The position numbers were made by a program, and so were the translations under genes. Positions 1 to 64,000 of a stretch of DNA of 64,000 bases are shown piece by piece. The number at the start of each line of letters is the position of its first letter. Within the stretch, counting starts at the first letter, position 1. The notes beneath the pieces were generated by a model that made no database searches, was not told the DNA's origin, and saw only the letters and a program-made list of their open reading frames with translations. The stretch is from Sandaracinobacteroides sayramensis (lineage in GTDB: Bacteria; Pseudomonadota; Alphaproteobacteria; Sphingomonadales; Sphingomonadaceae): the NCBI RefSeq assembly GCF_022014495.1, contig NZ_JAKLSQ010000003.1, forward strand, positions 162,575-226,574, written 5' to 3'.

Positions 1-180
1 GCTGCCGCCGCGGCCAGGCTGCTCTACCGCCAGCCGCTGCAGCCCTCGCTCGACGGCAACAGCGTGGAACTGGCGACCGAGCAGTTGCAGTTCACCGAAA
101 CCGCCGTCCGCTACCGCTCCACGCTCAGCATCCTGAATGGCCGCATCGGCGGCCTCATGTCCGCGTTGAAGGGGGAATGA
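1..180 (+). CDS. flgB: Flagellar basal-body rod protein FlgB (3' end only)
   Basis: The window opens inside this gene; only the last 59 codons are present. FlgB is the most cell-proximal rod subunit of the flagellar basal body. The visible tail has the family's C-terminal pattern, DGNSVELATEQLQFTETAV followed by an amphipathic helix (YRSTLSILNGRIGGLMSAL) that packs into the rod. Its TGA overlaps the ATG of flgC by four bases (ATGA), so the two are translationally coupled. The identification rests on the tail motif plus position immediately before flgC. Confidence 0.9.
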   Translation, partial: AAAAARLLYRQPLQPSLDGNSVELATEQLQFTETAVRYRSTLSILNGRIGGLMSALKGE

Positions 181-584
181 CCTTGTCTCTCAGCATCTTC
201 GACATCGCCGGCCGGGCGATGTCGGCGCAGCTTCTGCGCCTTAACAGCTCCGCCTCCAACCTTGCCAACGCCGGCTCGGTATCTGCCACGCAGGAACAGG
301 CTTTCAGGTCGTTGAAGCCGGTGTTTCAGACTCTGTATGAAGGACAGTCCGGCAAGGCCACGGTGAATGTGCTGGGCGTGGTGCAGGCGAACATGGCGCC
401 GCAGCGCCGGCATGAACCGGGGCACCCGCTCGCCGACGCCGATGGTTATGTGCATGTCGCCGCCGTCGATCCGAACGCCGAACTGGTGGAGGTGGTGGAA
501 ACCAGCCGCCAGTATCGCAACAACATCGAGGTGCTGGAAACCGCCAAGTCGCTGACGCTGGAAACGCTGAGGCTGGGCCGATGA
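177..584 (+). CDS. flgC: Flagellar basal-body rod protein FlgC
   Basis: Proximal rod subunit of the flagellar axle, exported by the flagellar type III apparatus and so lacking a signal peptide. At 135 aa it has the usual FlgC length. The conserved N-terminal rod motif is at about residues 24-38 (SSASNLANAGSVSAT), the HPLADADGYVHV stretch near 82-93 is typical of FlgC, and the C-terminal helix (SRQYRNNIEVLETAKSL) matches the rod/hook coiled-coil segment. Start and stop overlap the neighbours flgB and flgD by 4 bp each, placing it in one operon. Confidence 0.95.
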   Translation: MTLSLSIFDIAGRAMSAQLLRLNSSASNLANAGSVSATQEQAFRSLKPVFQTLYEGQSGKATVNVLGVVQANMAPQRRHEPGHPLADADGYVHVAAVDPNAELVEVVETSRQYRNNIEVLETAKSLTLETLRLGR

Positions 585-988
585 GCGGTTTCGACGTCGC
601 CGGCCTCGGCCTGCGCGCCTCCGGCTCCAACGGCAAGGAAGCGCGGCAGACCCTCGGGCAGGAGGATTTCCTGACCCTCCTCGTTACCCAGCTTCGCAAC
701 CAGGACCCGCTGAACCCGCTCGACAACGAAACCTTCGTGGCGCAGCTCGCGCAATTCTCCACCGTGTCGGGCATCACCGAAATGGGGGCGACCCTCGGCC
801 GGCTGGAAGCATTGGCGAGCGGCGGGCAACGCGCCTCGGCCCCCAACTGGATCGGCCGCGAAGTCACCGGCCCGGACGATCAGAAGGGCCGTGTCGCCTC
901 GGTCGGTATCGGCGAGGACGGCGCCCTCTCCCTCACGCTCGAAGACGGCAGCTCCCTCCCCCTCTCCTCCGTCACCAGCCTCGCCTGA
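581..988 (+). CDS. flgD: Flagellar hook-capping protein FlgD (compact form)
   Basis: Scaffold that caps the growing hook and lets FlgE subunits polymerise. The N-terminal FlgD signature is clear at about residues 25-60 (LGQEDFLTLLVTQLRNQDP, then NPLDNETFVAQLAQFSTV). Only about 60 residues follow, forming what looks like a short beta-rich module (GREVTGPDDQKGRVASVG...). At 135 aa the protein is far shorter than the roughly 220-residue enterobacterial FlgD, so most of the C-terminal Ig/tudor-like region is missing. There is no frameshift: the stop is clean and flgE follows after 14 bp. The ATG overlaps the flgC stop (ATGA). Confidence 0.92.
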   Translation: MSGFDVAGLGLRASGSNGKEARQTLGQEDFLTLLVTQLRNQDPLNPLDNETFVAQLAQFSTVSGITEMGATLGRLEALASGGQRASAPNWIGREVTGPDDQKGRVASVGIGEDGALSLTLEDGSSLPLSSVTSLA

Positions 989-1002
989 AAGGAAGCGGCT
1001 TC

Positions 1003-2238
1003 ATGACCTTCTTTATCTCGCTCACCGGCCTCAACGCCGCGCAGACGGAATTGTCGGCGCTCAGCAACAACATCGCTAACGTCGGCACTTCGGGCTTCAA
1101 GAAGTCGCGCGTCGAGTTCGGGGACATCGTCACCCGCTCGGCGGCGCAGGCGGCGAACCGCGCCAATGGCGCCGGCGTCACCGTGGCGGCGGTGAAGCAG
1201 CAGTTCACCCAGGGCGGCTATCAGAACAGCAGCAACGCGCTGGACCTTTCCATCGCCGGACAAGGCTTCTTCCTGGTGAAGGGCGGCGGGGACCGGGCCG
1301 ACAGCCTAGCCCTTTCGCGCAACGGCGCCTTTTCCGTCGATGAGAACCGCTGGGTGATCGACAACGAAGGCCGCCGCCTGCAAATCCTCCCCACTACTGC
1401 CGATGGAGCGGTCACGGGCCTGGGCGCCAGCGCGTTGCAAGCGCTTCGCCTGCCCATCAGCTCCGGCGAGCCGCGCGCCACCACGTCCGTGCGCTTCACC
1501 GCCAATCTGCCGGCGGCCGCGGCCGCCCCCACCGCCCCTTTCGACCGCGGCAATCCGGCCAGCTACAATGGCGCCACCTCCACGCCGGTCTTCGCCGCCG
1601 ACGGCAGCGCCCAGACGGCGACGCTTTATTACCGCCGGCTGGAAAGCCCTCCCGGCGACACCAACAAATATTGGGAAATCCGCAGCTTCCTGGGCGACTC
1701 CGAGATTGGCCCGATCCCCGGCCCCGGGCCGCAGCAACTCACCTTCGACTCCAATGGCGTGCTGACCACGCCCACAGGCCCGGTCGCCTTCTCCGGCGGC
1801 TTCAGCATCAGCCACGCCGATTCCACCACGCTGAACGAGCCCTTCTCCGTCCCCGCGCCGGAGCAGGATGGCTATGCCCCCGGCCGGCTGGAAGGCGTTG
1901 GAGTCGATCAGGCCGGCATCGTGCGCGCGAGCTTCTCCAACGGGGAAACCTTCGCCATCGGCAAGCTGGCGATCGGCAATGTCGCCAACCCGCAAGGGCT
2001 GAAGCAGAATGGCAATGTCAGCTGGACGCTCTCCCCCACCTCCGGCCCGCTGCAGGTGGGCGAGGCGGCGCAGGACGGTTTCGGCAACATCGCTTCCGGC
2101 TCGCTCGAACGCTCCAACGTCGATCTGACCGAGGAACTGGTGGGGCTGATTTCGGCGCAGAGGAACTTCCAGGCCAACGCCCGCGCCATCGACACCGCTT
2201 CCACCCTGCTGCAGACCATCATCCAGTTGCGCGGCTGA
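1003..2238 (+). CDS. flgE: Flagellar hook protein FlgE
   Basis: Major subunit of the hook, the universal joint between rod and filament. The N-terminal rod/hook motif LSNNIANVGTSGFKKSR is at about residues 20-36. The variable middle is Ala/Pro/Thr-rich, and the C-terminus carries the conserved helix SNVDLTEELVGLISAQRNFQ. The 411 aa length is normal. An AAGGAAG ribosome-binding site sits 6-12 bases upstream of the ATG. The stop overlaps the flgF ATG (TGATG). Confidence 0.95.
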   Translation: MTFFISLTGLNAAQTELSALSNNIANVGTSGFKKSRVEFGDIVTRSAAQAANRANGAGVTVAAVKQQFTQGGYQNSSNALDLSIAGQGFFLVKGGGDRADSLALSRNGAFSVDENRWVIDNEGRRLQILPTTADGAVTGLGASALQALRLPISSGEPRATTSVRFTANLPAAAAAPTAPFDRGNPASYNGATSTPVFAADGSAQTATLYYRRLESPPGDTNKYWEIRSFLGDSEIGPIPGPGPQQLTFDSNGVLTTPTGPVAFSGGFSISHADSTTLNEPFSVPAPEQDGYAPGRLEGVGVDQAGIVRASFSNGETFAIGKLAIGNVANPQGLKQNGNVSWTLSPTSGPLQVGEAAQDGFGNIASGSLERSNVDLTEELVGLISAQRNFQANARAIDTASTLLQTIIQLRG

Positions 2239-2972
2239 TGGACCGGCTGATCTACACCGCGCTGACCGGGCTGCAACGCGCGCAGGAAGCGCAGGGCGTG
2301 ACGGCGAACAACCTCGCCAACCTGCAGACGCCGGGGTTCCGCCGCGAGATGGCGGCGCTTTCCGGCGGCTGGCTGGTGGGGCAAGGCGCCGCCGGCACCG
2401 CCCGCGTGCAGTCCGGCGGCGAAGCGCCGGCCGACGTGCAGAGCCAGGGCCGGGTAGAGGCCACCGCCCGCCCGCTCGACATCGCCATCGACGGCAACGC
2501 CTGGCTGACGGTGGGGGACGCGGCGGGCAATCCCGCCCTTACCCGCCGGGGCGATCTCCGGGTCGATTCCGGCGGCCGCCTGCTGACGGGCGACGGCCTG
2601 CCAGTGATGGGCGAGGACGGGCCGGTGCAACTCCCGTCCGACTTTTCCTCGCTCCGGATCGCGAACGACGGGGCGCTGGAAATCCTCCCCGTCGGCGAAG
2701 CCGTCTGGGCGCCGGTGGGCAGACTGCTGCTGCAATCGGCTCCAGCCGCCAGCCTCGAGCGCGGCGAGGATGGGCTGTTCCGTTCCCCGCAGGCCCAGCC
2801 TGATCCGGGTGCCACCATCCAGACGGGCGCGCTTGAGCGGTCCAACATGGATGCCGCTTCCGCCCTCGTCGAACTGGTGGAGCAATCCCGCCGCTTCGAA
2901 ATGCAGACGAAGCTCCTGAGCGCCGCGCGCGAAATGGACGAGGGCGCCGCTGCCCTCATGCGCGTGCAATAG
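2238..2972 (+). CDS. flgF: Flagellar basal-body rod protein FlgF
   Basis: Distal-proximal rod subunit joining FlgB/C to FlgG. The reading frame is open much further upstream, but the start chosen at 2238 overlaps the flgE stop and gives the canonical N-terminus MDRLIYTALTGLQRAQEAQ, followed by VTANNLANLQTPGFRRE. The protein is 244 aa. The C-terminal helix (SNMDAASALVELVEQSRRFE) is the standard flg_bbr_C element. An intervening domain has the FlgE/F/G fold (PLDIAIDGNAWLTV). Confidence 0.94.
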   Translation: MDRLIYTALTGLQRAQEAQGVTANNLANLQTPGFRREMAALSGGWLVGQGAAGTARVQSGGEAPADVQSQGRVEATARPLDIAIDGNAWLTVGDAAGNPALTRRGDLRVDSGGRLLTGDGLPVMGEDGPVQLPSDFSSLRIANDGALEILPVGEAVWAPVGRLLLQSAPAASLERGEDGLFRSPQAQPDPGATIQTGALERSNMDAASALVELVEQSRRFEMQTKLLSAAREMDEGAAALMRVQ

Positions 2973-2988
2973 CAGAAAGGCCCCTGAT

Positions 2989-3774
2989 ATGCCCTCGGCC
3001 CTCCACATCGCCCGCTCCGGCCTCGAAGCGCTGGACGCGCGGCTGCGGACGATTTCCAACAATCTCGCCAACGCCAACACGGTCGGTTTCAAGCGCGACC
3101 GTCTGGCGTTCGAAACCCTGATGTATCAGACGGCCCGGCCCGGCGGCGCCCCGGCGGGCGCCGACGCGCGCTTCGGCATGGGGCTGGCGAGCGGCGCCGG
3201 GGTGCGGGTGGCCGGCACCGAGCGGGTGCACAGCCAGGGGGATTATTCCGTCACCGGCAATGCGCTGGATCTCGCCATCGACGGCGAGGGGCTGTTTCAG
3301 GTGGCGCTGCCCGATGGCAGCTACGCCTATACCCGCGCCGGCGCCTTCACGCGGGACAGCGAGGGGCGGATGGTGACCCCGCAAGGCCATGCGGTGGAAC
3401 CGCCCATCCAGATCCCGGAAGGCGCGACGCAGATCGCCATCGCCAGCGAGGGCACGCTTTCGGCGATGCTTCCCGGCGAGACCGCCCCCACCGAACTGGG
3501 CCGGCTTTCGCTTTCCACCTTCATCAACCCGGCCGGGCTGGAGCCGGCGGGGGAAAATCTCTTCCGCGAATCCGCCGCCTCCGGCGCCCCGCAGCAGGCT
3601 AACCCCGGCGAGAATGGCGTGGGCAAGATCCGGCAGGGCTCGCTCGAAATCTCCAACGTCTCGGCCGTGCAGGAACTGGTCGACATGATCGAGACGCAGC
3701 GGGCCTATGAAATCAATTCCAAGGTGATCTCGGCGGCCGATGAGATGATGCGTTATGTCAACCAGAGCCTCTAA
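2989..3774 (+). CDS. flgG: Flagellar distal rod protein FlgG
   Basis: Main subunit of the distal rod (drive shaft). The 261 aa length is typical. The N-terminal motif ISNNLANANTVGFKR is at about residues 21-35; the mid-domain signature ALDLAIDGEGLFQV is at about 89-102; the C-terminal helix is SNVSAVQELVDMIETQRAYE. A purine-rich AGAAAGG lies about 8 bases before the ATG. The last 20 bases overlap the beginning of flgH, which supports coupled translation. Confidence 0.96.
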   Translation: MPSALHIARSGLEALDARLRTISNNLANANTVGFKRDRLAFETLMYQTARPGGAPAGADARFGMGLASGAGVRVAGTERVHSQGDYSVTGNALDLAIDGEGLFQVALPDGSYAYTRAGAFTRDSEGRMVTPQGHAVEPPIQIPEGATQIAIASEGTLSAMLPGETAPTELGRLSLSTFINPAGLEPAGENLFRESAASGAPQQANPGENGVGKIRQGSLEISNVSAVQELVDMIETQRAYEINSKVISAADEMMRYVNQSL

Positions 3775-4432
3775 TATACTGATTATTAGTATTTCAGGAG
3801 CCTTGTCTCTGGCATGCACCCATGCGGAGAAGCTGGCCGGCCATGTTCCGCCCATCGCCCCGACGCTTGCACCGCCCGCGCCGCCTCCGCCCGCCACCGG
3901 CAGCCTCTGGAATCCGGCGGTGGGGGAAAGGCTCGCTTTGGCGGAAGACCGCCGCGCGCGCGCCGTGGGCGACACGCTGACCGTGCGCCTCGTCGAGCGA
4001 TTGCAGGCGCAGAAGTCGGCCGGTCAGGATGCCGCCCGCAGTTCCAGCCGAAGCCTGGACCTGCCGGACGCCAAGCCCTTCAGCTGGGTGCCCGAAGGGC
4101 TGTTCAGCGGCGGCGCCGACAGCAGCTTCAGCGGCTCCGGCTCCGCCCGGCAGGAAAACCGCCTGTCCGGGGAATTCACCGTGTTCGTGACCGCCGTGCT
4201 GCCCAACGGCGCCATGGCCATTTCCGGAGACCGGCGAATCACCCTGACGCGCGGCGAGGAACAGGTGCAATTGACGGGCATCGTCCGCCCCGAGGACATC
4301 GGCCCGGACAACCGCATCGCCTCCACCCGCGTGGCGGACGCACGGCTGCGCTACACCGGCACCGGCGAAGTCGCGGCGCAGGCGAAGCAGGGCTGGCTGG
4401 CCCGCTTCTTCGATTTCGTGGCGCCCTTCTGA
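3755..4432 (+). CDS. flgH: Flagellar L-ring lipoprotein FlgH
   Basis: Forms the outer-membrane L-ring bushing around the rod. Residues 1-21 are a lipoprotein signal ending in the lipobox LSLAC with the lipidated cysteine at position 21, which supports this start even though it lies 20 bp inside flgG. Downstream motifs are family-typical: RRARAVGDTLTVRLVE near 68-83, and the C-terminal ITLTRGEEQVQLTGIVRPED. The protein is 225 aa. The stop overlaps the flgI ATG by one base. Confidence 0.95.
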   Translation: MSTRASNILIISISGALSLACTHAEKLAGHVPPIAPTLAPPAPPPPATGSLWNPAVGERLALAEDRRARAVGDTLTVRLVERLQAQKSAGQDAARSSSRSLDLPDAKPFSWVPEGLFSGGADSSFSGSGSARQENRLSGEFTVFVTAVLPNGAMAISGDRRITLTRGEEQVQLTGIVRPEDIGPDNRIASTRVADARLRYTGTGEVAAQAKQGWLARFFDFVAPF

Positions 4433-5550
4433 TGCGGCGGATGTTTCTCCGCCTGTTGGGGCCGGCCCTGCTTTTCGGGCTTTCGCCGGCGCAGGCGCAG
4501 GCCGTACGGCTGGAGCGGGTCGGCGATCTGGCGCGCTTCCAGGGCGTGCGCGCCAACAGCCTCGTCGGCTATGGGCTGGTGGTGGGCCTGCCCGGCACGG
4601 GCGACGACAATCTCGCCTACACCATTCAGTCCATGCGCTCGGCGACTTCGGCGCTGGGCGTGCAGCTTCCGCCCGGCCTCAATCCGGCGCTGAAGAATTC
4701 GGCCGCCGTGATGATCACCGCCGAACTGCCGCCCTTCGCCAAGCCGGGGCAGCGGATAGACATCACCATCTCGGCGCTCGGCCGCGCCAAATCGCTGCGC
4801 GGCGGCACTCTGTTGCTCGCGCCTCTGCGCGGTGTGGACGGGGCCACCTATGCGCTCGCACAAGGCAATCTGACGGTCGGCGGCTTCGGCGCAGAAGGCG
4901 CGGACGGCTCGCGCATCGTCGTCAACACCCCCACCTCCGGGCGGATACCCGGCGGCGCGCTGGTGGAGCGCGAAGTCCCCTCCCCCTTCGCGTCCGGCGA
5001 TACGCTTCGGCTCGATCTGGTTTCCCCCAGCTTCGCCACCGCCGAAGCGCTGGCGAACGGCATCAACAGCCAATTCGGCCAGCCGATTGCCCGTCCGCTG
5101 GACGCCGTTTCCATTTCCATCGAGGCGCCGGGCTCGGCCGCCGACAGGGTGCGGCTGGCCGCCCGGATCGAAGGGCTGGAAATCAGCCCGGCCGCGCCGC
5201 CGGCGCGCGTGGTGGTGAACGCCCGCACCGGCACGGTGGTGATCGGTGGCCATGTGCAGGTGCTGCCGGCGGCGGTGGCGCATGGCAATCTCACCGTCAC
5301 CGTGGGCGAGAACTGGCGGGCGTCGCAGCCGGCGCCTTTCTCGCGGCGCGGCGACACTGTCGTCACACCCAATTCCGACGTGCGGGCGCGCGAGGACAAG
5401 GCGCGCATGGCCCTGTTCGCGCCCGGCGCCCGCCTCTCGGACATCGTGGACGCGGTGAACGCGCTGGGCGCGGCGCCCGGCGATCTGGTTGCCATATTGG
5501 AGGCGTTGAAACAGGCTGGCGCCCTTCGCGCGGAGCTTGTGGTGATATGA
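4432..5550 (+). CDS. flgI: Flagellar P-ring protein FlgI
   Basis: Periplasmic P-ring subunit surrounding the distal rod in the peptidoglycan layer. The 372-aa protein begins with a Sec signal peptide (MRRMFLRLLGPALLFGL, cleavage after AQA near residue 24). FlgI hallmarks follow: RLERVGDLARFQGVRANSL, GYGLVVGLPGTGDD and NSAAVMITAELPPFAKPGQ. The conserved C-terminal segment DIVDAVNALGAAPGDLVAIL is present. The start at the flgH stop was preferred over upstream in-frame sequence because it yields the signal peptide. Confidence 0.96.
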   Translation: MRRMFLRLLGPALLFGLSPAQAQAVRLERVGDLARFQGVRANSLVGYGLVVGLPGTGDDNLAYTIQSMRSATSALGVQLPPGLNPALKNSAAVMITAELPPFAKPGQRIDITISALGRAKSLRGGTLLLAPLRGVDGATYALAQGNLTVGGFGAEGADGSRIVVNTPTSGRIPGGALVEREVPSPFASGDTLRLDLVSPSFATAEALANGINSQFGQPIARPLDAVSISIEAPGSAADRVRLAARIEGLEISPAAPPARVVVNARTGTVVIGGHVQVLPAAVAHGNLTVTVGENWRASQPAPFSRRGDTVVTPNSDVRAREDKARMALFAPGARLSDIVDAVNALGAAPGDLVAILEALKQAGALRAELVVI

Positions 5551-5774
5551 GGATCGAAGGCACCCTTCCAACGCCGGCCGGCGAACAGGCGGAATTACGG
5601 CAGGCCGCGCAAGCCTTCGAGGCGCTGATGCTGAAGCAGGTGCTGCGCGCGGCCATGCCGGCCATCGAGGGCGCCAACCAAAGCGCCCACGAACTGGCGC
5701 TGGAAGGCGTCGCTGGCGAACTCGCCCTTTCCCAACCCTTCGGCCTCGCCCGCCTTCTGGAGAAACGGACATGA
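5547..5774 (+). CDS. flgJ: Rod-binding protein FlgJ, rod-cap domain only
   Basis: Short (75 aa) FlgJ homologue holding only the rod-binding domain: AAQAFEALMLKQVLRAAMP at about residues 20-38. FlgJ of enterobacteria also carries a C-terminal muramidase domain; here it is absent and flgK starts inside the stop codon (ATGA), so this is not a truncation of a longer frame. Single-domain forms are common in alphaproteobacteria, where a separate lytic enzyme opens the cell wall for the rod. No such enzyme is visible in this cluster. Confidence 0.85.
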   Translation: MRIEGTLPTPAGEQAELRQAAQAFEALMLKQVLRAAMPAIEGANQSAHELALEGVAGELALSQPFGLARLLEKRT

Positions 5775-7615
5775 CGGATATGCTTTCCATCGCCCAATCC
5801 GGCGTTCGCGCCTACGCCCGCGCGCTGGACGTGCTGGCGGACAATGTCGCCAATGCCGCCACCCCCGGCCATGTGCGCCGCACCACCACGCTGGCCCCGG
5901 CGCCGACCGGTAGCAATGGCCCGCTGGAACTGGCCCCGGCCGGCGGCAACGGCGTGCGGCTGGAATCCATCGGCCGCGCGCTGGACGCCTTGCAGGCGGA
6001 TACGCTCCGCCGCGCCGAAGGCGATGTGGCGGCGCTGGAGGCGACCAGGCGCTGGCTCGGTTCCATCCAGTCCAGCCTCACCGGCTCGGCCGGGCTGGAC
6101 GAGCCATTGTCGGACCTGTTCGGCAGCCTGTCCGACCTCGCCTCCGATCCGACCAACCCGGCGCTGCGCCAGACATTTCTGGCGCGGGCCACGTCTCTGG
6201 CGGAACGCTTCAACCGCAGCGCGGCGGAACTGCAACGGCTGCAAGACGATATGGCGAAGGAAGCCGATGTCGAAGTCCGTAATCTGAACGGGCTGGCTCG
6301 CGGGCTGGCGGAAGTGAACGCCCAGCTTCGCCGCGCGGCGACCGGCAGCGGCACGGCGGCCGGCCTCGCCGACGAGCGGGACCGGCTGCTGGCGCAGATC
6401 TCCGCCATCGTCGCGGTCGATGTGCGGTTCGATGCGCGCGGGCAGGCGAATGTACGCATCCCCGACTCCGCCGGCCCGGCGCTGGTGGACGGCGGCAGCG
6501 CCAGCCCGGCGCGCATCCTGCCCGTGGCGACCGGCTTCGAACTCCGCATCGGGCCGAGCGGAAACGACGAGCCGGCAACGCTTCTGAGCGGCGTCTTCGC
6601 CGGGCTTGCAGCCGCTCGCACCCTGACACTGGAAGCGCAGGAACGGCTGGACCATCTGGCGACGAACCTTGCCGGCGATTTCAATCGCCTGCATCAGCAA
6701 GGCGTCGATCTGTCCGGCGCGGATGGCGAACCGCTGTTCCGCCTGACTGCCCCCCGTGTCGAAGCCGCTGCGGCCAATGGCGCGGACGCCCGCCTCAGCG
6801 CCTCCCTTGCGGATGGAAGCGCCCTGCTTCCCTCCGAACTGAGTTTCAACGGCACCGACTGGACGCTCAGCAACGCCAATGGCTCGGTCACGGGCGGCCT
6901 TCCGCTCACCCTCGACGGGCTTACGGTTTCGGCCGCCGGCAACGCCGGCAACGGCGATGTCTACCGAATCGGCGCGGCGCGGCCGGCGTCGACCATCGCC
7001 TTGCGCGCGCTGTCGCCGCAGCAGGTGGCCACCTCCGCGCGCTGGCTTTCCGAACCGGCCGCCGGCAATGCCGGCAGCGCCAAGGTGGAATTGCAGGTGG
7101 ACAGCGCTGCCGCCATCCCCACCACGCCGCCCTACACTGTCACCATTCTGACCGGCGGCCAGGTCGAACTGCGGGACGATGCCGGAACCCTGCTCGCCTC
7201 AGGCCCGGCCGGCGGCTGGCTGGCCGGAGACGGCTTCGGCGTGCGCCTGAGCGGCAGCCTGCCCGAAGGCGACAGCTTCCGCATCGAACGGGCCGGAGCG
7301 GACGAAGGCAACAACGGCAACGCCAGCGCGCTTCTGGCCCTGCGGGACCGGGGCGGACCGGCCGGCACCTATGGCGACGCGCAGGATTCGCTGGTCTCCG
7401 CCATTTCGGTGGCGCTGGCGGAAACCCGTTCCAGGGCGGATGTCGCCACCCGCAACCGCAACGGCATCGCCGAATCGCTGCAACAAAGCTCCGGCGTCGA
7501 CCTCAACACCGAAGCGGCGGAAATGCTCCGCCTGCAGCAGGCCTATCAGGCCAATGCCCGCATCATCCAGGCCGCGCGCGAGACCTTCGAGGCCATCCTC
7601 GCCGCCGGCCGCTGA
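5771..7615 (+). CDS. flgK: Flagellar hook-associated protein 1, FlgK
   Basis: First hook-filament junction protein. At 614 aa it has the expected size. N-terminal motif LADNVANAATPGHVRR is at about residues 22-37; the FlgK-specific LFGSLSDLASDPTNPALRQ lies near 116-134; the C-terminal polymerisation helix MLRLQQAYQANAR is near 584-596. The central region is a long, low-complexity Ala/Gly-rich exposed domain. It is coupled to flgJ by a 4-bp overlap and followed by flgL after 14 bp. Confidence 0.94.
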   Translation: MTDMLSIAQSGVRAYARALDVLADNVANAATPGHVRRTTTLAPAPTGSNGPLELAPAGGNGVRLESIGRALDALQADTLRRAEGDVAALEATRRWLGSIQSSLTGSAGLDEPLSDLFGSLSDLASDPTNPALRQTFLARATSLAERFNRSAAELQRLQDDMAKEADVEVRNLNGLARGLAEVNAQLRRAATGSGTAAGLADERDRLLAQISAIVAVDVRFDARGQANVRIPDSAGPALVDGGSASPARILPVATGFELRIGPSGNDEPATLLSGVFAGLAAARTLTLEAQERLDHLATNLAGDFNRLHQQGVDLSGADGEPLFRLTAPRVEAAAANGADARLSASLADGSALLPSELSFNGTDWTLSNANGSVTGGLPLTLDGLTVSAAGNAGNGDVYRIGAARPASTIALRALSPQQVATSARWLSEPAAGNAGSAKVELQVDSAAAIPTTPPYTVTILTGGQVELRDDAGTLLASGPAGGWLAGDGFGVRLSGSLPEGDSFRIERAGADEGNNGNASALLALRDRGGPAGTYGDAQDSLVSAISVALAETRSRADVATRNRNGIAESLQQSSGVDLNTEAAEMLRLQQAYQANARIIQAARETFEAILAAGR

Positions 7616-7629
7616 CAGGAGCCGAACCC

Positions 7630-8544
7630 ATGCCAAGCCCCGTATATATCAACAGCCGCAACCCCATCCCGGTGCAGGCCGAGCGCATGGCGGCGCTGGA
7701 GGACCGGTTGGCTCGTATCGACCGGCAGGTGGCGACGGGCGACCGCCTCACCGACCCGTCGGACGATCCGGCCGGCGCCAACCGGGCGGCGGCGCTCGCC
7801 CGGCAGGATGCGCGGCTGGAAGCCGACAACAAGGCCATCCAGCGCGCCGCCGGCCGCCTCGCCTCGGCCGAAACGGCGATCAAAAGCGCCACCGACGCGC
7901 TGATGCGCGCCCGCGATCTGGCGCTATCCGCTTCCAACGGCACCATCTCGCCCGAAGGGCTGGCCGCCACCCTGGCCGAGGTGGCGGTGCTGCAAACCCA
8001 GCTTCTGGACAGCGCCAACGCCCGCGACGAAAGCGGCCGCTACATCTTCGCCGGCAGCCGTGGCGGTGCCGCCGCCTACGCCCTGGACGCCAATGGAAGC
8101 GCCATCTGGCAGGGCCTGGATTCCGGCTCAGGCGCGGAAGCCGCCGGTATTCAGGGCCTTGCCCCACCCGCCGCGCCCAAGCTTTTCGGCGACGACGCGA
8201 ATGGCGCCTTCGCGCAGTTGCAAGCCCTGAACGCGGCGCTGCGCGAGCCGGACCCCACCACCCGCCAGCAGGCGCTGTCGGCCGTGCTGGAGGGGCTGGA
8301 AGCCGCCAGTAACCGCCTGATCGACGGACGCTCCGCCATGGGGGCGAATCTGGCCCGGCTGGAAGGCGAGGAAAAGCGCATCGCCGACGCCCGCGTGGCG
8401 ATCGCGGAATCGCTTGCCGACGTGCGCGGCGTGGACTTGACGGCGGCCTTCGTCGAACTGAACGCCCTGAAGCTCAGCCTCTCCGCCGCCCAGGGCAGTT
8501 TCGCCCGAATCTATGAAGGCTCGCTGTTCGATCGTCTCGGCTGA
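7630..8544 (+). CDS. flgL: Flagellar hook-associated protein 3, FlgL
   Basis: Second junction protein, flagellin-like at both ends. The 304 aa include the N-terminal flagellin-type segment with TGDRLTDPSDDPAGANR (about residues 36-52) and the C-terminal helix ELNALKLSLSAAQGSFARI. An AGGAG ribosome-binding site is 7-11 bases before the ATG. It is the last structural gene before a 105-bp spacer and motA. Confidence 0.92.
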   Translation: MPSPVYINSRNPIPVQAERMAALEDRLARIDRQVATGDRLTDPSDDPAGANRAAALARQDARLEADNKAIQRAAGRLASAETAIKSATDALMRARDLALSASNGTISPEGLAATLAEVAVLQTQLLDSANARDESGRYIFAGSRGGAAAYALDANGSAIWQGLDSGSGAEAAGIQGLAPPAAPKLFGDDANGAFAQLQALNAALREPDPTTRQQALSAVLEGLEAASNRLIDGRSAMGANLARLEGEEKRIADARVAIAESLADVRGVDLTAAFVELNALKLSLSAAQGSFARIYEGSLFDRLG

Positions 8545-8611
8545 CCTAAACCCGGCGGCGCTGCTTCCGTATTGGAGGCCGGGGCCAAGGCCCCAGTCGC
8601 CGGGGCAACAA

Positions 8612-8643
8612 GGCTCCGGCTCCCTCTTGCCGGATCAGGAGCC
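8612..8643 (+). promoter_or_regulatory. Hairpin overlapping the motA ribosome-binding region
   Basis: In the flgL-motA spacer, GGCT+CCGGC (8612-8620) can pair with GCCGG+AGCC (8629-8633 and 8640-8643), with an eight-base loop. The six-base bulge ATCAGG and the following A carry the AGGA that serves as the motA Shine-Dalgarno sequence. The pairing is read directly from the sequence; a role in limiting motA translation is inference. No T-run follows, so it does not look like a terminator. Confidence 0.35.
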
Positions 8644-8649
8644 CGAAGC

Positions 8650-9519
8650 ATGATGGCAATCGCTGGAGTCGTCGTGCTGATCCTGATGGTGTTCGGCGGC
8701 TTCGCCATCGCCGGCGGTTCGCTGGGGCCGGTGCTGCACGCCCTGCCCCACGAAATGCTGATCATCGGCGGCGCCGCCATCGGCATGCTGATCGTTTCCA
8801 ACGACATGGGCTCGCTGAAGCAACTGGGCGGCGGATTGGGGCGCATCGTGAAAGGCCCCCGCTTCAACCGGCAGGATTTCCTTTCCGCCATCTTCCTCAC
8901 CGTGCGGCTGATGCGCCTGCTGAAGGCGGAAGGCGCGGTCGCCGTAGAGCCGCATGTGGAGAATCCCGAATCTTCGCCGATCTGGAACGAATATCCGCGC
9001 CTGCTGGCCGATCATTTCTTCGTGCACCTCGTCTGCGACACTCTCCGGCTTCTGGTCGTCAGCACCGGCACGGTCAGCAGCATCGCCATCGAGGATGTGC
9101 TGGATACCGCCATCGAAACCCACCACCACAACGCCCTGCGACCGGCTGAGCAGTTGCAGACGCTGGGCGACGCCCTGCCGGCGCTCGGCATCGTCGCCGC
9201 CGTGCTGGGCGTGGTGAAGACGATGGGCTCGATCGACCAGCCTCCGGCCGTGCTGGGCGGCATGATCGGCTCGGCGCTGGTCGGCACCTTTCTGGGCGTG
9301 CTGCTGGCCTATGGGATCGTGAACCCGCTCTCCGCCCGGCTGCGCGCCATCACCGAGGCAGACGGCGAAATCTACCAGGTGGTGCGCCGCGTGATCCTCG
9401 CCTCGCTCCGCAACCAGCCGCAGCCGATCGTGCTGGAAACCGCCCGCACCGCCATCGGCCCGGCCCGCCAGCCGCAATTCACCGAGGTGTTCGAAGGCCT
9501 GAGGGGCGGCAAATCATGA
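8650..9519 (+). CDS. motA: Flagellar stator protein MotA
   Basis: Inner-membrane stator subunit that with MotB conducts ions to turn the rotor. The frame is open upstream, but ATG 8650, with AGGA about ten bases before it, gives the correct N-terminus MMAIAGVVVLILMVFGGF, the first membrane segment. A second segment is EMLIIGGAAIGMLIV. After a cytoplasmic loop, segments 3 and 4 carry LPALGIVAAVLGVVKTMG with the conserved channel proline, and GSALVGTFLGVLLAYGIVNP. Length is 289 aa. Its stop overlaps motB by 4 bp. Confidence 0.93.
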   Translation: MMAIAGVVVLILMVFGGFAIAGGSLGPVLHALPHEMLIIGGAAIGMLIVSNDMGSLKQLGGGLGRIVKGPRFNRQDFLSAIFLTVRLMRLLKAEGAVAVEPHVENPESSPIWNEYPRLLADHFFVHLVCDTLRLLVVSTGTVSSIAIEDVLDTAIETHHHNALRPAEQLQTLGDALPALGIVAAVLGVVKTMGSIDQPPAVLGGMIGSALVGTFLGVLLAYGIVNPLSARLRAITEADGEIYQVVRRVILASLRNQPQPIVLETARTAIGPARQPQFTEVFEGLRGGKS

Positions 9520-10358
9520 CGGCGCTTGGCCCCCTCCCCGAACCGGAGGTCCTGATCAAGAAAGTGAAGGCCAAGGCGCATTCGCAGCATCATGGGGGCG
9601 CCTGGAAAGTGGCCTATGCCGATTTCGTGACGGCAATGATGGCCTTCTTCCTGCTGATGTGGCTGCTGGGGGCCACCGACGAGCGCAAGCGCAAGGGCAT
9701 TGCCGACTATTTCGCCCCGACCGCGCTGCAATCCGAACAGAGCGGCGGTTCCAACGGCATGCTGACCGGACGTTCAATAGAAGAGCCGGACGGCGTAGCC
9801 CCCCACGCCAAGCGCAGCGGGCTGGTGCCCGTCGCCCCTTATCAGGCCCCGAACGGCGCCAGGGCGCCGGCCCTTTCCGACGATGGCCAGCTTCGCAAGG
9901 TGGAAAGCGAAATCCGCAAGCGGCTGGAGCGCGATCCCGGCCTGCGCGAATTGCAGGGGCAGATCCGTTTCACCCACACGCCCGAAGGGCTGCGGATCGA
10001 ACTGATCGACAAGGCGGATTATTCCATGTTCGCGTCCGGCACGGCTGCGATGGACCCGCGCGCCATCAGCTTGTTGCGCGTGGTGGCGGAAGTGGTGGCC
10101 CCTCTGCCCCAGAAGCTGGCGATCCGCGGCCACACCGATGGCCGGCCCTATTCCGGCCCCGGCAGCCGAATGGATGCGAACAACTGGACCCTGTCGTCCG
10201 ACCGCGCGGAAATGACCCGCCGGCAATTGTTCGCCGGCGGCATTCCCGAGCGCCGGTTCGCAAGGCTGGAAGGGGTGGCCGCCACCGAACCCTTCAACCC
10301 CGAAGACCCCTTCGATCCGCGCAACCGGCGAATGAGCGTAACCCTGTTGCGGGGCTGA
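9516..10358 (+). CDS. motB: Flagellar stator protein MotB
   Basis: Partner of MotA that anchors the stator to peptidoglycan. One membrane segment, YADFVTAMMAFFLLMWLL (about residues 36-53), contains the essential ion-binding aspartate. The C-terminal half is an OmpA-like peptidoglycan-binding domain (IRGHTDGRPY near 206-215, NNWTLSSDRA just after). The N-terminal HGGAWKVAY block is typical of MotB. It is 280 aa and completes the flagellar run; uvrC follows 25 bp later but is functionally unrelated. Confidence 0.95.
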   Translation: MTALGPLPEPEVLIKKVKAKAHSQHHGGAWKVAYADFVTAMMAFFLLMWLLGATDERKRKGIADYFAPTALQSEQSGGSNGMLTGRSIEEPDGVAPHAKRSGLVPVAPYQAPNGARAPALSDDGQLRKVESEIRKRLERDPGLRELQGQIRFTHTPEGLRIELIDKADYSMFASGTAAMDPRAISLLRVVAEVVAPLPQKLAIRGHTDGRPYSGPGSRMDANNWTLSSDRAEMTRRQLFAGGIPERRFARLEGVAATEPFNPEDPFDPRNRRMSVTLLRG

Positions 10359-10383
10359 CCCGCTTCCCCATATTGCGGGCTGA

Positions 10384-12318
10384 ATGAGCGCGCCAGACAA
10401 CAGCAGACCCGGATCGCCCGGCCGATTTGCCGAGGAAAGCGCCACCTATGCGATCAGTTCCTCGCATCCGGATCTGGAGGCGGGCGTGGCCGCCATCCGC
10501 AACACGCTGGATACGCTGGGGGCAGAGCCGGGCGTCTACCGCATGCTCGATGCCAATGAGCAGGTGCTCTATGTCGGCAAGGCCCGCGCGCTGAAGAACC
10601 GGGTGGCGAACTACACCCAGGTGAGCCGCCTGCCGCGCCGCCTGCAGCGGATGGTCTCGCAAACCCGGCAGATGACGATCATCGTCACCCGGTCGGAGGC
10701 TGAAGCGCTGCTGCTGGAAGCGCAGCTGATCAAGCGCTTCCGCCCCGCCTATAATGTGCTCCTGCGCGACGATAAGAGCTTTCCCTTCATCGCCCTGGAT
10801 CAGGGGCATGCCTTTCCCCGCCTTTCCAAGCACCGCGGCGCGCGAAAGCCGGATTCCCGCTATTTCGGCCCCTTCGCCTCGGCCGGAGCAGTAAACACCA
10901 CGCTTAACGCCTTGCAGAAGGTATTCCTTCTAAGATCATGTTCAGACAGCTATATGTCGAACAGAAGTCGGCCTTGCCTGCTGCACCAGATCCGGCGCTG
11001 CTCGGCGCCTTGCGTCGGCCGGATCGACGAGGCCGGCTATGGCGAACTGGTGGACGAAGCGCTGCAATTCCTCAGCGGACGAAGCCAGCAGGTGCAGAAG
11101 AAGCTGGGCGGCCGCATGGCGGAAGCCGCCGCCGTCCAGGATTATGAACTGGCGGCCGTCCTGCGGGACCGGCTGAAGGCCCTGACCGCAATTCAGGGCA
11201 GCCAGGCGATCAACGCCCAGACGGATTCCATCGACGCGGACGTGATTGCCATCCACGGCCGCGACGGCATTGCCTGTGTGCAGATTTTCTTCATACGCAA
11301 TGGACAGAATTGGGGACATAGGGCTGTTTTTCCAAGCCATGTCGGCGGCGTTTCCGAACCCGAAGTGCTGGCGGCCTTTCTCGGCCAATTCTACACCGAC
11401 CTCATGCCGGCGAAGCTCATCCTCATCGATCGGGAGGTGCCGGAATCCGCCCTCATGGCCGAGGCCCTCTCGACCCGCGCCGGCCACCGCGTGGAAATCC
11501 GCGTGCCGCAGCGCGGGCATCTGAAGCGGCTGGTGGAACAGGCCGAACGCAACGCCCGCGAAGCGGTCGACCGGCGCCTTGCCGAATCCACCACGCAGCA
11601 GCGCAACCTGCACGCTCTGGCCGATCTGTTCGGGCTTCCAGCCCCGCCGGAGCGAATCGAAATCTACGACAACAGCCACATACAGGGCAGCAACGCCCTT
11701 GGGGCGATGGTGGTGGCGACGTCGGAAGGTTTCGCCAAATCCCAGTATCGCAAGTTCAACATGAAGCAGGGGGAGTTCGCCCCGGGCGACGATTTCGCGA
11801 TGATGACGGCAATGCTCACCCGCCGCTTCGCCCGGCTGCAAGCGGAATTGCCCGAAGGCGGCGAGGGCTGGCCCGACCTTCTGCTGATCGACGGCGGCAA
11901 GGGGCAGGTTTCGGCGGCAGTCGCCGCGCTGGCAGACCTGCAGGTGGAAGATGTCGCGATCGTCGGCGTCGCCAAGGGGCCGGATCGCAACGCCGGGCGG
12001 GAAATATTCCACCTGCCGGACGGCCGCGAACTCACCCTGCCCCCCAACGACCCCCTGCTCTTCTTCCTCCAGCGCCTGCGGGACGAGGCGCATCGCTTCG
12101 TGATCGGGGCGCACCGCAGCAAACGCAGCAAGGCGCTGACGGTCTCCACGCTGGACGAAGTGCCGGGCATAGGGCCCGCCCGCAAAAAGGCGCTGCTGTC
12201 GCACTTCGGAACAGCGCGCGCCGTAAAGGGCGCGGCGCTGGAAGATCTTTTGAAAGTGCCGGGAATCAATCGCTCAACTGCTGAGACAGTATATGAATAT
12301 TTCAGATCAAGAAATTAG
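10384..12318 (+). CDS. uvrC: Excinuclease ABC subunit C
   Basis: Nuclease of nucleotide-excision repair that makes both incisions around UvrB-marked lesions. Domains in order: GIY-YIG nuclease at about residues 48-125 (GVYRML, then YVGKARALKNR), a UVR motif (DYELAAVLRDRLKAL) that contacts UvrB, the RNase-H-like endonuclease half (EIYDNSHIQGSNALGAMVV, then LLLIDGGKGQV), and a C-terminal helix-hairpin-helix (EVPGIGPARKKALLSHFG). The 644 aa length is normal. The last bases are AT-rich and run into the convergent beta-lactamase gene 23 bp away. Confidence 0.97.
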   Translation: MSAPDNSRPGSPGRFAEESATYAISSSHPDLEAGVAAIRNTLDTLGAEPGVYRMLDANEQVLYVGKARALKNRVANYTQVSRLPRRLQRMVSQTRQMTIIVTRSEAEALLLEAQLIKRFRPAYNVLLRDDKSFPFIALDQGHAFPRLSKHRGARKPDSRYFGPFASAGAVNTTLNALQKVFLLRSCSDSYMSNRSRPCLLHQIRRCSAPCVGRIDEAGYGELVDEALQFLSGRSQQVQKKLGGRMAEAAAVQDYELAAVLRDRLKALTAIQGSQAINAQTDSIDADVIAIHGRDGIACVQIFFIRNGQNWGHRAVFPSHVGGVSEPEVLAAFLGQFYTDLMPAKLILIDREVPESALMAEALSTRAGHRVEIRVPQRGHLKRLVEQAERNAREAVDRRLAESTTQQRNLHALADLFGLPAPPERIEIYDNSHIQGSNALGAMVVATSEGFAKSQYRKFNMKQGEFAPGDDFAMMTAMLTRRFARLQAELPEGGEGWPDLLLIDGGKGQVSAAVAALADLQVEDVAIVGVAKGPDRNAGREIFHLPDGRELTLPPNDPLLFFLQRLRDEAHRFVIGAHRSKRSKALTVSTLDEVPGIGPARKKALLSHFGTARAVKGAALEDLLKVPGINRSTAETVYEYFRSRN

Positions 12319-12341
12319 AATATTTATATATTATTAAACAA

Positions 12342-13229
12342 TCAGTGCCCCAGACCCATGGATTGAAGGGCAATGATCATCGCATCCCGCAGAACGGCTT
12401 CGTCTTGCGGCCAGCCCCCAGGAAAATGGCCGGGCGCCTCGTAAAAAGCCGCCGCCACAAGCGGCGCGCCATCGGGCGGCCAGATCACCGCCACATCATT
12501 GGTTCGATTCGGCATGCCCGGCGCACTTGCCGTCCCGGTCTTGTCGCCCACTTTCCAGCCGGCCGGAACTCCGGCGCGCAGCCGCCCCATTCCCGTCCTC
12601 GTGTTCGCCATCCAGGTCACCAGCAGGTTCCGGCTTGCCGGCTTCAACATGTTGCCGAGCACGAGTTTCTCCACGGTCTTCGCGAGGGCGAGAGGCGTGC
12701 TGGTGTCGCGTGGGTCATCGCCGATCACCCGGTTCATCTCCGGTTCCCACCGATCCAGCCGCGTCACCTCGTCGCCCAGTTCCCGCAATCGGCGCGTGAA
12801 AGCCTCAGGCCCGCCCAGCTTCTTCAGCAACAGGTTCGCGGCCACATTGTCGCTGGTGATCTGCGTCGCCTCCGCCAGTTCGCGAAGACCCATGCTCTTG
12901 CCGACATGCAGCCCGGTCACCGGCGCGTGCGGCACCATATCGGCCTTGCGGATGGCAATCCGCTCTTTCGCGCTGAACTCGCCGCTTTCCAGCCCTTTCA
13001 GCGTCAGGGCGGCCAGCGGCAGCTTGAAGGTCGAACAGAGAGCGAAACGCTCATCCTCCCGATGGCCGATCACTTTGCCGTTGCCGCTATCCAGCAGGGC
13101 GAAGCCCAACCGTCCGCCCGCCTGCTTTTCAACGGCCTTCAGGTTCGCGGGCGCCATCCCGCCCAGCCAGAACAGCCCCGATGCCGCAAGCGCCGTTCGC
13201 CGGGTCACGCCTTCGCGCATTCGCACCAC
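12342..13229 (-). CDS. Class A serine beta-lactamase
   Basis: Periplasmic enzyme that hydrolyses beta-lactams. All class A motifs are present: active-site STFK at residues 66-69 (Ambler 70-73), SDN at 126-128 (Ambler 130-132), the omega-loop WEPEMN with the general-base Glu at 162 (Ambler 166), and KTG at 230-232 (Ambler 234-236). The N-terminus carries an Arg-Arg pair (TRRTALAASGLFWLGGM), compatible with Tat export. A cysteine directly precedes the catalytic serine (Ambler 69), as in class A carbapenemases, but the residue expected to pair with it at 238 is not cysteine (KTGTASAP). The substrate range cannot be read from sequence. Probably an intrinsic gene; no mobile element is nearby. Confidence 0.93.
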   Translation of the reverse strand: MVRMREGVTRRTALAASGLFWLGGMAPANLKAVEKQAGGRLGFALLDSGNGKVIGHREDERFALCSTFKLPLAALTLKGLESGEFSAKERIAIRKADMVPHAPVTGLHVGKSMGLRELAEATQITSDNVAANLLLKKLGGPEAFTRRLRELGDEVTRLDRWEPEMNRVIGDDPRDTSTPLALAKTVEKLVLGNMLKPASRNLLVTWMANTRTGMGRLRAGVPAGWKVGDKTGTASAPGMPNRTNDVAVIWPPDGAPLVAAAFYEAPGHFPGGWPQDEAVLRDAMIIALQSMGLGH

Positions 13230-13302
13230 TCCCGAATTAGGCTGTTCCCGGTCGGGGCAGCTGGATTAGTCTCCCGCAATCTCGAGGGCAGGAATGACGG
13301 GC

Positions 13303-13980
13303 ATGATCACACTCTACACCGCGCCTACACCCAACGGCTACAAGGTTTCCGTCGCGCTTGAGGAAATGGGCCTTTCCTACGATGTGCATTCGGTGAACCT
13401 CGCTGGCGGAGAGCAGAAGAGCCCGGAGTTCCTGGCGCTGAACCCGAACGGCCGCATCCCCGTGATCGTCGACGATGGATTCGCGGTGTTCGAATCCGGC
13501 GCCATCCTCCTCTATCTGGCCGAGAAAACTGGCCTGCTGATGCCGGCCGACGCCAAAGGACGAAGCCTGGTGATCCAGTGGCTGATGTTCCAGATGGGCG
13601 GGATCGGCCCAATGATGGGCCAGGCCAATGTCTTCTATCGCTATTTTCCCGAACGCATTCAGCCGGCCATCGACCGTTACCATGGCGAAGTGAAACGGCT
13701 GTTCGGAGTTCTCGACAGACATCTTGCAAATAATGAATGGCTTGCGGGAGATTATTCCATTGCCGACATAGCCAACTGGTGCTGGACGCGGACCGCGCAA
13801 TGGTCCGGCGTCGACCCCGAGCCCTATGAGAATATGGCCCGCTGGCACCGGGCCATCACGGACAGGCCGGCGGCGCAACGCGGCATCGCCGTTCCGCAGA
13901 CCATGGACCCCGACGAAGCCGGTGCGAGGAAGCTGGTGGAATCCGCCCGCGGCATCCTCGAGACAGGCCGAAAGCCATGA
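13303..13980 (+). CDS. Glutathione S-transferase, Nu-class (YfcG-like)
   Basis: Thioredoxin-fold N-terminal domain ([32 protein letters not shown] is the glutathione-binding helix region) followed by an all-helical C-terminal domain. The block [18 protein letters not shown] is characteristic of the YfcG/YghU Nu class, which act as disulfide-bond reductases using glutathione. Two starts are possible: ATG 13294 and ATG 13303. The second aligns with family N-termini and has AGGA nine bases upstream. Divergent from the beta-lactamase. Confidence 0.88.
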
Positions 13981-14028
13981 TGCCTGCAGACACCAAAACG
14001 CAACGCTCTCAGGCTAGAGGTGAATGTC

Positions 14029-15102
14029 ATGAAACCTGCACTCATCCTGGGGCTCGCGCTTCTCTTCACCCCGAGTTCCACCATGGCCGCCTCTGACCCT
14101 CGCCCCCTGATCATCGCCCACCGTGGCGCCTCGGCGGACAGGCCGGAGCATAGTCTGATGGCCTATAAGCTGGCCATCGAACAGGGCGCCGACGTGATCG
14201 AGCCGGATCTGGTGGCGACGAAAGACGGCCATCTGGTGGCGCGGCACGAGAATGAGATTTCCACCACGACCAATGTGGCGGATCACCCGGAATTCGCATC
14301 CCGCCGCACGCGCAAGCAGATCGACGGACAGCAGGTGGAAGGCTGGTTCACCGAGGACTTCACCCTGGCAGAGCTGAAAACGCTGAAAGTGCGCGAACGG
14401 CTGCCGCAGCTCCGCCCGGCGAATATGGCTTTTGATGGGCAGGAAAGCATTCCAACTTTCAATGAGATATTGGATTTTGTGAAGGCAGAGGAAAAGCGCC
14501 TGGGCCGGCGGATCGGGCTTTATCCGGAGACCAAGCACCCCAGCTATTTCCGCTCCATCGGCCTGCCTCTGGAAGAGCCGCTTCTGGCCGCGCTTTCCCG
14601 GGCCGGCTACAAGGCGAAGAGCGATCCCGTTTTCATCCAGAGCTTCGAGGCCGGGAATCTGGAAGCGCTGAGACCCCGCACCGAATTGCGGCTCATCCAG
14701 TTGATGGCGGGCGAAGGCGGGCCACCCGACCGGCCGGGAAGCAGCTATGCCGACATGGCAACGCCCGCGGGGCTGAAGCAGCTTGCGCGCCATGTCGACG
14801 GGATCGGCGCGGAAAGGCTGATGGTCATCATGCGCGACGCCGATGGCAACCTCGCCAGGCCGACCTCGCTGGTGCGGGATGCGCATGCCGCCGGGCTTCA
14901 GGTGCATGTCTGGACCTTCAGGCCCGAAAATTATTTCCTCCCCACCAATCGCCGCTCCGGCGACAGCCCGCTCGCGCGCGGCGATGGCGCGGCGGAGATA
15001 ACCGACTATCTGAAGGCCGGAATAGACGGCTTCTTCAGCGACAGCGTGACGGAAGCGGTCAAGGCTGTGGCTGCGCTGCAAGGTTCGGCGCCGAACCCCT
15101 GA
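14029..15102 (+). CDS. glpQ: Secreted glycerophosphodiester phosphodiesterase
   Basis: Hydrolyses deacylated phospholipids to glycerol-3-phosphate and an alcohol, probably in the periplasm. ATG 14029 with GAGGTG upstream gives a signal peptide (MKPALILGLALLFTP... cleaved near AMAA-S). The catalytic TIM-barrel motifs are present: IIAHRGASADRPEHS, EPDLVATKDGHLVARHE and, late, HVWTFRPEN. Length 357 aa fits the periplasmic GlpQ type. The 3' end overlaps the convergent CYTH-CHAD gene by 44 bp. No glycerol-3-phosphate transporter is adjacent. Confidence 0.9.
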   Translation: MKPALILGLALLFTPSSTMAASDPRPLIIAHRGASADRPEHSLMAYKLAIEQGADVIEPDLVATKDGHLVARHENEISTTTNVADHPEFASRRTRKQIDGQQVEGWFTEDFTLAELKTLKVRERLPQLRPANMAFDGQESIPTFNEILDFVKAEEKRLGRRIGLYPETKHPSYFRSIGLPLEEPLLAALSRAGYKAKSDPVFIQSFEAGNLEALRPRTELRLIQLMAGEGGPPDRPGSSYADMATPAGLKQLARHVDGIGAERLMVIMRDADGNLARPTSLVRDAHAAGLQVHVWTFRPENYFLPTNRRSGDSPLARGDGAAEITDYLKAGIDGFFSDSVTEAVKAVAALQGSAPNP

Positions 15103-16561
15103 CATCCCGCCAATGGCGGCAGGCACGGCCCAGCGCCAGGTCGGATCGCTCGGTCATGGCCTTCACATATAGTTTGCGGGCCGAGGCGAGTTCACTCGCC
15201 TGTTCTGGCGGGACAGGTGGATTCCAATCGCCGAAAACCGCAACATCATTCAGAAAACCAAGCTCTTCCTGGAGCTTTTTAATCCTGGCTGCGAAATTTT
15301 TTCGATCGACTGAAGATGGTGAAATTTCCATAAGATACCGTATTTTCTTGAGATACTTCCGCAACTCGTGGCGCTCTTCGTCCGCCAATGCGGAGAGGCT
15401 GTCTCCCAGGCGCAAGGCCTTCTTCCACAGTTTGGCGAATGCGATTTCCGACAATTGGTCGATGGTGAGATGCTGCGCTTCGGCCTGCCCCTTCCAGCCG
15501 CCGATGGAGGCGAGACCAAGCAGCCGGATGGCGAAGCCCGTCGCCCGCGCGTCTCGAAGCGACCGGATCACTTCTTCCCGAAGCTGTTGCCGATGCCCCG
15601 CCAAGGACTCCAGCAGATCCGGGCTCAAGGCATCGCGTCTGGCGAAGGCTTCGGTCAGCACGTCGCAATCGCGCAACGGCGCCACGAGCCGCCCGATGTC
15701 CCGCGCGGAGGTGGAAAGCGCGAGAGCCAGTCCAGGCCGCAACAAGGGCTTGTGCAGGTGAATGGCGGACCGCAGCCGCCGCAGCGCGACGCGCAACTGG
15801 TGCGGGCCTTCCGGGTCAGGCTCGCGGAACAGCAGGAACAGGTTGCCGGCAATGGCGGGGGCCAGCTTCTCCAGCGCCCTGCCCCAGCTTTCCACCCCGG
15901 GCTCGCCGGAAACCGCCGGGCTGGGCTTGCCGCCGGAAACGGCTGGCTGCCATGTCTTGCCATTCGCCAGCATCTGTCCACGCGCCGCCTTGGAAGGCAG
16001 CGTCAGTTGCACGATTTCGCTTCCCAGAAGGTCGGCCGCCAGTTCGAACACCGATTCCGGGGAACCTTCCAGAAGTTCCAGCTCCAGTTCGTGAACCGGC
16101 ATCACCGCAGCGCCAGCCCTTATCTCACCTTCGTCCAGGGCGGCTTCCACTATGCCATGGTCGTGCCGCACCACCCAGCGCTGGCGTTGAATGCGTGTTT
16201 GGAAACGCGGCGTGGCCTCCTGTCCGCCCAGCTTTTCCAATATGTCCGCACGCAAGGCCGCGTCCGGAACGGCCTGCAAATCCAGTTGCCAGCGGGGCAC
16301 AACCGCCTCCACCTCGCGAACCTGGTGAAAGCCGCCGACGGTCGATCGGCCGATCTTGGCGGTCTGCACCAGCCCCTTGCCTTCGGCGCGGATTCTAAGG
16401 GCGATGCCCGCCCGTCCCAGCCGCTCATCCTCGCTGTCGAAATAGATGGCGCGCAAATTCTCTGCCGGCTGGTGCCGGCCTGCGCGCGCATCCAGTTCAC
16501 CCGACAGGCTGGCCGCCTCCGTCGCGCCGAGCCCTGCCTTCAGTTCCAGTTCCAGCCCCAT
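15059..16561 (-). CDS. CYTH and CHAD domain protein
   Basis: Two-domain protein of 500 aa. The N-terminal CYTH domain begins with the signature ELELK (MGLELELKAGLG) and continues with YFDSEDERLGRAGIALRIR; this fold makes a beta-barrel tunnel that hydrolyses or binds triphosphates or polyphosphate. The C-terminal CHAD domain (about residues 220-500) is helical and rich in conserved His/Arg (GPHQLRVALRRLRSAI, then RYLMEISPSSVD), associated with polyphosphate binding. The frame continues far upstream, but the N-terminal ELELK fixes the start at 16561. It resembles E. coli YgiF in the CYTH half. Confidence 0.88.
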   Translation of the reverse strand: MGLELELKAGLGATEAASLSGELDARAGRHQPAENLRAIYFDSEDERLGRAGIALRIRAEGKGLVQTAKIGRSTVGGFHQVREVEAVVPRWQLDLQAVPDAALRADILEKLGGQEATPRFQTRIQRQRWVVRHDHGIVEAALDEGEIRAGAAVMPVHELELELLEGSPESVFELAADLLGSEIVQLTLPSKAARGQMLANGKTWQPAVSGGKPSPAVSGEPGVESWGRALEKLAPAIAGNLFLLFREPDPEGPHQLRVALRRLRSAIHLHKPLLRPGLALALSTSARDIGRLVAPLRDCDVLTEAFARRDALSPDLLESLAGHRQQLREEVIRSLRDARATGFAIRLLGLASIGGWKGQAEAQHLTIDQLSEIAFAKLWKKALRLGDSLSALADEERHELRKYLKKIRYLMEISPSSVDRKNFAARIKKLQEELGFLNDVAVFGDWNPPVPPEQASELASARKLYVKAMTERSDLALGRACRHWRDVRGSAPNLAAQPQP

Positions 16562-16596
16562 CCTGTCCTCCGCACGGTGCGTGGAGTGATTCAAGC

Positions 16597-16998
16597 CTAG
16601 GTAGCTTTTTGTGGCGCTTCGCGCGCAATCAGCAGGTTCATCCGCGCCGCCGCGATCAGCCGTCCCCGGTCCCCCTGCCAGGCTTCCACGCGGACATTGG
16701 CGACACGCCGGCCGATCCGCATGATGAAGGCTTCGGCATGGCTGTCCTCCATCGCGCCTTCGCGCAGATAGTCGACGGTGACGTTGATCGGCTTGATCGT
16801 GGCCGGCTCGTTCTCCAGCGCCGCGCGGACCTTGATGTTCGCGGCGATCTCCATCAGCCCGGCGACGGAACCTCCATGGAGGCGACCGGGCGAACCGATC
16901 AGATGCGGGCTGAACGGCATGGTCACGACATTTTCGCCGATCCGCAAATCCAGCATGGCGGCGTAAGGCGGCAGTTGGGCGATGGCTCCGGCACTCAT
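16597..16998 (-). CDS. PaaI-type hotdog-fold thioesterase
   Basis: 133-aa single hotdog domain. GSPGRLHGGSVAGLMEIAA is the PaaI-family helix and catalytic region, and INVTVDYLREG is the following strand pair. Such enzymes hydrolyse acyl-CoA thioesters in the cytoplasm; the substrate is unknown. Its ATG overlaps the stop of the preceding paralogue (ATGA), so the two are co-translated as a pair and may act together. Confidence 0.85.
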   Translation of the reverse strand: MSAGAIAQLPPYAAMLDLRIGENVVTMPFSPHLIGSPGRLHGGSVAGLMEIAANIKVRAALENEPATIKPINVTVDYLREGAMEDSHAEAFIMRIGRRVANVRVEAWQGDRGRLIAAARMNLLIAREAPQKAT

Positions 16999-17444
16999 GC
17001 GTCCGCGCTCGTGAACATGAAGGTTCCCGCCACATGGGCGATCGGATGATCCGGCACCCCATCATGCGCGATCCCGCGCACGAAGGCGATGCGGTGCGTG
17101 AGCTTGTAGCACTCCACCCGGCCAATCACCGTCTTCCCCGGCTCCGCCGGCCGCAGATAGTCGCAGCGAAGATCCAGCGTCGCATGCGGCTCCAGCTTGC
17201 CGCGCTTCACCAGCACCGCGAAACCCGCGGCCGAATCCATCAACGAGAAGATGGCGCCGGACGCGATCACCCCCGTTTCGGGATAGGCGACCAATTGCGG
17301 CGCGTAAGGCATTTGCAATTCGGCCCAGTCCGGCCCGGAATCGGCGAAACCGATCCCCAGCGCGTTCAGGTGCGGAACCGCCGACATGAACTTGTCGACG
17401 AAACGGCGCATCCGCTCCCGGTCGAAGGGCTGGCTGGCGTTCAC
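16995..17444 (-). CDS. PaaI-type hotdog-fold thioesterase (GTG start)
   Basis: Second hotdog thioesterase, 149 aa. The key segment ETGVIASGAIFSLMDSAAG corresponds to the HGG region of its neighbour, but the usual histidine-glycine-glycine reads ASG, so activity may differ. LDLRCDYLRPAEPG is the strand-loop typical of the fold. The open frame runs further upstream, but GTG 17444 overlaps the sufE stop (GTGA), giving sensible spacing; MRRFVDKF is an alternative internal start. Confidence 0.78.
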   Translation of the reverse strand: MNASQPFDRERMRRFVDKFMSAVPHLNALGIGFADSGPDWAELQMPYAPQLVAYPETGVIASGAIFSLMDSAAGFAVLVKRGKLEPHATLDLRCDYLRPAEPGKTVIGRVECYKLTHRIAFVRGIAHDGVPDHPIAHVAGTFMFTSADA

Positions 17445-17851
17445 GCCGCCATCCTGGCCGCGGCCTCGCGCACACGCGCGATCATGTTCGGCAAACCCTG
17501 GGTGCGGTTGGAGGAGAGATGCTGGCGAAGCCCGAGCCGGTCGATGGCGCCCTCGAAATCCGTTGCCAGCACGGCTTCCGGGCGCTTGCCGTCGGCCATC
17601 AGCACCACCAGCGCCACGATCCCCTTGGTGATCGCCGCATCGCTGTCGGCCTGGAATTTCAGCAGTCCGCCTTCGGTCACCGGATACACCCAGACATTGG
17701 CCGAGCAGCCGGGAACCTTTGTGGCGGCGGTCTTCAAAGCGGAGTCCATCGGCGGCAACTGCCGGCCGATGTCGATCAGCAGCGCATAACGCTCGTCCCA
17801 GTCGAGCGCCGCCTCCCATTCCTCTTCCAGTTCGGCGAAAGTCAAAGCCAT
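17441..17851 (-). CDS. sufE: Cysteine desulfuration protein SufE
   Basis: Accepts persulfide sulfur from the SufS cysteine desulfurase and passes it to the Suf Fe-S scaffold. The acceptor cysteine is in VPGCSANVWV (about residue 49). The remaining sequence (LIDIGRQLPPMDSALK at the start, LSSNRTQGLPNMIARV at the end) matches SufE. 136 aa from the second of two close ATG codons (the other is at 17857). It heads a sufE-thioesterase-thioesterase operon and is 76 bp downstream of the psp genes. Confidence 0.9.
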   Translation of the reverse strand: MALTFAELEEEWEAALDWDERYALLIDIGRQLPPMDSALKTAATKVPGCSANVWVYPVTEGGLLKFQADSDAAITKGIVALVVLMADGKRPEAVLATDFEGAIDRLGLRQHLSSNRTQGLPNMIARVREAAARMAA

Positions 17852-17927
17852 GGGCACCGCCTAAAGCAACTCCCCGGCGAAGAAAACCTCCGCCGGAGAA
17901 AGGCTTGTGTTTCAGGCAGGCAGGCGA

Positions 17928-18233
17928 TCAGGCGTCGGTGTGATGGCCGTTGCCGCCGGCGCGTGGCGGCGAATGGCGGAGGCGCTCGATCTCGTCCGAA
18001 AGCTGGCGCGAGGGGTCTATGGCGATCTTCTCCAGCGTCTGCACCCGCTCGTTCAGCCTGACGATCTCCTTGCGCAGAAGAGTCACTTCGTCTCCGGCCG
18101 ACGCGCGCACATAAGGATTGTCGGGCGAATGCCGCTCCCACCGTCCCTTTTCCTTGTTCCACCGCCCCCCGCTCATCACCTTGCCGATCACCACGATCGC
18201 AACGATCAGAACGACCGCCTCCCAGAACCCCAT
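17928..18233 (-). CDS. Small membrane/coiled-coil protein of the psp operon (PspB-like)
   Basis: 101 aa. One N-terminal membrane segment (VVLIVAIVVIGKVMSGG) is followed by a predicted coiled coil. The tail reads LEKIAIDPSRQLSDEIERLR. The same tail motif recurs in the next two upstream genes and in PspC. Architecture (single membrane helix plus short coiled coil) is like PspB, though identity outside the tail is low. Last gene of the psp run. Function unknown; by context it belongs to the envelope-stress response. Confidence 0.72.
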   Translation of the reverse strand: MGFWEAVVLIVAIVVIGKVMSGGRWNKEKGRWERHSPDNPYVRASAGDEVTLLRKEIVRLNERVQTLEKIAIDPSRQLSDEIERLRHSPPRAGGNGHHTDA

Positions 18234-18258
18234 TGTCCAGATCCTTCCTTCGGCAAGC

Positions 18259-18558
18259 TCAGTGGCGAAGATCGTCGATTTCGCGGCTCAGGCGGCTGCC
18301 GCCATCGGTGGCGATACGCTCCAGCGTCTGAACCCGGTCTTTCAGGGCGCCCAGTTCGGCCTGAAGCTGCGCGTTCTCGGACGTGAGCAGCTTCAGCCGC
18401 TCGACCTGTTCATTGTTGTGCGCGGGCTTCAGCGCCTGCCCCCAGCTTCCTTCCAGCGGGTAACCGTGCTTCACCCGAAGCCAGGTGGTGAACACCCAGC
18501 CAAGCGTTGCCCCGAGCCCGACGATCGCGAAAGTCGGCGAAGTCAGAAATTCCATCAT
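18259..18558 (-). CDS. Small membrane/coiled-coil protein of the psp operon
   Basis: 99 aa. The open frame begins further upstream but ATG 18558, preceded by AAGGAC, gives MMEFLTSPTFAIVGLGATLG with one membrane-spanning segment. A coiled coil follows (NEQVERLKLLTSENAQLQAE) and the shared tail LERIATDGGSRLSREIDDLR. Ten bases separate it from the upstream member. No enzyme signature. Probably a PspB/PspC-type membrane partner of PspA; this is inferred from architecture and position. Confidence 0.72.
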   Translation of the reverse strand: MMEFLTSPTFAIVGLGATLGWVFTTWLRVKHGYPLEGSWGQALKPAHNNEQVERLKLLTSENAQLQAELGALKDRVQTLERIATDGGSRLSREIDDLRH

Positions 18559-18568
18559 TTGTTTGTCC

Positions 18569-18850
18569 TTACTGGTCGAGCCGCGGACGGGCCTGCGACA
18601 GGCCCTGATGGCCAAGCGCGTCGATCTCGTCGGCGAGCGCCAGGCGCTTGTCGGTCGCGATCCGCTCCAGCACGGCCACCCGCGCCTCCAGTTTCTCGAT
18701 CCGCGCCTGCGCCACATTGGTCAGTTCCGATGTGCTTTTTTCCATCAGGTCCAGCTTGCGGTTCTGCACCTGGCGCCAGTTCTTCATGATGATCGCGATG
18801 ATCGGGATCATCATCGCCACCACCGGCACGATGAAAGGCGAGTTGAACAT
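18569..18850 (-). CDS. PspB-like envelope stress protein
   Basis: 93 aa. N-terminal membrane segment FIVPVVAMMIPIIAIIMKNW, then a charged helix (LTNVAQARIEKLEARVAVLE) and the shared tail LERIATDKRLALADEIDALG. Overall plan matches PspB, which with PspC senses membrane damage and recruits PspA. It lies 30 bp downstream of pspC. It is a second PspB-type copy in addition to the gene at 19267. Confidence 0.75.
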   Translation of the reverse strand: MFNSPFIVPVVAMMIPIIAIIMKNWRQVQNRKLDLMEKSTSELTNVAQARIEKLEARVAVLERIATDKRLALADEIDALGHQGLSQARPRLDQ

Positions 18851-18880
18851 ATGGGCTTCCCCCTTTTGAAATTGTCCGGA

Positions 18881-19264
18881 TCAGCGAAGTTCGTCGATCT
18901 CGCGGGCCAGGCGGTGGTTCGGGCTGGTGTAGGTCAGCTCGATATCGCGCAGGCGGCGGTCCACATCGCGGAAGGTGGAGCGCACCTCGCGGATCGAGCG
19001 GCCGGGCGCGGCGCGGGTCTTCTGCCAGAATTCCCGCTCCTCCGGATCGGCGTCGTCGACATAAAGGGTGTTCGGCTTAGCATCCGCCATCCAGCCGATC
19101 ACGAAATAGGCGATCAGCGGGAAGGGAAAGCCGAACAGCGTCGCCAGCACGAAGCCGATGCGGACCCAGAGCACATCGAAGCCGGTATAGTCGGCGATTC
19201 CGGCGCAGACGCCCATCACCTTGCCGTTGCGCTTGTCGAGGTAGAAACCAGTGCGGCGTGCCAT
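18881..19264 (-). CDS. pspC: Phage shock protein C (PspC domain)
   Basis: 127 aa from ATG 19264 (MARRTGFYLDKRNGK). The PspC domain is clear: GKVMGVCAGIADYTGFDVLW followed by a membrane segment (LATLFGFPFPLIAYFVIGWM). The C-terminal extension ends in HRLAREIDELR, the same motif as the tails of the three small downstream proteins. PspC is an inner-membrane sensor that binds PspB and PspA and controls the PspF activator. An in-frame ATG at 19270 overlaps the pspB stop. Confidence 0.92.
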   Translation of the reverse strand: MARRTGFYLDKRNGKVMGVCAGIADYTGFDVLWVRIGFVLATLFGFPFPLIAYFVIGWMADAKPNTLYVDDADPEEREFWQKTRAAPGRSIREVRSTFRDVDRRLRDIELTYTSPNHRLAREIDELR

Positions 19265-19266
19265 GA

Positions 19267-19578
19267 TCAATAGTCCTTCCTGAGGCCACGGGAACGCAGT
19301 TCCGTCGGCTGGCCGGGCGAGCGGAAATCACCCAGCCTTTCATCCTTGTTCAGTTCCGGCGCCCGGGGCGCTTCGCCACGATCGGCGGCGATGATCCGCT
19401 CGATCGTGTGCATCCGCTCGTCCAGCCGGCGGGCGATATCGTGCAGTTCGTCCAGCAGATCCTCATCCTCGACGGTGATCGACTTCGCCTGCTTCCACTT
19501 CGTCAGATAGTGCAGGATCAGCCAGGGCATGCCGACGAAGATGGCGATGATGGCGGTCAGCGGGATCAGGTTTTCCAT
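19267..19578 (-). CDS. pspB: Phage shock protein B
   Basis: 103 aa. Residues 1-25 form the membrane anchor (LTAIIAIFVGMPWLILHYL), followed by the PspB coiled coil (LLDELHDIARRLDERMHTIE). The segment up to about residue 65 aligns in layout with E. coli PspB (about 74 aa); a 35-residue polar tail is extra. It is 27 bp downstream of pspA and touches pspC. It acts with PspC at the inner membrane. Confidence 0.9.
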   Translation of the reverse strand: MENLIPLTAIIAIFVGMPWLILHYLTKWKQAKSITVEDEDLLDELHDIARRLDERMHTIERIIAADRGEAPRAPELNKDERLGDFRSPGQPTELRSRGLRKDY

Positions 19579-19605
19579 GGGTCAACCCCTTCCTTCGCCG
19601 CCGGC

Positions 19606-20274
19606 TCAGTGCTTCTGCTGCATGCGGGCCTTGAGCTCGGCGAGCTCGGCGGCGACCGCATCGTTCGAGCGCAACTCGGCGATTTCCTCTTCCAGCGACT
19701 TCGGCACGGGCGCGAGATCGTAGACCTCGGCGCGGCCCTCGGCCATGTCGACGCGGCGTTCCAGAACCTCGAAGCGGGAGAAGGCCTCCTCCACCCGGGC
19801 GCCACGGGTCATGGCGCGGACGCGGGCGCGGTTCTGCGCCGATTCCAGCCGCGAGATCAGCGCATTCTGCCGGGTGCGGGCTTCGCGCAGCTTCGCTTCC
19901 AGCTTGCCGATATCGTCCTCATGGGCGCGGAGCTGCTCTTCCAGCACATCCACTTCCCCGCGCAGCATGGCGGCGGTCTGCGCCACCTTCTGCTTTTCGG
20001 TCAGCGCCGCCGTCGCCAGATCCTCGCGGTCCTTGGAAAGCGCCAGCTCGGCCTTTTCCGCCCAGTTCGCCTGCGCCTGCTCCAGCTTCAGGATGGTGCG
20101 GCGGATCTCCTTCTGGTCGGCGATGGTGCGCGCGGCGGACGCCCGCACTTCCACCAGCGTTTCCTCCATCTCCATGATGACGAGACGGATGGTCTTGGCC
20201 GGATCCTCCGCGCGGTCGAGAAGGTCGTTCACATTGGCCTGGATGATGTCCCGGGCGCGGGAGAAAATGCCCAT
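19606..20274 (-). CDS. pspA: Phage shock protein A
   Basis: Membrane-remodelling ESCRT-III-like protein and negative regulator of PspF. 222 aa, nearly all coiled coil, starting with the amphipathic membrane-binding helix MGIFSRARDIIQANVNDLLD and the conserved DPAKTIRLVIMEMEETL. The start at 20274 is fixed by this N-terminus; upstream in-frame sequence is not PspA-like. First gene of the operon pspA-pspB-pspC-three small genes, read from the sigma-54 promoter at 20488-20503 with a leader of about 200 bases. Confidence 0.96.
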   Translation of the reverse strand: MGIFSRARDIIQANVNDLLDRAEDPAKTIRLVIMEMEETLVEVRASAARTIADQKEIRRTILKLEQAQANWAEKAELALSKDREDLATAALTEKQKVAQTAAMLRGEVDVLEEQLRAHEDDIGKLEAKLREARTRQNALISRLESAQNRARVRAMTRGARVEEAFSRFEVLERRVDMAEGRAEVYDLAPVPKSLEEEIAELRSNDAVAAELAELKARMQQKH

Positions 20275-20487
20275 TGTCAGATCCTCGCTACGATATGTCG
20301 GTGTTTCGGATTCGCCGACGATTGTGAAAGAAACCGGCCCGGACGGGAAGTCGAGAGAGAGGGGGGCTTCGCCACCCGCCCGGGCCAGGGACCGACCGCT
20401 CACGAAACGCTCCGTTCCGTGGGACTGGTGGCAGTCGGGTTTTTCATCGTCGTTCCAACCTCCGTTTATTCTGTTCGCAGCAAACAA

Positions 20488-20503
20488 TGCAGATTTCGTG
20501 CCA
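20488..20503 (-). promoter_or_regulatory. Sigma-54 promoter of the psp operon
   Basis: Minus-strand sequence TGGCACGAAATCTGCA matches the sigma-54 consensus TGGCACG-N4-TTGCA at all but one position, with the GG (-24) and GC (-12) doublets ten bases apart as required. It lies in the 359-bp gap between divergent pspF and pspA and reads toward pspA. The bases between it and pspF are free for PspF enhancer sites. This fits the known PspF/sigma-54 control of psp genes. Confidence 0.82.
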
Positions 20504-20601
20504 ACTTCATTATTCAAAAGATATATTCGTAAAATCAAAAGCTTGGATCAATCCCGGAAATTCGAACAGCCCCAATATCCAGCGCGGATCGCCAACTATT
20601 G

Positions 20602-20620
20602 GCAGATTTCCCCAATCTGC
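20602..20620. promoter_or_regulatory. Inverted repeat upstream of pspF
   Basis: GCAGATT and AATCTGC form a perfect 7-bp inverted repeat around TCCCC, 13 bases before the pspF ATG. The left arm GCAGATTTC is also present at the -12 element of the psp promoter (20489-20497). It could be a PspF enhancer/autoregulatory site or a small mRNA hairpin over the pspF start. The symmetry is visible; the role is inference. Confidence 0.4.
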
Positions 20621-20633
20621 TATTTTCATCGCC

Positions 20634-21677
20634 ATGCCGGAAAAACCCACGCAATTGATCGGCCAGTCGGGCCCCTTCCTGGATGCAGTCGAAAGGGCGA
20701 GCGCCGCCGCGCCCCTCAGCCGCCCGGTGCTGGTCGTCGGCGAGCGTGGAACCGGCAAGGAAATGATCGCCGAGCGCCTGCACCGCCTTTCCCCCCGATG
20801 GGAGGAGCCGCTCGTCAGCCTCAATTGCGCGGCGTTGCCCGAAACCCTGCTGGATGCGGAATTGTTCGGCTATGAGGCCGGCGCCTTCACCGGCGCCGTT
20901 CGCGCCCGGGCCGGCCGATTCGAGGAAGCCGACGGCGGCACGCTTTTCCTGGACGAAGTCGGCATGCTGACGGCGGCCGGGCAGGAGCGGCTGCTGAGGG
21001 TCGTCGAATATGGCGAACTGGCGCGCCTCGGCAGCACGCGCGTCATCCGGGTGGACGTGCGCGTGGTCGCGGCCACCAACGAGGATTTGCCGCGCCTCGC
21101 CGAGCAGGGAAAATTCCGCGCCGACCTTCTGGACCGCCTCTCCTTCGAGGTCATCACCTTGCCCCCCTTGCGCGCGCGGCGGGAGGATATCCGCCCGCTT
21201 GCCGATTTCTTCGGCCGGCGGATGGCTTCCGAACTCGGCTGGAACCGCTTTCCCGGCTTTTCCGCGCGGGTGCTGGAAGAGCTGGAAGCGCATGACTGGC
21301 CCGGCAATGTCCGCGAACTGAAGAACGCCGTGGAGCGCGCCGTCTACCGCTGGGGCGAGGCGGAGCGGCCGATCGGCGCGCTGGACCTCAATCCGTTCGA
21401 AAGCCCCTGGCGGCCGACCGGCGCCTTCACCCGCCCCTCGTCGGCCATGGCCCTGCCCCTACCCGAAACCAACAGCCCGGCCGAAGCGGAAAAGCCCGAA
21501 ACCGAAACGCCCCTGCCATCGGATTTCCGTGGAGCGATAGCCCTTTACGAACGCAAGCTGCTGGAACAGGCGCTGGGCGCCAGCCGGCACAACCAGCGCC
21601 GAGCCGCGCAGATGCTGGGGCTCAGTTACGATCAACTCCGGCACGCCATGAAGCGGCATAATCTGCTTCAAGGCTGA
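20634..21677 (+). CDS. pspF: PspF, sigma-54-dependent activator of the psp operon
   Basis: 347-aa AAA+ enhancer-binding protein without an N-terminal receiver domain, as in E. coli PspF. Walker A is GERGTGKE, the sigma-54 contact loop is GAFTGA, Walker B is GGTLFLDEVGML, and the arginine-finger region includes FRADLLDRLSFEVI. A Pro/Glu-rich linker leads to a Fis-type helix-turn-helix (NQRRAAQMLGLSYDQLRHAM). The start at 20634 gives MPEKPTQLIGQSGPFLDAVE, the correct N-terminus; no strong ribosome-binding site is visible. Divergent from pspA, whose sigma-54 promoter it should activate. Confidence 0.95.
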   Translation: MPEKPTQLIGQSGPFLDAVERASAAAPLSRPVLVVGERGTGKEMIAERLHRLSPRWEEPLVSLNCAALPETLLDAELFGYEAGAFTGAVRARAGRFEEADGGTLFLDEVGMLTAAGQERLLRVVEYGELARLGSTRVIRVDVRVVAATNEDLPRLAEQGKFRADLLDRLSFEVITLPPLRARREDIRPLADFFGRRMASELGWNRFPGFSARVLEELEAHDWPGNVRELKNAVERAVYRWGEAERPIGALDLNPFESPWRPTGAFTRPSSAMALPLPETNSPAEAEKPETETPLPSDFRGAIALYERKLLEQALGASRHNQRRAAQMLGLSYDQLRHAMKRHNLLQG

Positions 21678-21680
21678 GTT

Positions 21681-22604
21681 TCAGCCTTCGATTTCGGGCT
21701 CCGCTTCGGCGGCCACCGGCGGATGCAGCATCAGCCGCTCCACCCGGCGGCCGTCGCTGGCGGTCACTTCGATGCCCCAGCCATTGGGGTGCGGGAAACG
21801 CTCTCCGGCCTCGGGCACCCGGCCGGCCATCAGCACCGACAGGCCGCCCAGCGTGTCCACTTCGTCGCCCAGTTCATCGTCGATGAAGCGCACGCCAAGA
21901 TCGCGCTCCAGATCGTCCAGATCGACGCGCGCGTCCGCTTCCACCAGGCCGTTCGGGTGGCGGACGATCAGCGATTGCTCCACATCGTCATGCTCGTCCT
22001 CGATCTCGCCGACGATTTCCTCGACAATATCCTCGATGGTCACCAGCCCGTCGGTGCCGCCATATTCGTCCACCACGATCGCCATGTGCGTGCGGTTGCG
22101 GCGCATGTCGGTCAGCAGGTCGACGACCGGCATGGAAGGGGGGACGAACAGCACGGGTCGAAGCAGGTCCGCCACCGCCGGCAACGCCGCGCTTTCGTGC
22201 GCCGGCTGGCCGAAGCGGTCGGCGATGACGGTGTAGATGTCCTTCACATGCAGCATGCCCGTCACTTCATCCAGGGACTTGTGGTAGACGGGCAGCCGGC
22301 TGTGCCCGGCCTCGCGGAAGGCGGAGACGATGCGGGCGAAATCATGATCGTCGGGAATGGCAATGATATCCGAGCGTTGCACGGCCACATCGCCGGCTTT
22401 CTGCTCGGCCAGTTCCAGCATGTTGCGCAACATCAGGCGCTCATCCTGGTCCAGGTCTCCGGGGCTCGCGCCCTCCTCCGCATGTTCCTCGATCGCCTCC
22501 TCGATCGACGCCCGCAAGGTGTTCGGGCCTTTCATATGCAGGAATTCGCGGACGGCGCTCCAGAGGGAAGGGCCGTCCGCGGGTCTAGAGGAAGGGTCGC
22601 TCAT
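21681..22604 (-). CDS. corC: CorC/HlyC-family CBS-domain protein
   Basis: 307 aa, cytosolic (no membrane segment). A tandem CBS pair spans about residues 75-200 (MLHVKDIYTVIADRFGQ; THMAIVVDEYGGTDGLVTIE), followed by the CorC transporter-associated domain (DDLERDLGVRFIDDELGDEV). These proteins are linked to Mg/Co efflux or ion homeostasis. In many proteobacteria this gene follows ybeY and precedes lnt; here it overlaps ybeY by 4 bp, but lnt is not next and pspF converges with only 3 bp between stops. Confidence 0.9.
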   Translation of the reverse strand: MSDPSSRPADGPSLWSAVREFLHMKGPNTLRASIEEAIEEHAEEGASPGDLDQDERLMLRNMLELAEQKAGDVAVQRSDIIAIPDDHDFARIVSAFREAGHSRLPVYHKSLDEVTGMLHVKDIYTVIADRFGQPAHESAALPAVADLLRPVLFVPPSMPVVDLLTDMRRNRTHMAIVVDEYGGTDGLVTIEDIVEEIVGEIEDEHDDVEQSLIVRHPNGLVEADARVDLDDLERDLGVRFIDDELGDEVDTLGGLSVLMAGRVPEAGERFPHPNGWGIEVTASDGRRVERLMLHPPVAAEAEPEIEG

Positions 22605-23152
22605 GGTCTTTCATCCACTGCCCTTGCCGCGGGTGCCATCTCGGGCGCCTCGGCATAGGGGTTGGCTATTCCAAGGCCGGCGAGGATGCGCGTTTCCAGC
22701 GCCTCCATCGCTTCGGCCGACGGGTCGTCCTGATGGTCATGGCCCAGCAGGTGCAGGGTTCCATGCACCAGAAGATGCGTCACATGGTCGGCAAGGGGGA
22801 TGCCCTTGTCCGAAGCTTCGCTCGCGCTGGTCTCAAAGGCAAGCGCCATGTCGCCCAGCAGCAGGTCCATGTCCGGCTGCGCCAGCACGACCTCCACATC
22901 CGCCGCTTCCAGCATCGGGAAGGAAAGGATGTTGGTCGGCTTGTCCTTGCCGCGATAATCGCGGTTCAGGCGCTGGACCTCCTCATCGTCCGACAGGCGG
23001 ACGGAGACTTCGACGAGCGCCCCCTCGCCTTCCAGCAGATGCCCCTGTCCGCCGCCGGCCAGCGCCGCGGACACCGCGTCAAGCGCAAGCCCCTCCCAGT
23101 CGAAGCGTTCGTCCCAGTCCCCGGCGACTATGTCGCAATCGACGTCAAGCAT
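22601..23152 (-). CDS. ybeY: Endoribonuclease YbeY (16S rRNA maturation)
   Basis: Zinc-dependent single-strand endoribonuclease for 16S rRNA 3'-end processing and ribosome quality control. The signature HLLVHGTLHLLGHDH (H-x3-H-x5-H) is present, and DYRGKDKPTNILSFPM is the upstream family motif. The start was set at ATG 23152 (AGGGG about five bases upstream), giving 183 aa and an 8-bp overlap with phoH; an earlier ATG at 23164 adds MRGL. Confidence 0.93.
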   Translation of the reverse strand: MLDVDCDIVAGDWDERFDWEGLALDAVSAALAGGGQGHLLEGEGALVEVSVRLSDDEEVQRLNRDYRGKDKPTNILSFPMLEAADVEVVLAQPDMDLLLGDMALAFETSASEASDKGIPLADHVTHLLVHGTLHLLGHDHQDDPSAEAMEALETRILAGLGIANPYAEAPEMAPAARAVDERP

Positions 23153-24158
23153 CAGGCCCCTCATAGGCCTGGACGATCCGCCCGACGATCGGGTGCCGCA
23201 CCACGTCCTTCGCCGTGAAGCGCTGCACGGCAAGTCCCGGAATTCCTTCCAGCCGGCTCACCGCATCGGCCAGCCCGCTCTTGCCCGGGTCGGGAAGGTC
23301 CACCTGCTTCGGGTCGCCGCAGATCACCATGCGGCTGCCCTCGCCGAAGCGGGTGAGGAACATCTTCATCTGCTGCGGCGTGGTGTTCTGCGCCTCGTCC
23401 AGGATGACGAAGGCGTGCGCCAGCGTCCGCCCGCGCATGAAGGCCAGAGGCGCGATCTCGATCTCGCCAGACGCGATCCGCCGCTCCACTTGCTCGGACG
23501 GCAGCATGTCGTAAAGCGCATCGTAAAGCGGGCGGAGATAGGGATCGACCTTCTCCTTCATGTCGCCCGGAAGGAAGCCCAGCCGCTCCCCGGCCTCCAC
23601 CGCCGGGCGGGACAGGATCAGCCGGTCGACCGAGCCGGAAATCAACTGGCTGACCGCCTGCGCCACCGCCAGATAGGTCTTGCCGGTGCCGGCCGGCCCC
23701 AGCGCGAAGATCATGTCGTTATGGCCGAGCGCCTGGATATATTGCGCCTGCGTCGCCGTCCGCGCCACGATCGTCTTGCGGCGGGTGCGGATCATCGCCG
23801 GCGGCCCGCCGGCCTCCACGCGCACCCCCTCGGAGGTGGTTTCGCCGACCATGGCGATCGCCGCCTCCACGTCGCCGCTGTCCACGGGCAGGCCGCGCTC
23901 CAGCCGGGCGTAAAGCTCGTTCAGCACGTCGCGCGCCCGGGCGATCCCCAGCGGCTCGCCCTCCACCGCCACCCGGTTGCCGCGCGCGGCGATATAGACG
24001 CCCAGCCGGTTCTCGATGGTGATCAGATTCTGGTCGAACTGGCCGAACAGGGTGCCCAGCAGCGCCGGCCGGTCGAATTCCAGTTCCACCCGCGCCTTGC
24101 CATGCTGCGGCGGTTCCGCCGCCCCCCTTGCGCCGGAGTCGGCGTGCTTCTTCACCAT
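23145..24158 (-). CDS. phoH: PhoH-family ATPase
   Basis: 337 aa. Walker A is LGPAGTGKTYLAVAQAV and Walker B is AFVILDEAQNTTPQQMK; the RQ/arginine region DPKQVDLPDPGKSGLAD follows. An N-terminal KH-like region (residues about 20-110) is typical of the chromosomal PhoH/YbeZ type, which partners YbeY in rRNA processing. The start ATG 24158 overlaps the miaB stop by 7 bp; more distal in-frame sequence is miaB antisense and was excluded. Confidence 0.94.
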   Translation of the reverse strand: MVKKHADSGARGAAEPPQHGKARVELEFDRPALLGTLFGQFDQNLITIENRLGVYIAARGNRVAVEGEPLGIARARDVLNELYARLERGLPVDSGDVEAAIAMVGETTSEGVRVEAGGPPAMIRTRRKTIVARTATQAQYIQALGHNDMIFALGPAGTGKTYLAVAQAVSQLISGSVDRLILSRPAVEAGERLGFLPGDMKEKVDPYLRPLYDALYDMLPSEQVERRIASGEIEIAPLAFMRGRTLAHAFVILDEAQNTTPQQMKMFLTRFGEGSRMVICGDPKQVDLPDPGKSGLADAVSRLEGIPGLAVQRFTAKDVVRHPIVGRIVQAYEGPDA

Positions 24159-25480
24159 TGCGCGGCGGTTTTCCGGGTCAACAATCGTCCCTCCAGGCTG
24201 TTCGGGCCGGCGGCAACCAGCTCCACTTGCACCATATCGCCCATGGTCAGTTGCGGATCGGTGACAACCACCGATTGCAGCCAAGGGGATTTGCCGATCC
24301 ACTGATCCGCCCGGCGCCCGCGCCGCTCGATCAGAACCTCGCAAACCAGGCCCACCGAGCGCTGGTTGAAGGCCAGCGCCGAAGCGCCGATCGCGTCCTG
24401 CAATCGCTGCAGGCGTTCGGACTTCACCTCTTCGGAAAGCTGGTCCTCGCGCTCGGCGGCCGGCGTGCCGATCCGCGGCGAATATTTGAAGCTGAAGGCC
24501 TGCGCATAGCCGACCCCATGCGCAAGGCTGATGCTATCCTCGAAATCCGCATCCGTCTCGCCAGGGAAACCGACGATGAAGTCCGACGTGATGGCAAGGT
24601 CCGGCCGCACGTCGCGGAACTGCCGGATCAGATCGAGATAAAAGGCCCGGTCATGCTTGCGGTTCATCGCCTGCAACACCCGGTCCGAACCGGACTGCAC
24701 GGGGAGATGCAGATAGGGCATCAGCTCGGGGATTTCGGCGTGCGCCCGGATCATCTCGGGCGTCACGTCGCGCGGATGGCTGGTGGTGTAGCGCACCCGC
24801 TCCACGCCCGGGATCGCCGCCACGGCGCGCACCAGTTCGCCGAAGCCGCTGGCGCCATCGGCCCAGGCGTTCACATTCTGCCCCAGCAGAGTGATTTCCA
24901 AGGCACCGCCGTCGGCCAGCTTCTCCGCCTCGGCCAGGATCGCCGACAGGGGGCGTGACGCTTCCGCGCCGCGCGTGTAGGGCACCACGCAGAAGGCGCA
25001 GAATTTGTCGCAGCCTTCCTGCACCGTCAGGAAGGCGGAAGGCGCCCGGCGGCGGCGCTCGGGCAGATGCTCGAACTTCGGCACCGCCGGCATGTCTAGA
25101 TCGACGATGTCGCGCACGCCGGCCGCCTGCGCCTCCAGCAGTTCCGGCAGGCGGTGATAGGCCTGCGGCCCGACCACCAGATCGACGGAGCCGGTGCGCT
25201 TCAGGATTTCCGCGCCCTCGGCCTGCGCCACGCAGCCCGTCACCGCCACCACCGGCTTCGGCCGGCCTTCCTCGCGCGCCCGCGCCGCGATCCGCCCCAC
25301 CTCATGGTAGAGCTTTTCCGCCGCCTTTTCCCGGATGTGGCAGGTGTTCAGAACGATGATGTCGGCTTTATCGTCGCCGGACTCGCTGAGGCCGCTCGCG
25401 GCAAGGGCCTCGCCCATGCGCTCCGCATCGTAGACATTCATCTGGCAACCAAAGGACTTGATTGCGAAACTCCGCGTCAA
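24152..25480 (-). CDS. miaB: tRNA-2-methylthio-N6-dimethylallyladenosine synthase
   Basis: Radical-SAM methylthiotransferase that modifies adenosine 37 of tRNAs reading U-starting codons. The N-terminal UPF0004 domain has its three cluster cysteines (FGCQMNVYD, NTCHIREKA, VTGCVAQ). The radical-SAM motif is CDKFCAFC. A C-terminal TRAM domain ends the protein (VEVLIERRGRRAD is not present in full; the visible form is CEVLIERRGRRAD). 442 aa. ATG overlaps the plsC stop (ATGA). Confidence 0.97.
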   Translation of the reverse strand: MTRSFAIKSFGCQMNVYDAERMGEALAASGLSESGDDKADIIVLNTCHIREKAAEKLYHEVGRIAARAREEGRPKPVVAVTGCVAQAEGAEILKRTGSVDLVVGPQAYHRLPELLEAQAAGVRDIVDLDMPAVPKFEHLPERRRRAPSAFLTVQEGCDKFCAFCVVPYTRGAEASRPLSAILAEAEKLADGGALEITLLGQNVNAWADGASGFGELVRAVAAIPGVERVRYTTSHPRDVTPEMIRAHAEIPELMPYLHLPVQSGSDRVLQAMNRKHDRAFYLDLIRQFRDVRPDLAITSDFIVGFPGETDADFEDSISLAHGVGYAQAFSFKYSPRIGTPAAEREDQLSEEVKSERLQRLQDAIGASALAFNQRSVGLVCEVLIERRGRRADQWIGKSPWLQSVVVTDPQLTMGDMVQVELVAAGPNSLEGRLLTRKTAAQW

Positions 25481-26331
25481 ATCTCACCTCGCATCAGCTT
25501 CCGATATCCAGCCGATACCACGCCATGGCAATGCCGCGCGAGCGCTTTCCTGTCAGGGAAGTCCGTCCGCCGCACGGGCTCGTGGCACAGGATGCGCGCG
25601 GCGATCCTTCCCAGGCGCATGAATTCCATCGCGTGCGGCCCGAGCTCCATGTCCCCCACCCAGGCGATTTCCATCAGCCGCTGCCGTGTCAGCGGCAGGC
25701 CGTTCAGATGCGTGTAGGCGAGGCTGATCGGCTGGATGCGGATATCGGCGGCCGCCTCTCCCTCCACCACCGAGAAGAGCGTGCTCTTGAACGGCAGCAC
25801 CCGAACGCCATCGTTGCTGGTGCCTTCCGGGAAGAGAATCACATTGTCGCCCGAGCGCAGGCGCCCTTCGATGGCGCCCGCCTGCTCTGCGGACCGGCGC
25901 CGCTGCTCCCGCTCGACATAGATGGTGTTCTGCAGGTCGGCCAGCAGGCTGACCATCCCCATTTCGCCCACTTCCGCCTTGGCCACGAACGAACCGTTCA
26001 GCCAGGCGCCCAGCACCGGAATATCCAGCCAGGATATATGGTTGGACACATAGAGCACCGAGCCGCTGGCCGGCGCCCCGATCAGCCGGCTGCGCACGCC
26101 CAGCGACCGGCTGACGATGCGATGCCAGGCCATGGGAACCCGCCCTGCCCCGTCCCGTCCCAGCAGGCGAAGCGTCAGCGCCGGCGGCAGCAGCACGCCG
26201 GTCGCGGCCAGCGTTCCGGCCATGGTCTTCACATGGCCGATGCGCTGGAACGGCCGATCCTTCAATTGCGGGCGCAATGGCTTCGCCCGGCGTTTCGGCT
26301 CGGGAAGGTCGATCGCACCGACTTCAGCCAT
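25477..26331 (-). CDS. plsC: 1-acyl-sn-glycerol-3-phosphate acyltransferase (PlsC family)
   Basis: Transfers an acyl chain to lysophosphatidic acid in phospholipid synthesis, at the inner membrane. Motif I NHISWLD (H-x4-D) and motif III FPEGTSND are intact. A hydrophobic N-terminal stretch after residue 35 (LAATGVLLPPALTLRLLG) would anchor it. 284 aa. It is 8 bp downstream of fur and overlaps miaB. Confidence 0.9.
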   Translation of the reverse strand: MAEVGAIDLPEPKRRAKPLRPQLKDRPFQRIGHVKTMAGTLAATGVLLPPALTLRLLGRDGAGRVPMAWHRIVSRSLGVRSRLIGAPASGSVLYVSNHISWLDIPVLGAWLNGSFVAKAEVGEMGMVSLLADLQNTIYVEREQRRRSAEQAGAIEGRLRSGDNVILFPEGTSNDGVRVLPFKSTLFSVVEGEAAADIRIQPISLAYTHLNGLPLTRQRLMEIAWVGDMELGPHAMEFMRLGRIAARILCHEPVRRTDFPDRKALARHCHGVVSAGYRKLMRGEI

Positions 26332-26339
26332 GAAAGATG

Positions 26340-26762
26340 TCAGCCGCGTTTCTTCAGCGGCGAACCATAAAGCTCCAGCCGGTGATCCACCAGCTTGTAG
26401 CCAAGCCGCTCGGCGATCGCCGCCTGCAGCCTTTCCAGTTCCTCGTCGTGGAATTCCACGACGTCGCCGCTTTCGATGTCGATCAGATGATCGTGATGCT
26501 CGTCCGGGGTCGCTTCATAGCGGGAACGGCCGTCGCGGAAATCATGCCGCTCCAGAATGCCGGCTTCTTCGAACAGCCGCACCGTGCGGTAGACGGTGGC
26601 GATCGAAATGCCCTTGTCCACGGCGGAAGCCCGCCGGTGCAATTCCTCGACATCGGGGTGATCCCGGCTGTCGGAAAGGACGCGCGCGATCACCCGCCGC
26701 TGTTCGGTGATACGCAGGCCCTTTGCCTGGCAGAGCGCTTCGATGTCGATCATTCCCGGCAT
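26340..26762 (-). CDS. fur: Fur-family metal-responsive repressor
   Basis: 140-aa dimeric repressor. The winged helix is at residues 10-85 (TEQRRVIARVLSDSRDHPDV; STVYRT-like ISIATVYRTVRLFEEAG). The metal site HHDHLIDIESG and the downstream EFHDEELERLQ are present. There is no C-terminal Cys-x2-Cys zinc pair, as is common for alphaproteobacterial Fur/Mur, so it may sense iron or manganese. An AGGTGA ribosome-binding site precedes ATG 26762; MIDIEALC (26753) is an alternative start. Confidence 0.92.
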   Translation of the reverse strand: MPGMIDIEALCQAKGLRITEQRRVIARVLSDSRDHPDVEELHRRASAVDKGISIATVYRTVRLFEEAGILERHDFRDGRSRYEATPDEHHDHLIDIESGDVVEFHDEELERLQAAIAERLGYKLVDHRLELYGSPLKKRG

Positions 26763-26918
26763 TCACTCACCTGTTATCGCCAATCCGGCGAATAGCTGCC
26801 CGCTGCCGCCGGGCCAAGATGTTTCCATGGTCCGAAAGCTCTCTGCATCCAGATAGTCCCTGAGGCTGCGACGGGCAAGGACATACCACACCGGCAGAGT
26901 CCAATTTGTGTCAGCCAT
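26763..26918 (-). CDS. Possible 51-aa protein immediately before fur
   Basis: An open frame of 51 codons (MADTNWTLPVWYVLARRSLR...) ends in TGA directly abutting the fur ATG and contains the fur ribosome-binding site. No convincing ribosome-binding site of its own and no recognised family. The exact abutment suggests translational coupling, but the frame may be chance. Confidence 0.3.
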   Translation of the reverse strand: MADTNWTLPVWYVLARRSLRDYLDAESFRTMETSWPGGSGQLFAGLAITGE

Positions 26919-26926
26919 CCGGCATG

Positions 26927-26956
26927 GGCCAAGCAAAAGGCGGCCAAGCAAAAGGC
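26927..26956. repeat. Tandem 15-bp duplication
   Basis: GGCCAAGCAAAAGGC occurs twice in direct tandem (26927-26941 and 26942-26956) with no mismatch. The second copy supplies the T-tract (on the minus strand) of the mucR terminator; the first provides a second T-tract. Confidence 0.85.
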
Positions 26957-26983
26957 CCGGCGTCGCAAACTGACGGCCGGGCC
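26954..26983 (-). terminator. Intrinsic terminator after mucR
   Basis: GGCCCGGC+GTC pairs with GAC+GCCGGGCC (one unpaired G) around a GCAAACT loop. On the minus strand the stem is followed by TTTTGC. It lies 29 bp beyond the mucR stop, so it should end mucR transcription before the fur operon. Confidence 0.75.
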
Positions 26984-27012
26984 TCTACTTCAGGGCGACA
27001 GGCGCCCGGATA

Positions 27013-27432
27013 TTATTTGCTGCGCGGGCGGCTGCGCGTGGTGCCAAGGCCGATCGACTTCGCCAGTTGGCGGCGCGATTCGGCGTAATTGGGGGCCACC
27101 ATAGGATAGTCGGCCGGCAGGCCCCACTTGGCGCGATAATCGTCCGGCGTCAGGCCATAAGCCGTCATCAGATGCCGCTTCAGCATCTTCAGCTTCTTCC
27201 CGTCTTCCAGGCAGACGATGTAATCCGGCTTCACGGACTGGCGGATCGGAACCGCCGGCTCCTGCTTCACTTCCGGCGCCTGCGGCGGTGTGGAAAGGCC
27301 GGAAAGCGTCGCATAAACATTCTGGATAAGCTGCGGAAGATCGTTCACCGCCACGCTGTTATTGGCGACATGGCTCGAAACGATATCCGCCGTCAGGGCC
27401 AGAAGGTCGTTGTGCTCAACTTGATCTGTCAT
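27013..27432 (-). CDS. mucR: MucR/Ros-family zinc-finger transcriptional regulator
   Basis: 139 aa from ATG 27432 (MTDQVEHNDLLALTADIVSS). N-terminal oligomerisation region, then the prokaryotic zinc finger VCLEDGKKLKMLKRHL with Cys and His ligands and MTAYGLTPDDYRAKWGLP, the DNA-binding part. In alphaproteobacteria MucR proteins are global H-NS-like repressors of exopolysaccharide, motility and cell-cycle genes. Basic tail TTRSRPRSK. Monocistronic by its own terminator and a 253-bp upstream gap. Confidence 0.93.
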   Translation of the reverse strand: MTDQVEHNDLLALTADIVSSHVANNSVAVNDLPQLIQNVYATLSGLSTPPQAPEVKQEPAVPIRQSVKPDYIVCLEDGKKLKMLKRHLMTAYGLTPDDYRAKWGLPADYPMVAPNYAESRRQLAKSIGLGTTRSRPRSK

Positions 27433-27685
27433 GGGAGTTCGCTTTCCTGGCATCGTGTCTTGGATATTCATTTACAGATATTCATCTGCAAACATGGCCA
27501 CAATCTGAACGAACCGTTCGCAAAGCCACCCTCGAACACCTGGCGTGCCACTATTTCGAACAGCGGAAGTTCCGCAACCGCGACCTTGTCCGTTCTGAAA
27601 CGCGGACGCTTTTCCATGTCATCAAATCTTCAGACAAGCAAGATCGACAGGATATAAAATACATGACTGCGCACCATCGCCGCAA

Positions 27686-28183
27686 TCAAAGCGCGAGCGC
27701 CAAGGTTATTGCATCAATGCTGTCGCCAGATACTGTCCGATAATAGCCGGGCCGCCGGCCATTCTCGCAAAAGCCAGCCTTGCGGTAGAGACCAAGCGCC
27801 TCGGCATTGCTCGCCCGCACCTCCAGAAACAGCCGGCCTGCTCCTCTATTGCGGGATTGCGCCGCGACCCTGGCGATCAATTCGTTCCCAAGTCCGCGCC
27901 GGCGCCAGCGTGGACTGGTTGCGCAGAGCAGCAATTCCACTTCGTCCACCGCCTTGCGGCACAAGGCGAAAACCACCGGCTCTTCAGCCCTGTAGCCGAT
28001 ATCCAGCCAGGATTCGCCGCTGCCCAGAAGGCCGGCGATCTGACCGGCGGTCCAGGCTTCGCGATACTCCGGCTCGAAGGCCTCCTCCGCCAGACGTGCT
28101 GCCAGCAGCGCATCGTCCAGCCCGCCATCAGCCCATCTCAGGGCGATATCCTCATGCAGCGACAGGATCGGCCGCCCGGACAT
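27686..28183 (-). CDS. rimI: GNAT N-acetyltransferase, RimI-like
   Basis: 165 aa. GNAT motif A is RWRRRGLGNELIARVAAQS (acetyl-CoA binding), and ASNAEALGLYRKAGF is motif B. Probably acetylates the N-terminal alanine of ribosomal protein S18, as RimI usually neighbours tsaB. The start at 28183 overlaps tsaB by 32 bp; the frame is open further up but MSGRPILSLHED is the natural N-terminus. Confidence 0.85.
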   Translation of the reverse strand: MSGRPILSLHEDIALRWADGGLDDALLAARLAEEAFEPEYREAWTAGQIAGLLGSGESWLDIGYRAEEPVVFALCRKAVDEVELLLCATSPRWRRRGLGNELIARVAAQSRNRGAGRLFLEVRASNAEALGLYRKAGFCENGRRPGYYRTVSGDSIDAITLALAL

Positions 28184-28775
28184 ACAGAAGCTCCGCCTTC
28201 TCAAGATCGGTCGCGGCCAGCGATGCGACGGCCGCCGCCCGTGGAGCGAAAAGCGCATCGCCATCAGTCAGAAATCCTGCCGAGCCGACCACCAGGGGAA
28301 AGGCAGCGCCTCGCAGGCGCGCCGCCTCGGTCGCCAGCGCCTCGGGCTCCCCCAGGCTTTCCAGCCCGCCGCCGGCGAAAGCTTCCACCCAGACCTGCCC
28401 GCGTGGAGCGCCCAAGGCCACCAGAAGCGGCTCCATCCTGCCGCGCGCGCGCAATTCGGCAGCCACCAGCCTGGTCGAGCGGATGCCGCGCAACTCGGCT
28501 TTCCAGGCAAGCGCCAGCGCCGTGGCGGCGGCAAGCCCTACGCGCAGGCCGGTAAAGCTGCCCGGCCCCGTTTCCACCACCACCCGTTCGCAGCGAACGC
28601 CGCTCCCCCCGAAGGGTGAAAGCAGCGCGGCAATGGTCGGCACAACGGCTTCGGCATGGCCGCGATCCATCGCCCTGTTCGATTCCGCCAGAAGCTTCCC
28701 GTCCTCGATCAGCGCCAGCGAAAGATCGTGGCCGGTCGCCACGACAAGCGTCCGGCCGCTCAGGCGATCCGGCAT
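28152..28775 (-). CDS. tsaB: tRNA threonylcarbamoyladenosine biosynthesis protein TsaB
   Basis: ASKHA-fold partner of TsaD in forming t6A37 in tRNA. 207 aa. Typical TsaB elements: an N-terminal VVATGHDLSLALIEDGKLL, and ETGPGSFTGLRVGLAAATAL. It overlaps the nitroreductase by 16 bp and rimI by 32 bp, all on the same strand. Confidence 0.92.
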   Translation of the reverse strand: MPDRLSGRTLVVATGHDLSLALIEDGKLLAESNRAMDRGHAEAVVPTIAALLSPFGGSGVRCERVVVETGPGSFTGLRVGLAAATALALAWKAELRGIRSTRLVAAELRARGRMEPLLVALGAPRGQVWVEAFAGGGLESLGEPEALATEAARLRGAAFPLVVGSAGFLTDGDALFAPRAAAVASLAATDLEKAELLYVRAADPVAA

Positions 28776-29350
28776 GCGTCCTCGAAGGCCAGGCGCGGCA
28801 AGCGCGGGAACAGCTTCTGGCCCGTACCATGGCCGATCGAGCAGATGAAGTTGGTCTCCACCTGCGTGCCTTCCCAGAAGGCGCGATCGACGCCCGCCTT
28901 GTCGAAGCCGGACATCGGGCCGGTATCCAGCCCCAGCGCCCGCGCCGCCATGATGAGCCAGGCGCCTTGCAGGCTGGAATTGCGGAACGCCGTCTCGCGG
29001 ATCAGCGCGTCATTGCCTTCGAACCAGCTCTTCGCATCGGTGTGCGGGAACAGTTGCGGCAGCTTGTCGTGGAAGGCCAGATCCATGCCGATGATCACCG
29101 TCACGGGCGCGCTGCGGATTTTCGGCGCGTTCGCGTCGGAGGCCAGCGAAGCCAACTTGTCCCGCGCCTCGGCCGATGTGCAGAAGATGAAGCGGGCCGG
29201 AGAGGCGTTGGCAGACGTCGGCCCCATCTTCGTCAGGTCGTAAAGGCGGCGCAGCAATGCCTCGTCCAGCGGCGCCGGCTCCCAGTCGTAATGGGTGCGG
29301 GCTTTCTCGAACAACTGGTCCAGCGCCTCGGCGGGCAGAAACTCGGGCAT
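28760..29350 (-). CDS. Nitroreductase-family protein, RutE/HadB-like
   Basis: 196-aa FMN-dependent oxidoreductase. Residues about 42-58 (KMGPTSANASPARFIF) are the FMN-phosphate loop of the malonic-semialdehyde-reductase type. NSSLQGAWLIMAARALGLD and MSGFDKAGVD are also family-typical. In RutE the reaction is reduction of 3-oxopropanoate during uracil breakdown, but no rut genes are near, so the substrate here is unknown. Its ATG shares a base with the upstream stop (TGATG). Confidence 0.85.
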   Translation of the reverse strand: MPEFLPAEALDQLFEKARTHYDWEPAPLDEALLRRLYDLTKMGPTSANASPARFIFCTSAEARDKLASLASDANAPKIRSAPVTVIIGMDLAFHDKLPQLFPHTDAKSWFEGNDALIRETAFRNSSLQGAWLIMAARALGLDTGPMSGFDKAGVDRAFWEGTQVETNFICSIGHGTGQKLFPRLPRLAFEDACRIA

Positions 29351-29904
29351 CAGACGGCTCTCACTTCAACGACTTCGGGAACATAATAGCGCAGCAGATT
29401 CTCGATGCCGCCTTTAAGCGTTGCGGTGGAGGAAGGGCAACCGGCACAACTGCCCCGCATGTGCAGATAGACCACCCCTTTCTGGAAACCGCGATAGACG
29501 ATGTCGCCTCCGTCGTTCGCCACCGCCGGGCGAATGCGCGTGTCCAGAAGCTCGCGGATCTGCGCCACGATGTCGGCATCTTCGGGGTCGTCGAAGGTCT
29601 CGGCGTCCCCCGCCTCGGCGGCGATCAGCGGCACGCCGCTGGCGAAATGGTCCATCACCAGGCCCAGCACATCGGGCTTCAGCGTTTCCCAGCCCTGGCT
29701 GCCCGGCGCCTTCGTGACGCTGACGAAATCGGCGCCGAAATAAACCCGCTCCACATCGCCAAGCGCGAACAGCGCCCGCGCCAGAGGGGATCGCTCGGCG
29801 GCTTCGGGCGAATCGAAATCCGCGCCCTCCCCCGGCAGAACCGGTTGACCGGGCAGGAATTTCAGGGTGGCGGGATTGGGGGTGCGTTCGGTTTCGATCA
29901 GCAT
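29350..29904 (-). CDS. NifU-family Fe-S scaffold protein (Nfu type)
   Basis: 184 aa, with two domains: an N-terminal Nfu domain (TERTPNPATLKFLPGQPV) and a C-terminal NifU-like domain with the cluster-binding CAGC pair (RGSCAGCPSSTATLK). Delivers Fe-S clusters to target proteins. A GAGGAG ribosome-binding site precedes ATG 29904, chosen over a more distal in-frame start. Upstream of nitroreductase, tsaB and rimI in one operon. Confidence 0.92.
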   Translation of the reverse strand: MLIETERTPNPATLKFLPGQPVLPGEGADFDSPEAAERSPLARALFALGDVERVYFGADFVSVTKAPGSQGWETLKPDVLGLVMDHFASGVPLIAAEAGDAETFDDPEDADIVAQIRELLDTRIRPAVANDGGDIVYRGFQKGVVYLHMRGSCAGCPSSTATLKGGIENLLRYYVPEVVEVRAV

Positions 29905-29983
29905 GTCTGGCTCCTCACCGCCAGATGGCGCGCCACGGCGTCTCAATCAAGACCGGATTCGTCGGAAATTCCGCGAGGGGAAA

Positions 29984-30463
29984 TCAAGTCAGCCGGTCGA
30001 GATCGCTGTCGGAAATTCCCCCGGGGATGATCATCACCATGCAAGGCAGGCTGCCGGCGCGCTCGCCAGCGAAGAAATCCACCAATGGCCCGGGCTTTCC
30101 TTTCGCCGCCGCGCCCAGCACCAGCGCCCGGATCGAGCGGTCGCTGGTGACCACCTCCAGAACCGCCTCGCTTGCCCGCCCGCGCAGCAGGCGGGTTTCC
30201 GGCCGCTGGCCGGTCAGCGCCTCGGCCTCGGTGGCCGTCGCCGCCAGCAGCGCCTGCCCCAGCTGCTCGGCTTCTTCCTCGATATCCTGCTGGGCACTGC
30301 CCCATTGCAGGAACTGCGTTGGCTTCAGAACGTGCAGCGCCAGAACGCGCGCGCCGGTGTGCCGGGCGCGAAGCGCGGCGAAGCGCATGGCCTTGGCGCA
30401 TTCGGGCGTGTCGTCCACCACCACCAGGAAAGTCTCGGCCGCCGCATTCGCCTCAGCGTTCAT
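29984..30463 (-). CDS. Universal stress protein (UspA family)
   Basis: 159-aa single Usp domain: FLVVVDDTPECAKAMRFAA at the N-terminus and, later, RALVLGAAAKGKPGPLVDF, near the usual nucleotide-binding loop. The stop of the neighbouring gene overlaps its ATG (ATGA), so it is co-translated with the DUF2333-like membrane protein. The role is not predictable beyond stress tolerance. Confidence 0.85.
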   Translation of the reverse strand: MNAEANAAAETFLVVVDDTPECAKAMRFAALRARHTGARVLALHVLKPTQFLQWGSAQQDIEEEAEQLGQALLAATATEAEALTGQRPETRLLRGRASEAVLEVVTSDRSIRALVLGAAAKGKPGPLVDFFAGERAGSLPCMVMIIPGGISDSDLDRLT

Positions 30464-31374
30464 TCCTGCCCCTCCAATATCGCCCGGATCGCGTTGCTGG
30501 CCATCAACAGCGAATAGCCGGCACGAACCAGATGCTCGTCGCGCGGGATGATGGGGTCAAGCGTCGCCACGCTGTCCAGCGCATCGCGCGCCTCGCCCCA
30601 CCGGGCCGCGCGGCCGGACGCCCGGATCGAAGTGGCGCTGTCTTCGGCGAGTCCGCGCAGAAGCAGCGTCGCGGCATAAGCGGTGCCGCGTGCCCGGGCG
30701 ATCTGCACCGGCACCTCCGTGGTGCGCGGGGTGCGAATCAGCAGATCCCCACGCGCTGTCTCTGCCTCGATTTCCGCGAGCAGGGCCCGAAGCACCATGT
30801 TCCGCTCGCGCGGGCTGGCGGCGAAGGGGCCTTGCCCCGATTGCCGCGCCGCCAGATTGGCGTTGGTTTCCTCCAGCGCCTCGCGCGCCGTGCGATAATG
30901 CCGTTCGGCCGGGCGCCCGACAGGGGGCCACCCGGCCCTGATCCACCAGAGCGAAGGATCCGTCTGCAACTCCTGCGCGGCGAGCGACAGGCTGTCGCTG
31001 CCGCCGATCGAGGCCATCGCCTCCACGCCGGCCGCCAGCGTTTCCACGGCCGAGGCCTGGAATCCAGGCGTGCGCCGGGTGAAAGCCGTGGGCGCGAAGA
31101 AGGGATCGTTCGGGGTGAAGGATCGCTTCTCCACCTGCTGCTCCAGCAGCCTCGCCGCCATTCCCAGCGTGACGGAGCCGCCAGGGGCCAGTTGCTCCGC
31201 CCCGGGGCGAACGGACAAATCCACCTTCACGCCCGCGCGCATGGTGCCGATCACCCCGAACCAGAGGATCACGAAGACGGCCGGCAGCGCCATCCACCTC
31301 AGCCAGACGGGAATGCGCGCAAATCCTCTGGCAGGCGCAACTGCCTCGACCTTCGGCTGGTTTCCCGGCTCCAC
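30460..31374 (-). CDS. Membrane-anchored protein, DUF2333-like
   Basis: About 304 aa. One membrane helix near the N-terminus (WMALPAVFVILWFGVIGTM) followed by a long, helical periplasmic domain. The C-terminus (DPIIPRDEHLVRAGYSLLMA) resembles DUF2333 proteins, whose function is unknown. No ATG precedes the membrane helix in frame except far upstream inside the neighbouring gene; GTG 31374, 18 bp after the DUF4136 stop and preceded by GAGGGA, is the most plausible start. It overlaps the Usp gene by 4 bp. Confidence 0.65.
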   Translation of the reverse strand: MEPGNQPKVEAVAPARGFARIPVWLRWMALPAVFVILWFGVIGTMRAGVKVDLSVRPGAEQLAPGGSVTLGMAARLLEQQVEKRSFTPNDPFFAPTAFTRRTPGFQASAVETLAAGVEAMASIGGSDSLSLAAQELQTDPSLWWIRAGWPPVGRPAERHYRTAREALEETNANLAARQSGQGPFAASPRERNMVLRALLAEIEAETARGDLLIRTPRTTEVPVQIARARGTAYAATLLLRGLAEDSATSIRASGRAARWGEARDALDSVATLDPIIPRDEHLVRAGYSLLMASNAIRAILEGQE

Positions 31375-31391
31375 TCCCTCGCGCCCGGCTA

Positions 31392-32024
31392 TCAGCGCGA
31401 GGCTGGAACGCGGACGATCTTGCTGCGCGCGGAAGCGCCGGGGAAGTCGGTGAAGAGAGCGGTCACCAGATTGGGCATGGTGCTCGGCAGGTCGTTTGCC
31501 CGCGTGGTGGTTTCCGCGCGACCCTCGAACAGCGGAGTCTTGTCCGAGGTGCGCAGGATCGCGACGTGCAGATAGGCGGGATAGACTGTGAAACTGTAGA
31601 CTTCCTGATTGCCCCATGGCCCCCAGGGATCATACCAGGGGTTGCCCCACCAGCCGCCGTAGCGGCCATACCAGCCCCTGCCCCATCCCCAGCCCGGATT
31701 CATGCCCGGGCGCGTGGCAATCCGCTCCCGCCCGGGGCCGGCGTTGAAATCCATCATCACATGCAGGTCGGCGCTTTCGGCCGAAGCCGCCGGCTGGAAG
31801 CCCAGTTTCTGAAGCTCCGTGCCCACCAGCCCGGCATAAGCGGCGAACTCAAGGCTGCCTTGCCTCTGCGGATCGCTGGGCTTCACATAGAAAGTCTGCC
31901 CCTGCGCCGGCGGCATGGACTGGAAGCTCTGCACGCGCGCCTCGAAAGGCTGGGCGCAGGCAGCCAGCAGGGCGAGCCCGGCAATGGCCAGAAACTGTGT
32001 AAGACGAAACTGCGGGCGCGACAT
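31392..32024 (-). CDS. DUF4136 lipoprotein
   Basis: 210 aa from ATG 32024. Lipoprotein signal MSRPQFRLTQFLAIAGLAL with lipobox LAAC. The mature part has a DUF4136 layout (GLVGTELQKLGFQPAASAES, DLHVMMDFNAGPGRER) and an unusual Trp/Gly/Tyr-rich stretch (WGWGRGWYGRYGGWWGNP) about midway. DUF4136 proteins are outer-membrane lipoproteins of unknown role. First gene of the run leading to the Usp gene. Confidence 0.82.
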   Translation of the reverse strand: MSRPQFRLTQFLAIAGLALLAACAQPFEARVQSFQSMPPAQGQTFYVKPSDPQRQGSLEFAAYAGLVGTELQKLGFQPAASAESADLHVMMDFNAGPGRERIATRPGMNPGWGWGRGWYGRYGGWWGNPWYDPWGPWGNQEVYSFTVYPAYLHVAILRTSDKTPLFEGRAETTTRANDLPSTMPNLVTALFTDFPGASARSKIVRVPASR

Positions 32025-32176
32025 GACCATTCCCGATCCTGAATAATGTCGAAATATTCTAGTCCCCGCTTCGTGAACGCAAGATTTCAGACATGCAAGG
32101 GGCAAGGCCGGCGTTTACCACTCGGCTTGTCGCGCGGCGCGGATGGGTCTATGCGCCCCGCCACGAGGTTCGGCCT

Positions 32177-32253
<77 letters not shown>

Positions 32254-32350
32254 AATATCATTTTGGGGATTTTTCGGCTCTGAAGGAAATCGCAGGGCTG
32301 AGACCAGCGCCACTCCAACTGCTGGATTTGCACGACGCAACCCATGCGAT

Positions 32351-32372
32351 TTACAAGCATACCCGCTTGTAA
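32351..32372. promoter_or_regulatory. Operator-like palindrome 1 (upstream of the symporter)
   Basis: TTACAAGC-ATACCC-GCTTGTAA: perfect 8-bp arms with a 6-base spacer, 58 bp before the symporter start. It is the same design as the sites at 34116-34137, 38536-38557 and 41961-41982. Proposed repressor-binding site of the local carbohydrate regulon. Confidence 0.7.
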
Positions 32373-32429
32373 TCTGGCCAGCCTTCTCACAAAAAGGCCC
32401 GGAGGGTGCAGAAAAGGGAGTGGGGCGGG

Positions 32430-34025
32430 ATGCAGCTCGCGACGATCGATATCGTGGTGGTGGGAATATACGGAATCGCGATCCTGTTTCTCGCCCAATG
32501 GGTCAGCCGTGAAAAAGACGGTAAGGTCAAGGACTCGTCCGACTACTTCCTTGCGTCGAAGAATCTCCCTTGGTGGGCCATCGGAGCGTCGCTGATCGCA
32601 GCCAACATCTCGGCCGAACAGATCGTCGGCATGTCCGGGTCGGGCTATGCGGTCGGGCTGGCGATCGCATCCTATGAATGGATGGCGGCACTTACGCTGC
32701 TGATCGTGGGCAAGTTCTTCCTGCCCATCTTCCTGAAGAACGAAATCTACACGATGCCGCAATTCCTGGAGCAGCGGTACGGGACCAGCATTCGCACCAT
32801 CATGGCGGTGTTCTGGCTCATTCTCTATGTGTTCGTGAACCTTACCTCGATTGTCTGGCTCGGCTCGATCGCGGTCAACAAGGTGGCCGGCGTCGACCAG
32901 GACATCGCGCTGTTCGCGCTGGGAGGTTTCGCCCTCGTCTATCAACTCTACGGCGGGCTCAAGGCCGTGGCCTTGACCGATATCGTGCAGGTGACTTTGC
33001 TTGTGTTGGGCGGGTTGCTGATCGCGGGCATCACGCTGAGCGAACTCGGTGGCGACGCCGGCGTCGTCGGCGGCTTCACGCGGCTCACCACCGAGCTGCC
33101 CGATAAATTCGACATGATCCTGACGAAGGACAACCCCTTCTACAAAGACCTGCCGGGCCTGTCGGTGCTGATCGGCGGCATGTGGATCGCCAACCTCAGC
33201 TATTGGGGTTTCAATCAGTATATCATCCAGCGGGCCCTCGCGGCGAAGAGCCTGGCCGAAGCGCAGAAGGGCGTGGTGTTCGCGGCCTTCCTGAAGCTGC
33301 TGATGCCCGTGATCGTCGTTCTGCCCGGGATAGCCGCGGTGATTCTGGCGCCCGACCTCGCCAAGCCGGACGAGGCTTATCCGACGATGATGCGGCTGTT
33401 GCCGCCCGGCATTCTCGGGTTGGTTTTCGCGGCGCTGATGGCGGCGGTGATCGCCTCCACCGCGTCCAAGATCAATTCGATTGCCACGATCTTCACGCTC
33501 GACCTCTATGCCAAATACAAGGGCGTCGAGAGTCGGGCCGAAGACGCCGAGGGGCGCGATGCGAACGAGAGGCAATTGGTCCTCGTCGGGCGGATGGCCG
33601 CCGCCATCGCGACGGTGATTGCGCTGGTCGTGGCGCGGCCATTGCTCGGCAACTCGGATCAGGCGTTCCAGTTCATCCAGGAATTCTCCGGCTTCTTCAC
33701 GCCGGGCATCACCGTGATCTTCCTGCTGGGCCTGTTCTGGAAGCCTGCGAGCGAAGCGGGTGCCATCGCCGCCGCCATCGCCTCGGTCGCGCTGAGCTAT
33801 CTGTTCAAGATGTATTTGCCCGGCCTGCCTTTCATGGACCGCATGGGATGGGTATTCCTGATCGCGCTGGGGCTCGCTGTCGTGATGTCGCTGGCCATGC
33901 CTTCCGCGACCGGTCGCGACCGCATCAGCACGCAGGGCATCAGCTACCGGACGACGAGGGGATTCAACATCGCCTCGGCCGCCGTGATCGCGATCCTCAT
34001 CGCCCTCTACGCAACCTGGTGGTGA
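32430..34025 (+). CDS. Sodium/solute symporter (SSS family), sugar-type
   Basis: 531-aa inner-membrane transporter with about 13-14 hydrophobic helices. SSS signatures include [19 protein letters not shown] and [19 protein letters not shown] (the SGLT/vSGLT-type segment near residues 170-190), and [20 protein letters not shown] in the region of the sodium-site helices. It resembles sodium-galactose/glucose symporters, and the neighbouring glycosidases support a sugar or glycoside substrate. ATG 32430 starts [15 protein letters not shown]; a GTG at 32406 is an alternative. Confidence 0.9.
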
Positions 34026-34085
34026 CGGCTTGGAAGCCCTTGCCTAGCGAAGATGCCGGGCAGGCAAGCAGCATCCGCACTTCCG

Positions 34086-34099
34086 CGCTTGCGCAAGCG
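34086..34099. promoter_or_regulatory. 14-bp perfect palindrome between symporter and GH1
   Basis: CGCTTGCGCAAGCG, perfect dyad with no spacer, 12 bp upstream of the larger palindrome. It contains the same GCTTG/CAAGC halves as the operator-like sites but in a compact layout. It may be a second regulator's site or an auxiliary operator. Confidence 0.4.
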
Positions 34100-34110
34100 A
34101 TAAAGGCGAG

Positions 34111-34144
34111 CCTATTTTGCAAGCAAAGTTGCTTGCAAAATAGG
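34111..34144. promoter_or_regulatory. Operator-like palindrome 2 (upstream of GH1)
   Basis: Perfect 16-bp arms CCTATTTTGCAAGCAA / TTGCTTGCAAAATAGG with an AG spacer. Its core (34116-34137) is TTGCAAGC-AAAGTT-GCTTGCAA, the shared operator design. The right edge overlaps the GH1 ribosome-binding site (GGAGGGGGAG), so it could also act as an mRNA hairpin. No T-run follows on the plus strand. Confidence 0.75.
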
Positions 34145-34154
34145 AGGGGGAGAA

Positions 34155-35453
34155 ATGGACCGTCGGACTTTGATGGGGATGATCGGCGTGGGCGTTGCCT
34201 CCGCCGCGCTTCCGGCAGCGGCGGCGCTGTCGAAGCCGGGCCGGGCTCCGCGCGGGTTCCTGTGGGGAACGGCCGGAGCGGCATATCAGGTCGAGGGTGG
34301 CAACGTCGCAAGCGACCTCTGGGTTTTGGAGCAGTTGAAGACGCCTCTGTTCGCCGAGCCGTCGGGCGACGCCTGCGATGTCTATCATCGCTATGAAGAG
34401 GATCTGGCGCTGGTGGCGCGGCTGGGCTTCAACTGCCACCGGCTGGGAATCGAATGGTCCCGCATCGAGCCGGAACGGGGGCAGGTTTCCGAGGCGGAGC
34501 TCGCCTATTACCGGCGTCTGCTGCAGGCCTGCGTGCGCCACGGGCTCAAGCCGGTCGTCACCTTCTCGCACTTCACGGTTCCACGCTGGGTCGCAGCCAG
34601 CGGCGGTTTCAAGGATCCGGCGAACGTCGAGGCTTTCGCGGCGCATTGCGCCCGCCTGACCAGGGCAATGGGGGAGCTGATCCACCTCGCCGCCACGTTC
34701 AACGAGCCGAATCTTTCCACAGTCGTCCGCTGGAGCGGGCTTGGCGAGAAAATCCGCCCGTTCATCGAAAGCATCCAGAAGGCGGCCGGCGCCTCGCAGA
34801 ATGCCCCGAACTGGAGTTCGCCCATGCTGGGGGGAGAATCGCATTTCGATGGCATCGTCGCGGCGCACAGCCGCGCCATCGAGGCGATCCGCGAGGCGGG
34901 TGGGCGCTTCCCGGTCGGCTTGACCCTGGCGCTGCCCTCGGACACGGCGGCTGGGGGTGACGATGGCCCGCTGAAACGCAAACAGGCCGAGATGATGGAC
35001 CGCTGGCTCGCCGCGCCGGGGGATTTCATCGGCGTGCAGACCTATACGAGCACCCCGGTCGGCCCCGAAGGCGATCTGCCACCGCCGCCGGGCACCGAGT
35101 TGACGCAGATGGGCTATCCGTTCACCCCGGACGCCGTGGAAGGCGCGGTGCGGATGGTCGCTGCGCGCACATCGAAGCCGATCTACATCACCGAAAATGG
35201 CGTGGCGACCGAGGACGACAGCCGCCGCATCGCCTATATCGACGGCGCGATAGCCGGCGTCCAGCGGCTGCTGGCCGATGGAATCGATCTTCGCGGCTAT
35301 ATCCACTGGTCACTGCTGGACAATTGGGAATGGATGCACGGCTACAAGCCGAAATTCGGGCTGGTCGCTGTCGACAGGAAGAGCTTCAGGCGAACGCCCA
35401 AGCCATCGGCCGCGCATCTGGGCGCCATCGCCCGGCGCGGGGGGCTGGCATGA
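34155..35453 (+). CDS. Beta-glycosidase, GH1 family, exported
   Basis: 432 aa. Twin-arginine-type leader (MDRRTLMGMIGVGVASAALP) indicates export, unusual for GH1 enzymes, which are mostly cytosolic. The acid/base glutamate is in TFNEPN (near residue 184) and the nucleophile in YITENG (near 346). RGFLWGTAGAAYQVEGG is the canonical N-terminal signature. Hydrolyses beta-glucosides, galactosides or related sugars. The stop overlaps the esterase gene (ATGA). Confidence 0.93.
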   Translation: MDRRTLMGMIGVGVASAALPAAAALSKPGRAPRGFLWGTAGAAYQVEGGNVASDLWVLEQLKTPLFAEPSGDACDVYHRYEEDLALVARLGFNCHRLGIEWSRIEPERGQVSEAELAYYRRLLQACVRHGLKPVVTFSHFTVPRWVAASGGFKDPANVEAFAAHCARLTRAMGELIHLAATFNEPNLSTVVRWSGLGEKIRPFIESIQKAAGASQNAPNWSSPMLGGESHFDGIVAAHSRAIEAIREAGGRFPVGLTLALPSDTAAGGDDGPLKRKQAEMMDRWLAAPGDFIGVQTYTSTPVGPEGDLPPPPGTELTQMGYPFTPDAVEGAVRMVAARTSKPIYITENGVATEDDSRRIAYIDGAIAGVQRLLADGIDLRGYIHWSLLDNWEWMHGYKPKFGLVAVDRKSFRRTPKPSAAHLGAIARRGGLA

Positions 35454-36406
35454 GACGGGGTGTCGGCGCGATCCTCGCGCCCGGCCTCAGCTTGCTGCTG
35501 GCGGCTGCGGCACCGGCGCCTTTGGTTGCCCCGCCACCGGCTGCGACCTTGCCGGCGGATTGGGCCTCGGCGCCCGCAATAGCGCTATGGCCCGAAGGCC
35601 ATCTGCCGGACGTGCAGCCGAAACCGCCGCTGGCGATGCCGAACCTGCCCCAGGTCTTTGTTCAGGCGGTCGCGGAGCCTGGCCTGCGCCTGTTCCGGCC
35701 AGAGAAGCCCAATGGACGCGCCATCCTCGCCATCCCCGGCGGCGGCTATTTCTTCGTTTCGGTCGGCAACGAGGGTGTCGACGTGGCGCGCAAGTTCAAC
35801 CGGCTGGGCTACACCGTCTATGTGCTGACCTATCGTCTCCCCGGTGAGGGCTGGGCCGATAGGGCCGACGTGCCGCTGCAGGACGCCCGCCGGGCCGTCC
35901 GCCTGATGAAGTCGCGCGCGGCGATCGACGGTTTCAATGCCGAGCGGATCGCCGTGCTCGGCTTCTCCGCCGGCGGGCATCTTGCTGCCACGCTGGCAAC
36001 GGACGACAGCGCCGATGTGCCTTCCGATGCCGTGGACAGGCTGAGCGCAAGGCCGCAGGCGGTCGGTCTCATATATCCGGTGATCACGATGGGCGAAAAG
36101 GCGAACGCCCCCAGCCGGCTGCTGCTGCTGGGGCGTGAACCGTCAGCGGCACTGGTGAACCGCCGTTCGGCGGAGCGGCATGCGGGAGCCGACACCCCGC
36201 CCCTGTTCCTGTTCCATTCGGTCGACGACACCACCGTTCCGGTGGAGAACAGCCAGATGATGTTCGAGGCGATGCGGTCGGCGAAGCGGCCGGTGGAGAT
36301 GCATCTGGTGCAGGAAGGCGGCCATGGCTATGGCACCGGCTTCCAGGGCACGCCTTCCGCCATGTGGCCCGAGCTTTTCCACGCCTGGCTCAGCCGCCAG
36401 CCCTGA
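35450..36406 (+). CDS. Secreted alpha/beta-hydrolase esterase (acetyl-xylan-esterase-like)
   Basis: 318 aa with a signal peptide (MRRGVGAILAPGLSLLLAAA). Oxyanion loop IPGGGYFF, nucleophile elbow GFSAGGHLAA, acid VDDTTVPVEN, and His in EGGHGYGTG. This pattern is common in BD-FAE/acetylxylan-type esterases that strip acetyl groups from glycans. It is coupled to GH1 by a 4-bp overlap; its 3' end overlaps the convergent GH20 gene by 17 bp. Confidence 0.85.
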   Translation: MRRGVGAILAPGLSLLLAAAAPAPLVAPPPAATLPADWASAPAIALWPEGHLPDVQPKPPLAMPNLPQVFVQAVAEPGLRLFRPEKPNGRAILAIPGGGYFFVSVGNEGVDVARKFNRLGYTVYVLTYRLPGEGWADRADVPLQDARRAVRLMKSRAAIDGFNAERIAVLGFSAGGHLAATLATDDSADVPSDAVDRLSARPQAVGLIYPVITMGEKANAPSRLLLLGREPSAALVNRRSAERHAGADTPPLFLFHSVDDTTVPVENSQMMFEAMRSAKRPVEMHLVQEGGHGYGTGFQGTPSAMWPELFHAWLSRQP

Positions 36407-38564
36407 CCGCCGCCTCCAGCAGCACCTCCAGGCCCGGCCCGATCTTCAGGATCAGGTCGGCCGGAGGCTGTTGGGAAATGAACGGATCAAAGGGCCGCCA
36501 CGACGCAGCCTCTTGTTTCCGCAGCGTTTCCAGCAGCGCCCGGCCCTCTGCCGCGCGGCTTGCCGCGAGTGGTTCGCCGGCGTCCAGCGCGGCGACCGCA
36601 TCCAGCCCCAGCTTCGCCAATGCGGCCAGTTGAGCGGAGGTCGGAAGCGCTTCTTCAAGCATTGGATGGCCCTTGGCCAGCGCCTTGAAGCGCGTATCAT
36701 TGGCCTGCCATATGGCGAGGCGAGCCGCCAGTTGCGGCGCCAGCGCGCGCTCTCCGGCCGCGAGCCTTTTCGCCTCGGCGGTGAAGCGCCGCGCCACGAG
36801 GCTGTCCACCGGGGCGGCATCCGCCGGTGCGTTCAGCGATTGCACGATGGTCTTGCCCGCCAGCATGGCGCGGATGCGATGGTCGTGCGCCATGTTGCGG
36901 ACAGGCCCGGCCACTTCCAGCAGTGTCGCCAGCGCCTCGGGATCGGCCGGCGCCAGCCGTTCGATCATCCGCGTCCGCGCCGACACATTGCGCACGCCGG
37001 AGGCGGACAATTGCGCCGAAACCACTGTCAGGCGCGCGTACATGTCGTCAATGTCGCGGACGGAACGGTTCGACCAGAAGCGTTCCGCCAGCGCCGCCGC
37101 CCGCGGCCAGAGCTGATGGTCGATCAACTCGTCCGTCGCTATCTCCCCCCAGAGCGCCATCTCGCCCCCCAGAAGGTTCCGCTCCTGCTCAGGCGTGAGC
37201 GGCGCCCTGGGCCGATCCACCTGGGCATCGGCCACCATCGCCGCCAGAAGCGGGCTCAGCTTGCGAAGCGTCGCGGCATGATCCGGCGTCAGCCCCGCTC
37301 CCGACGTCTGGGCCGGATCCAGCGCATAATGATACTCGGCCGGCATCAGCAGGTTCAGATAATAGCCCGCGGACATCAAGGTGGGGTGGTTGCCGGCCGT
37401 CGCATTCGCCATGGCGTTCGATGTCTGCCAGGCCTGAACCACCACATTCTTGTCGACTCCTGCGGCGGCCATCTCTTCCCAGCCGATCATGGTCTTGCCT
37501 TGAGCCTTCAGGATCCGCCCTGCCCTGCGTGCGAACCAGCTTTCCACGGCATGCTGGTCGGCGAGACCTTCCCTTGCTATCCATTCCGTCATGCCGGGCG
37601 CATCCTTCCAGACCCCGGCGCTGACCTCGTCTCCGCCGGCGTGGAAATGCGGATCGGGAAACAGAGCCGCCATTTCCGCGAACAGCCCTTCCAGAAAGCG
37701 CCACATGGCCGGCGAAGCCGGGTTGAGGGCAGCCGCCTTCAGGCCCGGGATCGGCGACTGCACCAGCACGCCGATTTCAGGATAAGCCTCCACCATGGCG
37801 CGGCTATGGCCGGGCACGTCGAACTCGGGAATGATCCGCACGCCCCGCGCTTCGGCATAGCCGATCAATTCGCGGATGTCGGCCTGCGTGTAGAAAGGGC
37901 CGCCGGCGTTCAGCCTGGGATAGCGGCGGCTTTCCACGCGGAAACCCTGGTCGTCGGAGAGATGCAGATGCAGCGTGTTCAGCTTCACACGCTCCATGGC
38001 GTCGATCTGGCGCTTCAGCGTCTCGATGGAAATGAAGTTCCGGGCCGGATCCAGCAACACACCGCGCCACGCAAAACGCGGTTTGTCGTCGATGCGTTGC
38101 AGCGGAATCCGGATCCCGTCGGGGGACAGGCCAACCAGTTGCCGAAGCGTCGCCAGCGCCCGCAAGGCCCCGGTCGACCCGTCCGCCTCGATCGCCACGC
38201 CATCGGCGCGGACCTCCAACCGATAAGCTTCCCCCCGGTCGGCCGCGTTTTCCGTCTGGAGGCAGCCGATGCGCAAGGGCACCGGCGCACCCGCCTGAAG
38301 CCGCAGGCCGGTCTGCCTGTCGACGTCGGACTGAAAGCGCCGGGCCGCGGCATCCAGCTTCTCCGCAGGCCCGCAGCCCTTCCATTGAACCAGGAACGGG
38401 CCGGAGACGCCGAGCTTTTCGCCATTCGGAGAAACGGCAATCGCATGCGGCATGGGCATCAGCGCCGAAGACGCCATGGCGGAGGTGGAAACTCCCAACG
38501 CCAATGCAGCGGACATGCTGCGCAGCAAAGGCCATTTACAAGCCAATCTGTTTGCAAGATGCAT
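36390..38564 (-). CDS. Beta-N-acetylhexosaminidase, GH20 family
   Basis: About 724 aa. GH20b domain N-terminal, then the catalytic TIM barrel with the Asp-Glu pair in FHAGGDEVSAG and upstream MERVKLNTLHLHLSDDQGF. Cleaves terminal GlcNAc/GalNAc. Start 38564 (MHLANRLACKWPLLRS then SMSAALALGVSTSAMA) gives a signal peptide with a basic n-region; the alternative ATG 38516 (MSAALALG) would leave the operator at 38536-38557 upstream rather than inside the gene but lacks a basic n-region. The C-terminal region after the barrel is helical. Confidence 0.9.
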   Translation of the reverse strand: MHLANRLACKWPLLRSMSAALALGVSTSAMASSALMPMPHAIAVSPNGEKLGVSGPFLVQWKGCGPAEKLDAAARRFQSDVDRQTGLRLQAGAPVPLRIGCLQTENAADRGEAYRLEVRADGVAIEADGSTGALRALATLRQLVGLSPDGIRIPLQRIDDKPRFAWRGVLLDPARNFISIETLKRQIDAMERVKLNTLHLHLSDDQGFRVESRRYPRLNAGGPFYTQADIRELIGYAEARGVRIIPEFDVPGHSRAMVEAYPEIGVLVQSPIPGLKAAALNPASPAMWRFLEGLFAEMAALFPDPHFHAGGDEVSAGVWKDAPGMTEWIAREGLADQHAVESWFARRAGRILKAQGKTMIGWEEMAAAGVDKNVVVQAWQTSNAMANATAGNHPTLMSAGYYLNLLMPAEYHYALDPAQTSGAGLTPDHAATLRKLSPLLAAMVADAQVDRPRAPLTPEQERNLLGGEMALWGEIATDELIDHQLWPRAAALAERFWSNRSVRDIDDMYARLTVVSAQLSASGVRNVSARTRMIERLAPADPEALATLLEVAGPVRNMAHDHRIRAMLAGKTIVQSLNAPADAAPVDSLVARRFTAEAKRLAAGERALAPQLAARLAIWQANDTRFKALAKGHPMLEEALPTSAQLAALAKLGLDAVAALDAGEPLAASRAAEGRALLETLRKQEAASWRPFDPFISQQPPADLILKIGPGLEVLLEAAVRAGG
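38536..38557. promoter_or_regulatory. Operator-like palindrome 3 (GH20 / small secreted protein)
   Basis: TTACAAGC-CAATCT-GTTTGCAA: same 8-6-8 design with six of eight arm positions paired. It is near the 5' ends of the divergent GH20 and small-protein genes. Confidence 0.6.
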
Positions 38565-38622
38565 GGCGCGGACCGGCCCGTCAGACTGGATGGCCGGCAA
38601 TGCGATTCGGGAGGAGTATCCG

Positions 38623-38922
38623 ATGCGGAACATTGTTCTGGCCCTTTTCATTGCCGCTTCTGCGGTTCCGGTGGCGGCCGAGCCGGCTCCATCAGGCGCG
38701 GCGGCGGCCGGGAAACTGTCGGCAGACACGTCGATCGAAACGATCGCTGCCAGTCCGGCCGGCAGAACGGTGCTCGATGCGCAACTGCCTTCGCTGACGG
38801 CGCATCCCATGTATGAGGCGTTCAAGGCGATGAGCCTTCGGCAACTGCAGCCGATTTCGAACGGGGCGATTTCGGCCGAGGCGCTCGAAAAGGTCGACGC
38901 TGCGCTGAAGGCGTTGCCATGA
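38623..38922 (+). CDS. Small secreted protein of the carbohydrate locus
   Basis: 99 aa from ATG 38623, with a GGGAGGAG ribosome-binding site. Signal peptide MRNIVLALFIAASAVPVAA, then a short alanine-rich mature chain (AGKLSADTSIETIAASPAG; LRQLQPISNGAISAEALEKV). No cysteine and no recognised family. Divergent from GH20 across the shared operator-like site and convergent with GH3. Function unknown; co-location suggests a role in glycan use or surface assembly. Confidence 0.7.
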   Translation: MRNIVLALFIAASAVPVAAEPAPSGAAAAGKLSADTSIETIAASPAGRTVLDAQLPSLTAHPMYEAFKAMSLRQLQPISNGAISAEALEKVDAALKALP

Positions 38923-38927
38923 AAGAA

Positions 38928-38958
38928 GCCCGGCTCTCCGATCCGTGGAGAGCCGGGC
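38928..38958. terminator. Bidirectional hairpin terminator
   Basis: GCCCGGCTCTCC and GGAGAGCCGGGC form a perfect 12-bp stem with a 7-base loop between two convergent genes. The flanks carry short T-runs on each strand (CCTTTC on plus, TTCTTTC on minus), consistent with terminating both genes. Confidence 0.8.
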
Positions 38959-38964
38959 GGCCTT

Positions 38965-41217
38965 TCACCGGCGACGATCCTGCGCGGCAGCGTTCAGGAA
39001 GACACTGCCCGACAGTTCCGGCTCACCGGCCGATTTCCCGATGAAGAAGCGGTAATCGCCTGCGGGACGCGCCCATTTGCCGGCGCTCTCGTCATAGGAC
39101 AGCAGCACCCACGTATCCGCCTCGATGGTGACGGTGCGCGATTCGCCCGGCTTCAGCTGCACTCGTGCCCAGCCGGCAAGCCGAATGCTGCGGCCTGGGG
39201 GAGCAACATAGAGCTGGGCGACTTCCAGGCCCTCGCGCTTGCCGGTATTGCGGATGGTGGCCGTGACTTTCAGCGTCTGCCCGCCGGTCTGCTTGAGGCC
39301 GGAATAGTCGAAGCTGGTGTAGGTCAGCCCGAAGCCGAAGGGAAACAGCGGCTTTTCGCCCTTCAGGTGGAACCAGCGATAACCGACGTCGCTGCCTTCC
39401 ACATAGTCGATCGGGAAGGGATCGTAGCGCACGCCGATGCTCAGCGCCTTTTGCTTGGCCGGGTCGAAGCCGACGATCTTCGGATGCGGCAGCTGCTCCG
39501 TCGAGGCAGGAAAGCTGATCGGCAGGCGGCCGGACGGCGCGACACGACCCGTCAGGATCGAGGCGATGGCATCGCCGCCGCGCTGGCCGCTGAACCAGGC
39601 CTGCAGCACACCCCCGACCTTGCCGAGCCATGGCATCGCCACGGGATTGCCCGTCTGCAGCACGACCACGGTGCGCGGGTTGGCCCCGGCGACCGCTGCG
39701 ATCATGTCGTCCTGTCCCCAGGGCAGCGACAGGTCGGCGTGGTCGATTCCCTCCATTTCCGTCTTCACCGCGTAGACGATGGCGACGTCGGCCGAAGCGG
39801 CCAGCGCGGCCGCGCGCGCCGGATTGCTGCCATCGTCGAACTGGATCTCGGCATTGGGCAGCGCGGCGGCAAGCGCCTTGAGCGGGGAAGCCAGGCTGTA
39901 GGACGGCGCCATCAGCGCGCTCAGCGGATGGGTTCCCTCGGGCGCGTCGCGATAGACGCCGCCCCAGGGAATCACCTGGGAAGAGCCGCCGCCGATAGGC
40001 ACGCCCTTGTCCGCATGGCGGCCGATCACCACAATCTTGCGGGCGGTCGCCGCCAGCGGCAGGATACCGTCGTTCTTCAGCAGCACGATGCCCGCTTCGG
40101 CCAGTGCCTGCGCCCGGGCGGAATGCGCTTCCACCGGGATCTCGCCACCCGGCTTCGCCACCTTCTCCACCGCCCCGACCTCGATCATCGCGCGCACGAT
40201 CCGCCGCGCCATGTCGCGCACCCGCTGCCGTTCGATGCTGCCGTCGCCGACGGCGGCTTCCAGCCCTGCGAAGAAATCCTTGTCCTGCGGGGACTGCTGG
40301 TCCAGCCCGGCGTTCACCGAGGCATGCAGGCTGTGCACGGCCCCCCAGTCGGACATGACCCAGCCCTTGAAGCCCCAGTCGGTCTTCAGCACCTCGTTCA
40401 TCAGCCAGGGATTCTCGCAGGCGTAGAGGCCGTTCACCTTGTTGTAGGCGCACATAGCCGAGGCGGGGCGGCCGTCGCGCACGCCGATCTCGAAGGCGAG
40501 CAGGTCGGATTCGCGCAGCGCCGCTTCCGACATGCGGGCGTCATAGACGAAGCGCCCGGATTCCTGCGGGTTGACGGCATAATGCTTGATCGTGGAGGCG
40601 ACATGATGCGCCTGGATTCCCGCGATCTGCTGCCCTACGAGACGGCCGGCCAGCAGCGGGTCCTCGCCCAGATATTCGAAGTTGCGGCCGTTGCGCGGCT
40701 CGCGCGCCAGATTCACCCCGCCGGCCAGCATGATGTTGATGCCCTTGGCAAAGGCCTCTGCGCCGATGATGTCGCCGGCTTCCAGCGCGGCTTCCGGGCT
40801 GAAGGTCGCGGCGAGCGAAAGCGTGGAGGGAAGCGAGGTCGATTGCTGGCCGGGGCGCAGATAGCCGATGTCGGCGATGCCGAGGCTGGCGTCGGCCTGG
40901 TGCTGCGCGGGGAAGCCGACACGGGGGATCGCAGGCACGAAGCCGGCGGTGCCGATCGACCCTTCCGGCTTATCGATCCGCATCGCTTCGGGAATGAAGG
41001 CGGGCAACGGCACGCCCAGATCCTTGAGGCTTGCACCCGCCCTCGTCCGTGTCAGCGAAATCTGCTCGGCAAGGGTCATGGCATCGACAATCCGATCCGC
41101 CTGCGCATCGATGGTTGCGGCGTTCGCCATGCGTGTGTTTCCCTTTTGCGATTGGCCGGCTGCAGGAATCGCAGACAGCAGCATGATGCCGGCCAGAAGG
41201 CTGGTCGTTCCTTTCAT
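38965..41217 (-). CDS. Beta-glucosidase, GH3 family, secreted
   Basis: 750 aa with signal peptide (MKGTTSLLAGIMLLSAIPAA). GH3 N-terminal barrel with the nucleophile in KGWVMSDWGAVHSL, the GH3 C-terminal alpha/beta domain (VIGRHADKGVPIGGGSSQ), and a fibronectin-III-like tail. Usually hydrolyses beta-glucosides or related glycosides. It is 24 bp downstream of tetR, with a GGGAGGA ribosome-binding site, forming a tetR-GH3 operon. Confidence 0.95.
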   Translation of the reverse strand: MKGTTSLLAGIMLLSAIPAAGQSQKGNTRMANAATIDAQADRIVDAMTLAEQISLTRTRAGASLKDLGVPLPAFIPEAMRIDKPEGSIGTAGFVPAIPRVGFPAQHQADASLGIADIGYLRPGQQSTSLPSTLSLAATFSPEAALEAGDIIGAEAFAKGINIMLAGGVNLAREPRNGRNFEYLGEDPLLAGRLVGQQIAGIQAHHVASTIKHYAVNPQESGRFVYDARMSEAALRESDLLAFEIGVRDGRPASAMCAYNKVNGLYACENPWLMNEVLKTDWGFKGWVMSDWGAVHSLHASVNAGLDQQSPQDKDFFAGLEAAVGDGSIERQRVRDMARRIVRAMIEVGAVEKVAKPGGEIPVEAHSARAQALAEAGIVLLKNDGILPLAATARKIVVIGRHADKGVPIGGGSSQVIPWGGVYRDAPEGTHPLSALMAPSYSLASPLKALAAALPNAEIQFDDGSNPARAAALAASADVAIVYAVKTEMEGIDHADLSLPWGQDDMIAAVAGANPRTVVVLQTGNPVAMPWLGKVGGVLQAWFSGQRGGDAIASILTGRVAPSGRLPISFPASTEQLPHPKIVGFDPAKQKALSIGVRYDPFPIDYVEGSDVGYRWFHLKGEKPLFPFGFGLTYTSFDYSGLKQTGGQTLKVTATIRNTGKREGLEVAQLYVAPPGRSIRLAGWARVQLKPGESRTVTIEADTWVLLSYDESAGKWARPAGDYRFFIGKSAGEPELSGSVFLNAAAQDRRR

Positions 41218-41240
41218 CCTGATCCTCCCTTTTTTGTAGT

Positions 41241-41894
41241 TCAGTCCGTCATTCGGTTTTCTCGCGGCGGTTCGGATTCCTCGCCGAAGTTCAATATTCC
41301 CGTCTGCAGCCCGGCCTCGATCAGCCGGCCCAGCAATGTCACGGCGTCGCTCACCCTCTCGCCGTCGGGCGCCAGCACCTTGGCGACCGACAGCCCCCTT
41401 GCCGACCAGACGACCAGCCGCATGAAGGCCAGCAATTCGCGGGACTGGCCGGACGAGCGCCCGATGTGGGCAAGCGCATCGGCCTCGATCCGCGCCTGGA
41501 TCGGCGCCAGTTGCTTTGCCAGTTCCGGATCGCTGCGGGAGCCCTGCAGGATTTCGAGCACGGCAACGCCCGATGGGCGGCTCAAAGCCTCCCAGGCCAT
41601 CTGCGGATAGTGCGGTATACGGTCCCGCTCATTCTCGATCTGCGCAAGACAGCGGGCATAAAATGCGAGTTCCTCGCGATAGACCTGCTTCACCACGAAG
41701 GTCATCAGGTCCGCCTTGGTGCGGAACTGGTGCAGCATGGCCCCCCGGCTGATTCCCGCCGCTTCGGCAACCATGGTCGTGCTGGTCGCGCCATAGCCAT
41801 GTTCGTGCAGCACCTGGATCGCCGCGGCCAGCAATGCGTCGCAGGTGGCCGCGCTTCGCTCGGCCTGGGTCCGGCGCTTCACCCGTTCGGTCAT
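41241..41894 (-). CDS. TetR-family regulator, probable regulator of the carbohydrate locus
   Basis: 217 aa from ATG 41894 with AGGGGA upstream. The helix-turn-helix reads HGYGATSTTMVAEAAGISRG then AMLHQFRTKADL, the standard TetR N-terminal domain. The C-terminal half is the ligand/dimer domain and is not assignable. It is divergent from the isomerase-like gene across an operator-like palindrome, and co-transcribed with GH3. The proposed control of sites 32351, 34116, 38536 and 41961 is inference from location. Confidence 0.9.
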   Translation of the reverse strand: MTERVKRRTQAERSAATCDALLAAAIQVLHEHGYGATSTTMVAEAAGISRGAMLHQFRTKADLMTFVVKQVYREELAFYARCLAQIENERDRIPHYPQMAWEALSRPSGVAVLEILQGSRSDPELAKQLAPIQARIEADALAHIGRSSGQSRELLAFMRLVVWSARGLSVAKVLAPDGERVSDAVTLLGRLIEAGLQTGILNFGEESEPPRENRMTD

Positions 41895-41936
41895 CCAATC
41901 GTCCCCTAGCAATTCGGCCCTAGCAATCCGGTTAGC

Positions 41937-41964
41937 GCAAGTTCCGCATTTTTGCGGAACTTGC
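41937..41964. promoter_or_regulatory. Inverted repeat upstream of tetR
   Basis: Perfect 12-bp arms GCAAGTTCCGCA / TGCGGAACTTGC around TTTT. Its right end overlaps the first bases of the operator-like site. It could be a hairpin in the tetR leader or a separate operator. Confidence 0.5.
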
Positions 41965-41982
41965 AAGCAAGTTTGACTGCAA
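41961..41982. promoter_or_regulatory. Operator-like palindrome 4 (tetR / isomerase intergenic)
   Basis: TTGCAAGC-AAGTTT-GACTGCAA, same 8-6-8 design (six of eight arm positions paired). It sits between the divergent tetR-GH3 operon and the isomerase-like gene, the classic position for autoregulation by a TetR repressor. Confidence 0.6.
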
Positions 41983-42031
41983 ATGTGTCAGAGCCTATTG
42001 GCCTTGGCAAGAGGGAGATGGGAGGAAGAGA

Positions 42032-42961
42032 ATGAAATTGTTCTTGAATCGGCGACAGATGGCCGTTGGGGTGCTGGGGCTCGCCGCTTGTCGCGCGGCA
42101 GCCCGACCTTCCGCGAACAAGAACCCGCCGGCGCCTCCGCCCCGAATCGGTGTCGGGCTTTACATGATGCGCGAGTTGCTCGCGGCGGATTTCGACAAGG
42201 GGCTGGCCGACATCGCCGGGACCGGTATTACCAGCGTGGAATTCGCCGGCTATTTCGGCCGCAGCGCGGCCCGAATCCGTTCGGCGCTGGCGGCCAACGG
42301 CCTGCGCGGCGTCGGCGCGCACTGCCTGAGGCCGGACATGGCCGAAGCCGAAGTGGCGGAGGCGATCGCCTTCTGCGCGGAAGCCGGCCTGCCCTATGCC
42401 ATCGCGCCCCTGCCGCTCATACCGGCGCTGAAGCTGCCCATCACCTCGCGCGAAGAGGCGCAGGCCGCGGTTCTCAAACTGACCGCCAGCGATTTTCAGC
42501 GAAGCGCCGACATCTTCAACCGCTTCGCAGAGCAGGCCAAACAGGCGGGGGTTCGCTTCGCCTATCACACCCATGGGCTGGACTTCCTGCCCTTCGGCGA
42601 TCGTCACGCCTTCGACATCATGGTCGAGCGAACCGATCCCGCACTCGTCGATTTCGAACTCGATCTTGGGAACAGCATTTCCGCCGGCGTCGACCCCATC
42701 CCACTTCTCGAACGGCTGAAAGGCCGGGTGCCGCTGGCGCATGCGAAGGACTGGCAGCCCGGCTACGCGCCGTCGCCGGTGGACATTCCCGCCTCGGCAC
42801 CGATCGGTCGGGGCAGCATCGATTGGGCGAGGCTGCTCGCCGCGCTCAGAAACACAGGGGTGGCGGACCTGCTGATCGAACAGGAGCAAGCGCCGAAGGC
42901 GGAACTGCTGGAAATCCTGCGCGACAGCCGCATCTATCTGGAAGGCGTGGCCCGCCGCTGA
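42032..42961 (+). CDS. Sugar phosphate isomerase/epimerase-like lipoprotein
   Basis: 309 aa. Leader MKLFLNRRQMAVGVLGLAAC combines an Arg-Arg pair with a lipobox ending at Cys20, pointing to a Tat-exported lipoprotein. The rest is a xylose-isomerase-type TIM barrel (VGVGLYMMREL-like start, FAYHTHGLDF, VDFELDLGNSISAG, LAHAKDW with metal-ligand type residues). Such exported barrels often act on keto-sugars or glycosides rather than phosphates. Convergent with the SGNH gene (28-bp overlap). Confidence 0.8.
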   Translation: MKLFLNRRQMAVGVLGLAACRAAARPSANKNPPAPPPRIGVGLYMMRELLAADFDKGLADIAGTGITSVEFAGYFGRSAARIRSALAANGLRGVGAHCLRPDMAEAEVAEAIAFCAEAGLPYAIAPLPLIPALKLPITSREEAQAAVLKLTASDFQRSADIFNRFAEQAKQAGVRFAYHTHGLDFLPFGDRHAFDIMVERTDPALVDFELDLGNSISAGVDPIPLLERLKGRVPLAHAKDWQPGYAPSPVDIPASAPIGRGSIDWARLLAALRNTGVADLLIEQEQAPKAELLEILRDSRIYLEGVARR

Positions 42962-43848
42962 CGGGCCGCTTCGGCCAGCGCCTTTTCGGTGACAGTCTCC
43001 ATGCGCGCATAAGCAACCGCAGTCGGATGCACGCCGTCGGCGGCATCGGCGGACGTCAGCCCGCCTTCGCCGTCGTCCAGCAGCGCATGATAGTCGGCGA
43101 TCGTCACCCCCTCGGACTCCGCATAATGGCGGATCCAGTCGTTGAGGGCGGTGATGTGAGGCCGCGGCTCGATCTCGGGCCGCCAGTCGAAACGGCGGGC
43201 GGGCGGAAGCGTTCCCAGGACCACGGCGATGCCGTTGGCGCGCGCCAACTGCACCATGGCGCGAATATTGTCCGCAATCGCCGACAGGGTCGTGGGGCCG
43301 CCATTGCCGGCGATGTCATTGCTCCCGGCCAGGATATGCACGACCGAAGGCTTCAGCGCGACCACATCGGCCTGGAAACGCGCGAGCATCTGCGCGCTCG
43401 TCTGCCCGCTGATGCCGCGATCAACCCGCTCGCCGCGCGCGAAGAAATCCGGCCTCTCGCGAATCCAGTTCTCGGTGATGGAATCGCCCATAAACAGGAT
43501 GCGGTTCGGCCCCGCCGCGGGAAGCGCCGCATTGGCCGCACGATAGCGGCAGAGCCCGGCGTGGTCCGCGAGCTTCAGCTTCTCCTGCCATCGGGTGTAG
43601 ATTTCCAATCCCTCGGCGGACGGAGGCGGCGGCGCTTCCCCGCGCGCCTTCGCCAGAAGCATCCGCTTCATATAGTCCGTCACTTCAGAGGGGGCTGGCG
43701 GCAAGACGATGCAGGGATCGTCCAGAATGCCGACGCGCATTACCGTCGCAGCGGAAACGGTCTGCGCCGAAACAGTCTGCGCCGAAACGGCCGGCATGAT
43801 CAGGAAAAGCATCGCCGGAACGGCGACCAGTGGCGCAGGCATCCGCAT
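42934..43848 (-). CDS. Secreted SGNH/GDSL esterase
   Basis: 304 aa. Signal peptide MRMPAPLVAVPAMLFLI followed by a short repeat (SAQTVSAQTVSAATV). The four SGNH blocks are all present: Ser in FMGDSITENW, Gly in ISGQTS, Asn in AGSNDI, and Asp/His in DGVHP. Likely deacetylates carbohydrates. Divergent from the TonB receptor, with a GGGAGGGA ribosome-binding site. Confidence 0.88.
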   Translation of the reverse strand: MRMPAPLVAVPAMLFLIMPAVSAQTVSAQTVSAATVMRVGILDDPCIVLPPAPSEVTDYMKRMLLAKARGEAPPPPSAEGLEIYTRWQEKLKLADHAGLCRYRAANAALPAAGPNRILFMGDSITENWIRERPDFFARGERVDRGISGQTSAQMLARFQADVVALKPSVVHILAGSNDIAGNGGPTTLSAIADNIRAMVQLARANGIAVVLGTLPPARRFDWRPEIEPRPHITALNDWIRHYAESEGVTIADYHALLDDGEGGLTSADAADGVHPTAVAYARMETVTEKALAEAARQRRATPSR

Positions 43849-43890
43849 CGATTCCCTCCCGACAGCGGCTTTCTTCGGATATGCGACAAG

Positions 43891-43916
43891 TTACAAACGG
43901 TATTGACTGTTTGTAG
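43891..43916. promoter_or_regulatory. Palindrome upstream of the TonB receptor and SGNH esterase
   Basis: TTACAAAC-N10-GTTTGTAG with 7 of 8 arm positions paired. Half-sites resemble those of the four operator-like sites (TTACAAGC) but the spacer is 10 rather than 6. A TTGACT lies in the spacer and could be a -35 element. Related or distinct binding site; uncertain. Confidence 0.45.
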
Positions 43917-44030
43917 GATCAGGCCGAAGAAAGTGCAAGAATGCCGTCTCACAAAGCGAAGACGGCACAAATCGGGGCTTCGCCGGGACGGGTAAAGGGC
44001 TGTCGCGGCGTCTATCGGGGAGACTTCTGC

Positions 44031-46286
44031 ATGCGCGATTTCCATTATGTCAGCCTGTTGGCTTTGGCTGCCTCTCTTGCCGCGCCCGCTGCGGCGCAGA
44101 CTCCGGCGGCCTCCAGCGCTGCAGAGCCAGTTCTGGCCGACATCGTCGTCACCGGCACCAAGCGCGAGGAGCGATTGCAGGATGTTCCGCAATCCATCTC
44201 CCTGGTCGATTCGCAGGCGCTGCAGCAGCAGAACATCGCAAATGTGAACGATCTCGCCCGCGCCGTCCCTTCGTTCAACACCAGCTACGGGTCGGTGAAG
44301 ATCCGCGGCCTAGGCGCCCAGACCTATTCGCGTTCCGCCGAGGGCAGCGTCGGCGTGGTGCTGGACGGCGTGGCGCTCAGCAACGCCTCCACCCAGGCCA
44401 ATCCGGCCGGTCTTTTCGATGTCGCGCGCGTCGAAGTGCTCATGGGGCCGCAAGGAACGCTGTTCGGGCGCAACAGCTCGGCCGGCGTCGTCAACATCGT
44501 CACCAACGCGCCCGACCCGTCCAGGATGGAAATGGCCTTCCACGGGGAAGTCGGCAACCGCAACCAGCGGCGGGTGCAGGCCATGGCCAACCTGCCGGTC
44601 GGAGACGTCGCGGCCTTGCGCCTCTCCGCGCAGAGCAGCCGCACGGCCACCACGACCTACAACGTGCCCCGTTTCGGCTGGGACGATCTGCAGTCCAGCG
44701 GCGTTCGCGCGCGCTTCCTTGTGGAGCCCAGCGAGAAGCTCACGATCAACCTGATCGCCGACTATGAGAAGTTCAGCAACACGGGCGGCGGCTGGGTGGT
44801 GGTGCAGTCGACGCCGGGCAGTTTCCTCACCAACCAGTTGAACGCCTGCGGCATCGTCATCGGCCCGGACAACCGCAGCAACTGCTACAGCGGGCAATCC
44901 TATGGCCGCGACAAGGCTTATGGCGTGTCGGGCCAGATCGACTGGCAGATCGGCGAGTTCACCCTCACCTCCATCACCGCCAACCGCTGGCTGAAACAGG
45001 ATGGCGGCGGAGACTCGGACAGCGTTCCCGTCGATGTGCTGGACGTGAACGCCTCCACCCAGTCGATCTCCAACTTCAGCCAGGAAATCCGGCTGACCTC
45101 GCCATCCGGCGGCTTCGCCCAGTTCGTCGTCGGCGGCTATTATTTCCGCGGCAAGCAGGACGCGACCGGCATCCAGATGGGCAGCCTCAGGATCCTGCCC
45201 TTTGGCCTGAAGCTCGGCCAGACGTTCGAGACAGAGATCGATTCCAAGAGCCTAGCGGCTTTCGGACAGGCAACCTTCAATCTGACCGACAGCCTGCGCC
45301 TGATCGCAGGCGCGCGTCTGGAGCGGCAGGAAATCGAAGCCGACACCGTGCGCCAACTGGCCCCCGGCGCGCTGGCCCCCTTCGCATCGCTCGCTCCCGT
45401 GTCCGGCTCGAACAAGGACACGAGCTTCTCCTATCGGGGCGGCCTTCAATACGACTTCTCACCCGATCTGATGGCCTATGTGACCTATGCGCGCGGCTAC
45501 AAGGGCGCGGCCATCAACGACCAGACGACGACCGTGCTGGCGCCGCTCGTCGTGAAGCCGGAAATCCCGAAGGCGTGGGAAGGCGGCGTGAAGGCGACGC
45601 TGCTCGACAGCCGGATGGTGGCGAATCTCGCCATCTTCCGCACCGACGTCGAGAATTACCAGACCCAGTTCCTCGATTCCGCCACCGCCACCTATATCTA
45701 TGGCAATGCGCCTTCGATCCGCAGCCAGGGCGTGGAGTTGTCGGTTATGGCCAAGCTGACTCCAGGACTGAGCCTGAATGGTGGCCTGACCTTTACCGAC
45801 GCCACTTACGGAGACGGCTATCTGGTCGCCTGCGGCCCCAATGAGACGGAAGCGCAAGGCTGCAGGACCTATACCGTCGGCGCCACCACCACGACGGCGT
45901 CCGATGCCGGCGGACGCCGGCTTTCCGGCGTTCCGAAGTGGAAGTTCGTGGCGAGCGGGGAATATCGCGCCCCCGTCAGCGACCATGTGGAGCTTTATGC
46001 GCAGGCCGATGTGGTGCACACTTCCTCGATCGGCTTCACGGCGAGCTATGACCCGCTGGCGGCGACAGGCTCTCACACCCCGGTCGGCGCACGACTTGGC
46101 GTCGCGTTCGATGGCGGCAACATCAATCTCTCCGTCTTCGGCCGGAACATCTTCAACGAGCGGGTTCCGCTGGCCGTCGCGCAAACACCGCTTGCAGCGC
46201 AGCTGGGGGATTTGGGATCCTACATCCACATCCTGTCGCCCGAGTCCGTCCGCAGCATCGGGGTTGCGCTGGATTTCAAATTCTAG
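44031..46286 (+). CDS. TonB-dependent receptor of the carbohydrate locus
   Basis: 751-aa outer-membrane gated channel. Signal peptide MRDFHYVSLLALAASLAAPA, TonB-box-like DIVVTGTKREE, plug (RLQDVPQSISLVDSQ; GTLFGRNSSAGVVNIVT) and a barrel ending in Phe (GVALDFKF). No STN domain. Probably imports oligosaccharides or glycosides for the adjacent enzymes. Start 44031 has GGGGAG upstream; the open frame extends further but lacks a signal peptide. Confidence 0.93.
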   Translation: MRDFHYVSLLALAASLAAPAAAQTPAASSAAEPVLADIVVTGTKREERLQDVPQSISLVDSQALQQQNIANVNDLARAVPSFNTSYGSVKIRGLGAQTYSRSAEGSVGVVLDGVALSNASTQANPAGLFDVARVEVLMGPQGTLFGRNSSAGVVNIVTNAPDPSRMEMAFHGEVGNRNQRRVQAMANLPVGDVAALRLSAQSSRTATTTYNVPRFGWDDLQSSGVRARFLVEPSEKLTINLIADYEKFSNTGGGWVVVQSTPGSFLTNQLNACGIVIGPDNRSNCYSGQSYGRDKAYGVSGQIDWQIGEFTLTSITANRWLKQDGGGDSDSVPVDVLDVNASTQSISNFSQEIRLTSPSGGFAQFVVGGYYFRGKQDATGIQMGSLRILPFGLKLGQTFETEIDSKSLAAFGQATFNLTDSLRLIAGARLERQEIEADTVRQLAPGALAPFASLAPVSGSNKDTSFSYRGGLQYDFSPDLMAYVTYARGYKGAAINDQTTTVLAPLVVKPEIPKAWEGGVKATLLDSRMVANLAIFRTDVENYQTQFLDSATATYIYGNAPSIRSQGVELSVMAKLTPGLSLNGGLTFTDATYGDGYLVACGPNETEAQGCRTYTVGATTTTASDAGGRRLSGVPKWKFVASGEYRAPVSDHVELYAQADVVHTSSIGFTASYDPLAATGSHTPVGARLGVAFDGGNINLSVFGRNIFNERVPLAVAQTPLAAQLGDLGSYIHILSPESVRSIGVALDFKF

Positions 46287-46308
46287 GCGGGACCGAAGGA
46301 AAGGGTTT

Positions 46309-46653
46309 ATGACGATGCGCGTGAACATGGGGCGGACGCTATTCTTGAAACGGATCATCGCGATGGGGGCCGGCGTTCTCGGCCTGGCGTCCGCCGCCCA
46401 TGCCGCTCTGGCGCCCAACCATCAGCGCATCGCGGAGATGAAGGCGATCCTCGATCATCCGGAGGTGGTGGCGGCCTTTGCGGTCAATGATCCGATCGTC
46501 CGGATCGAATATCGGTCCGCGGATCGCTATCTCGTCGTAACCGGCAAATGCCAGCTTCCCTTGCGAATCGTCGACCGGCCACAGCCGGCGGGGTTGGTCG
46601 GTGCGCGGCAGTTCGATGTGGAGCCCGGCACGGTCCGGTGCTCCGGGCGCTGA
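46309..46653 (+). CDS. Small secreted protein, unknown
   Basis: 114 aa with GAAGGAAAGGG before the ATG. Signal peptide-like FLKRIIAMGAGVLGLASAA, then a short mature chain (MKAILDHPEVVAAFAVNDP; YRSADRYLVVTGKCQLPL) with two cysteines. It follows the TonB receptor after 22 bp and may be co-transcribed. No family recognised. Confidence 0.68.
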   Translation: MTMRVNMGRTLFLKRIIAMGAGVLGLASAAHAALAPNHQRIAEMKAILDHPEVVAAFAVNDPIVRIEYRSADRYLVVTGKCQLPLRIVDRPQPAGLVGARQFDVEPGTVRCSGR

Positions 46654-46666
46654 CAGCCACCTCCTC

Positions 46667-47932
46667 GTGAACGACGACGTTGCCCGGCCATGGTGGCGCC
46701 GGAAAAGGCACGCGATCATATCGCTGCTTCTCATCCTGGCCGCACTGCTACTGATGGGCTGGTGGGCCACTTTGCCCGACACCCCCGGAAGCTTTTACGA
46801 TCCCCCCGATCAGGTGCCGGCTGAGCCCGGGCGGATCGTGCGGATCGAGCCTGTCACTCAGGGCATTCCGGCAAAGGCGCGCGCTTGGCGCTTCCTTTAT
46901 ACGACGACTCGGTGGGATGGCGCCCCAGCCGTAGCCAGTGCCCTTCTTCTCGTTTCGGAAACCGGCTCCGCGCCTCGTCCGCTCGTCGCCTGGGCGCATG
47001 GGACAACCGGCATTGCGCGTGGCTGCGCGCCATCGCTGATGGCCGATCCATTCGCTGGCACTCCGGCTGTACCCGGCCTGCTGGAAAACGGGTGGGCGCT
47101 GGTCGCGACGGATTATGTAGGCATGGGAACGCCCGGCAATCATGCTTATTTCGTTGGCGAGGACGCCGCGCGTTCAGTGCTCGACTCGATCCGGGCGGCC
47201 GCCGGCCATCCAGACTGGCGGCTGTCGGGGGAGGCCGTCGTCTGGGGCCACTCGCAGGGGGGGCATAGCGCGCTTTGGGCGGGCATCAAGGCGCCCACCT
47301 ATGCGCCGGACGTAAAGCTCAATGGTGTCGTAGCCATGGCGCCAGCTTCAGACCTTCCGGCACTCGCGCGGGAGAGCGGGGCGAGCGGCTTCGGAAAACT
47401 CATCTTCAGCTTTGTCTATCATGCCTATGCGCAGGTGTATCCCGATGTCGAGGCCATGCCGGTGAAGCGCTGGGCGCGGATGGCGATCAAAGACATCACA
47501 CGCCGATGCATCGTCGATCGCAAAGCGCTTTGGACGATCGCCGAGCTGTGGCTGCTGCGTAAGCAGACCCTGCTGCCAAGGGATTCCGGAAACGAAGCGC
47601 TGGAAGGACGACTTCAGGAAAACAGCCCGTTCGCCATGATCCACGCCCCATTGTTGCTGGTTCAGGGGGAGAAAGACGAGAGCATTTCATCCAAGGTCCA
47701 GCGGACCTATATTCAGGACCGCTGCAAGGCCGGCCAGGCCTTGCGCTACATCGAATATGCTGCCGTGGATCATATGGGCCTCGTGGCGGCCAGTTCGCCT
47801 CTGACAGTAGATCTGCTGGATTGGACAAGCGCCCGCCTGTCTTCTCCGTCGTCCCGTCGATCTCGGAATGATGTAGTCGTTGACGATGGTGCAAGGCACA
47901 TAGCGCAGATTAAAACCGTCATTGATTGCTAG
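46667..47932 (+). CDS. Lipase-like alpha/beta hydrolase (secretory lipase family)
   Basis: About 421 aa. N-terminal membrane segment (IISLLLILAALLLMGWW), nucleophile elbow VVWGHSQGGHSAL, a preceding WAHGTTGIARGCAP, acid in QGEKDESIS, and His in YAAVDHMGLV. Similar in plan to PF03583 secretory lipases, which are mostly fungal and actinobacterial but known in proteobacteria. The start is uncertain: GTG 46667 follows the previous stop by 13 bp; ATG 46616 lies inside the previous gene. Confidence 0.75.
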   Translation: MNDDVARPWWRRKRHAIISLLLILAALLLMGWWATLPDTPGSFYDPPDQVPAEPGRIVRIEPVTQGIPAKARAWRFLYTTTRWDGAPAVASALLLVSETGSAPRPLVAWAHGTTGIARGCAPSLMADPFAGTPAVPGLLENGWALVATDYVGMGTPGNHAYFVGEDAARSVLDSIRAAAGHPDWRLSGEAVVWGHSQGGHSALWAGIKAPTYAPDVKLNGVVAMAPASDLPALARESGASGFGKLIFSFVYHAYAQVYPDVEAMPVKRWARMAIKDITRRCIVDRKALWTIAELWLLRKQTLLPRDSGNEALEGRLQENSPFAMIHAPLLLVQGEKDESISSKVQRTYIQDRCKAGQALRYIEYAAVDHMGLVAASSPLTVDLLDWTSARLSSPSSRRSRNDVVVDDGARHIAQIKTVIDC

Positions 47933-48286
47933 GCTCAGGCCTCATTGATCGATCCAGAAGATGAGAGTTGCGGAGATGCAGATTTCTGGAAAGAAGGTAT
48001 GCACGCACCGCCTATAATGGGTGTGGATATGGCGCCAGTATTTCAGTTTGACGAATTGGATATCTACTTAATGTTCCGGTCACTCAGCTTCCTTCACCCA
48101 ACCAATAATATATTATTCAGTAAACCTTCTACGTTTTATCGACATCCCCTCCTACAAGACCGGATTCTAATCGTTTATGAAGGAAATTCAAAGGGCACGT
48201 TACAAAATATCTTAATCATGTCCCACGACAGATCATAATAGATTGTCTATATTTATTATTCTGAAATCGCCCTTAAGCTAATTACC
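47933..48286. other. AT-rich intergenic region without a convincing gene
   Basis: About 350 bp of markedly lower GC than its neighbours, between the lipase-like gene and the 3' end of fecR. A 97-codon frame (47945-48238) starts with TTG, has no ribosome-binding site and an unlikely composition, so it is not called. No terminator or mobile-element end was identified. Confidence 0.6.
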
Positions 48287-49264
48287 CTACTGACTGTCGA
48301 TAATAATTTTATCGGCCGATGTGGAAACAGGTCTAGCGATCCCGTTCAGCTCAAGCGCCTTCACAAACCCGTCCACATCACCTGTCGAGAATACGCCGAC
48401 AATGCGCTTGTCGGGAATCGCGCCATCTTTGAAGACCAGTTTGCGCGTCGAATAACGGTTAACTTCCGTGATCGCCTTCGACAGCGGATCATGCAGGAAA
48501 ATCAGGCGCCCTTCGGTCCAGCTCGTTTCCTTCTGCACGTCGACGCTGGTCACCGTCCATTTCTGATCTGTGCCGACCACCAGTTGTCGGCCAGGAGTCA
48601 TATCGGCCCCGTTTCCGGTCTCGCCCGCCTCCTCGACCCGCACCTTTCCCTCTGCGAGGACGACGGTCACTTCCCCCTGGTCCACCCTCACCCCAAAGGC
48701 GGTGCCCACCGCCCGCACGCGCTTTCCGCCTGCGTTCACGACGAAAGGCCGCGAATGGTTTTTTGCCACCTCGAAGAAAGCGCGGCCGCGAACGAGCTTC
48801 ACCAGTCGCTCCTCGGGCTTGTCCGCGAAACGCATCTCGGTTTCGGAATCGAGCGTCACCACGGAGCCGTCCGGCAAAGTGATCGTGCTTCTTTGGCCGG
48901 TTTCGGTCTGGAATGCCTGCACCGGGCGATCCTGAAGGTCGAACATCAACCCGGGAAACATCATCCCGCTAGCAACGATCGCCAGCAGCAGAGAGGCGGC
49001 CAATGCAAGCCCGCGCCAGCGCAGCATTGAGCGGCGTTCCACAGGGGCCGGTTCCGACAAGACGGGGTCATCCATTGCGGATCCGGCGATGAACCACGCC
49101 CTGCCGACCGAGCGATAGGCATCGAGATGCGCTTCGGACTGATCCAGCCAGTCATTGAAGCGGCCTTCGTCGTCGCGGGTCATATCGCCTGCGAGGCGCT
49201 GATTATACCAATGCGCCGCTTCCGCTCGGAGCGTGTTGCGGTCGAAGGGGTGTCCGCCGTTCAT
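48287..49264 (-). CDS. FecR-family anti-sigma/sensor protein
   Basis: 325 aa. N-terminal DUF4880 (HWYNQRLAGDMTRDDEGRF) binds the sigma factor, a membrane helix (GLALAASLLLAIVASGMMF) follows, then the periplasmic FecR domain (LPDGSVVTLDSETEMRF) and C-terminal secretin-like DUF4974 (VEVNRYSTRKL-type, read as ITEVNRYSTRKLVFKD). It senses the substrate-loaded receptor and controls FecI. The ATG overlaps the sigma-factor stop. Confidence 0.93.
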   Translation of the reverse strand: MNGGHPFDRNTLRAEAAHWYNQRLAGDMTRDDEGRFNDWLDQSEAHLDAYRSVGRAWFIAGSAMDDPVLSEPAPVERRSMLRWRGLALAASLLLAIVASGMMFPGLMFDLQDRPVQAFQTETGQRSTITLPDGSVVTLDSETEMRFADKPEERLVKLVRGRAFFEVAKNHSRPFVVNAGGKRVRAVGTAFGVRVDQGEVTVVLAEGKVRVEEAGETGNGADMTPGRQLVVGTDQKWTVTSVDVQKETSWTEGRLIFLHDPLSKAITEVNRYSTRKLVFKDGAIPDKRIVGVFSTGDVDGFVKALELNGIARPVSTSADKIIIDSQ

Positions 49265-49923
49265 TGTCCGGCCTCCACTGCTTCGGTAATGTGCAGCAGG
49301 GCGCGGTGCATGAGATCTTTCACGGAATTGCGGCTGATACCCATTCGCTGCGCGATTGCCTGGTAAGTCAGATTCTCAAACCGATGGAGTTCGAAGGCTT
49401 CGCGTGTGCGCGGCGGCAGATTCTGTATCGCGGCGATCACCCGCCGATACTCCTCCTGCCCGATCGTGATCCGTTCGGGGGAGATCGGATCGTAGGCGCT
49501 CAGCCCCTCCGCCCATTTGTCGGACGACGAGACTATCCGCGATGCCTGTTCACGGTAGCGGCTGACCAGCACATTATGCGCTGTCCTAAACAAATAGCCT
49601 TCGAGGTTCTCGATCGAACCGTTCATGTATCTGGAGTGAAGCCGCAGGAAAACCTCCTGAACGAGATCGTCTACATCGCCATCCGCAATCCTGCGGCGGA
49701 AATAGCGGCGAAGGCCGGGGCCATAGGCCTCCATCCAGGCGACGGCATCCGGTTCGCGACGCGGAGCTTTCAACCGCCGAGCCTTTCCGAAAGGGGTTTC
49801 AGATTTCGAGGCCCGACCATTCCGTTTTCCCGCGCTTCCCCGATTATTCGGCCCCGGGTTTTCCGATGCCTGACAACCTAGACGCATAATCGGGGGCGAA
49901 GGGGGGTCTGACGCCGGCTCCAT
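49261..49923 (-). CDS. FecI-type ECF sigma factor
   Basis: Sigma-70 region 2 (VDDLVQEVFLRLHSRYM) and region 4 (LPPRTREAFELHRFENLTYQ) are intact, with the DNA-binding helix AQRMGISRNSVKDLMHRAL. The open frame gives an unusual N-terminal extension of about 60 residues; ATG 49923 is the first ATG, while MEAYGPGLRRYF (49737) would give a more standard 158 aa. Divergent from the STN-type TonB receptor, its likely target. Confidence 0.9.
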   Translation of the reverse strand: MEPASDPPSPPIMRLGCQASENPGPNNRGSAGKRNGRASKSETPFGKARRLKAPRREPDAVAWMEAYGPGLRRYFRRRIADGDVDDLVQEVFLRLHSRYMNGSIENLEGYLFRTAHNVLVSRYREQASRIVSSSDKWAEGLSAYDPISPERITIGQEEYRRVIAAIQNLPPRTREAFELHRFENLTYQAIAQRMGISRNSVKDLMHRALLHITEAVEAGQ

Positions 49924-50096
49924 GCCTATTATTTTCTTGAGGATCGCCAAAAATCACCGGCGACAACCAGAAATCTCAATTCAGCCGACCCCCCTGCCGA
50001 GCTTCATTTGCGTCAATGTAATTGGTGAGGAAATCCGCGTCAAAGCGGAAGAAGGGCAAAATCCCAAAATATAAACTTGAGTGGGAGGAAAAACCG

Positions 50097-53000
50097 ATGG
50101 GGCTTCGTTTAGCCGCGCTGCAGCATTTTCTTTTGGGTGGAGTTGCGCTTGGGGCACTGGTCCTTGCTTCGGCGTCTTCTGCCGCAAGTAACAACTTCGT
50201 TGACTACGATATTCCGCCGCAGTCGCTTGGTCTCGCATTGCGGGATTTCGGCTTGCAGAACGGCATGACGATCATGGCAGACGCCAGCATCGTCCAGGGC
50301 AAGACGACGAAAGGGCTCCACGCCCGGTCCGACCCGGAGACGGCCCTGCGCATTCTTCTGAGCGGCGCCGGTCTCGAATACCGGCGCGAGGGCCATGTCT
50401 TCGTGGTGACGGAGGGAAACGTCCCCGGGCCCGCCACACAGGCCGATAGCCCGGCCGATACCGACATCATCGTGACGGCGCAGAAAAAAGAGGAAAAGAT
50501 CACCGACGTTCCAATTGCGATCACCGCGCTGTCGGCGGAGGCGATGGACGACCGCAAGATCGAGGGCGGCTCGGAACTGTTGCGGGCTATCCCCAATGTG
50601 AACTTCTCCAAGACCAATTTCAGCATGTACAATTTCTCTATCCGAGGCATTGGAACGCAATCGATTTCCGCATCCAGCGACCCGGCCGTCGCGGTCAGCT
50701 TCAATTCCACGCCTCTGGTGCGCAACCGCCTGTTCGAATCCGAATTCTTCGACATGGAACGGATCGAGGTTCTGCGTGGCCCGCAGGGCACGCTTTACGG
50801 TCGCAACGCAACGGCGGGCGTCGTCAATATGATCCCTGCCCTTCCCGGCCCCGACCTGGGCGGCGCGTTGAAGGCCGAAGTCGGCAATTTCGGCACGATG
50901 CGCCTCAGCGGCATGGTGAACCTGCCGTTGACCGACACGCTGGGGATCCGCGTGGCAGGCGCGATGACGAAGCGGGACGGGTTCGATTACAACAGCTTCA
51001 CGGGCCGGCGCGTCAATGGCCGCGATCTGTGGTCGACCCGCGTGTCGGCGCAATGGGAGCCGAGCGACAGGTTCCGGGCCAATGTGATCTGGCAGCATTT
51101 TGAGGAAAACGACGACCGACTGCGGACGGGCAAGCAGCTTTGCACCACCGATCCGGGGCTGGAGACGGTGGGGGGTGTACCCATCACCAATCCCGTCCTC
51201 CGCGGGCGGGCAAGCCAGGGTTGCCTTCCGGGGTCGTTGTATGACGACGCTGCCTTCGGCGTGCCTAACGGGCCTGCGCTGGTATATCTCTATCATCCAC
51301 GCGTAAATGTGTCGCTTGGGCAGCTCCAGGAACCGGGGAAACCAAGGCCGGACTGGCGGATTATCCATGTGGTAAAAGTGGATGATCCATTCGCCGGAGT
51401 CACGCAGTCGCGAAACTTACGCGAGATCTCATCCAATTACGATCCCAAGTTTCGCGCGAAAAATGATGTCATCCAGTTCAATATGGAGTTCAAGCCGTCC
51501 GAGACGCTCCAGTTTGTTTCGCAGACCGCCTATTCACGCGATCGATTCTATTCGACCCAAGATTATAATCGCTACGTTACCGTTCCGTTGTTCGACGATT
51601 CGGCGCAACCTCACCTTTATTCTACCGCTGGCGTTCCATATGATTCGGAGGCCTGGCCGGGGCCGACCCCCGGTGGCATTTTTTGCGACCCGCAACTCGG
51701 TTGCTCGGACCGGATGGTCTCGGCCGATTTGAGCCGGTCCAGAAACAGGCAATGGTCGCAGGAATTCCGGCTTCAGTCCAGCTTCGACGGCCCGCTGAAC
51801 TTCCTCGTCGGTGCCAACTATCTCGATTTCAAGTCCCAAGACGATTACTATGTGTTCAATAATATGTTCACCCTTATAGCGCAGTGGTTCTATGGCAGAG
51901 CGGCGCTACTCGACATCAGAAATGGCATAGGACTGGATCCCGTCTGCGCTCAGCTAGGCCAGGAAACGAGAGAATGTCCTTATGTCGATCCCAATCCGCT
52001 CAACAGCCTGAACAACCAGGGGCATAATTATTTTCTCAGCCAGAATGGCGTTCGGATAAAATCCTCCGGTCTGTTCGGTGAGGTCTATTGGAACATCAGC
52101 GACGCGCTGAAGCTGACAGTCGGTGGACGCTATACGCACGACAAGAAGCGTGCGGATCAAGTGCCTAGCCAATTGCTGCTTGCCGGCGGCGTCGAGACCG
52201 GTTTCACCGGCAATATCACGGGCGGCTTCGTCAATAGCGGCTACCCCGCGCAGGACGATATCGTGCAGTCATGGGGCCGCTTCACTGGGCGCGCAGTGCT
52301 CGACTGGAAACCGGACCTGAATTTCACCGATGACACGCTGATCTACGCCTCGGCATCGCACGGGTATAAAGGTGGCGGCACCAATCCGCCGCGTGTCGAT
52401 TTCAATCCCGCTGTGGTGCAATATCAGCATTTACCGCAAACCTTCCGGCCTGAATATGTCAATGCCTTCGAAATCGGCACCAAGAACAGCTTGGATGGCG
52501 GCCGCTTTACGCTGAACGCGACTGGCTTCTTCTACGATTACAAGGGCTATCAAGTCTCGCAGATTGTCGATCGCATCGCCTATAATGAAAATTTCAATGC
52601 GACGAGTTGGGGACTGGAATTCGAAACCGCCTGGCGTCCCTCACGGGCGTTCCGCGTCGACGGCAATCTGGGTTATCTCAGGACGCGGTTGGGCAAGGGA
52701 TCGCAGTCGATCGACGTGATGAACCGCACCCAGGGCGATCCCGATTGGGTCGTTCTACGCCCATGGCTGCAGGTACCGTCCAACTGTATTGCTCCGCGGG
52801 CCATTGTTGAACAAGTTGTCGCAAGAGCGATTTCAGCGGACTTGGCGCTGGGAAGCCTTTGCCCCGGCGCCGATCGCGTCGGGAGTTGGGACCCGTCTCG
52901 CCCGGGCGGCACTGTTCCCTTTTGGCGGCTTTACGGCATCACCTATAATCCGCTGGCACCTTACAATCCCGACACGGTGGGCTTGCCGGTCGATCAGGGT

Positions 53001-53408
53001 GGAAGCGGTGCTCCTAACGGCGGTCGCGGTTTCTACGCCGATCTGGAAGGCAATGAACTGCCCAATGCCCCGCGCTTCACCGCAAATATCGGGGCGCAAT
53101 ACACCTTCTTCCTGGATAATGATGATTGGGAGCTCACTTTCCGCGGCGATTATTATCGTCAGTCGAAAAGCTATGGACGCATTTACAATACCGCGTTCGA
53201 CCGGCTTAGAGCTTGGGACAATGTCAATGCAGCGGTCACGCTGGAACGACCGGACTCGGGCCTGACGTTTCAGCTTTATGTGAAGAACCTGTTCAAGAAA
53301 TCGCCGATCACCGGCTTTTTCGTGAACAGCGATGATACGGGCTTGACCACCAATATCTTCACGCTCGATCCACGCATTATCGGATTCAATGCATCAAAGA
53401 AATTTTGA
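50097..53408 (+). CDS. Large STN-type TonB-dependent receptor
   Basis: 1103 aa, longer than usual TonB receptors. Signal peptide MGLRLAALQHFLLGGVALGA, then the N-terminal STN signalling domain (YDIPPQSLGLALRDFGLQN ... GLEYRREGHVFVVT) that contacts FecR, plug (TDVPIAITALSAEAM; GTLYGRNATAGVVNMIP) and a barrel ending in Phe (GFNASKKF). GGAGGA lies about nine bases before the start. The barrel has unusually long loops (for example residues 350-450). Together with fecIR this makes a cell-surface signalling system; the ligand is unknown. Confidence 0.94.
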   Translation: MGLRLAALQHFLLGGVALGALVLASASSAASNNFVDYDIPPQSLGLALRDFGLQNGMTIMADASIVQGKTTKGLHARSDPETALRILLSGAGLEYRREGHVFVVTEGNVPGPATQADSPADTDIIVTAQKKEEKITDVPIAITALSAEAMDDRKIEGGSELLRAIPNVNFSKTNFSMYNFSIRGIGTQSISASSDPAVAVSFNSTPLVRNRLFESEFFDMERIEVLRGPQGTLYGRNATAGVVNMIPALPGPDLGGALKAEVGNFGTMRLSGMVNLPLTDTLGIRVAGAMTKRDGFDYNSFTGRRVNGRDLWSTRVSAQWEPSDRFRANVIWQHFEENDDRLRTGKQLCTTDPGLETVGGVPITNPVLRGRASQGCLPGSLYDDAAFGVPNGPALVYLYHPRVNVSLGQLQEPGKPRPDWRIIHVVKVDDPFAGVTQSRNLREISSNYDPKFRAKNDVIQFNMEFKPSETLQFVSQTAYSRDRFYSTQDYNRYVTVPLFDDSAQPHLYSTAGVPYDSEAWPGPTPGGIFCDPQLGCSDRMVSADLSRSRNRQWSQEFRLQSSFDGPLNFLVGANYLDFKSQDDYYVFNNMFTLIAQWFYGRAALLDIRNGIGLDPVCAQLGQETRECPYVDPNPLNSLNNQGHNYFLSQNGVRIKSSGLFGEVYWNISDALKLTVGGRYTHDKKRADQVPSQLLLAGGVETGFTGNITGGFVNSGYPAQDDIVQSWGRFTGRAVLDWKPDLNFTDDTLIYASASHGYKGGGTNPPRVDFNPAVVQYQHLPQTFRPEYVNAFEIGTKNSLDGGRFTLNATGFFYDYKGYQVSQIVDRIAYNENFNATSWGLEFETAWRPSRAFRVDGNLGYLRTRLGKGSQSIDVMNRTQGDPDWVVLRPWLQVPSNCIAPRAIVEQVVARAISADLALGSLCPGADRVGSWDPSRPGGTVPFWRLYGITYNPLAPYNPDTVGLPVDQGGSGAPNGGRGFYADLEGNELPNAPRFTANIGAQYTFFLDNDDWELTFRGDYYRQSKSYGRIYNTAFDRLRAWDNVNAAVTLERPDSGLTFQLYVKNLFKKSPITGFFVNSDDTGLTTNIFTLDPRIIGFNASKKF

Positions 53409-53435
53409 ATTTCTTTAACAGAGAGGGAGAAGCTT

Positions 53436-53465
53436 ATGGGGAATATGAAATATGATTTATTGTAA
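53436..53465 (+). other. Nine-codon open frame with a strong ribosome-binding site
   Basis: GAGAGGGAGA precedes ATG 53436, which encodes MGNMKYDLL and a stop. It is in the 93-bp AT-rich gap between the large TonB receptor and the small secreted protein. It may be a leader peptide or chance. Confidence 0.25.
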
Positions 53466-53501
53466 CTATCTATAATACTATTTACATGGGGAGTTATTAT
53501 C

Positions 53502-53954
53502 ATGAAATCTTTTGTAAGAAAATTCACCTCCACCTTTGCCGTTCTGGCAATGATGGGATACGCTGTAGCGGCCAGTTCCGTAGCACATGCTGGAACCTAT
53601 ACAGGGGCAGTTACTGTTTCAAAAGGGCTCACATTTACTTGTGATGCAACTGTGGATCTTTACTCCACGCCTGGGAAGGCCCTCCTCACCATCTCCCCAG
53701 GAGATCCACTGTGTTCATTCCTAAACATCACCAGCAACCCGCATAATTACACCGAGTCCGGCGGAGTGCTGACAATTCACGGCATTCGAGTGGAGACAAT
53801 CACTCTTGGCAACTGCTATGGTGATTTGTCAGGAACCGTCACAACCAATCCGGACGGTAGCAAGACCCTCAATATTGCTGATACGATCGATCCGGAAATT
53901 CCGGGCACCGGGGGCTGCTCCGTTAACGGTGAGCTGTGGAAGCCTGCTCACTGA
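53502..53954 (+). CDS. Small secreted protein resembling PraB (alkane oxidation activator)
   Basis: 150 aa with signal peptide (FVRKFTSTFAVLAMMGYA, cleavage after AHA near residue 30). The mature part is beta-rich and has four cysteines in contexts FTCDATVD, PLCSF, GNCYG, GGCSV, in the spacing I associate with the PraB family (secreted proteins promoting hydrophobic-substrate use). The resemblance is by cysteine pattern and layout only. GGGGAG ribosome-binding site. It lies between two TonB receptor genes. Confidence 0.6.
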   Translation: MKSFVRKFTSTFAVLAMMGYAVAASSVAHAGTYTGAVTVSKGLTFTCDATVDLYSTPGKALLTISPGDPLCSFLNITSNPHNYTESGGVLTIHGIRVETITLGNCYGDLSGTVTTNPDGSKTLNIADTIDPEIPGTGGCSVNGELWKPAH

Positions 53955-54148
53955 TGTATCTCTTGATTTACCGATAGCGGTTGCAGGATGCATTTCAGAT
54001 ACAGATGATGATCTGCTTTCCAATGATGCCTCCGGACTGACCGCAATTGTGGATCGAGAAGATATAAGTCTAATTATACTGCGTTTGCGGTGACGCGAGT
54101 ATCCCGATCAGTGCTTATCGGAATGCTCTCTCTCCACCGGAACATACT

Positions 54149-54174
54149 GGCCGCATCGCTGCAACGGTGCGGCC
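54149..54174. terminator. Hairpin, possible terminator before the second TonB receptor
   Basis: GGCCGCA and TGCGGCC form a 7-bp stem around a 12-base loop, followed by CTTTCC. It is in the gap after the PraB-like gene and before the next receptor, which argues against the most distal GTG (54167) as that receptor's start. Confidence 0.5.
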
Positions 54175-54244
54175 CTTTCCGGGCCTGCGGAGAGAAGCTG
54201 CCACTGGCGCGGTTTCGATAGGACGGTCAGGCAGGCATAGCAAT

Positions 54245-56797
54245 GTGTTTGCGTTGAGACGAATTTCCACCCGCTTTCTGCTGGGCATCGCCGTCCATGC
54301 GGCCCCGGTCTATGCCGGAACGGACCAGGGGGACGTCGCGGCGGGAGAAGTCTTGCGGCAGGCCGTCCCGCTGGACGTAGCAGCCTCCTCCGACAACGAT
54401 GCCGAAATCGTCGTCACCGCAGCCCGCCGCGGCGAAGCGAAGGTCGCAGCGGAAAGCGAGTTCGACGCGGAGGAAATCGCCGGCCAAGGCGCTGACAGCA
54501 TACAGGAATTGCTGATCCGCCTCGCCCCCTTCATCGACGACAGTGGCGAAGAGCCGGTCATTCTCATCAACGGCAAGCCCGTAGGACTCGACCGCTCGAT
54601 CCTCTCCTATCCGGCCGAGGCACTGGAGCGGCTTGCCGTGCTGAAGCCGGGCGCCTCGGCCCATTATGGGGGGACGGCAGGCAACCGCGTCGTCAATCTC
54701 GTGCTCAAACAGAGTTTCTCGATGGTGAATGCCGACGCAAGCGCGAATTTCGCGACCGCCGGCGGCCAATATGGCGGCTCATTTTCTACCGGGCGCACGG
54801 CAATCCGGGGAGAGACAAGATGGAACGCCGTGGCGAGGGTCGGCGGAGACAGCGCGCTGAGGAAAAACGCGCGCAACATCCCTGGGCGTGAAGGCACGTT
54901 CGACAGTATTGGCTTCGTTTCCGGTGTTAATGGCGCAGAGATCGACCCCGCACTCAGCCTGGCGGTTGGCCGCGCAGCGATGGTTGCCGCCATCCCGCCT
55001 GCCGCACTGTTGGGGCCGCCCAGCCTCGACGATTTCGCCGCGACAGTGGACATCGTGCATCCGGTCGACCCAAATCGCTTCGAAACCCTTAGGCCTTCCC
55101 GACGTGCTGCGTCGCTCAATATCGGTGTCACGCGGCCGATTGGTGGCTTTTCCGCTTCGCTGAACGTCAACGCAAACCGGACTGATACTGCGGAGAAGCG
55201 AGGTCTGCCGATGATATCGGTGATCCTGCCAGGCGCGCATTCCCACTCACCCTTTGCCGGGAATGTAATGCTGACGCGTCCGCTGGCGGGCGAGCGTTCA
55301 TTGCGCATGCGCAATGACTCGACTTCGTTCGGCATGTCGCTGACCGTGAATGGCGTGATCGGCGATTGGCAGACCAGTCTTGCGGTCGGCTATTCGCGCA
55401 ATTGGGCGGACAGCCTACTCGAATATGCGGCCGACACGGAGCAAATCCAGCATCGGATTGAATCCAACGACCCGGATTTGAACCCCTTCGCAGCGTGGGA
55501 CGACGATCTGCTAATTGCCACCCGCCAGCGGACCCAGGGGGAAAATATGAGTTCGCGGCTCAACGTCCGCAAGACGCTGGCCCACCTGCCAGCAGGGCCG
55601 ATTGTCTGGAGCGTCACGGCAAACGCCAACCGGAATCGCTCCCGCAGTCGGGAAGAGGGGGACGTGAGGGGCGAGACTCGCAGCGTCGCGCGGCAGCAAA
55701 TGAACGCCCAGATGGCGCTCAGCCTGCCGATTTTACGTCGCGGCGGCGGAAGCCTGGGATGGCTCGGCGAACTCTCTATCGACCTGTCCGCGAGCGCGGA
55801 GAAAATGACCGGCAGCCAGCTGCAAAAGCAGTTCGCCGGCCATATCGGATGGTCGCCCTGGCCAATCCTCCAGCTTCGCGGTTCGATCGACCACGCCGAA
55901 ACCTTTCCTTCATTCGATCAACTCGATGCGCCGGTCGTCACGACGGTTAACCGCATTTTCGACTATGCGCGCCTGGAAGTGGCTGAGCCGATCTGGATCA
56001 CCGGCGGCAACCCGGATCTTCTGCGCGGCAGCCGCCAGAGCCTAGCGCTTTCAGCGCAGGTGCGGCCGCTGGGCGACCAGAGGCTCACGCTCAATCTTGG
56101 CTATCGCAAGTCCGTAGCGGAAGGTGGGGTCGCGCCTTTCCCCGAACTGACGCCCGCCATAGAGGCCGCTTTCCCTGATCGCGTCAGGCGAGACGCCGAC
56201 GGACGGCTTTTCGCCATCGACGCGCGTGCCATTAACATTTCCCGGGACGCCGACGCCGAACTCTCGAGCCGCATCGCCCTGCGCCTGGGGCAGGTTCCTC
56301 CTCAGCGGCGCAACGGAACGCCAGCCGATCCGGTGCAATTCAGCCTCTCGATCAATCATCGCTGGCGTCTGAAGAGCGAATTGCTGACGAGGGTCGAAAT
56401 AGATGTAATAGATCGGCTTCGAGACGGTGGGCTTTCAAGGCATGGCGTGCTCATGCAGGCGTCCATTGGTAGGCAGGGCATCGGCGCCAGTCTGAACGGT
56501 AATTGGAGCAGCCCCGCGCGTTTGCGTGGCGGATTTGGTGATGGCGACACGACACTACGCCTCAAGCCTCCGTTGGCCTTCAATTTTTCGGCATTTATGG
56601 AACCCGGCTATTTATTCGCGCGAATGCGCCAAGATGGCCTGATGAAAGATCTGAAAATATCCATTGACGTCCAAAATCTCTTAAATGGCTACCGGCAAGT
56701 GACATTGGAGGATGGGCGTGTACCGCCAGGATACACGCGTGACGAAATAGATCCAGTCGGCCGCACACTGCGACTGACAATGAGAAAGCGCTTTTAG
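54245..56797 (+). CDS. Divergent TonB-dependent receptor
   Basis: About 850 aa. Signal-like region (RRISTRFLLGIAVHAAPVYA), a TonB box EIVVTAARRGE, and a plug with SIQELLIRLAPFIDDSGEEP and ILINGKPVGLDRSILSYPAE; the barrel ends in Phe (LTMRKRF). No ATG is available near the signal; GTG 54245 is chosen, with GTG 54167 possible. The plug differs from classic siderophore receptors. Sits downstream of the PraB-like gene and may be co-expressed with it. Confidence 0.8.
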   Translation: MFALRRISTRFLLGIAVHAAPVYAGTDQGDVAAGEVLRQAVPLDVAASSDNDAEIVVTAARRGEAKVAAESEFDAEEIAGQGADSIQELLIRLAPFIDDSGEEPVILINGKPVGLDRSILSYPAEALERLAVLKPGASAHYGGTAGNRVVNLVLKQSFSMVNADASANFATAGGQYGGSFSTGRTAIRGETRWNAVARVGGDSALRKNARNIPGREGTFDSIGFVSGVNGAEIDPALSLAVGRAAMVAAIPPAALLGPPSLDDFAATVDIVHPVDPNRFETLRPSRRAASLNIGVTRPIGGFSASLNVNANRTDTAEKRGLPMISVILPGAHSHSPFAGNVMLTRPLAGERSLRMRNDSTSFGMSLTVNGVIGDWQTSLAVGYSRNWADSLLEYAADTEQIQHRIESNDPDLNPFAAWDDDLLIATRQRTQGENMSSRLNVRKTLAHLPAGPIVWSVTANANRNRSRSREEGDVRGETRSVARQQMNAQMALSLPILRRGGGSLGWLGELSIDLSASAEKMTGSQLQKQFAGHIGWSPWPILQLRGSIDHAETFPSFDQLDAPVVTTVNRIFDYARLEVAEPIWITGGNPDLLRGSRQSLALSAQVRPLGDQRLTLNLGYRKSVAEGGVAPFPELTPAIEAAFPDRVRRDADGRLFAIDARAINISRDADAELSSRIALRLGQVPPQRRNGTPADPVQFSLSINHRWRLKSELLTRVEIDVIDRLRDGGLSRHGVLMQASIGRQGIGASLNGNWSSPARLRGGFGDGDTTLRLKPPLAFNFSAFMEPGYLFARMRQDGLMKDLKISIDVQNLLNGYRQVTLEDGRVPPGYTRDEIDPVGRTLRLTMRKRF

Positions 56798-57785
56798 ACA
56801 CTTTATTATTGTTCAACTTAAATTTTCAAATATTATATTCCGAATGAATGAGCTAATTTAATATCAGGATTAATATTCATAATATTATTGTAAATAAATA
56901 TAGAATATTATAAGATATTAAATGAAACGACGAAAATGTTCCAGAGTTAATGTTAGCAATCCCAGCGGATTTTCCTTGTTTAGCAGGCATGTCTATGAAG
57001 AAGCAGCGATTTTCCACGCTGCAGATCGAGTCGGTATAGAAACAGGCTGAGATGGTGCTGCCGGTGAAGGATCAAATTCATCAGCTGGCATGCCGCTGGA
57101 ACTGAGCGGTGCTTCCGAAGGCTGACTCTTGTCGCGATGGCGCGAAGGAGGTGGATTGGACTCGCTGATGGCCGCTCCACCGGCGGGAAGCAAGGTGATG
57201 ACGATCGTCTGCTCGCGCGCACCTTTCTGCTGTTCGAGTCAGTCTTCCCAAGCGGTCAGAAACAAAAACGCCATCACAATCAACGAATACAATAAAATTG
57301 ATCCGCATGGTCTAACAAATTATAGATTATTGATCCTAGTTTTTATGTTATTAACGCCAACTATTTAGAAAAATGAAAAATCTGAATGTATTTCCATGTA
57401 GATATACAGATCTGTGAAAGCGCTTCGCGTGTTCTGTTGGGTTTTGACGTAATCAAGTTCATTATTCTTCGTCATTCTACGCTAGTTTTACTGATGTTGT
57501 GATGAGCCAGCGAAGGCGCGGAAGCGTTAGATAGCTTGTTCGCTAGCAGCGCCGGCGCTGAGTCGCACAGCCTTTTGCTGCGGTGCACCCGATGATTGCA
57601 ATCCCTCATCGTCACTCAACCACCAGATTTTGCTTCAAAGTTCGGGTCGAACCACTCCAGTGGCGAGATGAAACGACGCAATGCACCGGGACAAGGCATA
57701 TACGAGCATCCTTCATCCATCCTCTGCCATCGCGCCCCCTGAATATATTGCGAATGGCTCGCATGCTGCATTAAGGCCAGTCGCA
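56798..57785. other. Gene-poor AT-rich region
   Basis: 988 bp with no convincing intact gene. The first 150 bp are very AT-rich (many AATATT runs). A transposase-like relic is at 56995-57105. Short frames on both strands here (61-80 codons) lack ribosome-binding sites and recognisable content. It separates the first FecIR/TonB group from the second. Confidence 0.6.
56995..57105 (+). pseudogene. Decayed IS3-family OrfA-like transposase fragment
   Basis: The frame from ATG 56995 reads MKKQRFSTLQIESV, stop (TAG at 57037), then KQAEMVLPVKDQIHQLACR and a second stop. This matches in outline the start of IS3-family OrfA proteins (MKK-x-RF-xxxQI...L-K-x-A-x-x-G-x-P-V), which bind IS ends. There is no OrfB, no terminal repeats and an internal stop, so it is a remnant at best. 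Confidence 0.45.
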
Positions 57786-58298
57786 ATGTCGACGAATGCG
57801 ATCGCCCTCTCCCGCCTGCTGCTTGCCGAGCGGCCGCTGCTGCTGCGGCTCGCGCAGCGCATCGTCGGGAGCATGCCGGCGGCCGAGGACGTCACGCAAA
57901 GCCTTTGGTTCCGCGTCTTGCGGATCGAGGACGATCCACCGATCGTGAACAAGCGGGCCTATCTTTACCGGCTGGCCACGAATCTCGCGACCGACCAGGC
58001 GCGGTTCGACCGGCGCCATGCTGCTCTGTTCGAATCGGGGGAATTGCCTGAAATCGTTCCTGACGGACAGCCATCGGCCGAAAGGTCGATGCTGGATCGG
58101 GAGAATCTCGAAACGGTCCTGGCCGCGCTCGATGAACTGCCGCCGCGCGTTCGGGAGATATTCATCATGCGAAAATTCGATGGGATGCCGGTGCACGAGA
58201 TCGCCGAACGGCTTGGCCTGTCGCGCAGTTCGATTGCCAAAATGCTGCAGCGGGCGCTGCTGCATTGTGACGCACGCCTGCACGACGCGCATGAATGA
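57786..58298 (+). CDS. FecI-type ECF sigma factor
   Basis: 170 aa. Region 2 (AAEDVTQSLWFRVLRIED) and region 4 (LPPRVREIFIMRKFDGMPVH; AERLGLSRSSIAKMLQRAL) are present. The start at 57786 (MSTNAIALSRLLLAERP) gives a normal ECF length; longer upstream frame is unlikely. First gene of a plus-strand iron-uptake cassette; fecR follows after 108 bp. Confidence 0.92.
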   Translation: MSTNAIALSRLLLAERPLLLRLAQRIVGSMPAAEDVTQSLWFRVLRIEDDPPIVNKRAYLYRLATNLATDQARFDRRHAALFESGELPEIVPDGQPSAERSMLDRENLETVLAALDELPPRVREIFIMRKFDGMPVHEIAERLGLSRSSIAKMLQRALLHCDARLHDAHE

Positions 58299-58406
58299 AC
58301 GGTTTGCGGGTGGCGCAATTCCACATGCGGCGATTTCAAACGTCTTAAGCTATGAGAGACCTGTGCTGCCGCATCCCTCGGGCTGTGACAGGGAAAGAGG
58401 CGATTG

Positions 58407-59378
58407 GTGGGATCAGGTCAGCGCATTCCGGAAAAGATAAGGCGGGAAGCCGCGCGCTGGATCACGGAGCGCGATGCCGGCCTGTTGACCGAAGAAGACG
58501 AGCTGGCGCTGGCCGCCTGGCTCGCCGCCGATCCGCGCCACGCGGAAGCCCATGCCAGGCTGGAAGGCACATGGCGCGCGATCGGCAGCCCCCTCGTCGA
58601 GACCGCGCTTCGAGAGCGACCAAGCGCCCTCACCTTCTCCACGCGCGCACCACCCCGGCAATGGCTGGGCGGCGCCATCGCGGCCAGCCTCGTGCTGGCG
58701 ATCGTCGGCGGTATGAACGACTGGCCGACACATTTGCGCGCCGACGCCATGACGCAGACCGGGGAACAGCGTGAATTGACGCTGACGGACGGCTCGATCG
58801 TCCAGTTAAACACCGGCAGCGCCGTCGCAATCGATTATCATGGCGACCGCCGCATCGTTCGCCTTCTGAAGGGCGAAGCGGCGTTCACAGTCGCGGCCGA
58901 CAGGGCGCGGCCCTTCACGGTCGAAGCGGGCAACGGCTCGACCACGGCGCTGGGAACGCGGTTCCTCGTGCGGCGCGAAGATGCAGACACCGACGTAACC
59001 GTGACCGAACATAGCGTGCGCGTCCTGTCGCCCGCCGCAGCTCCGGCGGGCGAGCCGGGCGTCGTCGTCAAGGAAGGGCAGTCGATACGTTATGGGGCCG
59101 CTGGCATCAGCCAGCCCCACGCGGTCGATATCGAGCAGACGCAGGCGTGGACACGGGGACTGCTGGTGTTCGTCGATCGGCCGCTGGGCGAGGTCGTGGC
59201 CGAACTGAACCGCTATCACCCCGGCCATATCCGCGTCGTCGGCGACGATCTTGCCGGGCGCCGCTTCAATGGGGTGTTTCCGGTCGACGATCCCATTGGC
59301 GCGGTCGAGACGATCCAGCGATCGCTCGGGATCGGTTCGACCCGCTTCACGAACAGGTTGATCTTTCTCCACAGTTGA
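58407..59378 (+). CDS. FecR-family anti-sigma/sensor protein
   Basis: 323 aa from GTG 58407 with AGAGG six bases upstream (TTG 58404 is an alternative). DUF4880 domain (REAARWITERDAGLLTEEDE), membrane helix (GGAIAASLVLAIVGGMND), FecR domain (LTDGSIVQLNTGSAVAIDY) and C-terminal DUF4974 (LGEVVAELNRYHPGHIRVV). Partner of the sigma factor just upstream and of the receptor just downstream. Confidence 0.93.
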   Translation: MGSGQRIPEKIRREAARWITERDAGLLTEEDELALAAWLAADPRHAEAHARLEGTWRAIGSPLVETALRERPSALTFSTRAPPRQWLGGAIAASLVLAIVGGMNDWPTHLRADAMTQTGEQRELTLTDGSIVQLNTGSAVAIDYHGDRRIVRLLKGEAAFTVAADRARPFTVEAGNGSTTALGTRFLVRREDADTDVTVTEHSVRVLSPAAAPAGEPGVVVKEGQSIRYGAAGISQPHAVDIEQTQAWTRGLLVFVDRPLGEVVAELNRYHPGHIRVVGDDLAGRRFNGVFPVDDPIGAVETIQRSLGIGSTRFTNRLIFLHS

Positions 59379-59500
59379 GCCCGACCAGGTAAAATTCGTC
59401 GACCTTTCCACATCCGCGATTTTGAATCGTCATAACTAATGAGAGGCATTCGCAATGTCGCGCACCTCTTGCTGGTTTTTGACGTTGGGGATGACAGAAA

Positions 59501-61972
59501 GTGACGATATTCGGGGCCGATCGGGCTGTTTCTCATGGTATTCGCACTGCGCTTGCATCGGCATTGCTGACGGCGAGCGGGCTTGCCGCCATCGCAATTG
59601 TCGCGCCGGCGAGCGCAAAGGCGCAAACGGCACAGGATTTCGATATTCCAGCCGGATCGTTGGCCTTAGCCCTCAACCGCTTCGCGGAAAGCTCCAACAT
59701 CCGGCTTTTCTACGATTCCGCGCTGGCCGAAGGGCTGTCGAGCCCCGGCCTCAAAGGCCGCTACAACTCCGCCGAAGCGCTTTCCCACCTCCTCGCCGGC
59801 ACCGGCCTCACGTTCCGGCAGACGGGTCCGGGGGCATTCACCCTGGAACGCGCGCCTCAATCGGCCGACGGCGCGATCCAGCTCGGTGCCGTCCGGGTCG
59901 AAGGCGAAGCCGGCCGCGACAGCTTCTATGCCGGTCGCTACGCCGGCATCGAGGAACGCGCGACCGGGCCGGTCGACGGCTATATAGCCCGGCGCAGCGC
60001 CACCGGCACCAAGACCGACACACCACTCATCGAGATTCCGCAGTCCATCTCGATCATCCCCGCCGATGAAATGGCCGTGCGTCGGGTGCGGGATCTGGCC
60101 GACGCGCTGAACTATGTCGCCGGCGTCATTCCGCGCACCGAGGCATCGGACCTGACCGGCGACGGCTTCGTCATCCGCGGCTTCGAGGCGGGGGCGGGCA
60201 GCGTCTATCGCGATGGCCAGCCGCTCACCGTCGCCTTCTACGACGGACAGCAGGAACCCTATGGACTGGAGCGGATCGAAGTCCTGAAGGGCGCGGCCTC
60301 GCTGCTGTTCGGAGCGACCGAGCCGGGCGGCATCGTCAACCTCGTCACCAAGCGGCCGACGACGACACCGATCCGCGAACTCAATGTCGATGTCGGCACC
60401 TACAACCGCTGGCAGATCTCCGGCGATTTCGCGGGCGGCATCGGCGGACGGGAGTCGGACTGGTCCTATCGGCTGACATTCCTGACGCGCAACAGCGATA
60501 CCTTCATCGACTACAAGCCGGACGATCGCGATTTCGTCGCCGCGTCGCTGCGCTGGGCGCCCTCCGAAGCGACATCGCTGACGCTGCGCGGCGAGTATCT
60601 GCGCCGGCAGACGGTCTATATCAACGGTTTCCCGTCGCAGGGAACGATCGATCCGAACCCCAATGGCAAGATCAGGCGATCCTATTTCCCCGGCATTCCC
60701 GGCTGGAACAAATATGACAGCGAGAGCAAGTCGCTCGGCTATCAGTTCGAGCATGGCTTCGGCGGCGGGCTGACGCTGCGGCACAATCTCAACTATGTGA
60801 AGACCGACACCACCATGCTCGATGGCGGCCCCTCCGGCCTCGCCGCCAATCTGCGCGACGCCAATCGCAACTATGCGCTCAGCCGCGATGACGGAACGGA
60901 ACGCTTCGCGACCGATACCTCGCTGGAAGCGGCATTCGCCACCGGTCCGATCAACCACAAGCTGATTGTCGGGGTGGACACCAACTATTCCGAGTTCGGC
61001 ACCGACTTCTTCAACTATACCGTCAACGGCCCGGTTCTGAGCTATTTCGACCCGGTCTATGAAGGAATCACGGTCGACCTGACGACCGCACGGCCCAATT
61101 ACTATTATGAGGATCAGAAAGGCTGGCGCACCGGTCTCTACCTTCAGGACCAGATGAAGATCGCCGAACGCTGGGTGATCGTTGCGGGCCTGAGGCATGA
61201 CTGGACCAGGAGCCGTTCCACGCCCGCCGACGGCGTCTCGCCTTCGGTCACGGAAACGACCAACGCAACCACCGGCCGCTTCGGTGTCGTCTATCTGGCC
61301 GACAACGGCATCGCGCCGTTCGTCAGCTTCAGCCAGTCCTTCGCGCCGCAAAGCGGCCGCGACCGCCTCGGCAACCGCTTCTCGCCCACGCGCGGCGAGC
61401 AGTTCGAGGCGGGTGTCCGCTGGCAGCCCGAGGGCGGCGACACCATGCTGTCGGCGGTCGCCTATCAACTGACCAAGTCGAACGTGCTCGCGACCGATCC
61501 GGACGATTACAACCAGCTTGTCGAACTGGGCGAGGTGCGCTCGCGCGGCATCGAGCTGGAGGCGCGTGCCCGCTTCAGCGCCGCGACCAACCTGATCGCC
61601 ATCTATGCCTATACCGATTCCAAGACCACCGAATCCAGCCCGGTCACGCCGGAAGAAGTCGGCAAGCAAAGCGGCAATGTGCCGAAGCATCAGGCATCGC
61701 TGTGGCTCGACCATGACTTCGCGGCGCTTGGGCTGGCCGGCTTCACGCTGGGCGGTGGTGTCCGCTACATCGGCGAGACCCGGGCCCTCTTCCGCGATCT
61801 GGACGTGCCGTCGTACACGGTGGTCGATGCGCTGGTCAGCTACGACATCGGGTCATGGCGGTTCGCCGTCAACGCCAGCAACCTGTTCGACAGGAATTAT
61901 GTCACCTGCACCTATAATTGCTTCTACGGCGAACCGCGCCGGGTAGTCGGCACAGTGACCTATCGCTGGTGA
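59501..61972 (+). CDS. FecA/FpvA-type TonB siderophore receptor with STN domain
   Basis: 823 aa. GTG start, signal peptide ending near SAKAQT, STN domain (FDIPAGSLALALNRFAESS ... GLTFRQTGPGAFTLE), plug (IEIPQSISIIPADEMAV; ASLLFGATEPGGIVNLVT) and a 22-strand-type barrel ending in Trp (GTVTYRW). The GATEPGG plug segment is typical of ferric-siderophore receptors. The STN domain plus adjacent fecIR indicates transmembrane signalling. Likely substrate a ferric siderophore; which one is unknown. Confidence 0.94.
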   Translation: MTIFGADRAVSHGIRTALASALLTASGLAAIAIVAPASAKAQTAQDFDIPAGSLALALNRFAESSNIRLFYDSALAEGLSSPGLKGRYNSAEALSHLLAGTGLTFRQTGPGAFTLERAPQSADGAIQLGAVRVEGEAGRDSFYAGRYAGIEERATGPVDGYIARRSATGTKTDTPLIEIPQSISIIPADEMAVRRVRDLADALNYVAGVIPRTEASDLTGDGFVIRGFEAGAGSVYRDGQPLTVAFYDGQQEPYGLERIEVLKGAASLLFGATEPGGIVNLVTKRPTTTPIRELNVDVGTYNRWQISGDFAGGIGGRESDWSYRLTFLTRNSDTFIDYKPDDRDFVAASLRWAPSEATSLTLRGEYLRRQTVYINGFPSQGTIDPNPNGKIRRSYFPGIPGWNKYDSESKSLGYQFEHGFGGGLTLRHNLNYVKTDTTMLDGGPSGLAANLRDANRNYALSRDDGTERFATDTSLEAAFATGPINHKLIVGVDTNYSEFGTDFFNYTVNGPVLSYFDPVYEGITVDLTTARPNYYYEDQKGWRTGLYLQDQMKIAERWVIVAGLRHDWTRSRSTPADGVSPSVTETTNATTGRFGVVYLADNGIAPFVSFSQSFAPQSGRDRLGNRFSPTRGEQFEAGVRWQPEGGDTMLSAVAYQLTKSNVLATDPDDYNQLVELGEVRSRGIELEARARFSAATNLIAIYAYTDSKTTESSPVTPEEVGKQSGNVPKHQASLWLDHDFAALGLAGFTLGGGVRYIGETRALFRDLDVPSYTVVDALVSYDIGSWRFAVNASNLFDRNYVTCTYNCFYGEPRRVVGTVTYRW

Positions 61973-61984
61973 AGGGACCAGACC

Positions 61985-63187
61985 ATGAAGCGCGCCTCAT
62001 GGGTCTGGTTGCATCGCTATGTCGGGCTGGTCATGGCGGGGTTTCTCGTGCTGACCGGCCTGACCGGCAGCGTGCTGGCCTTTCAATCCGAGCTGGACGC
62101 CTGGCTCAACCCGCGCCTGTTCCGCGTCGAGCAGGCGGGAGCCGGCCCATTGTCGCCATCCCAGTTGATCGGGCAGGCGGAGCGCGACAATCCCGGCCTG
62201 CAAGCCTATGCGATCATCCTGCCCGACACGCCGCAACGCAGCGCCATCGTGCTCGGCGGCGCGCGCGATGCGGCGGCAGCGCTCGACTATAATCAGCTAT
62301 TCCTGGATCCGGCGACCGGCGCCACGCTCGGGCGCCGCCTCAACGGCGCTTTCGGCCTCGACCGGGAGCGCCTCATCCCGTTCCTCTACCGTTTGCACTA
62401 TACGCTCGCGACCCCCGGTCGCTGGGGCGAATGGCTGCTGGGCGGCATCGCGCTAGCCTGGATGCTCGACTGCTTCGTCGGCTTTTATCTCACCTTGCCG
62501 CGGGGGAGGCCCTTCTGGCGCAAGTGGCGACCCGCGTGGAAGATCAAGCGCGGCGCCGGCGCCTATCGCCTGAACTTCGACCTGCACCGCGCGTTCGGCC
62601 TGTGGCTCTGGCTGGTTCTGTTCCTCGTCGCCCTGTCGAGCATGGCCCTCAACCTGAACCGGGAGGTGTTCCGGCCGATCGTCGCTGCCGTCCTGCCGAC
62701 CAGTCCGAGCCTCTGGGATGATCCCCGGCCGGCAGTGCCCCCGGCCTTCGCGCTCGACTGGGACGCGGCGGCGCAAAAGGCGCGAGAGGAAGCCGATCGC
62801 CGCGGCTGGGACAGCCCGCTCGGCATCATTCATGCGGCCCGGGCGGAAGGCTTCTACATGATGCGCTTCGGCCGCGAGCATGAGCCTGGTTTCGGCGCGT
62901 CGGTCATGTATGTGTCGGGCGTGGACGGTCGCATCCTTTCCGTGCGGGAAGCGGGCGGCGGCAAGGCCGGCGACGTCGTGAACGAACTGATGTTCCCGAT
63001 CCACTCCGGCCAGGTGGCAGGCCTTTCCGGCCGCATCCTCATCTGCGTCGCCGGACTGGTGATCGCCATGCTGTCGGTGACGGGCGTCTATATCTGGTGG
63101 AAGAAGCGCGTGCCGCGCGTCACGCGGCGGCGTCGCCCGCCTGAACTTGCGGTGCCGGGTTCCGGGGAAATAGATGCCGTCAGATAG
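61985..63187 (+). CDS. PepSY-associated membrane protein
   Basis: 400 aa, four or more membrane helices: WLHRYVGLVMAGFLVLTGLT at the N-terminus, LLGGIALAWMLDCFVGFYL, LWLWLVLFLVALSSMALNL and, near the end, ILICVAGLVIAMLSVTGVYI. Such PepSY-TM proteins commonly follow siderophore receptors and are thought to be ferric-siderophore reductases, with histidines in the helices (LHRYVG, DLHRAFG, HSGQVAG) for heme or metal. 12 bp after the receptor. Confidence 0.9.
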   Translation: MKRASWVWLHRYVGLVMAGFLVLTGLTGSVLAFQSELDAWLNPRLFRVEQAGAGPLSPSQLIGQAERDNPGLQAYAIILPDTPQRSAIVLGGARDAAAALDYNQLFLDPATGATLGRRLNGAFGLDRERLIPFLYRLHYTLATPGRWGEWLLGGIALAWMLDCFVGFYLTLPRGRPFWRKWRPAWKIKRGAGAYRLNFDLHRAFGLWLWLVLFLVALSSMALNLNREVFRPIVAAVLPTSPSLWDDPRPAVPPAFALDWDAAAQKAREEADRRGWDSPLGIIHAARAEGFYMMRFGREHEPGFGASVMYVSGVDGRILSVREAGGGKAGDVVNELMFPIHSGQVAGLSGRILICVAGLVIAMLSVTGVYIWWKKRVPRVTRRRRPPELAVPGSGEIDAVR

Positions 63188-63944
63188 GCCGACCGGTCGT
63201 GATGACGACAGGGCAATCGGGGATTGTGAAGCGTCGTCGATGGACTTGTATCTTGATCGGAGCGTTTATGCGCCGCCCGCGAGCAGCCGGATCATTGGCT
63301 TTGTAGGCACCAGCGCCATCTTTGCGCTCGTGGCCGCCAGCTTCTTTCTGACGGTCAGCTACATGGCCCCGGTGTCGCCACCTCCAGTACTGACGGTCGT
63401 GAACCTGCTGCCGCCGGCTTCGCCGCAGGAAACCCCACCCGTCGACAAGCACGCCTCCGAACCGGTCCAGAAGAAGCAAGCGCAACCGCCGCCCACGCCT
63501 GCGCCACCAACGGCGCCCGTCATCGTTCCGATCGCACCGGTGTTGCAGTCGCCGCCGATCGTCGCGGCCCAGCCGACCGACCCCGGCCCCGCCGAGCCAG
63601 AAACCGCCGCCCCCAGGACTCAGCCCGCCCCGCCAGCGCCAAAGCTTTCGGGCGACGCGGCCGAGACGTGGGAAGGCAAGGTGTTGGCGCGGCTGATCGA
63701 GCATCGCCGCTACCCCCGCTCCGCGATGGCACGCGGGCGGCAGGGCGTGCCCTATATCCGCTTCACGATGAACCGCGAGGGCATGGTGCTCTCCTCACGT
63801 CTCGAACGCTCGTCGGGGTTTCCCGAACTCGATCGAGAAGCAGTGGCGCTCCCCACGCGCGCGCAGCCTCTGCCCAAGCCTCCCGACGACAGGCCCGGCG
63901 AAACGCTCGAACTTCTGGTCCCTGTCCAGTTCTTCTTACAGTAG
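63174..63944 (+). CDS. tonB: TonB energy-transducing protein
   Basis: 256 aa. One membrane helix (IIGFVGTSAIFALVAASFFL), a Pro-rich periplasmic linker (PPTPAPPTAPVIVPIAPV), and a C-terminal TonB domain (RYPRSAMARGRQGVPYIRF then LDREAVALPTRAQPLPKPP). Transmits proton-motive force to TonB receptors. The start at 63174 lies inside the PepSY gene with GGGGAAAT upstream; ATG 63240 (MDLYLDRSV) is an alternative. No exbB/exbD follow before the window ends. Confidence 0.9.
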   Translation: MPSDRPTGRDDDRAIGDCEASSMDLYLDRSVYAPPASSRIIGFVGTSAIFALVAASFFLTVSYMAPVSPPPVLTVVNLLPPASPQETPPVDKHASEPVQKKQAQPPPTPAPPTAPVIVPIAPVLQSPPIVAAQPTDPGPAEPETAAPRTQPAPPAPKLSGDAAETWEGKVLARLIEHRRYPRSAMARGRQGVPYIRFTMNREGMVLSSRLERSSGFPELDREAVALPTRAQPLPKPPDDRPGETLELLVPVQFFLQ

Positions 63945-64000
63945 GATCACACGAACACACCGATACACCTGCGCGGCAAGATATCGGATGATACATCAAC

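Follow-up and report, generated by a model that had tools for sequence, protein, structure and literature searches.

A putative TetR-controlled regulon for glycoside uptake and hydrolysis in Sandaracinobacteroides sayramensis

Analysis of a 64-kb stretch of the Sandaracinobacteroides sayramensis genome (64,000 nucleotides, hereafter the window) revealed ten genes and five operator-like sites spanning positions 32351-46286. This locus very probably forms a self-contained regulon, in which its own TetR-family regulator (TetR) would repress all eight transcription units until a ligand releases it. The sites stand at the heads of these units, are confined to the locus and are conserved together with TetR in related genomes. 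Control by TetR is well supported because comparative genomics agrees with it in four respects: the matrix scan, the unit heads, the co-occurrence at GH1 and the recognition helix. A regulator and an operator are thus assigned to a complete uptake-and-hydrolysis locus, and the motif predicts orthologous regulons in the same family. Among loci that combine a TonB receptor with glycosidases, control by LacI or GntR regulators is commoner than control by TetR. Neither this operator nor TetR regulation of a comparable locus was described in the matches listed among open-licence papers, at the level of titles and abstract openings.

From the sequence we infer how binding, repression, ligand and dimer number may fit together. 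TetR would bind, as a single dimer or as dimers that overlap, a palindrome with the 22-bp unit TTRCAARC-N6-GNYTGYAA. The five putative operators head eight units, namely SSF; GH1-esterase; GH20; the divergent small secreted protein; tetR-GH3; the divergent TIM-barrel gene; the SGNH hydrolase; and the divergent TonB-dependent receptor (TBDR). Without ligand, TetR most likely represses every unit, its own included; it would be released by a ligand to which the imported compound gives rise (a glycoside, its aglycone or a released sugar). TetR proteins often sense hydrophobic ligands, a hint at an aglycone or an acylated glycoside as the inducer. The 26-bp operators, comprising the site at 43891 and many in relatives, probably take two dimers.

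Table 1 Genes and putative operators of the locus, in window coordinates.
Feature	Coordinates	Strand	Evidence or position
22-bp putative operator, 6-base spacing, before SSF	32351..32372	.	exact match; arms 8/8 paired; 57 bp to start codon
SSF sodium:solute symporter	32430..34025	+	PF00474, E 2.3e-65
22-bp putative operator before GH1	34117..34138	.	exact match; arms 8/8 paired; 16 bp to start codon
GH1 glycosidase, apparent signal sequence	34155..35453	+	PF00232, E 5.3e-67
Alpha/beta-hydrolase esterase, overlapping GH1 stop, within GH1 unit	35450..36406	+	PF20434 BD-FAE, E 1.6e-18
GH20 beta-N-acetylhexosaminidase-like	36390..38564	-	PF00728, E 8.3e-86
22-bp putative operator at GH20 start, 65 bp before small secreted protein	38536..38557	.	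exact match; arms 6/8 paired
99-aa predicted secreted protein	38623..38922	+	relatives in L105, L108, L109
GH3 glycosidase, 23 bp after tetR, within tetR unit	38965..41217	-	PF00933 + PF01915
TetR-family regulator	41241..41894	-	PF00440, E 1.6e-13
22-bp putative operator between tetR and TIM-barrel gene	41961..41982	.	exact match; arms 6/8 paired; 66 bp to tetR and 49 bp to the divergent TIM-barrel gene
Xylose-isomerase-like TIM-barrel protein, apparent signal sequence	42032..42961	+	PF01261 (AP_endonuc_2), E 8.8e-13
SGNH/GDSL hydrolase	42934..43848	-	PF13472, E 1.6e-27
26-bp putative operator, 10-base spacing, between SGNH and TBDR	43891..43916	.	relatives-only matrix, 32.9; one mismatch to arms
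TonB-dependent receptor (TBDR)	44031..46286	+	PF00593, E 2.4e-39; PF07715

The gene identities given near the sites by the initial annotation (SSF, GH1, GH20, TetR_N, TIM barrel, SGNH and TonB receptor) agree with Pfam. Pfam returned no match for the 99-aa secreted protein and, among the ten locus genes, no DNA-binding protein other than TetR. The GH20 start codon is uncertain, with candidates between 38516 and 38564. The 3' end of tRNA-Pro, whose duplication could mark an island, was not found a second time in the 64-kb window. The GH1-linked esterase and GH3, which the initial annotation did not mention, each sit within a unit that has a site at its head.

All four 22-bp sites match the previously proposed motif TTRCAAGC-N6-GNYTGYAA exactly on the plus strand, but the GH1 coordinates had been off by one (34117-34138, not 34116-34137); the extended arms reported there hold, each pairing over 16 bases about a 2-base centre. 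Allowing up to 2 mismatches, this pattern produced 8 strand matches at just four places in the 64-kb window, as compared with a mean of 0.45 and a maximum of 3 in 100 dinucleotide shuffles. Throughout the genome (3,821,644 bases in 41 contigs), exact matches to the slightly relaxed form TTRCAARC-N6-GNYTGYAA occurred only at the four locus places. One further place appeared at 1 mismatch (C1:10643), approximately 0.8 kb before efflux-type genes and without a score with the relatives' matrix (L059 best 1.3). With up to 2 mismatches, the whole genome yielded 20 forward and 9 reverse matches, and the reversed pattern yielded 9 and 13. The scatter at unrelated genes that had been named as counter-evidence was thus not seen in whole-genome pattern searches, on which the confinement rests; the operators stay within the locus of their regulator, as in a local (cluster-situated) regulon.

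The fifth site carries a 10-base spacing. It had been regarded as a relaxed copy; it is genuine, but its form is the one that most resembles the sites in relatives, and its orthologues in G127 and G307 have perfect arms. Among the genome matches listed for TTRCAWRC-N10-GYWTGYAA, the locus site was the sole place with 1 mismatch, and at up to 3 mismatches the pattern equalled its control (66 vs 65 per strand). We further scanned the 64-kb window with a relatives-only matrix made from nine sites of other species with a related TetR. Four of the five sites were the top places: 43891 (32.9 bits), 41961 (12.5), 34113 (11.8) and 32347 (11.2), the latter two being the sites at 34117 and 32351. The best place outside the claimed sites scored 8.4, and the site at 38536, with 7.5, falls inside this background.

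The individual promoters were assessed with leave-genome-out matrices and 200 shuffles, for which 0.005 is the least possible p. All eight window unit heads gave p 0.005-0.015 (SSF, GH1 and site 43891, 0.005; site 38536, 0.015; site 41961, 0.01 for tetR and 0.005 for TIM), and the genes inside units had no site (alpha/beta-hydrolase, p 0.14; GH3, p 0.43). In eight relatives with a TetR 58-65% identical to that of the window, p was 0.005 in 31/31 unit-head tests (tetR 8, TBDR 8, GH1 7 readable, TIM 2, SGNH 2, GH20 2, sec 2), which correspond to 19 distinct sites because divergent genes share one site; gene order served to assign the heads, at a stage when the sites were already known. Genes inside units in these relatives had a site in 0/24 cases (GH3 8, GH20 6, TIM 5, SGNH 5; smallest p 0.16). 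A palindromic putative operator at the own or divergent promoter, a trait of the TetR family, was present at 8/8 tetR promoters of these close relatives (p 0.005).

The GH1 promoters displayed the same association. Those with a close TetR had a site in 9/9 cases (score 11.8-33.4), 4 of the 9 sites having contributed to the matrix of this comparison, whereas the per-promoter test left each genome out. More distant GH1 genes, 22 at loci whose genomes have no detected TetR and 6 with a distant TetR, had a site in 0/28 cases and scored at most 3.6, five further distant GH1 places without a locus standing outside the 28. The 3.6 belongs to G815, whose own 100 shuffles reach 2.3 at most. The co-occurrence of TetR and sites does not amount to many independent events because close relatives share descent. 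The two arms at the GH1 promoter vary jointly, reading TTACAGTC-N6-GACTGTAA in G127 and TTACAATC-N6-GATTGTAA in G307. The coordinated control by the local TetR proposed in the initial annotation gains from four observations: the relatives-only matrix ranks four of the five sites highest in the window, sites follow unit heads, site and close TetR co-occur at GH1, and eight orthologues have the same recognition helix. Coordination of uptake and hydrolysis is supported by these comparisons, but deacetylation, also proposed, is only one of the roles that the esterases could play.

The TetR protein contains a TetR_N helix-turn-helix (PF00440, 50.7 bits vs a cut-off of 24, residues 21-64), and its C-terminal part had no Pfam domain match. 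The window protein and 8 close orthologues share an identical recognition segment, SRGAMLHQF, and R50 is invariant in 31/31 aligned proteins. A single-sequence AlphaFold model was all-helical, but at a mean pLDDT of 49.2 and a pTM of 0.39. NCBIfam gave 13 matches, all below their own cut-offs, the best being ScbR (42.6 bits vs 150); equivalog membership in AcrR, MtrR, BetI, RutR or ScbR was rejected on these curated cut-offs. A fatty-acid regulator of the PsrA kind was also dropped, since the regulon contains no fatty-acid genes. A search of genome contigs with the TetR protein found one actinobacterial locus alone (33% match over 60 residues).

The two spacings raise the question of one regulator or two. 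At the GH1 promoter, the window, G127 and G307 have 6-spacer sites, and G854, G739, G769, G779 and G689 have 10-spacer-type ones; by genus, the 22-bp form belongs to the window and g5 and the 26-bp type to most of g113. The 26-bp sites look like two 22-bp units overlapping by a 4-bp shift. In 23 such sites, 42/46 inner halves match the 22-bp half-site core GNYTGY at at least 4/5 positions, a level reached by 5.9% of random places, although this count is partly circular in that several sites were picked by a matrix including the inner columns. Nine sites picked by their outer arms alone (window 43891, L044, GH1 of L109-L112, L113, L117 and L120, near-identical copies left out) gave 15/18. The best two 22-bp registers were offsets 0 and 4 in 43/46 slots, which is supportive only, as it partly follows from aligning one outer arm. 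We tentatively suggest that one TetR might read both designs, the 22-bp single unit and the 26-bp double, and that promoters switch forms in evolution. If so, the form present at a given promoter could determine its strength or cooperativity inside the single glycoside regulon. The two forms offer a natural set for studying how TetR dimers share a palindrome. It is unlikely that TetR instead reads only the 26-bp TBDR/SGNH operator and that another protein encoded elsewhere (LacI, GntR or other) reads the 22-bp palindromes. The half-site distance does differ by 4 bp between the designs, and 6-spacer sites score far lower with the 10-spacer matrix (7.5-12.5 vs 32.9). However, orthologous GH1 promoters carry either type, distant GH1 promoters have no comparable site, the inner halves fit the 22-bp core, and TetR is the one DNA-binding protein that Pfam finds in the locus.

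TetR might also activate the locus rather than repress it, which we consider quite improbable. TetR-family activators exist, and no promoter element was mapped with confidence, leaving the position of the sites relative to -35/-10 unfixed (a promoter scan gave 3 promoter-like matches vs 1.5 expected, none usable). But the sites end 16-114 bp from start codons, only 16 bp at GH1, and one sits at the GH20 translation start, which better suits blocking; activation is further disfavoured because most characterised TetR-family members repress. That the palindromes are RNA structures (terminators or attenuators), or a chance or repeat-element feature, is very improbable indeed. The GH1 palindrome with its long arms does lie directly before a likely ribosome-binding site; yet four exact sites stand against approximately 0.03 exact matches per genome expected from composition alone, divergent genes flank three of the five sites, none of 9 terminator-like matches coincides with a site, and the arms vary jointly at orthologous promoters.

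The locus can be compared with several known systems. Loci for carbohydrate utilisation with TonB-dependent receptors (CUT loci) unite a TonB receptor, an inner-membrane transporter, glycosidases and a local regulator, and the window locus has the same parts. The best-known CUT locus is under a LacI-type regulator, in contrast to the TetR in the window. CUT loci are described from Xanthomonas (PMC1790865). The regulator is likely to work in the manner of GusR (UidR), yet we do not class it as GusR. GusR is described as the TetR-family repressor of the E. coli glucuronidase operon, with operators O1 and O2 upstream of gusA and release by glucuronides (PMC9881133). Like GusR, the window TetR would stand as a repressor over a glycosidase-plus-transporter unit; here, however, five putative operators head eight units including a TonB receptor, a symporter, GH1, GH3, GH20 and esterases. 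UidR orthology was rejected: in the PDB the UidR chain 6ayi matched only weakly (E 0.0016) and ranked below many other entries, and no UidR-type family is among the 13 NCBIfam matches.

Rv0078 (EthR2; E 2.7e-12, residues 4-84) ranks in the top two by sequence among the PDB matches; its recognition segment TRGAMYHQF resembles that of the window TetR, and its Arg48 aligns with R50. Rv0078 is described as two staggered dimers on a 21-bp inverted repeat, with Arg48 contacting operator guanines (PMC6016246). The match covers little past the DNA-binding domain, the described target of Rv0078 is Rv0077c, and its dimers are staggered by 7 bp as reported, unlike the 4-bp shift suggested here (PMC6016246). 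AcrR, MtrR, SmeT, TtgR and NalD also match the DNA-binding domain in the PDB, and the reported MtrR operator MCRTRCR-N4-YGYAYGK resembles the window operator in layout (PMC8053128). Repressors of this type, however, control efflux pumps, whereas the regulon here has no efflux gene, and the NCBIfam scores are 35.7 vs a cut-off of 271 (AcrR) and 37.8 vs 280 (MtrR). DarR, described as a TetR-family dimer-of-dimers on two overlapping palindromes with one weak half-site, shares the overlap proposed for the 26-bp sites, but it is a c-di-AMP-binding regulator with another motif (PMC10636190).

In L101 (G584, TetR 51%) no site was found (best 4.2), with a contig end nearby, and among loci with a 32-35% TetR, L053 lacks a strong site (10.2), the matrix scan having left out L051, L052 and L054. 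Exact motif matches in the further relatives G014, G033, G036 and G044 were set aside as chance, lying inside mechanical ORFs of unrelated kind by by-eye translation, and outer-arm matches with 1-2 mismatches in L047, L051, L054, L056, L057, L058, L102 and L107 were likewise taken as chance. The TetR tree separates the two site types, with weak support and long branches. In L113-L121 a strong site lies approximately 1.7 kb from tetR, away from recognised sugar genes, so the wider TetR family does not always serve sugar loci.

A pattern search of the 64-kb window found exact matches to TTRCAAGC-N6-GNYTGYAA at 32351-32372, 34117-34138, 38536-38557 and 41961-41982, the four 22-bp palindromes claimed in the initial annotation. 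No fifth place appeared within the 64 kb at up to two mismatches, and shuffled sequences gave a mean of 0.45 matches. The search confirms that observation apart from a single base: the GH1 site does have 16 paired bases per arm, flanking a 2-base centre, but its start had been set one base too early. A further site at 43891-43916 has a spacing of 10 bases (26-bp form). Exact matches to the relaxed pattern TTRCAARC-N6-GNYTGYAA were confined to the same four places rather than scattered over the genome, with ~0.03 expected per genome from composition. The 10-spacer pattern had its single best match in this genome at 43891, and its remaining matches were at control level (66 vs 65 per strand).

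Transcription units were delimited by gene orientation and gaps. The locus comprises eight units, all headed by the five sites: the symporter; GH1-esterase; and the divergent pairs GH20/small secreted protein, tetR-GH3/TIM-barrel gene and SGNH/TonB-dependent receptor. Site 38536 coincides with the GH20 start, falling within the first codons if this is 38564 and 7 or 19 bp upstream if it is 38528 or 38516.

Genes of the carbohydrate locus
Feature	Coordinates	Strand	Remark
SSF symporter	32430-34025	+	
GH1	34155-35453	+	
Alpha/beta-hydrolase esterase	35450-36406	+	Overlaps GH1; closest NCBIfam models pectin acetylesterase PaeX and acetylxylan esterase AxeA1, neither match reaching cut-off
GH20	36390 to a start within 38516-38564	-	
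Predicted secreted protein, 99 aa	38623-38922	+	No Pfam match
GH3	38965-41217	-	
TetR	41241-41894	-	23 bp ahead of GH3
TIM-barrel (AP_endonuc_2)	42032-42961	+	
SGNH/GDSL hydrolase	42934-43848	-	
TonB-dependent receptor	44031-46286	+	

We then scored the window with a 26-bp matrix made from nine relatives' sites and none of its own. The top four places were 43891 (32.9), 41961 (12.5), 34113 (11.8) and 32347 (11.2). Site 38536 scored only 7.5, against 8.4 for the best place outside the claimed sites, and so rests on the annotated pattern and the orthologous promoter, not on the matrix scan. The receptor/SGNH promoter of relatives G127 and G307 carries TTACAAGC-AGTCAAGATC-GCTTGTAA, the counterpart of site 43891. 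A placement test compared each promoter with 200 dinucleotide shuffles of itself, using leave-genome-out matrices. In the window, p was 0.005-0.015 at all eight unit heads, while no site was found at the genes inside units (esterase p 0.14, GH3 p 0.43). Unit heads in eight relatives gave p 0.005 in 31/31 tests (tetR 8, receptor 8, GH1 7, TIM 2, SGNH 2, GH20 2, secreted protein 2), representing 19 distinct sites because divergent genes share one. Their genes inside units had no site in 24/24 cases (GH3 8, GH20 6, TIM 5, SGNH 5; smallest p 0.16). Unit heads were fixed after the sites had been seen, yet by gene order alone. GH1 of G779 was excluded for its short upstream sequence, although a site is there all the same.

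The window TetR is uncommon, occurring in 12/397 genomes sampled from the family (E 1e-20) and 14/396 from the order, own genome counted in both, in 2/7 genomes of genus g5 (E 1e-15) and in 45/295 of genus g113 (E 1e-30); five congeners of the source lack both TetR and the GH1 gene. Eight relatives (G127, G307, G854, G642, G689, G779, G739 and G769) have a TetR 58-65% identical, with the receptor, GH3, GH20 and GH1 kept beside it in 8/8 and the TIM-barrel and SGNH genes in 7/8; in G689 the latter two were not found in the stretch examined. Among 37 GH1 loci returned, window included, the nine with at least 63% identity come without exception from genomes with a close TetR and carry an upstream site (9/9; scores 11.8-33.4), whereas the 28 at 45-55% identity scored at most 3.6. 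Shared descent exaggerates this contrast, and the matrix used contains four of the nine GH1 sites. Those 28 comprise 22 in genomes without TetR at the thresholds used and six in genomes with a distant TetR. The leave-genome-out placement test agrees with this co-occurrence. The arms of the GH1 site also vary jointly (TTACAGTC/GACTGTAA in G127, TTACAATC/GATTGTAA in G307).

These results support the earlier interpretation that the palindrome marks a carbohydrate regulon under the local TetR, and it is very probable from sequence comparison that this protein reads the five predicted operators. Two places slightly reduce our confidence. One distant GH1 promoter, that of G815, scored 3.6, above the maximum of 2.3 among its 100 shuffles. 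Outside the locus, a single place has the motif with one mismatch, TTGCAAGCGGCGGCGTTTGTAG at G000:C1:10643-10664 (contig C1 of the source genome; loci L005, L059). It lies ~0.8 kb upstream of genes reading as an efflux pump, gained no score with the relatives' 26-bp matrix (L059 best 1.3) and is probably a chance match.

The window TetR and 8/8 close orthologues share one recognition segment, SRGAMLHQF; in the group of loci L113-L121 the segment reads [TS]RGALHHHF, and the sites there have a TTACATRC arm. In a tree with long branches, a single weakly supported branch (85/57) parts the TetR proteins of the two site types. R50 is invariant in 31/31 aligned proteins and aligns gap-free to Arg48 of Rv0078, which makes contact with guanines of the operator in a structure where two dimers occupy a 21-bp inverted repeat (PMC6016246). 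Where the TetR relative is 47-50% identical, a strong 26-bp site of the TTACATRC type lies ~1.7 kb from tetR (L113 ~12038, L115 ~12014, L120 ~7930; outer arms 7/8 paired). Three mechanical ORFs near that of L113 have no Pfam match, and one near that of L115 has a PETase match barely above cut-off.

Four window sites have the 22-bp form, as do the GH1 sites of G127 and G307 and a site in G560/G683 that lies 1.6 kb from tetR. The 26-bp form occurs at 43891 and at many sites in relatives. For several relatives' sites (e.g., that at GH1 of G642) the 22-bp unit is a better fit than the 26-bp form. When 23 sites were read as 26-mers, 42/46 inner halves matched the GNYTGY core at 4 or 5 of 5 positions, compared with 5.9% of random places nearby; sites picked regardless of inner bases gave 15/18. 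Because the inner halves match the core of the 22-bp half-site, the 26-bp form resembles a pair of overlapping 22-bp units offset by 4 bp. TetR-family proteins offer precedents for overlapping palindromes and staggered dimers in DarR (PMC10636190) and Rv0078 (PMC6016246), although the stagger of Rv0078 is 7 bp instead of 4 bp. The stoichiometry at the operators of this locus is our inference.

By analogy, TetR would likely repress the locus, its own gene included, until released by a ligand, a model for which is GusR (PMC9881133). A local TetR regulon is of a kind already known; no description of this operator was found among open-licence papers, among the matches listed. Our guess at the substrate, an acylated beta-glycoside or GlcNAc-containing oligosaccharide, draws on GH1, GH3, GH20, the esterases and, in two relatives that were checked, a carboxylesterase (COesterase) encoded between GH3 and GH20 (L107 12653-14212, L108 5695-7254), a place where the window has no such gene. 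Inspection by eye suggests a signal sequence on the TIM-barrel protein, which also matches the inosose dehydratase model IolE, though below cut-off; it may modify sugars in the periplasm.

A tRNA-Pro (TGG) gene (32177-32253, +) ends ~100 bp upstream of the first operator. Since it adjoins the locus and the five congeners lack TetR and GH1, the locus could have been acquired beside it; a search of the window for another copy of the tRNA 3' end found none. Downstream lie two FecR/TonB-receptor groups with STN-domain receptors (48287-53408 and 58404-63187). One includes an ECF-type sigma factor and a PepSY_TM protein follows the other, which places two kinds of receptor control next to each other.
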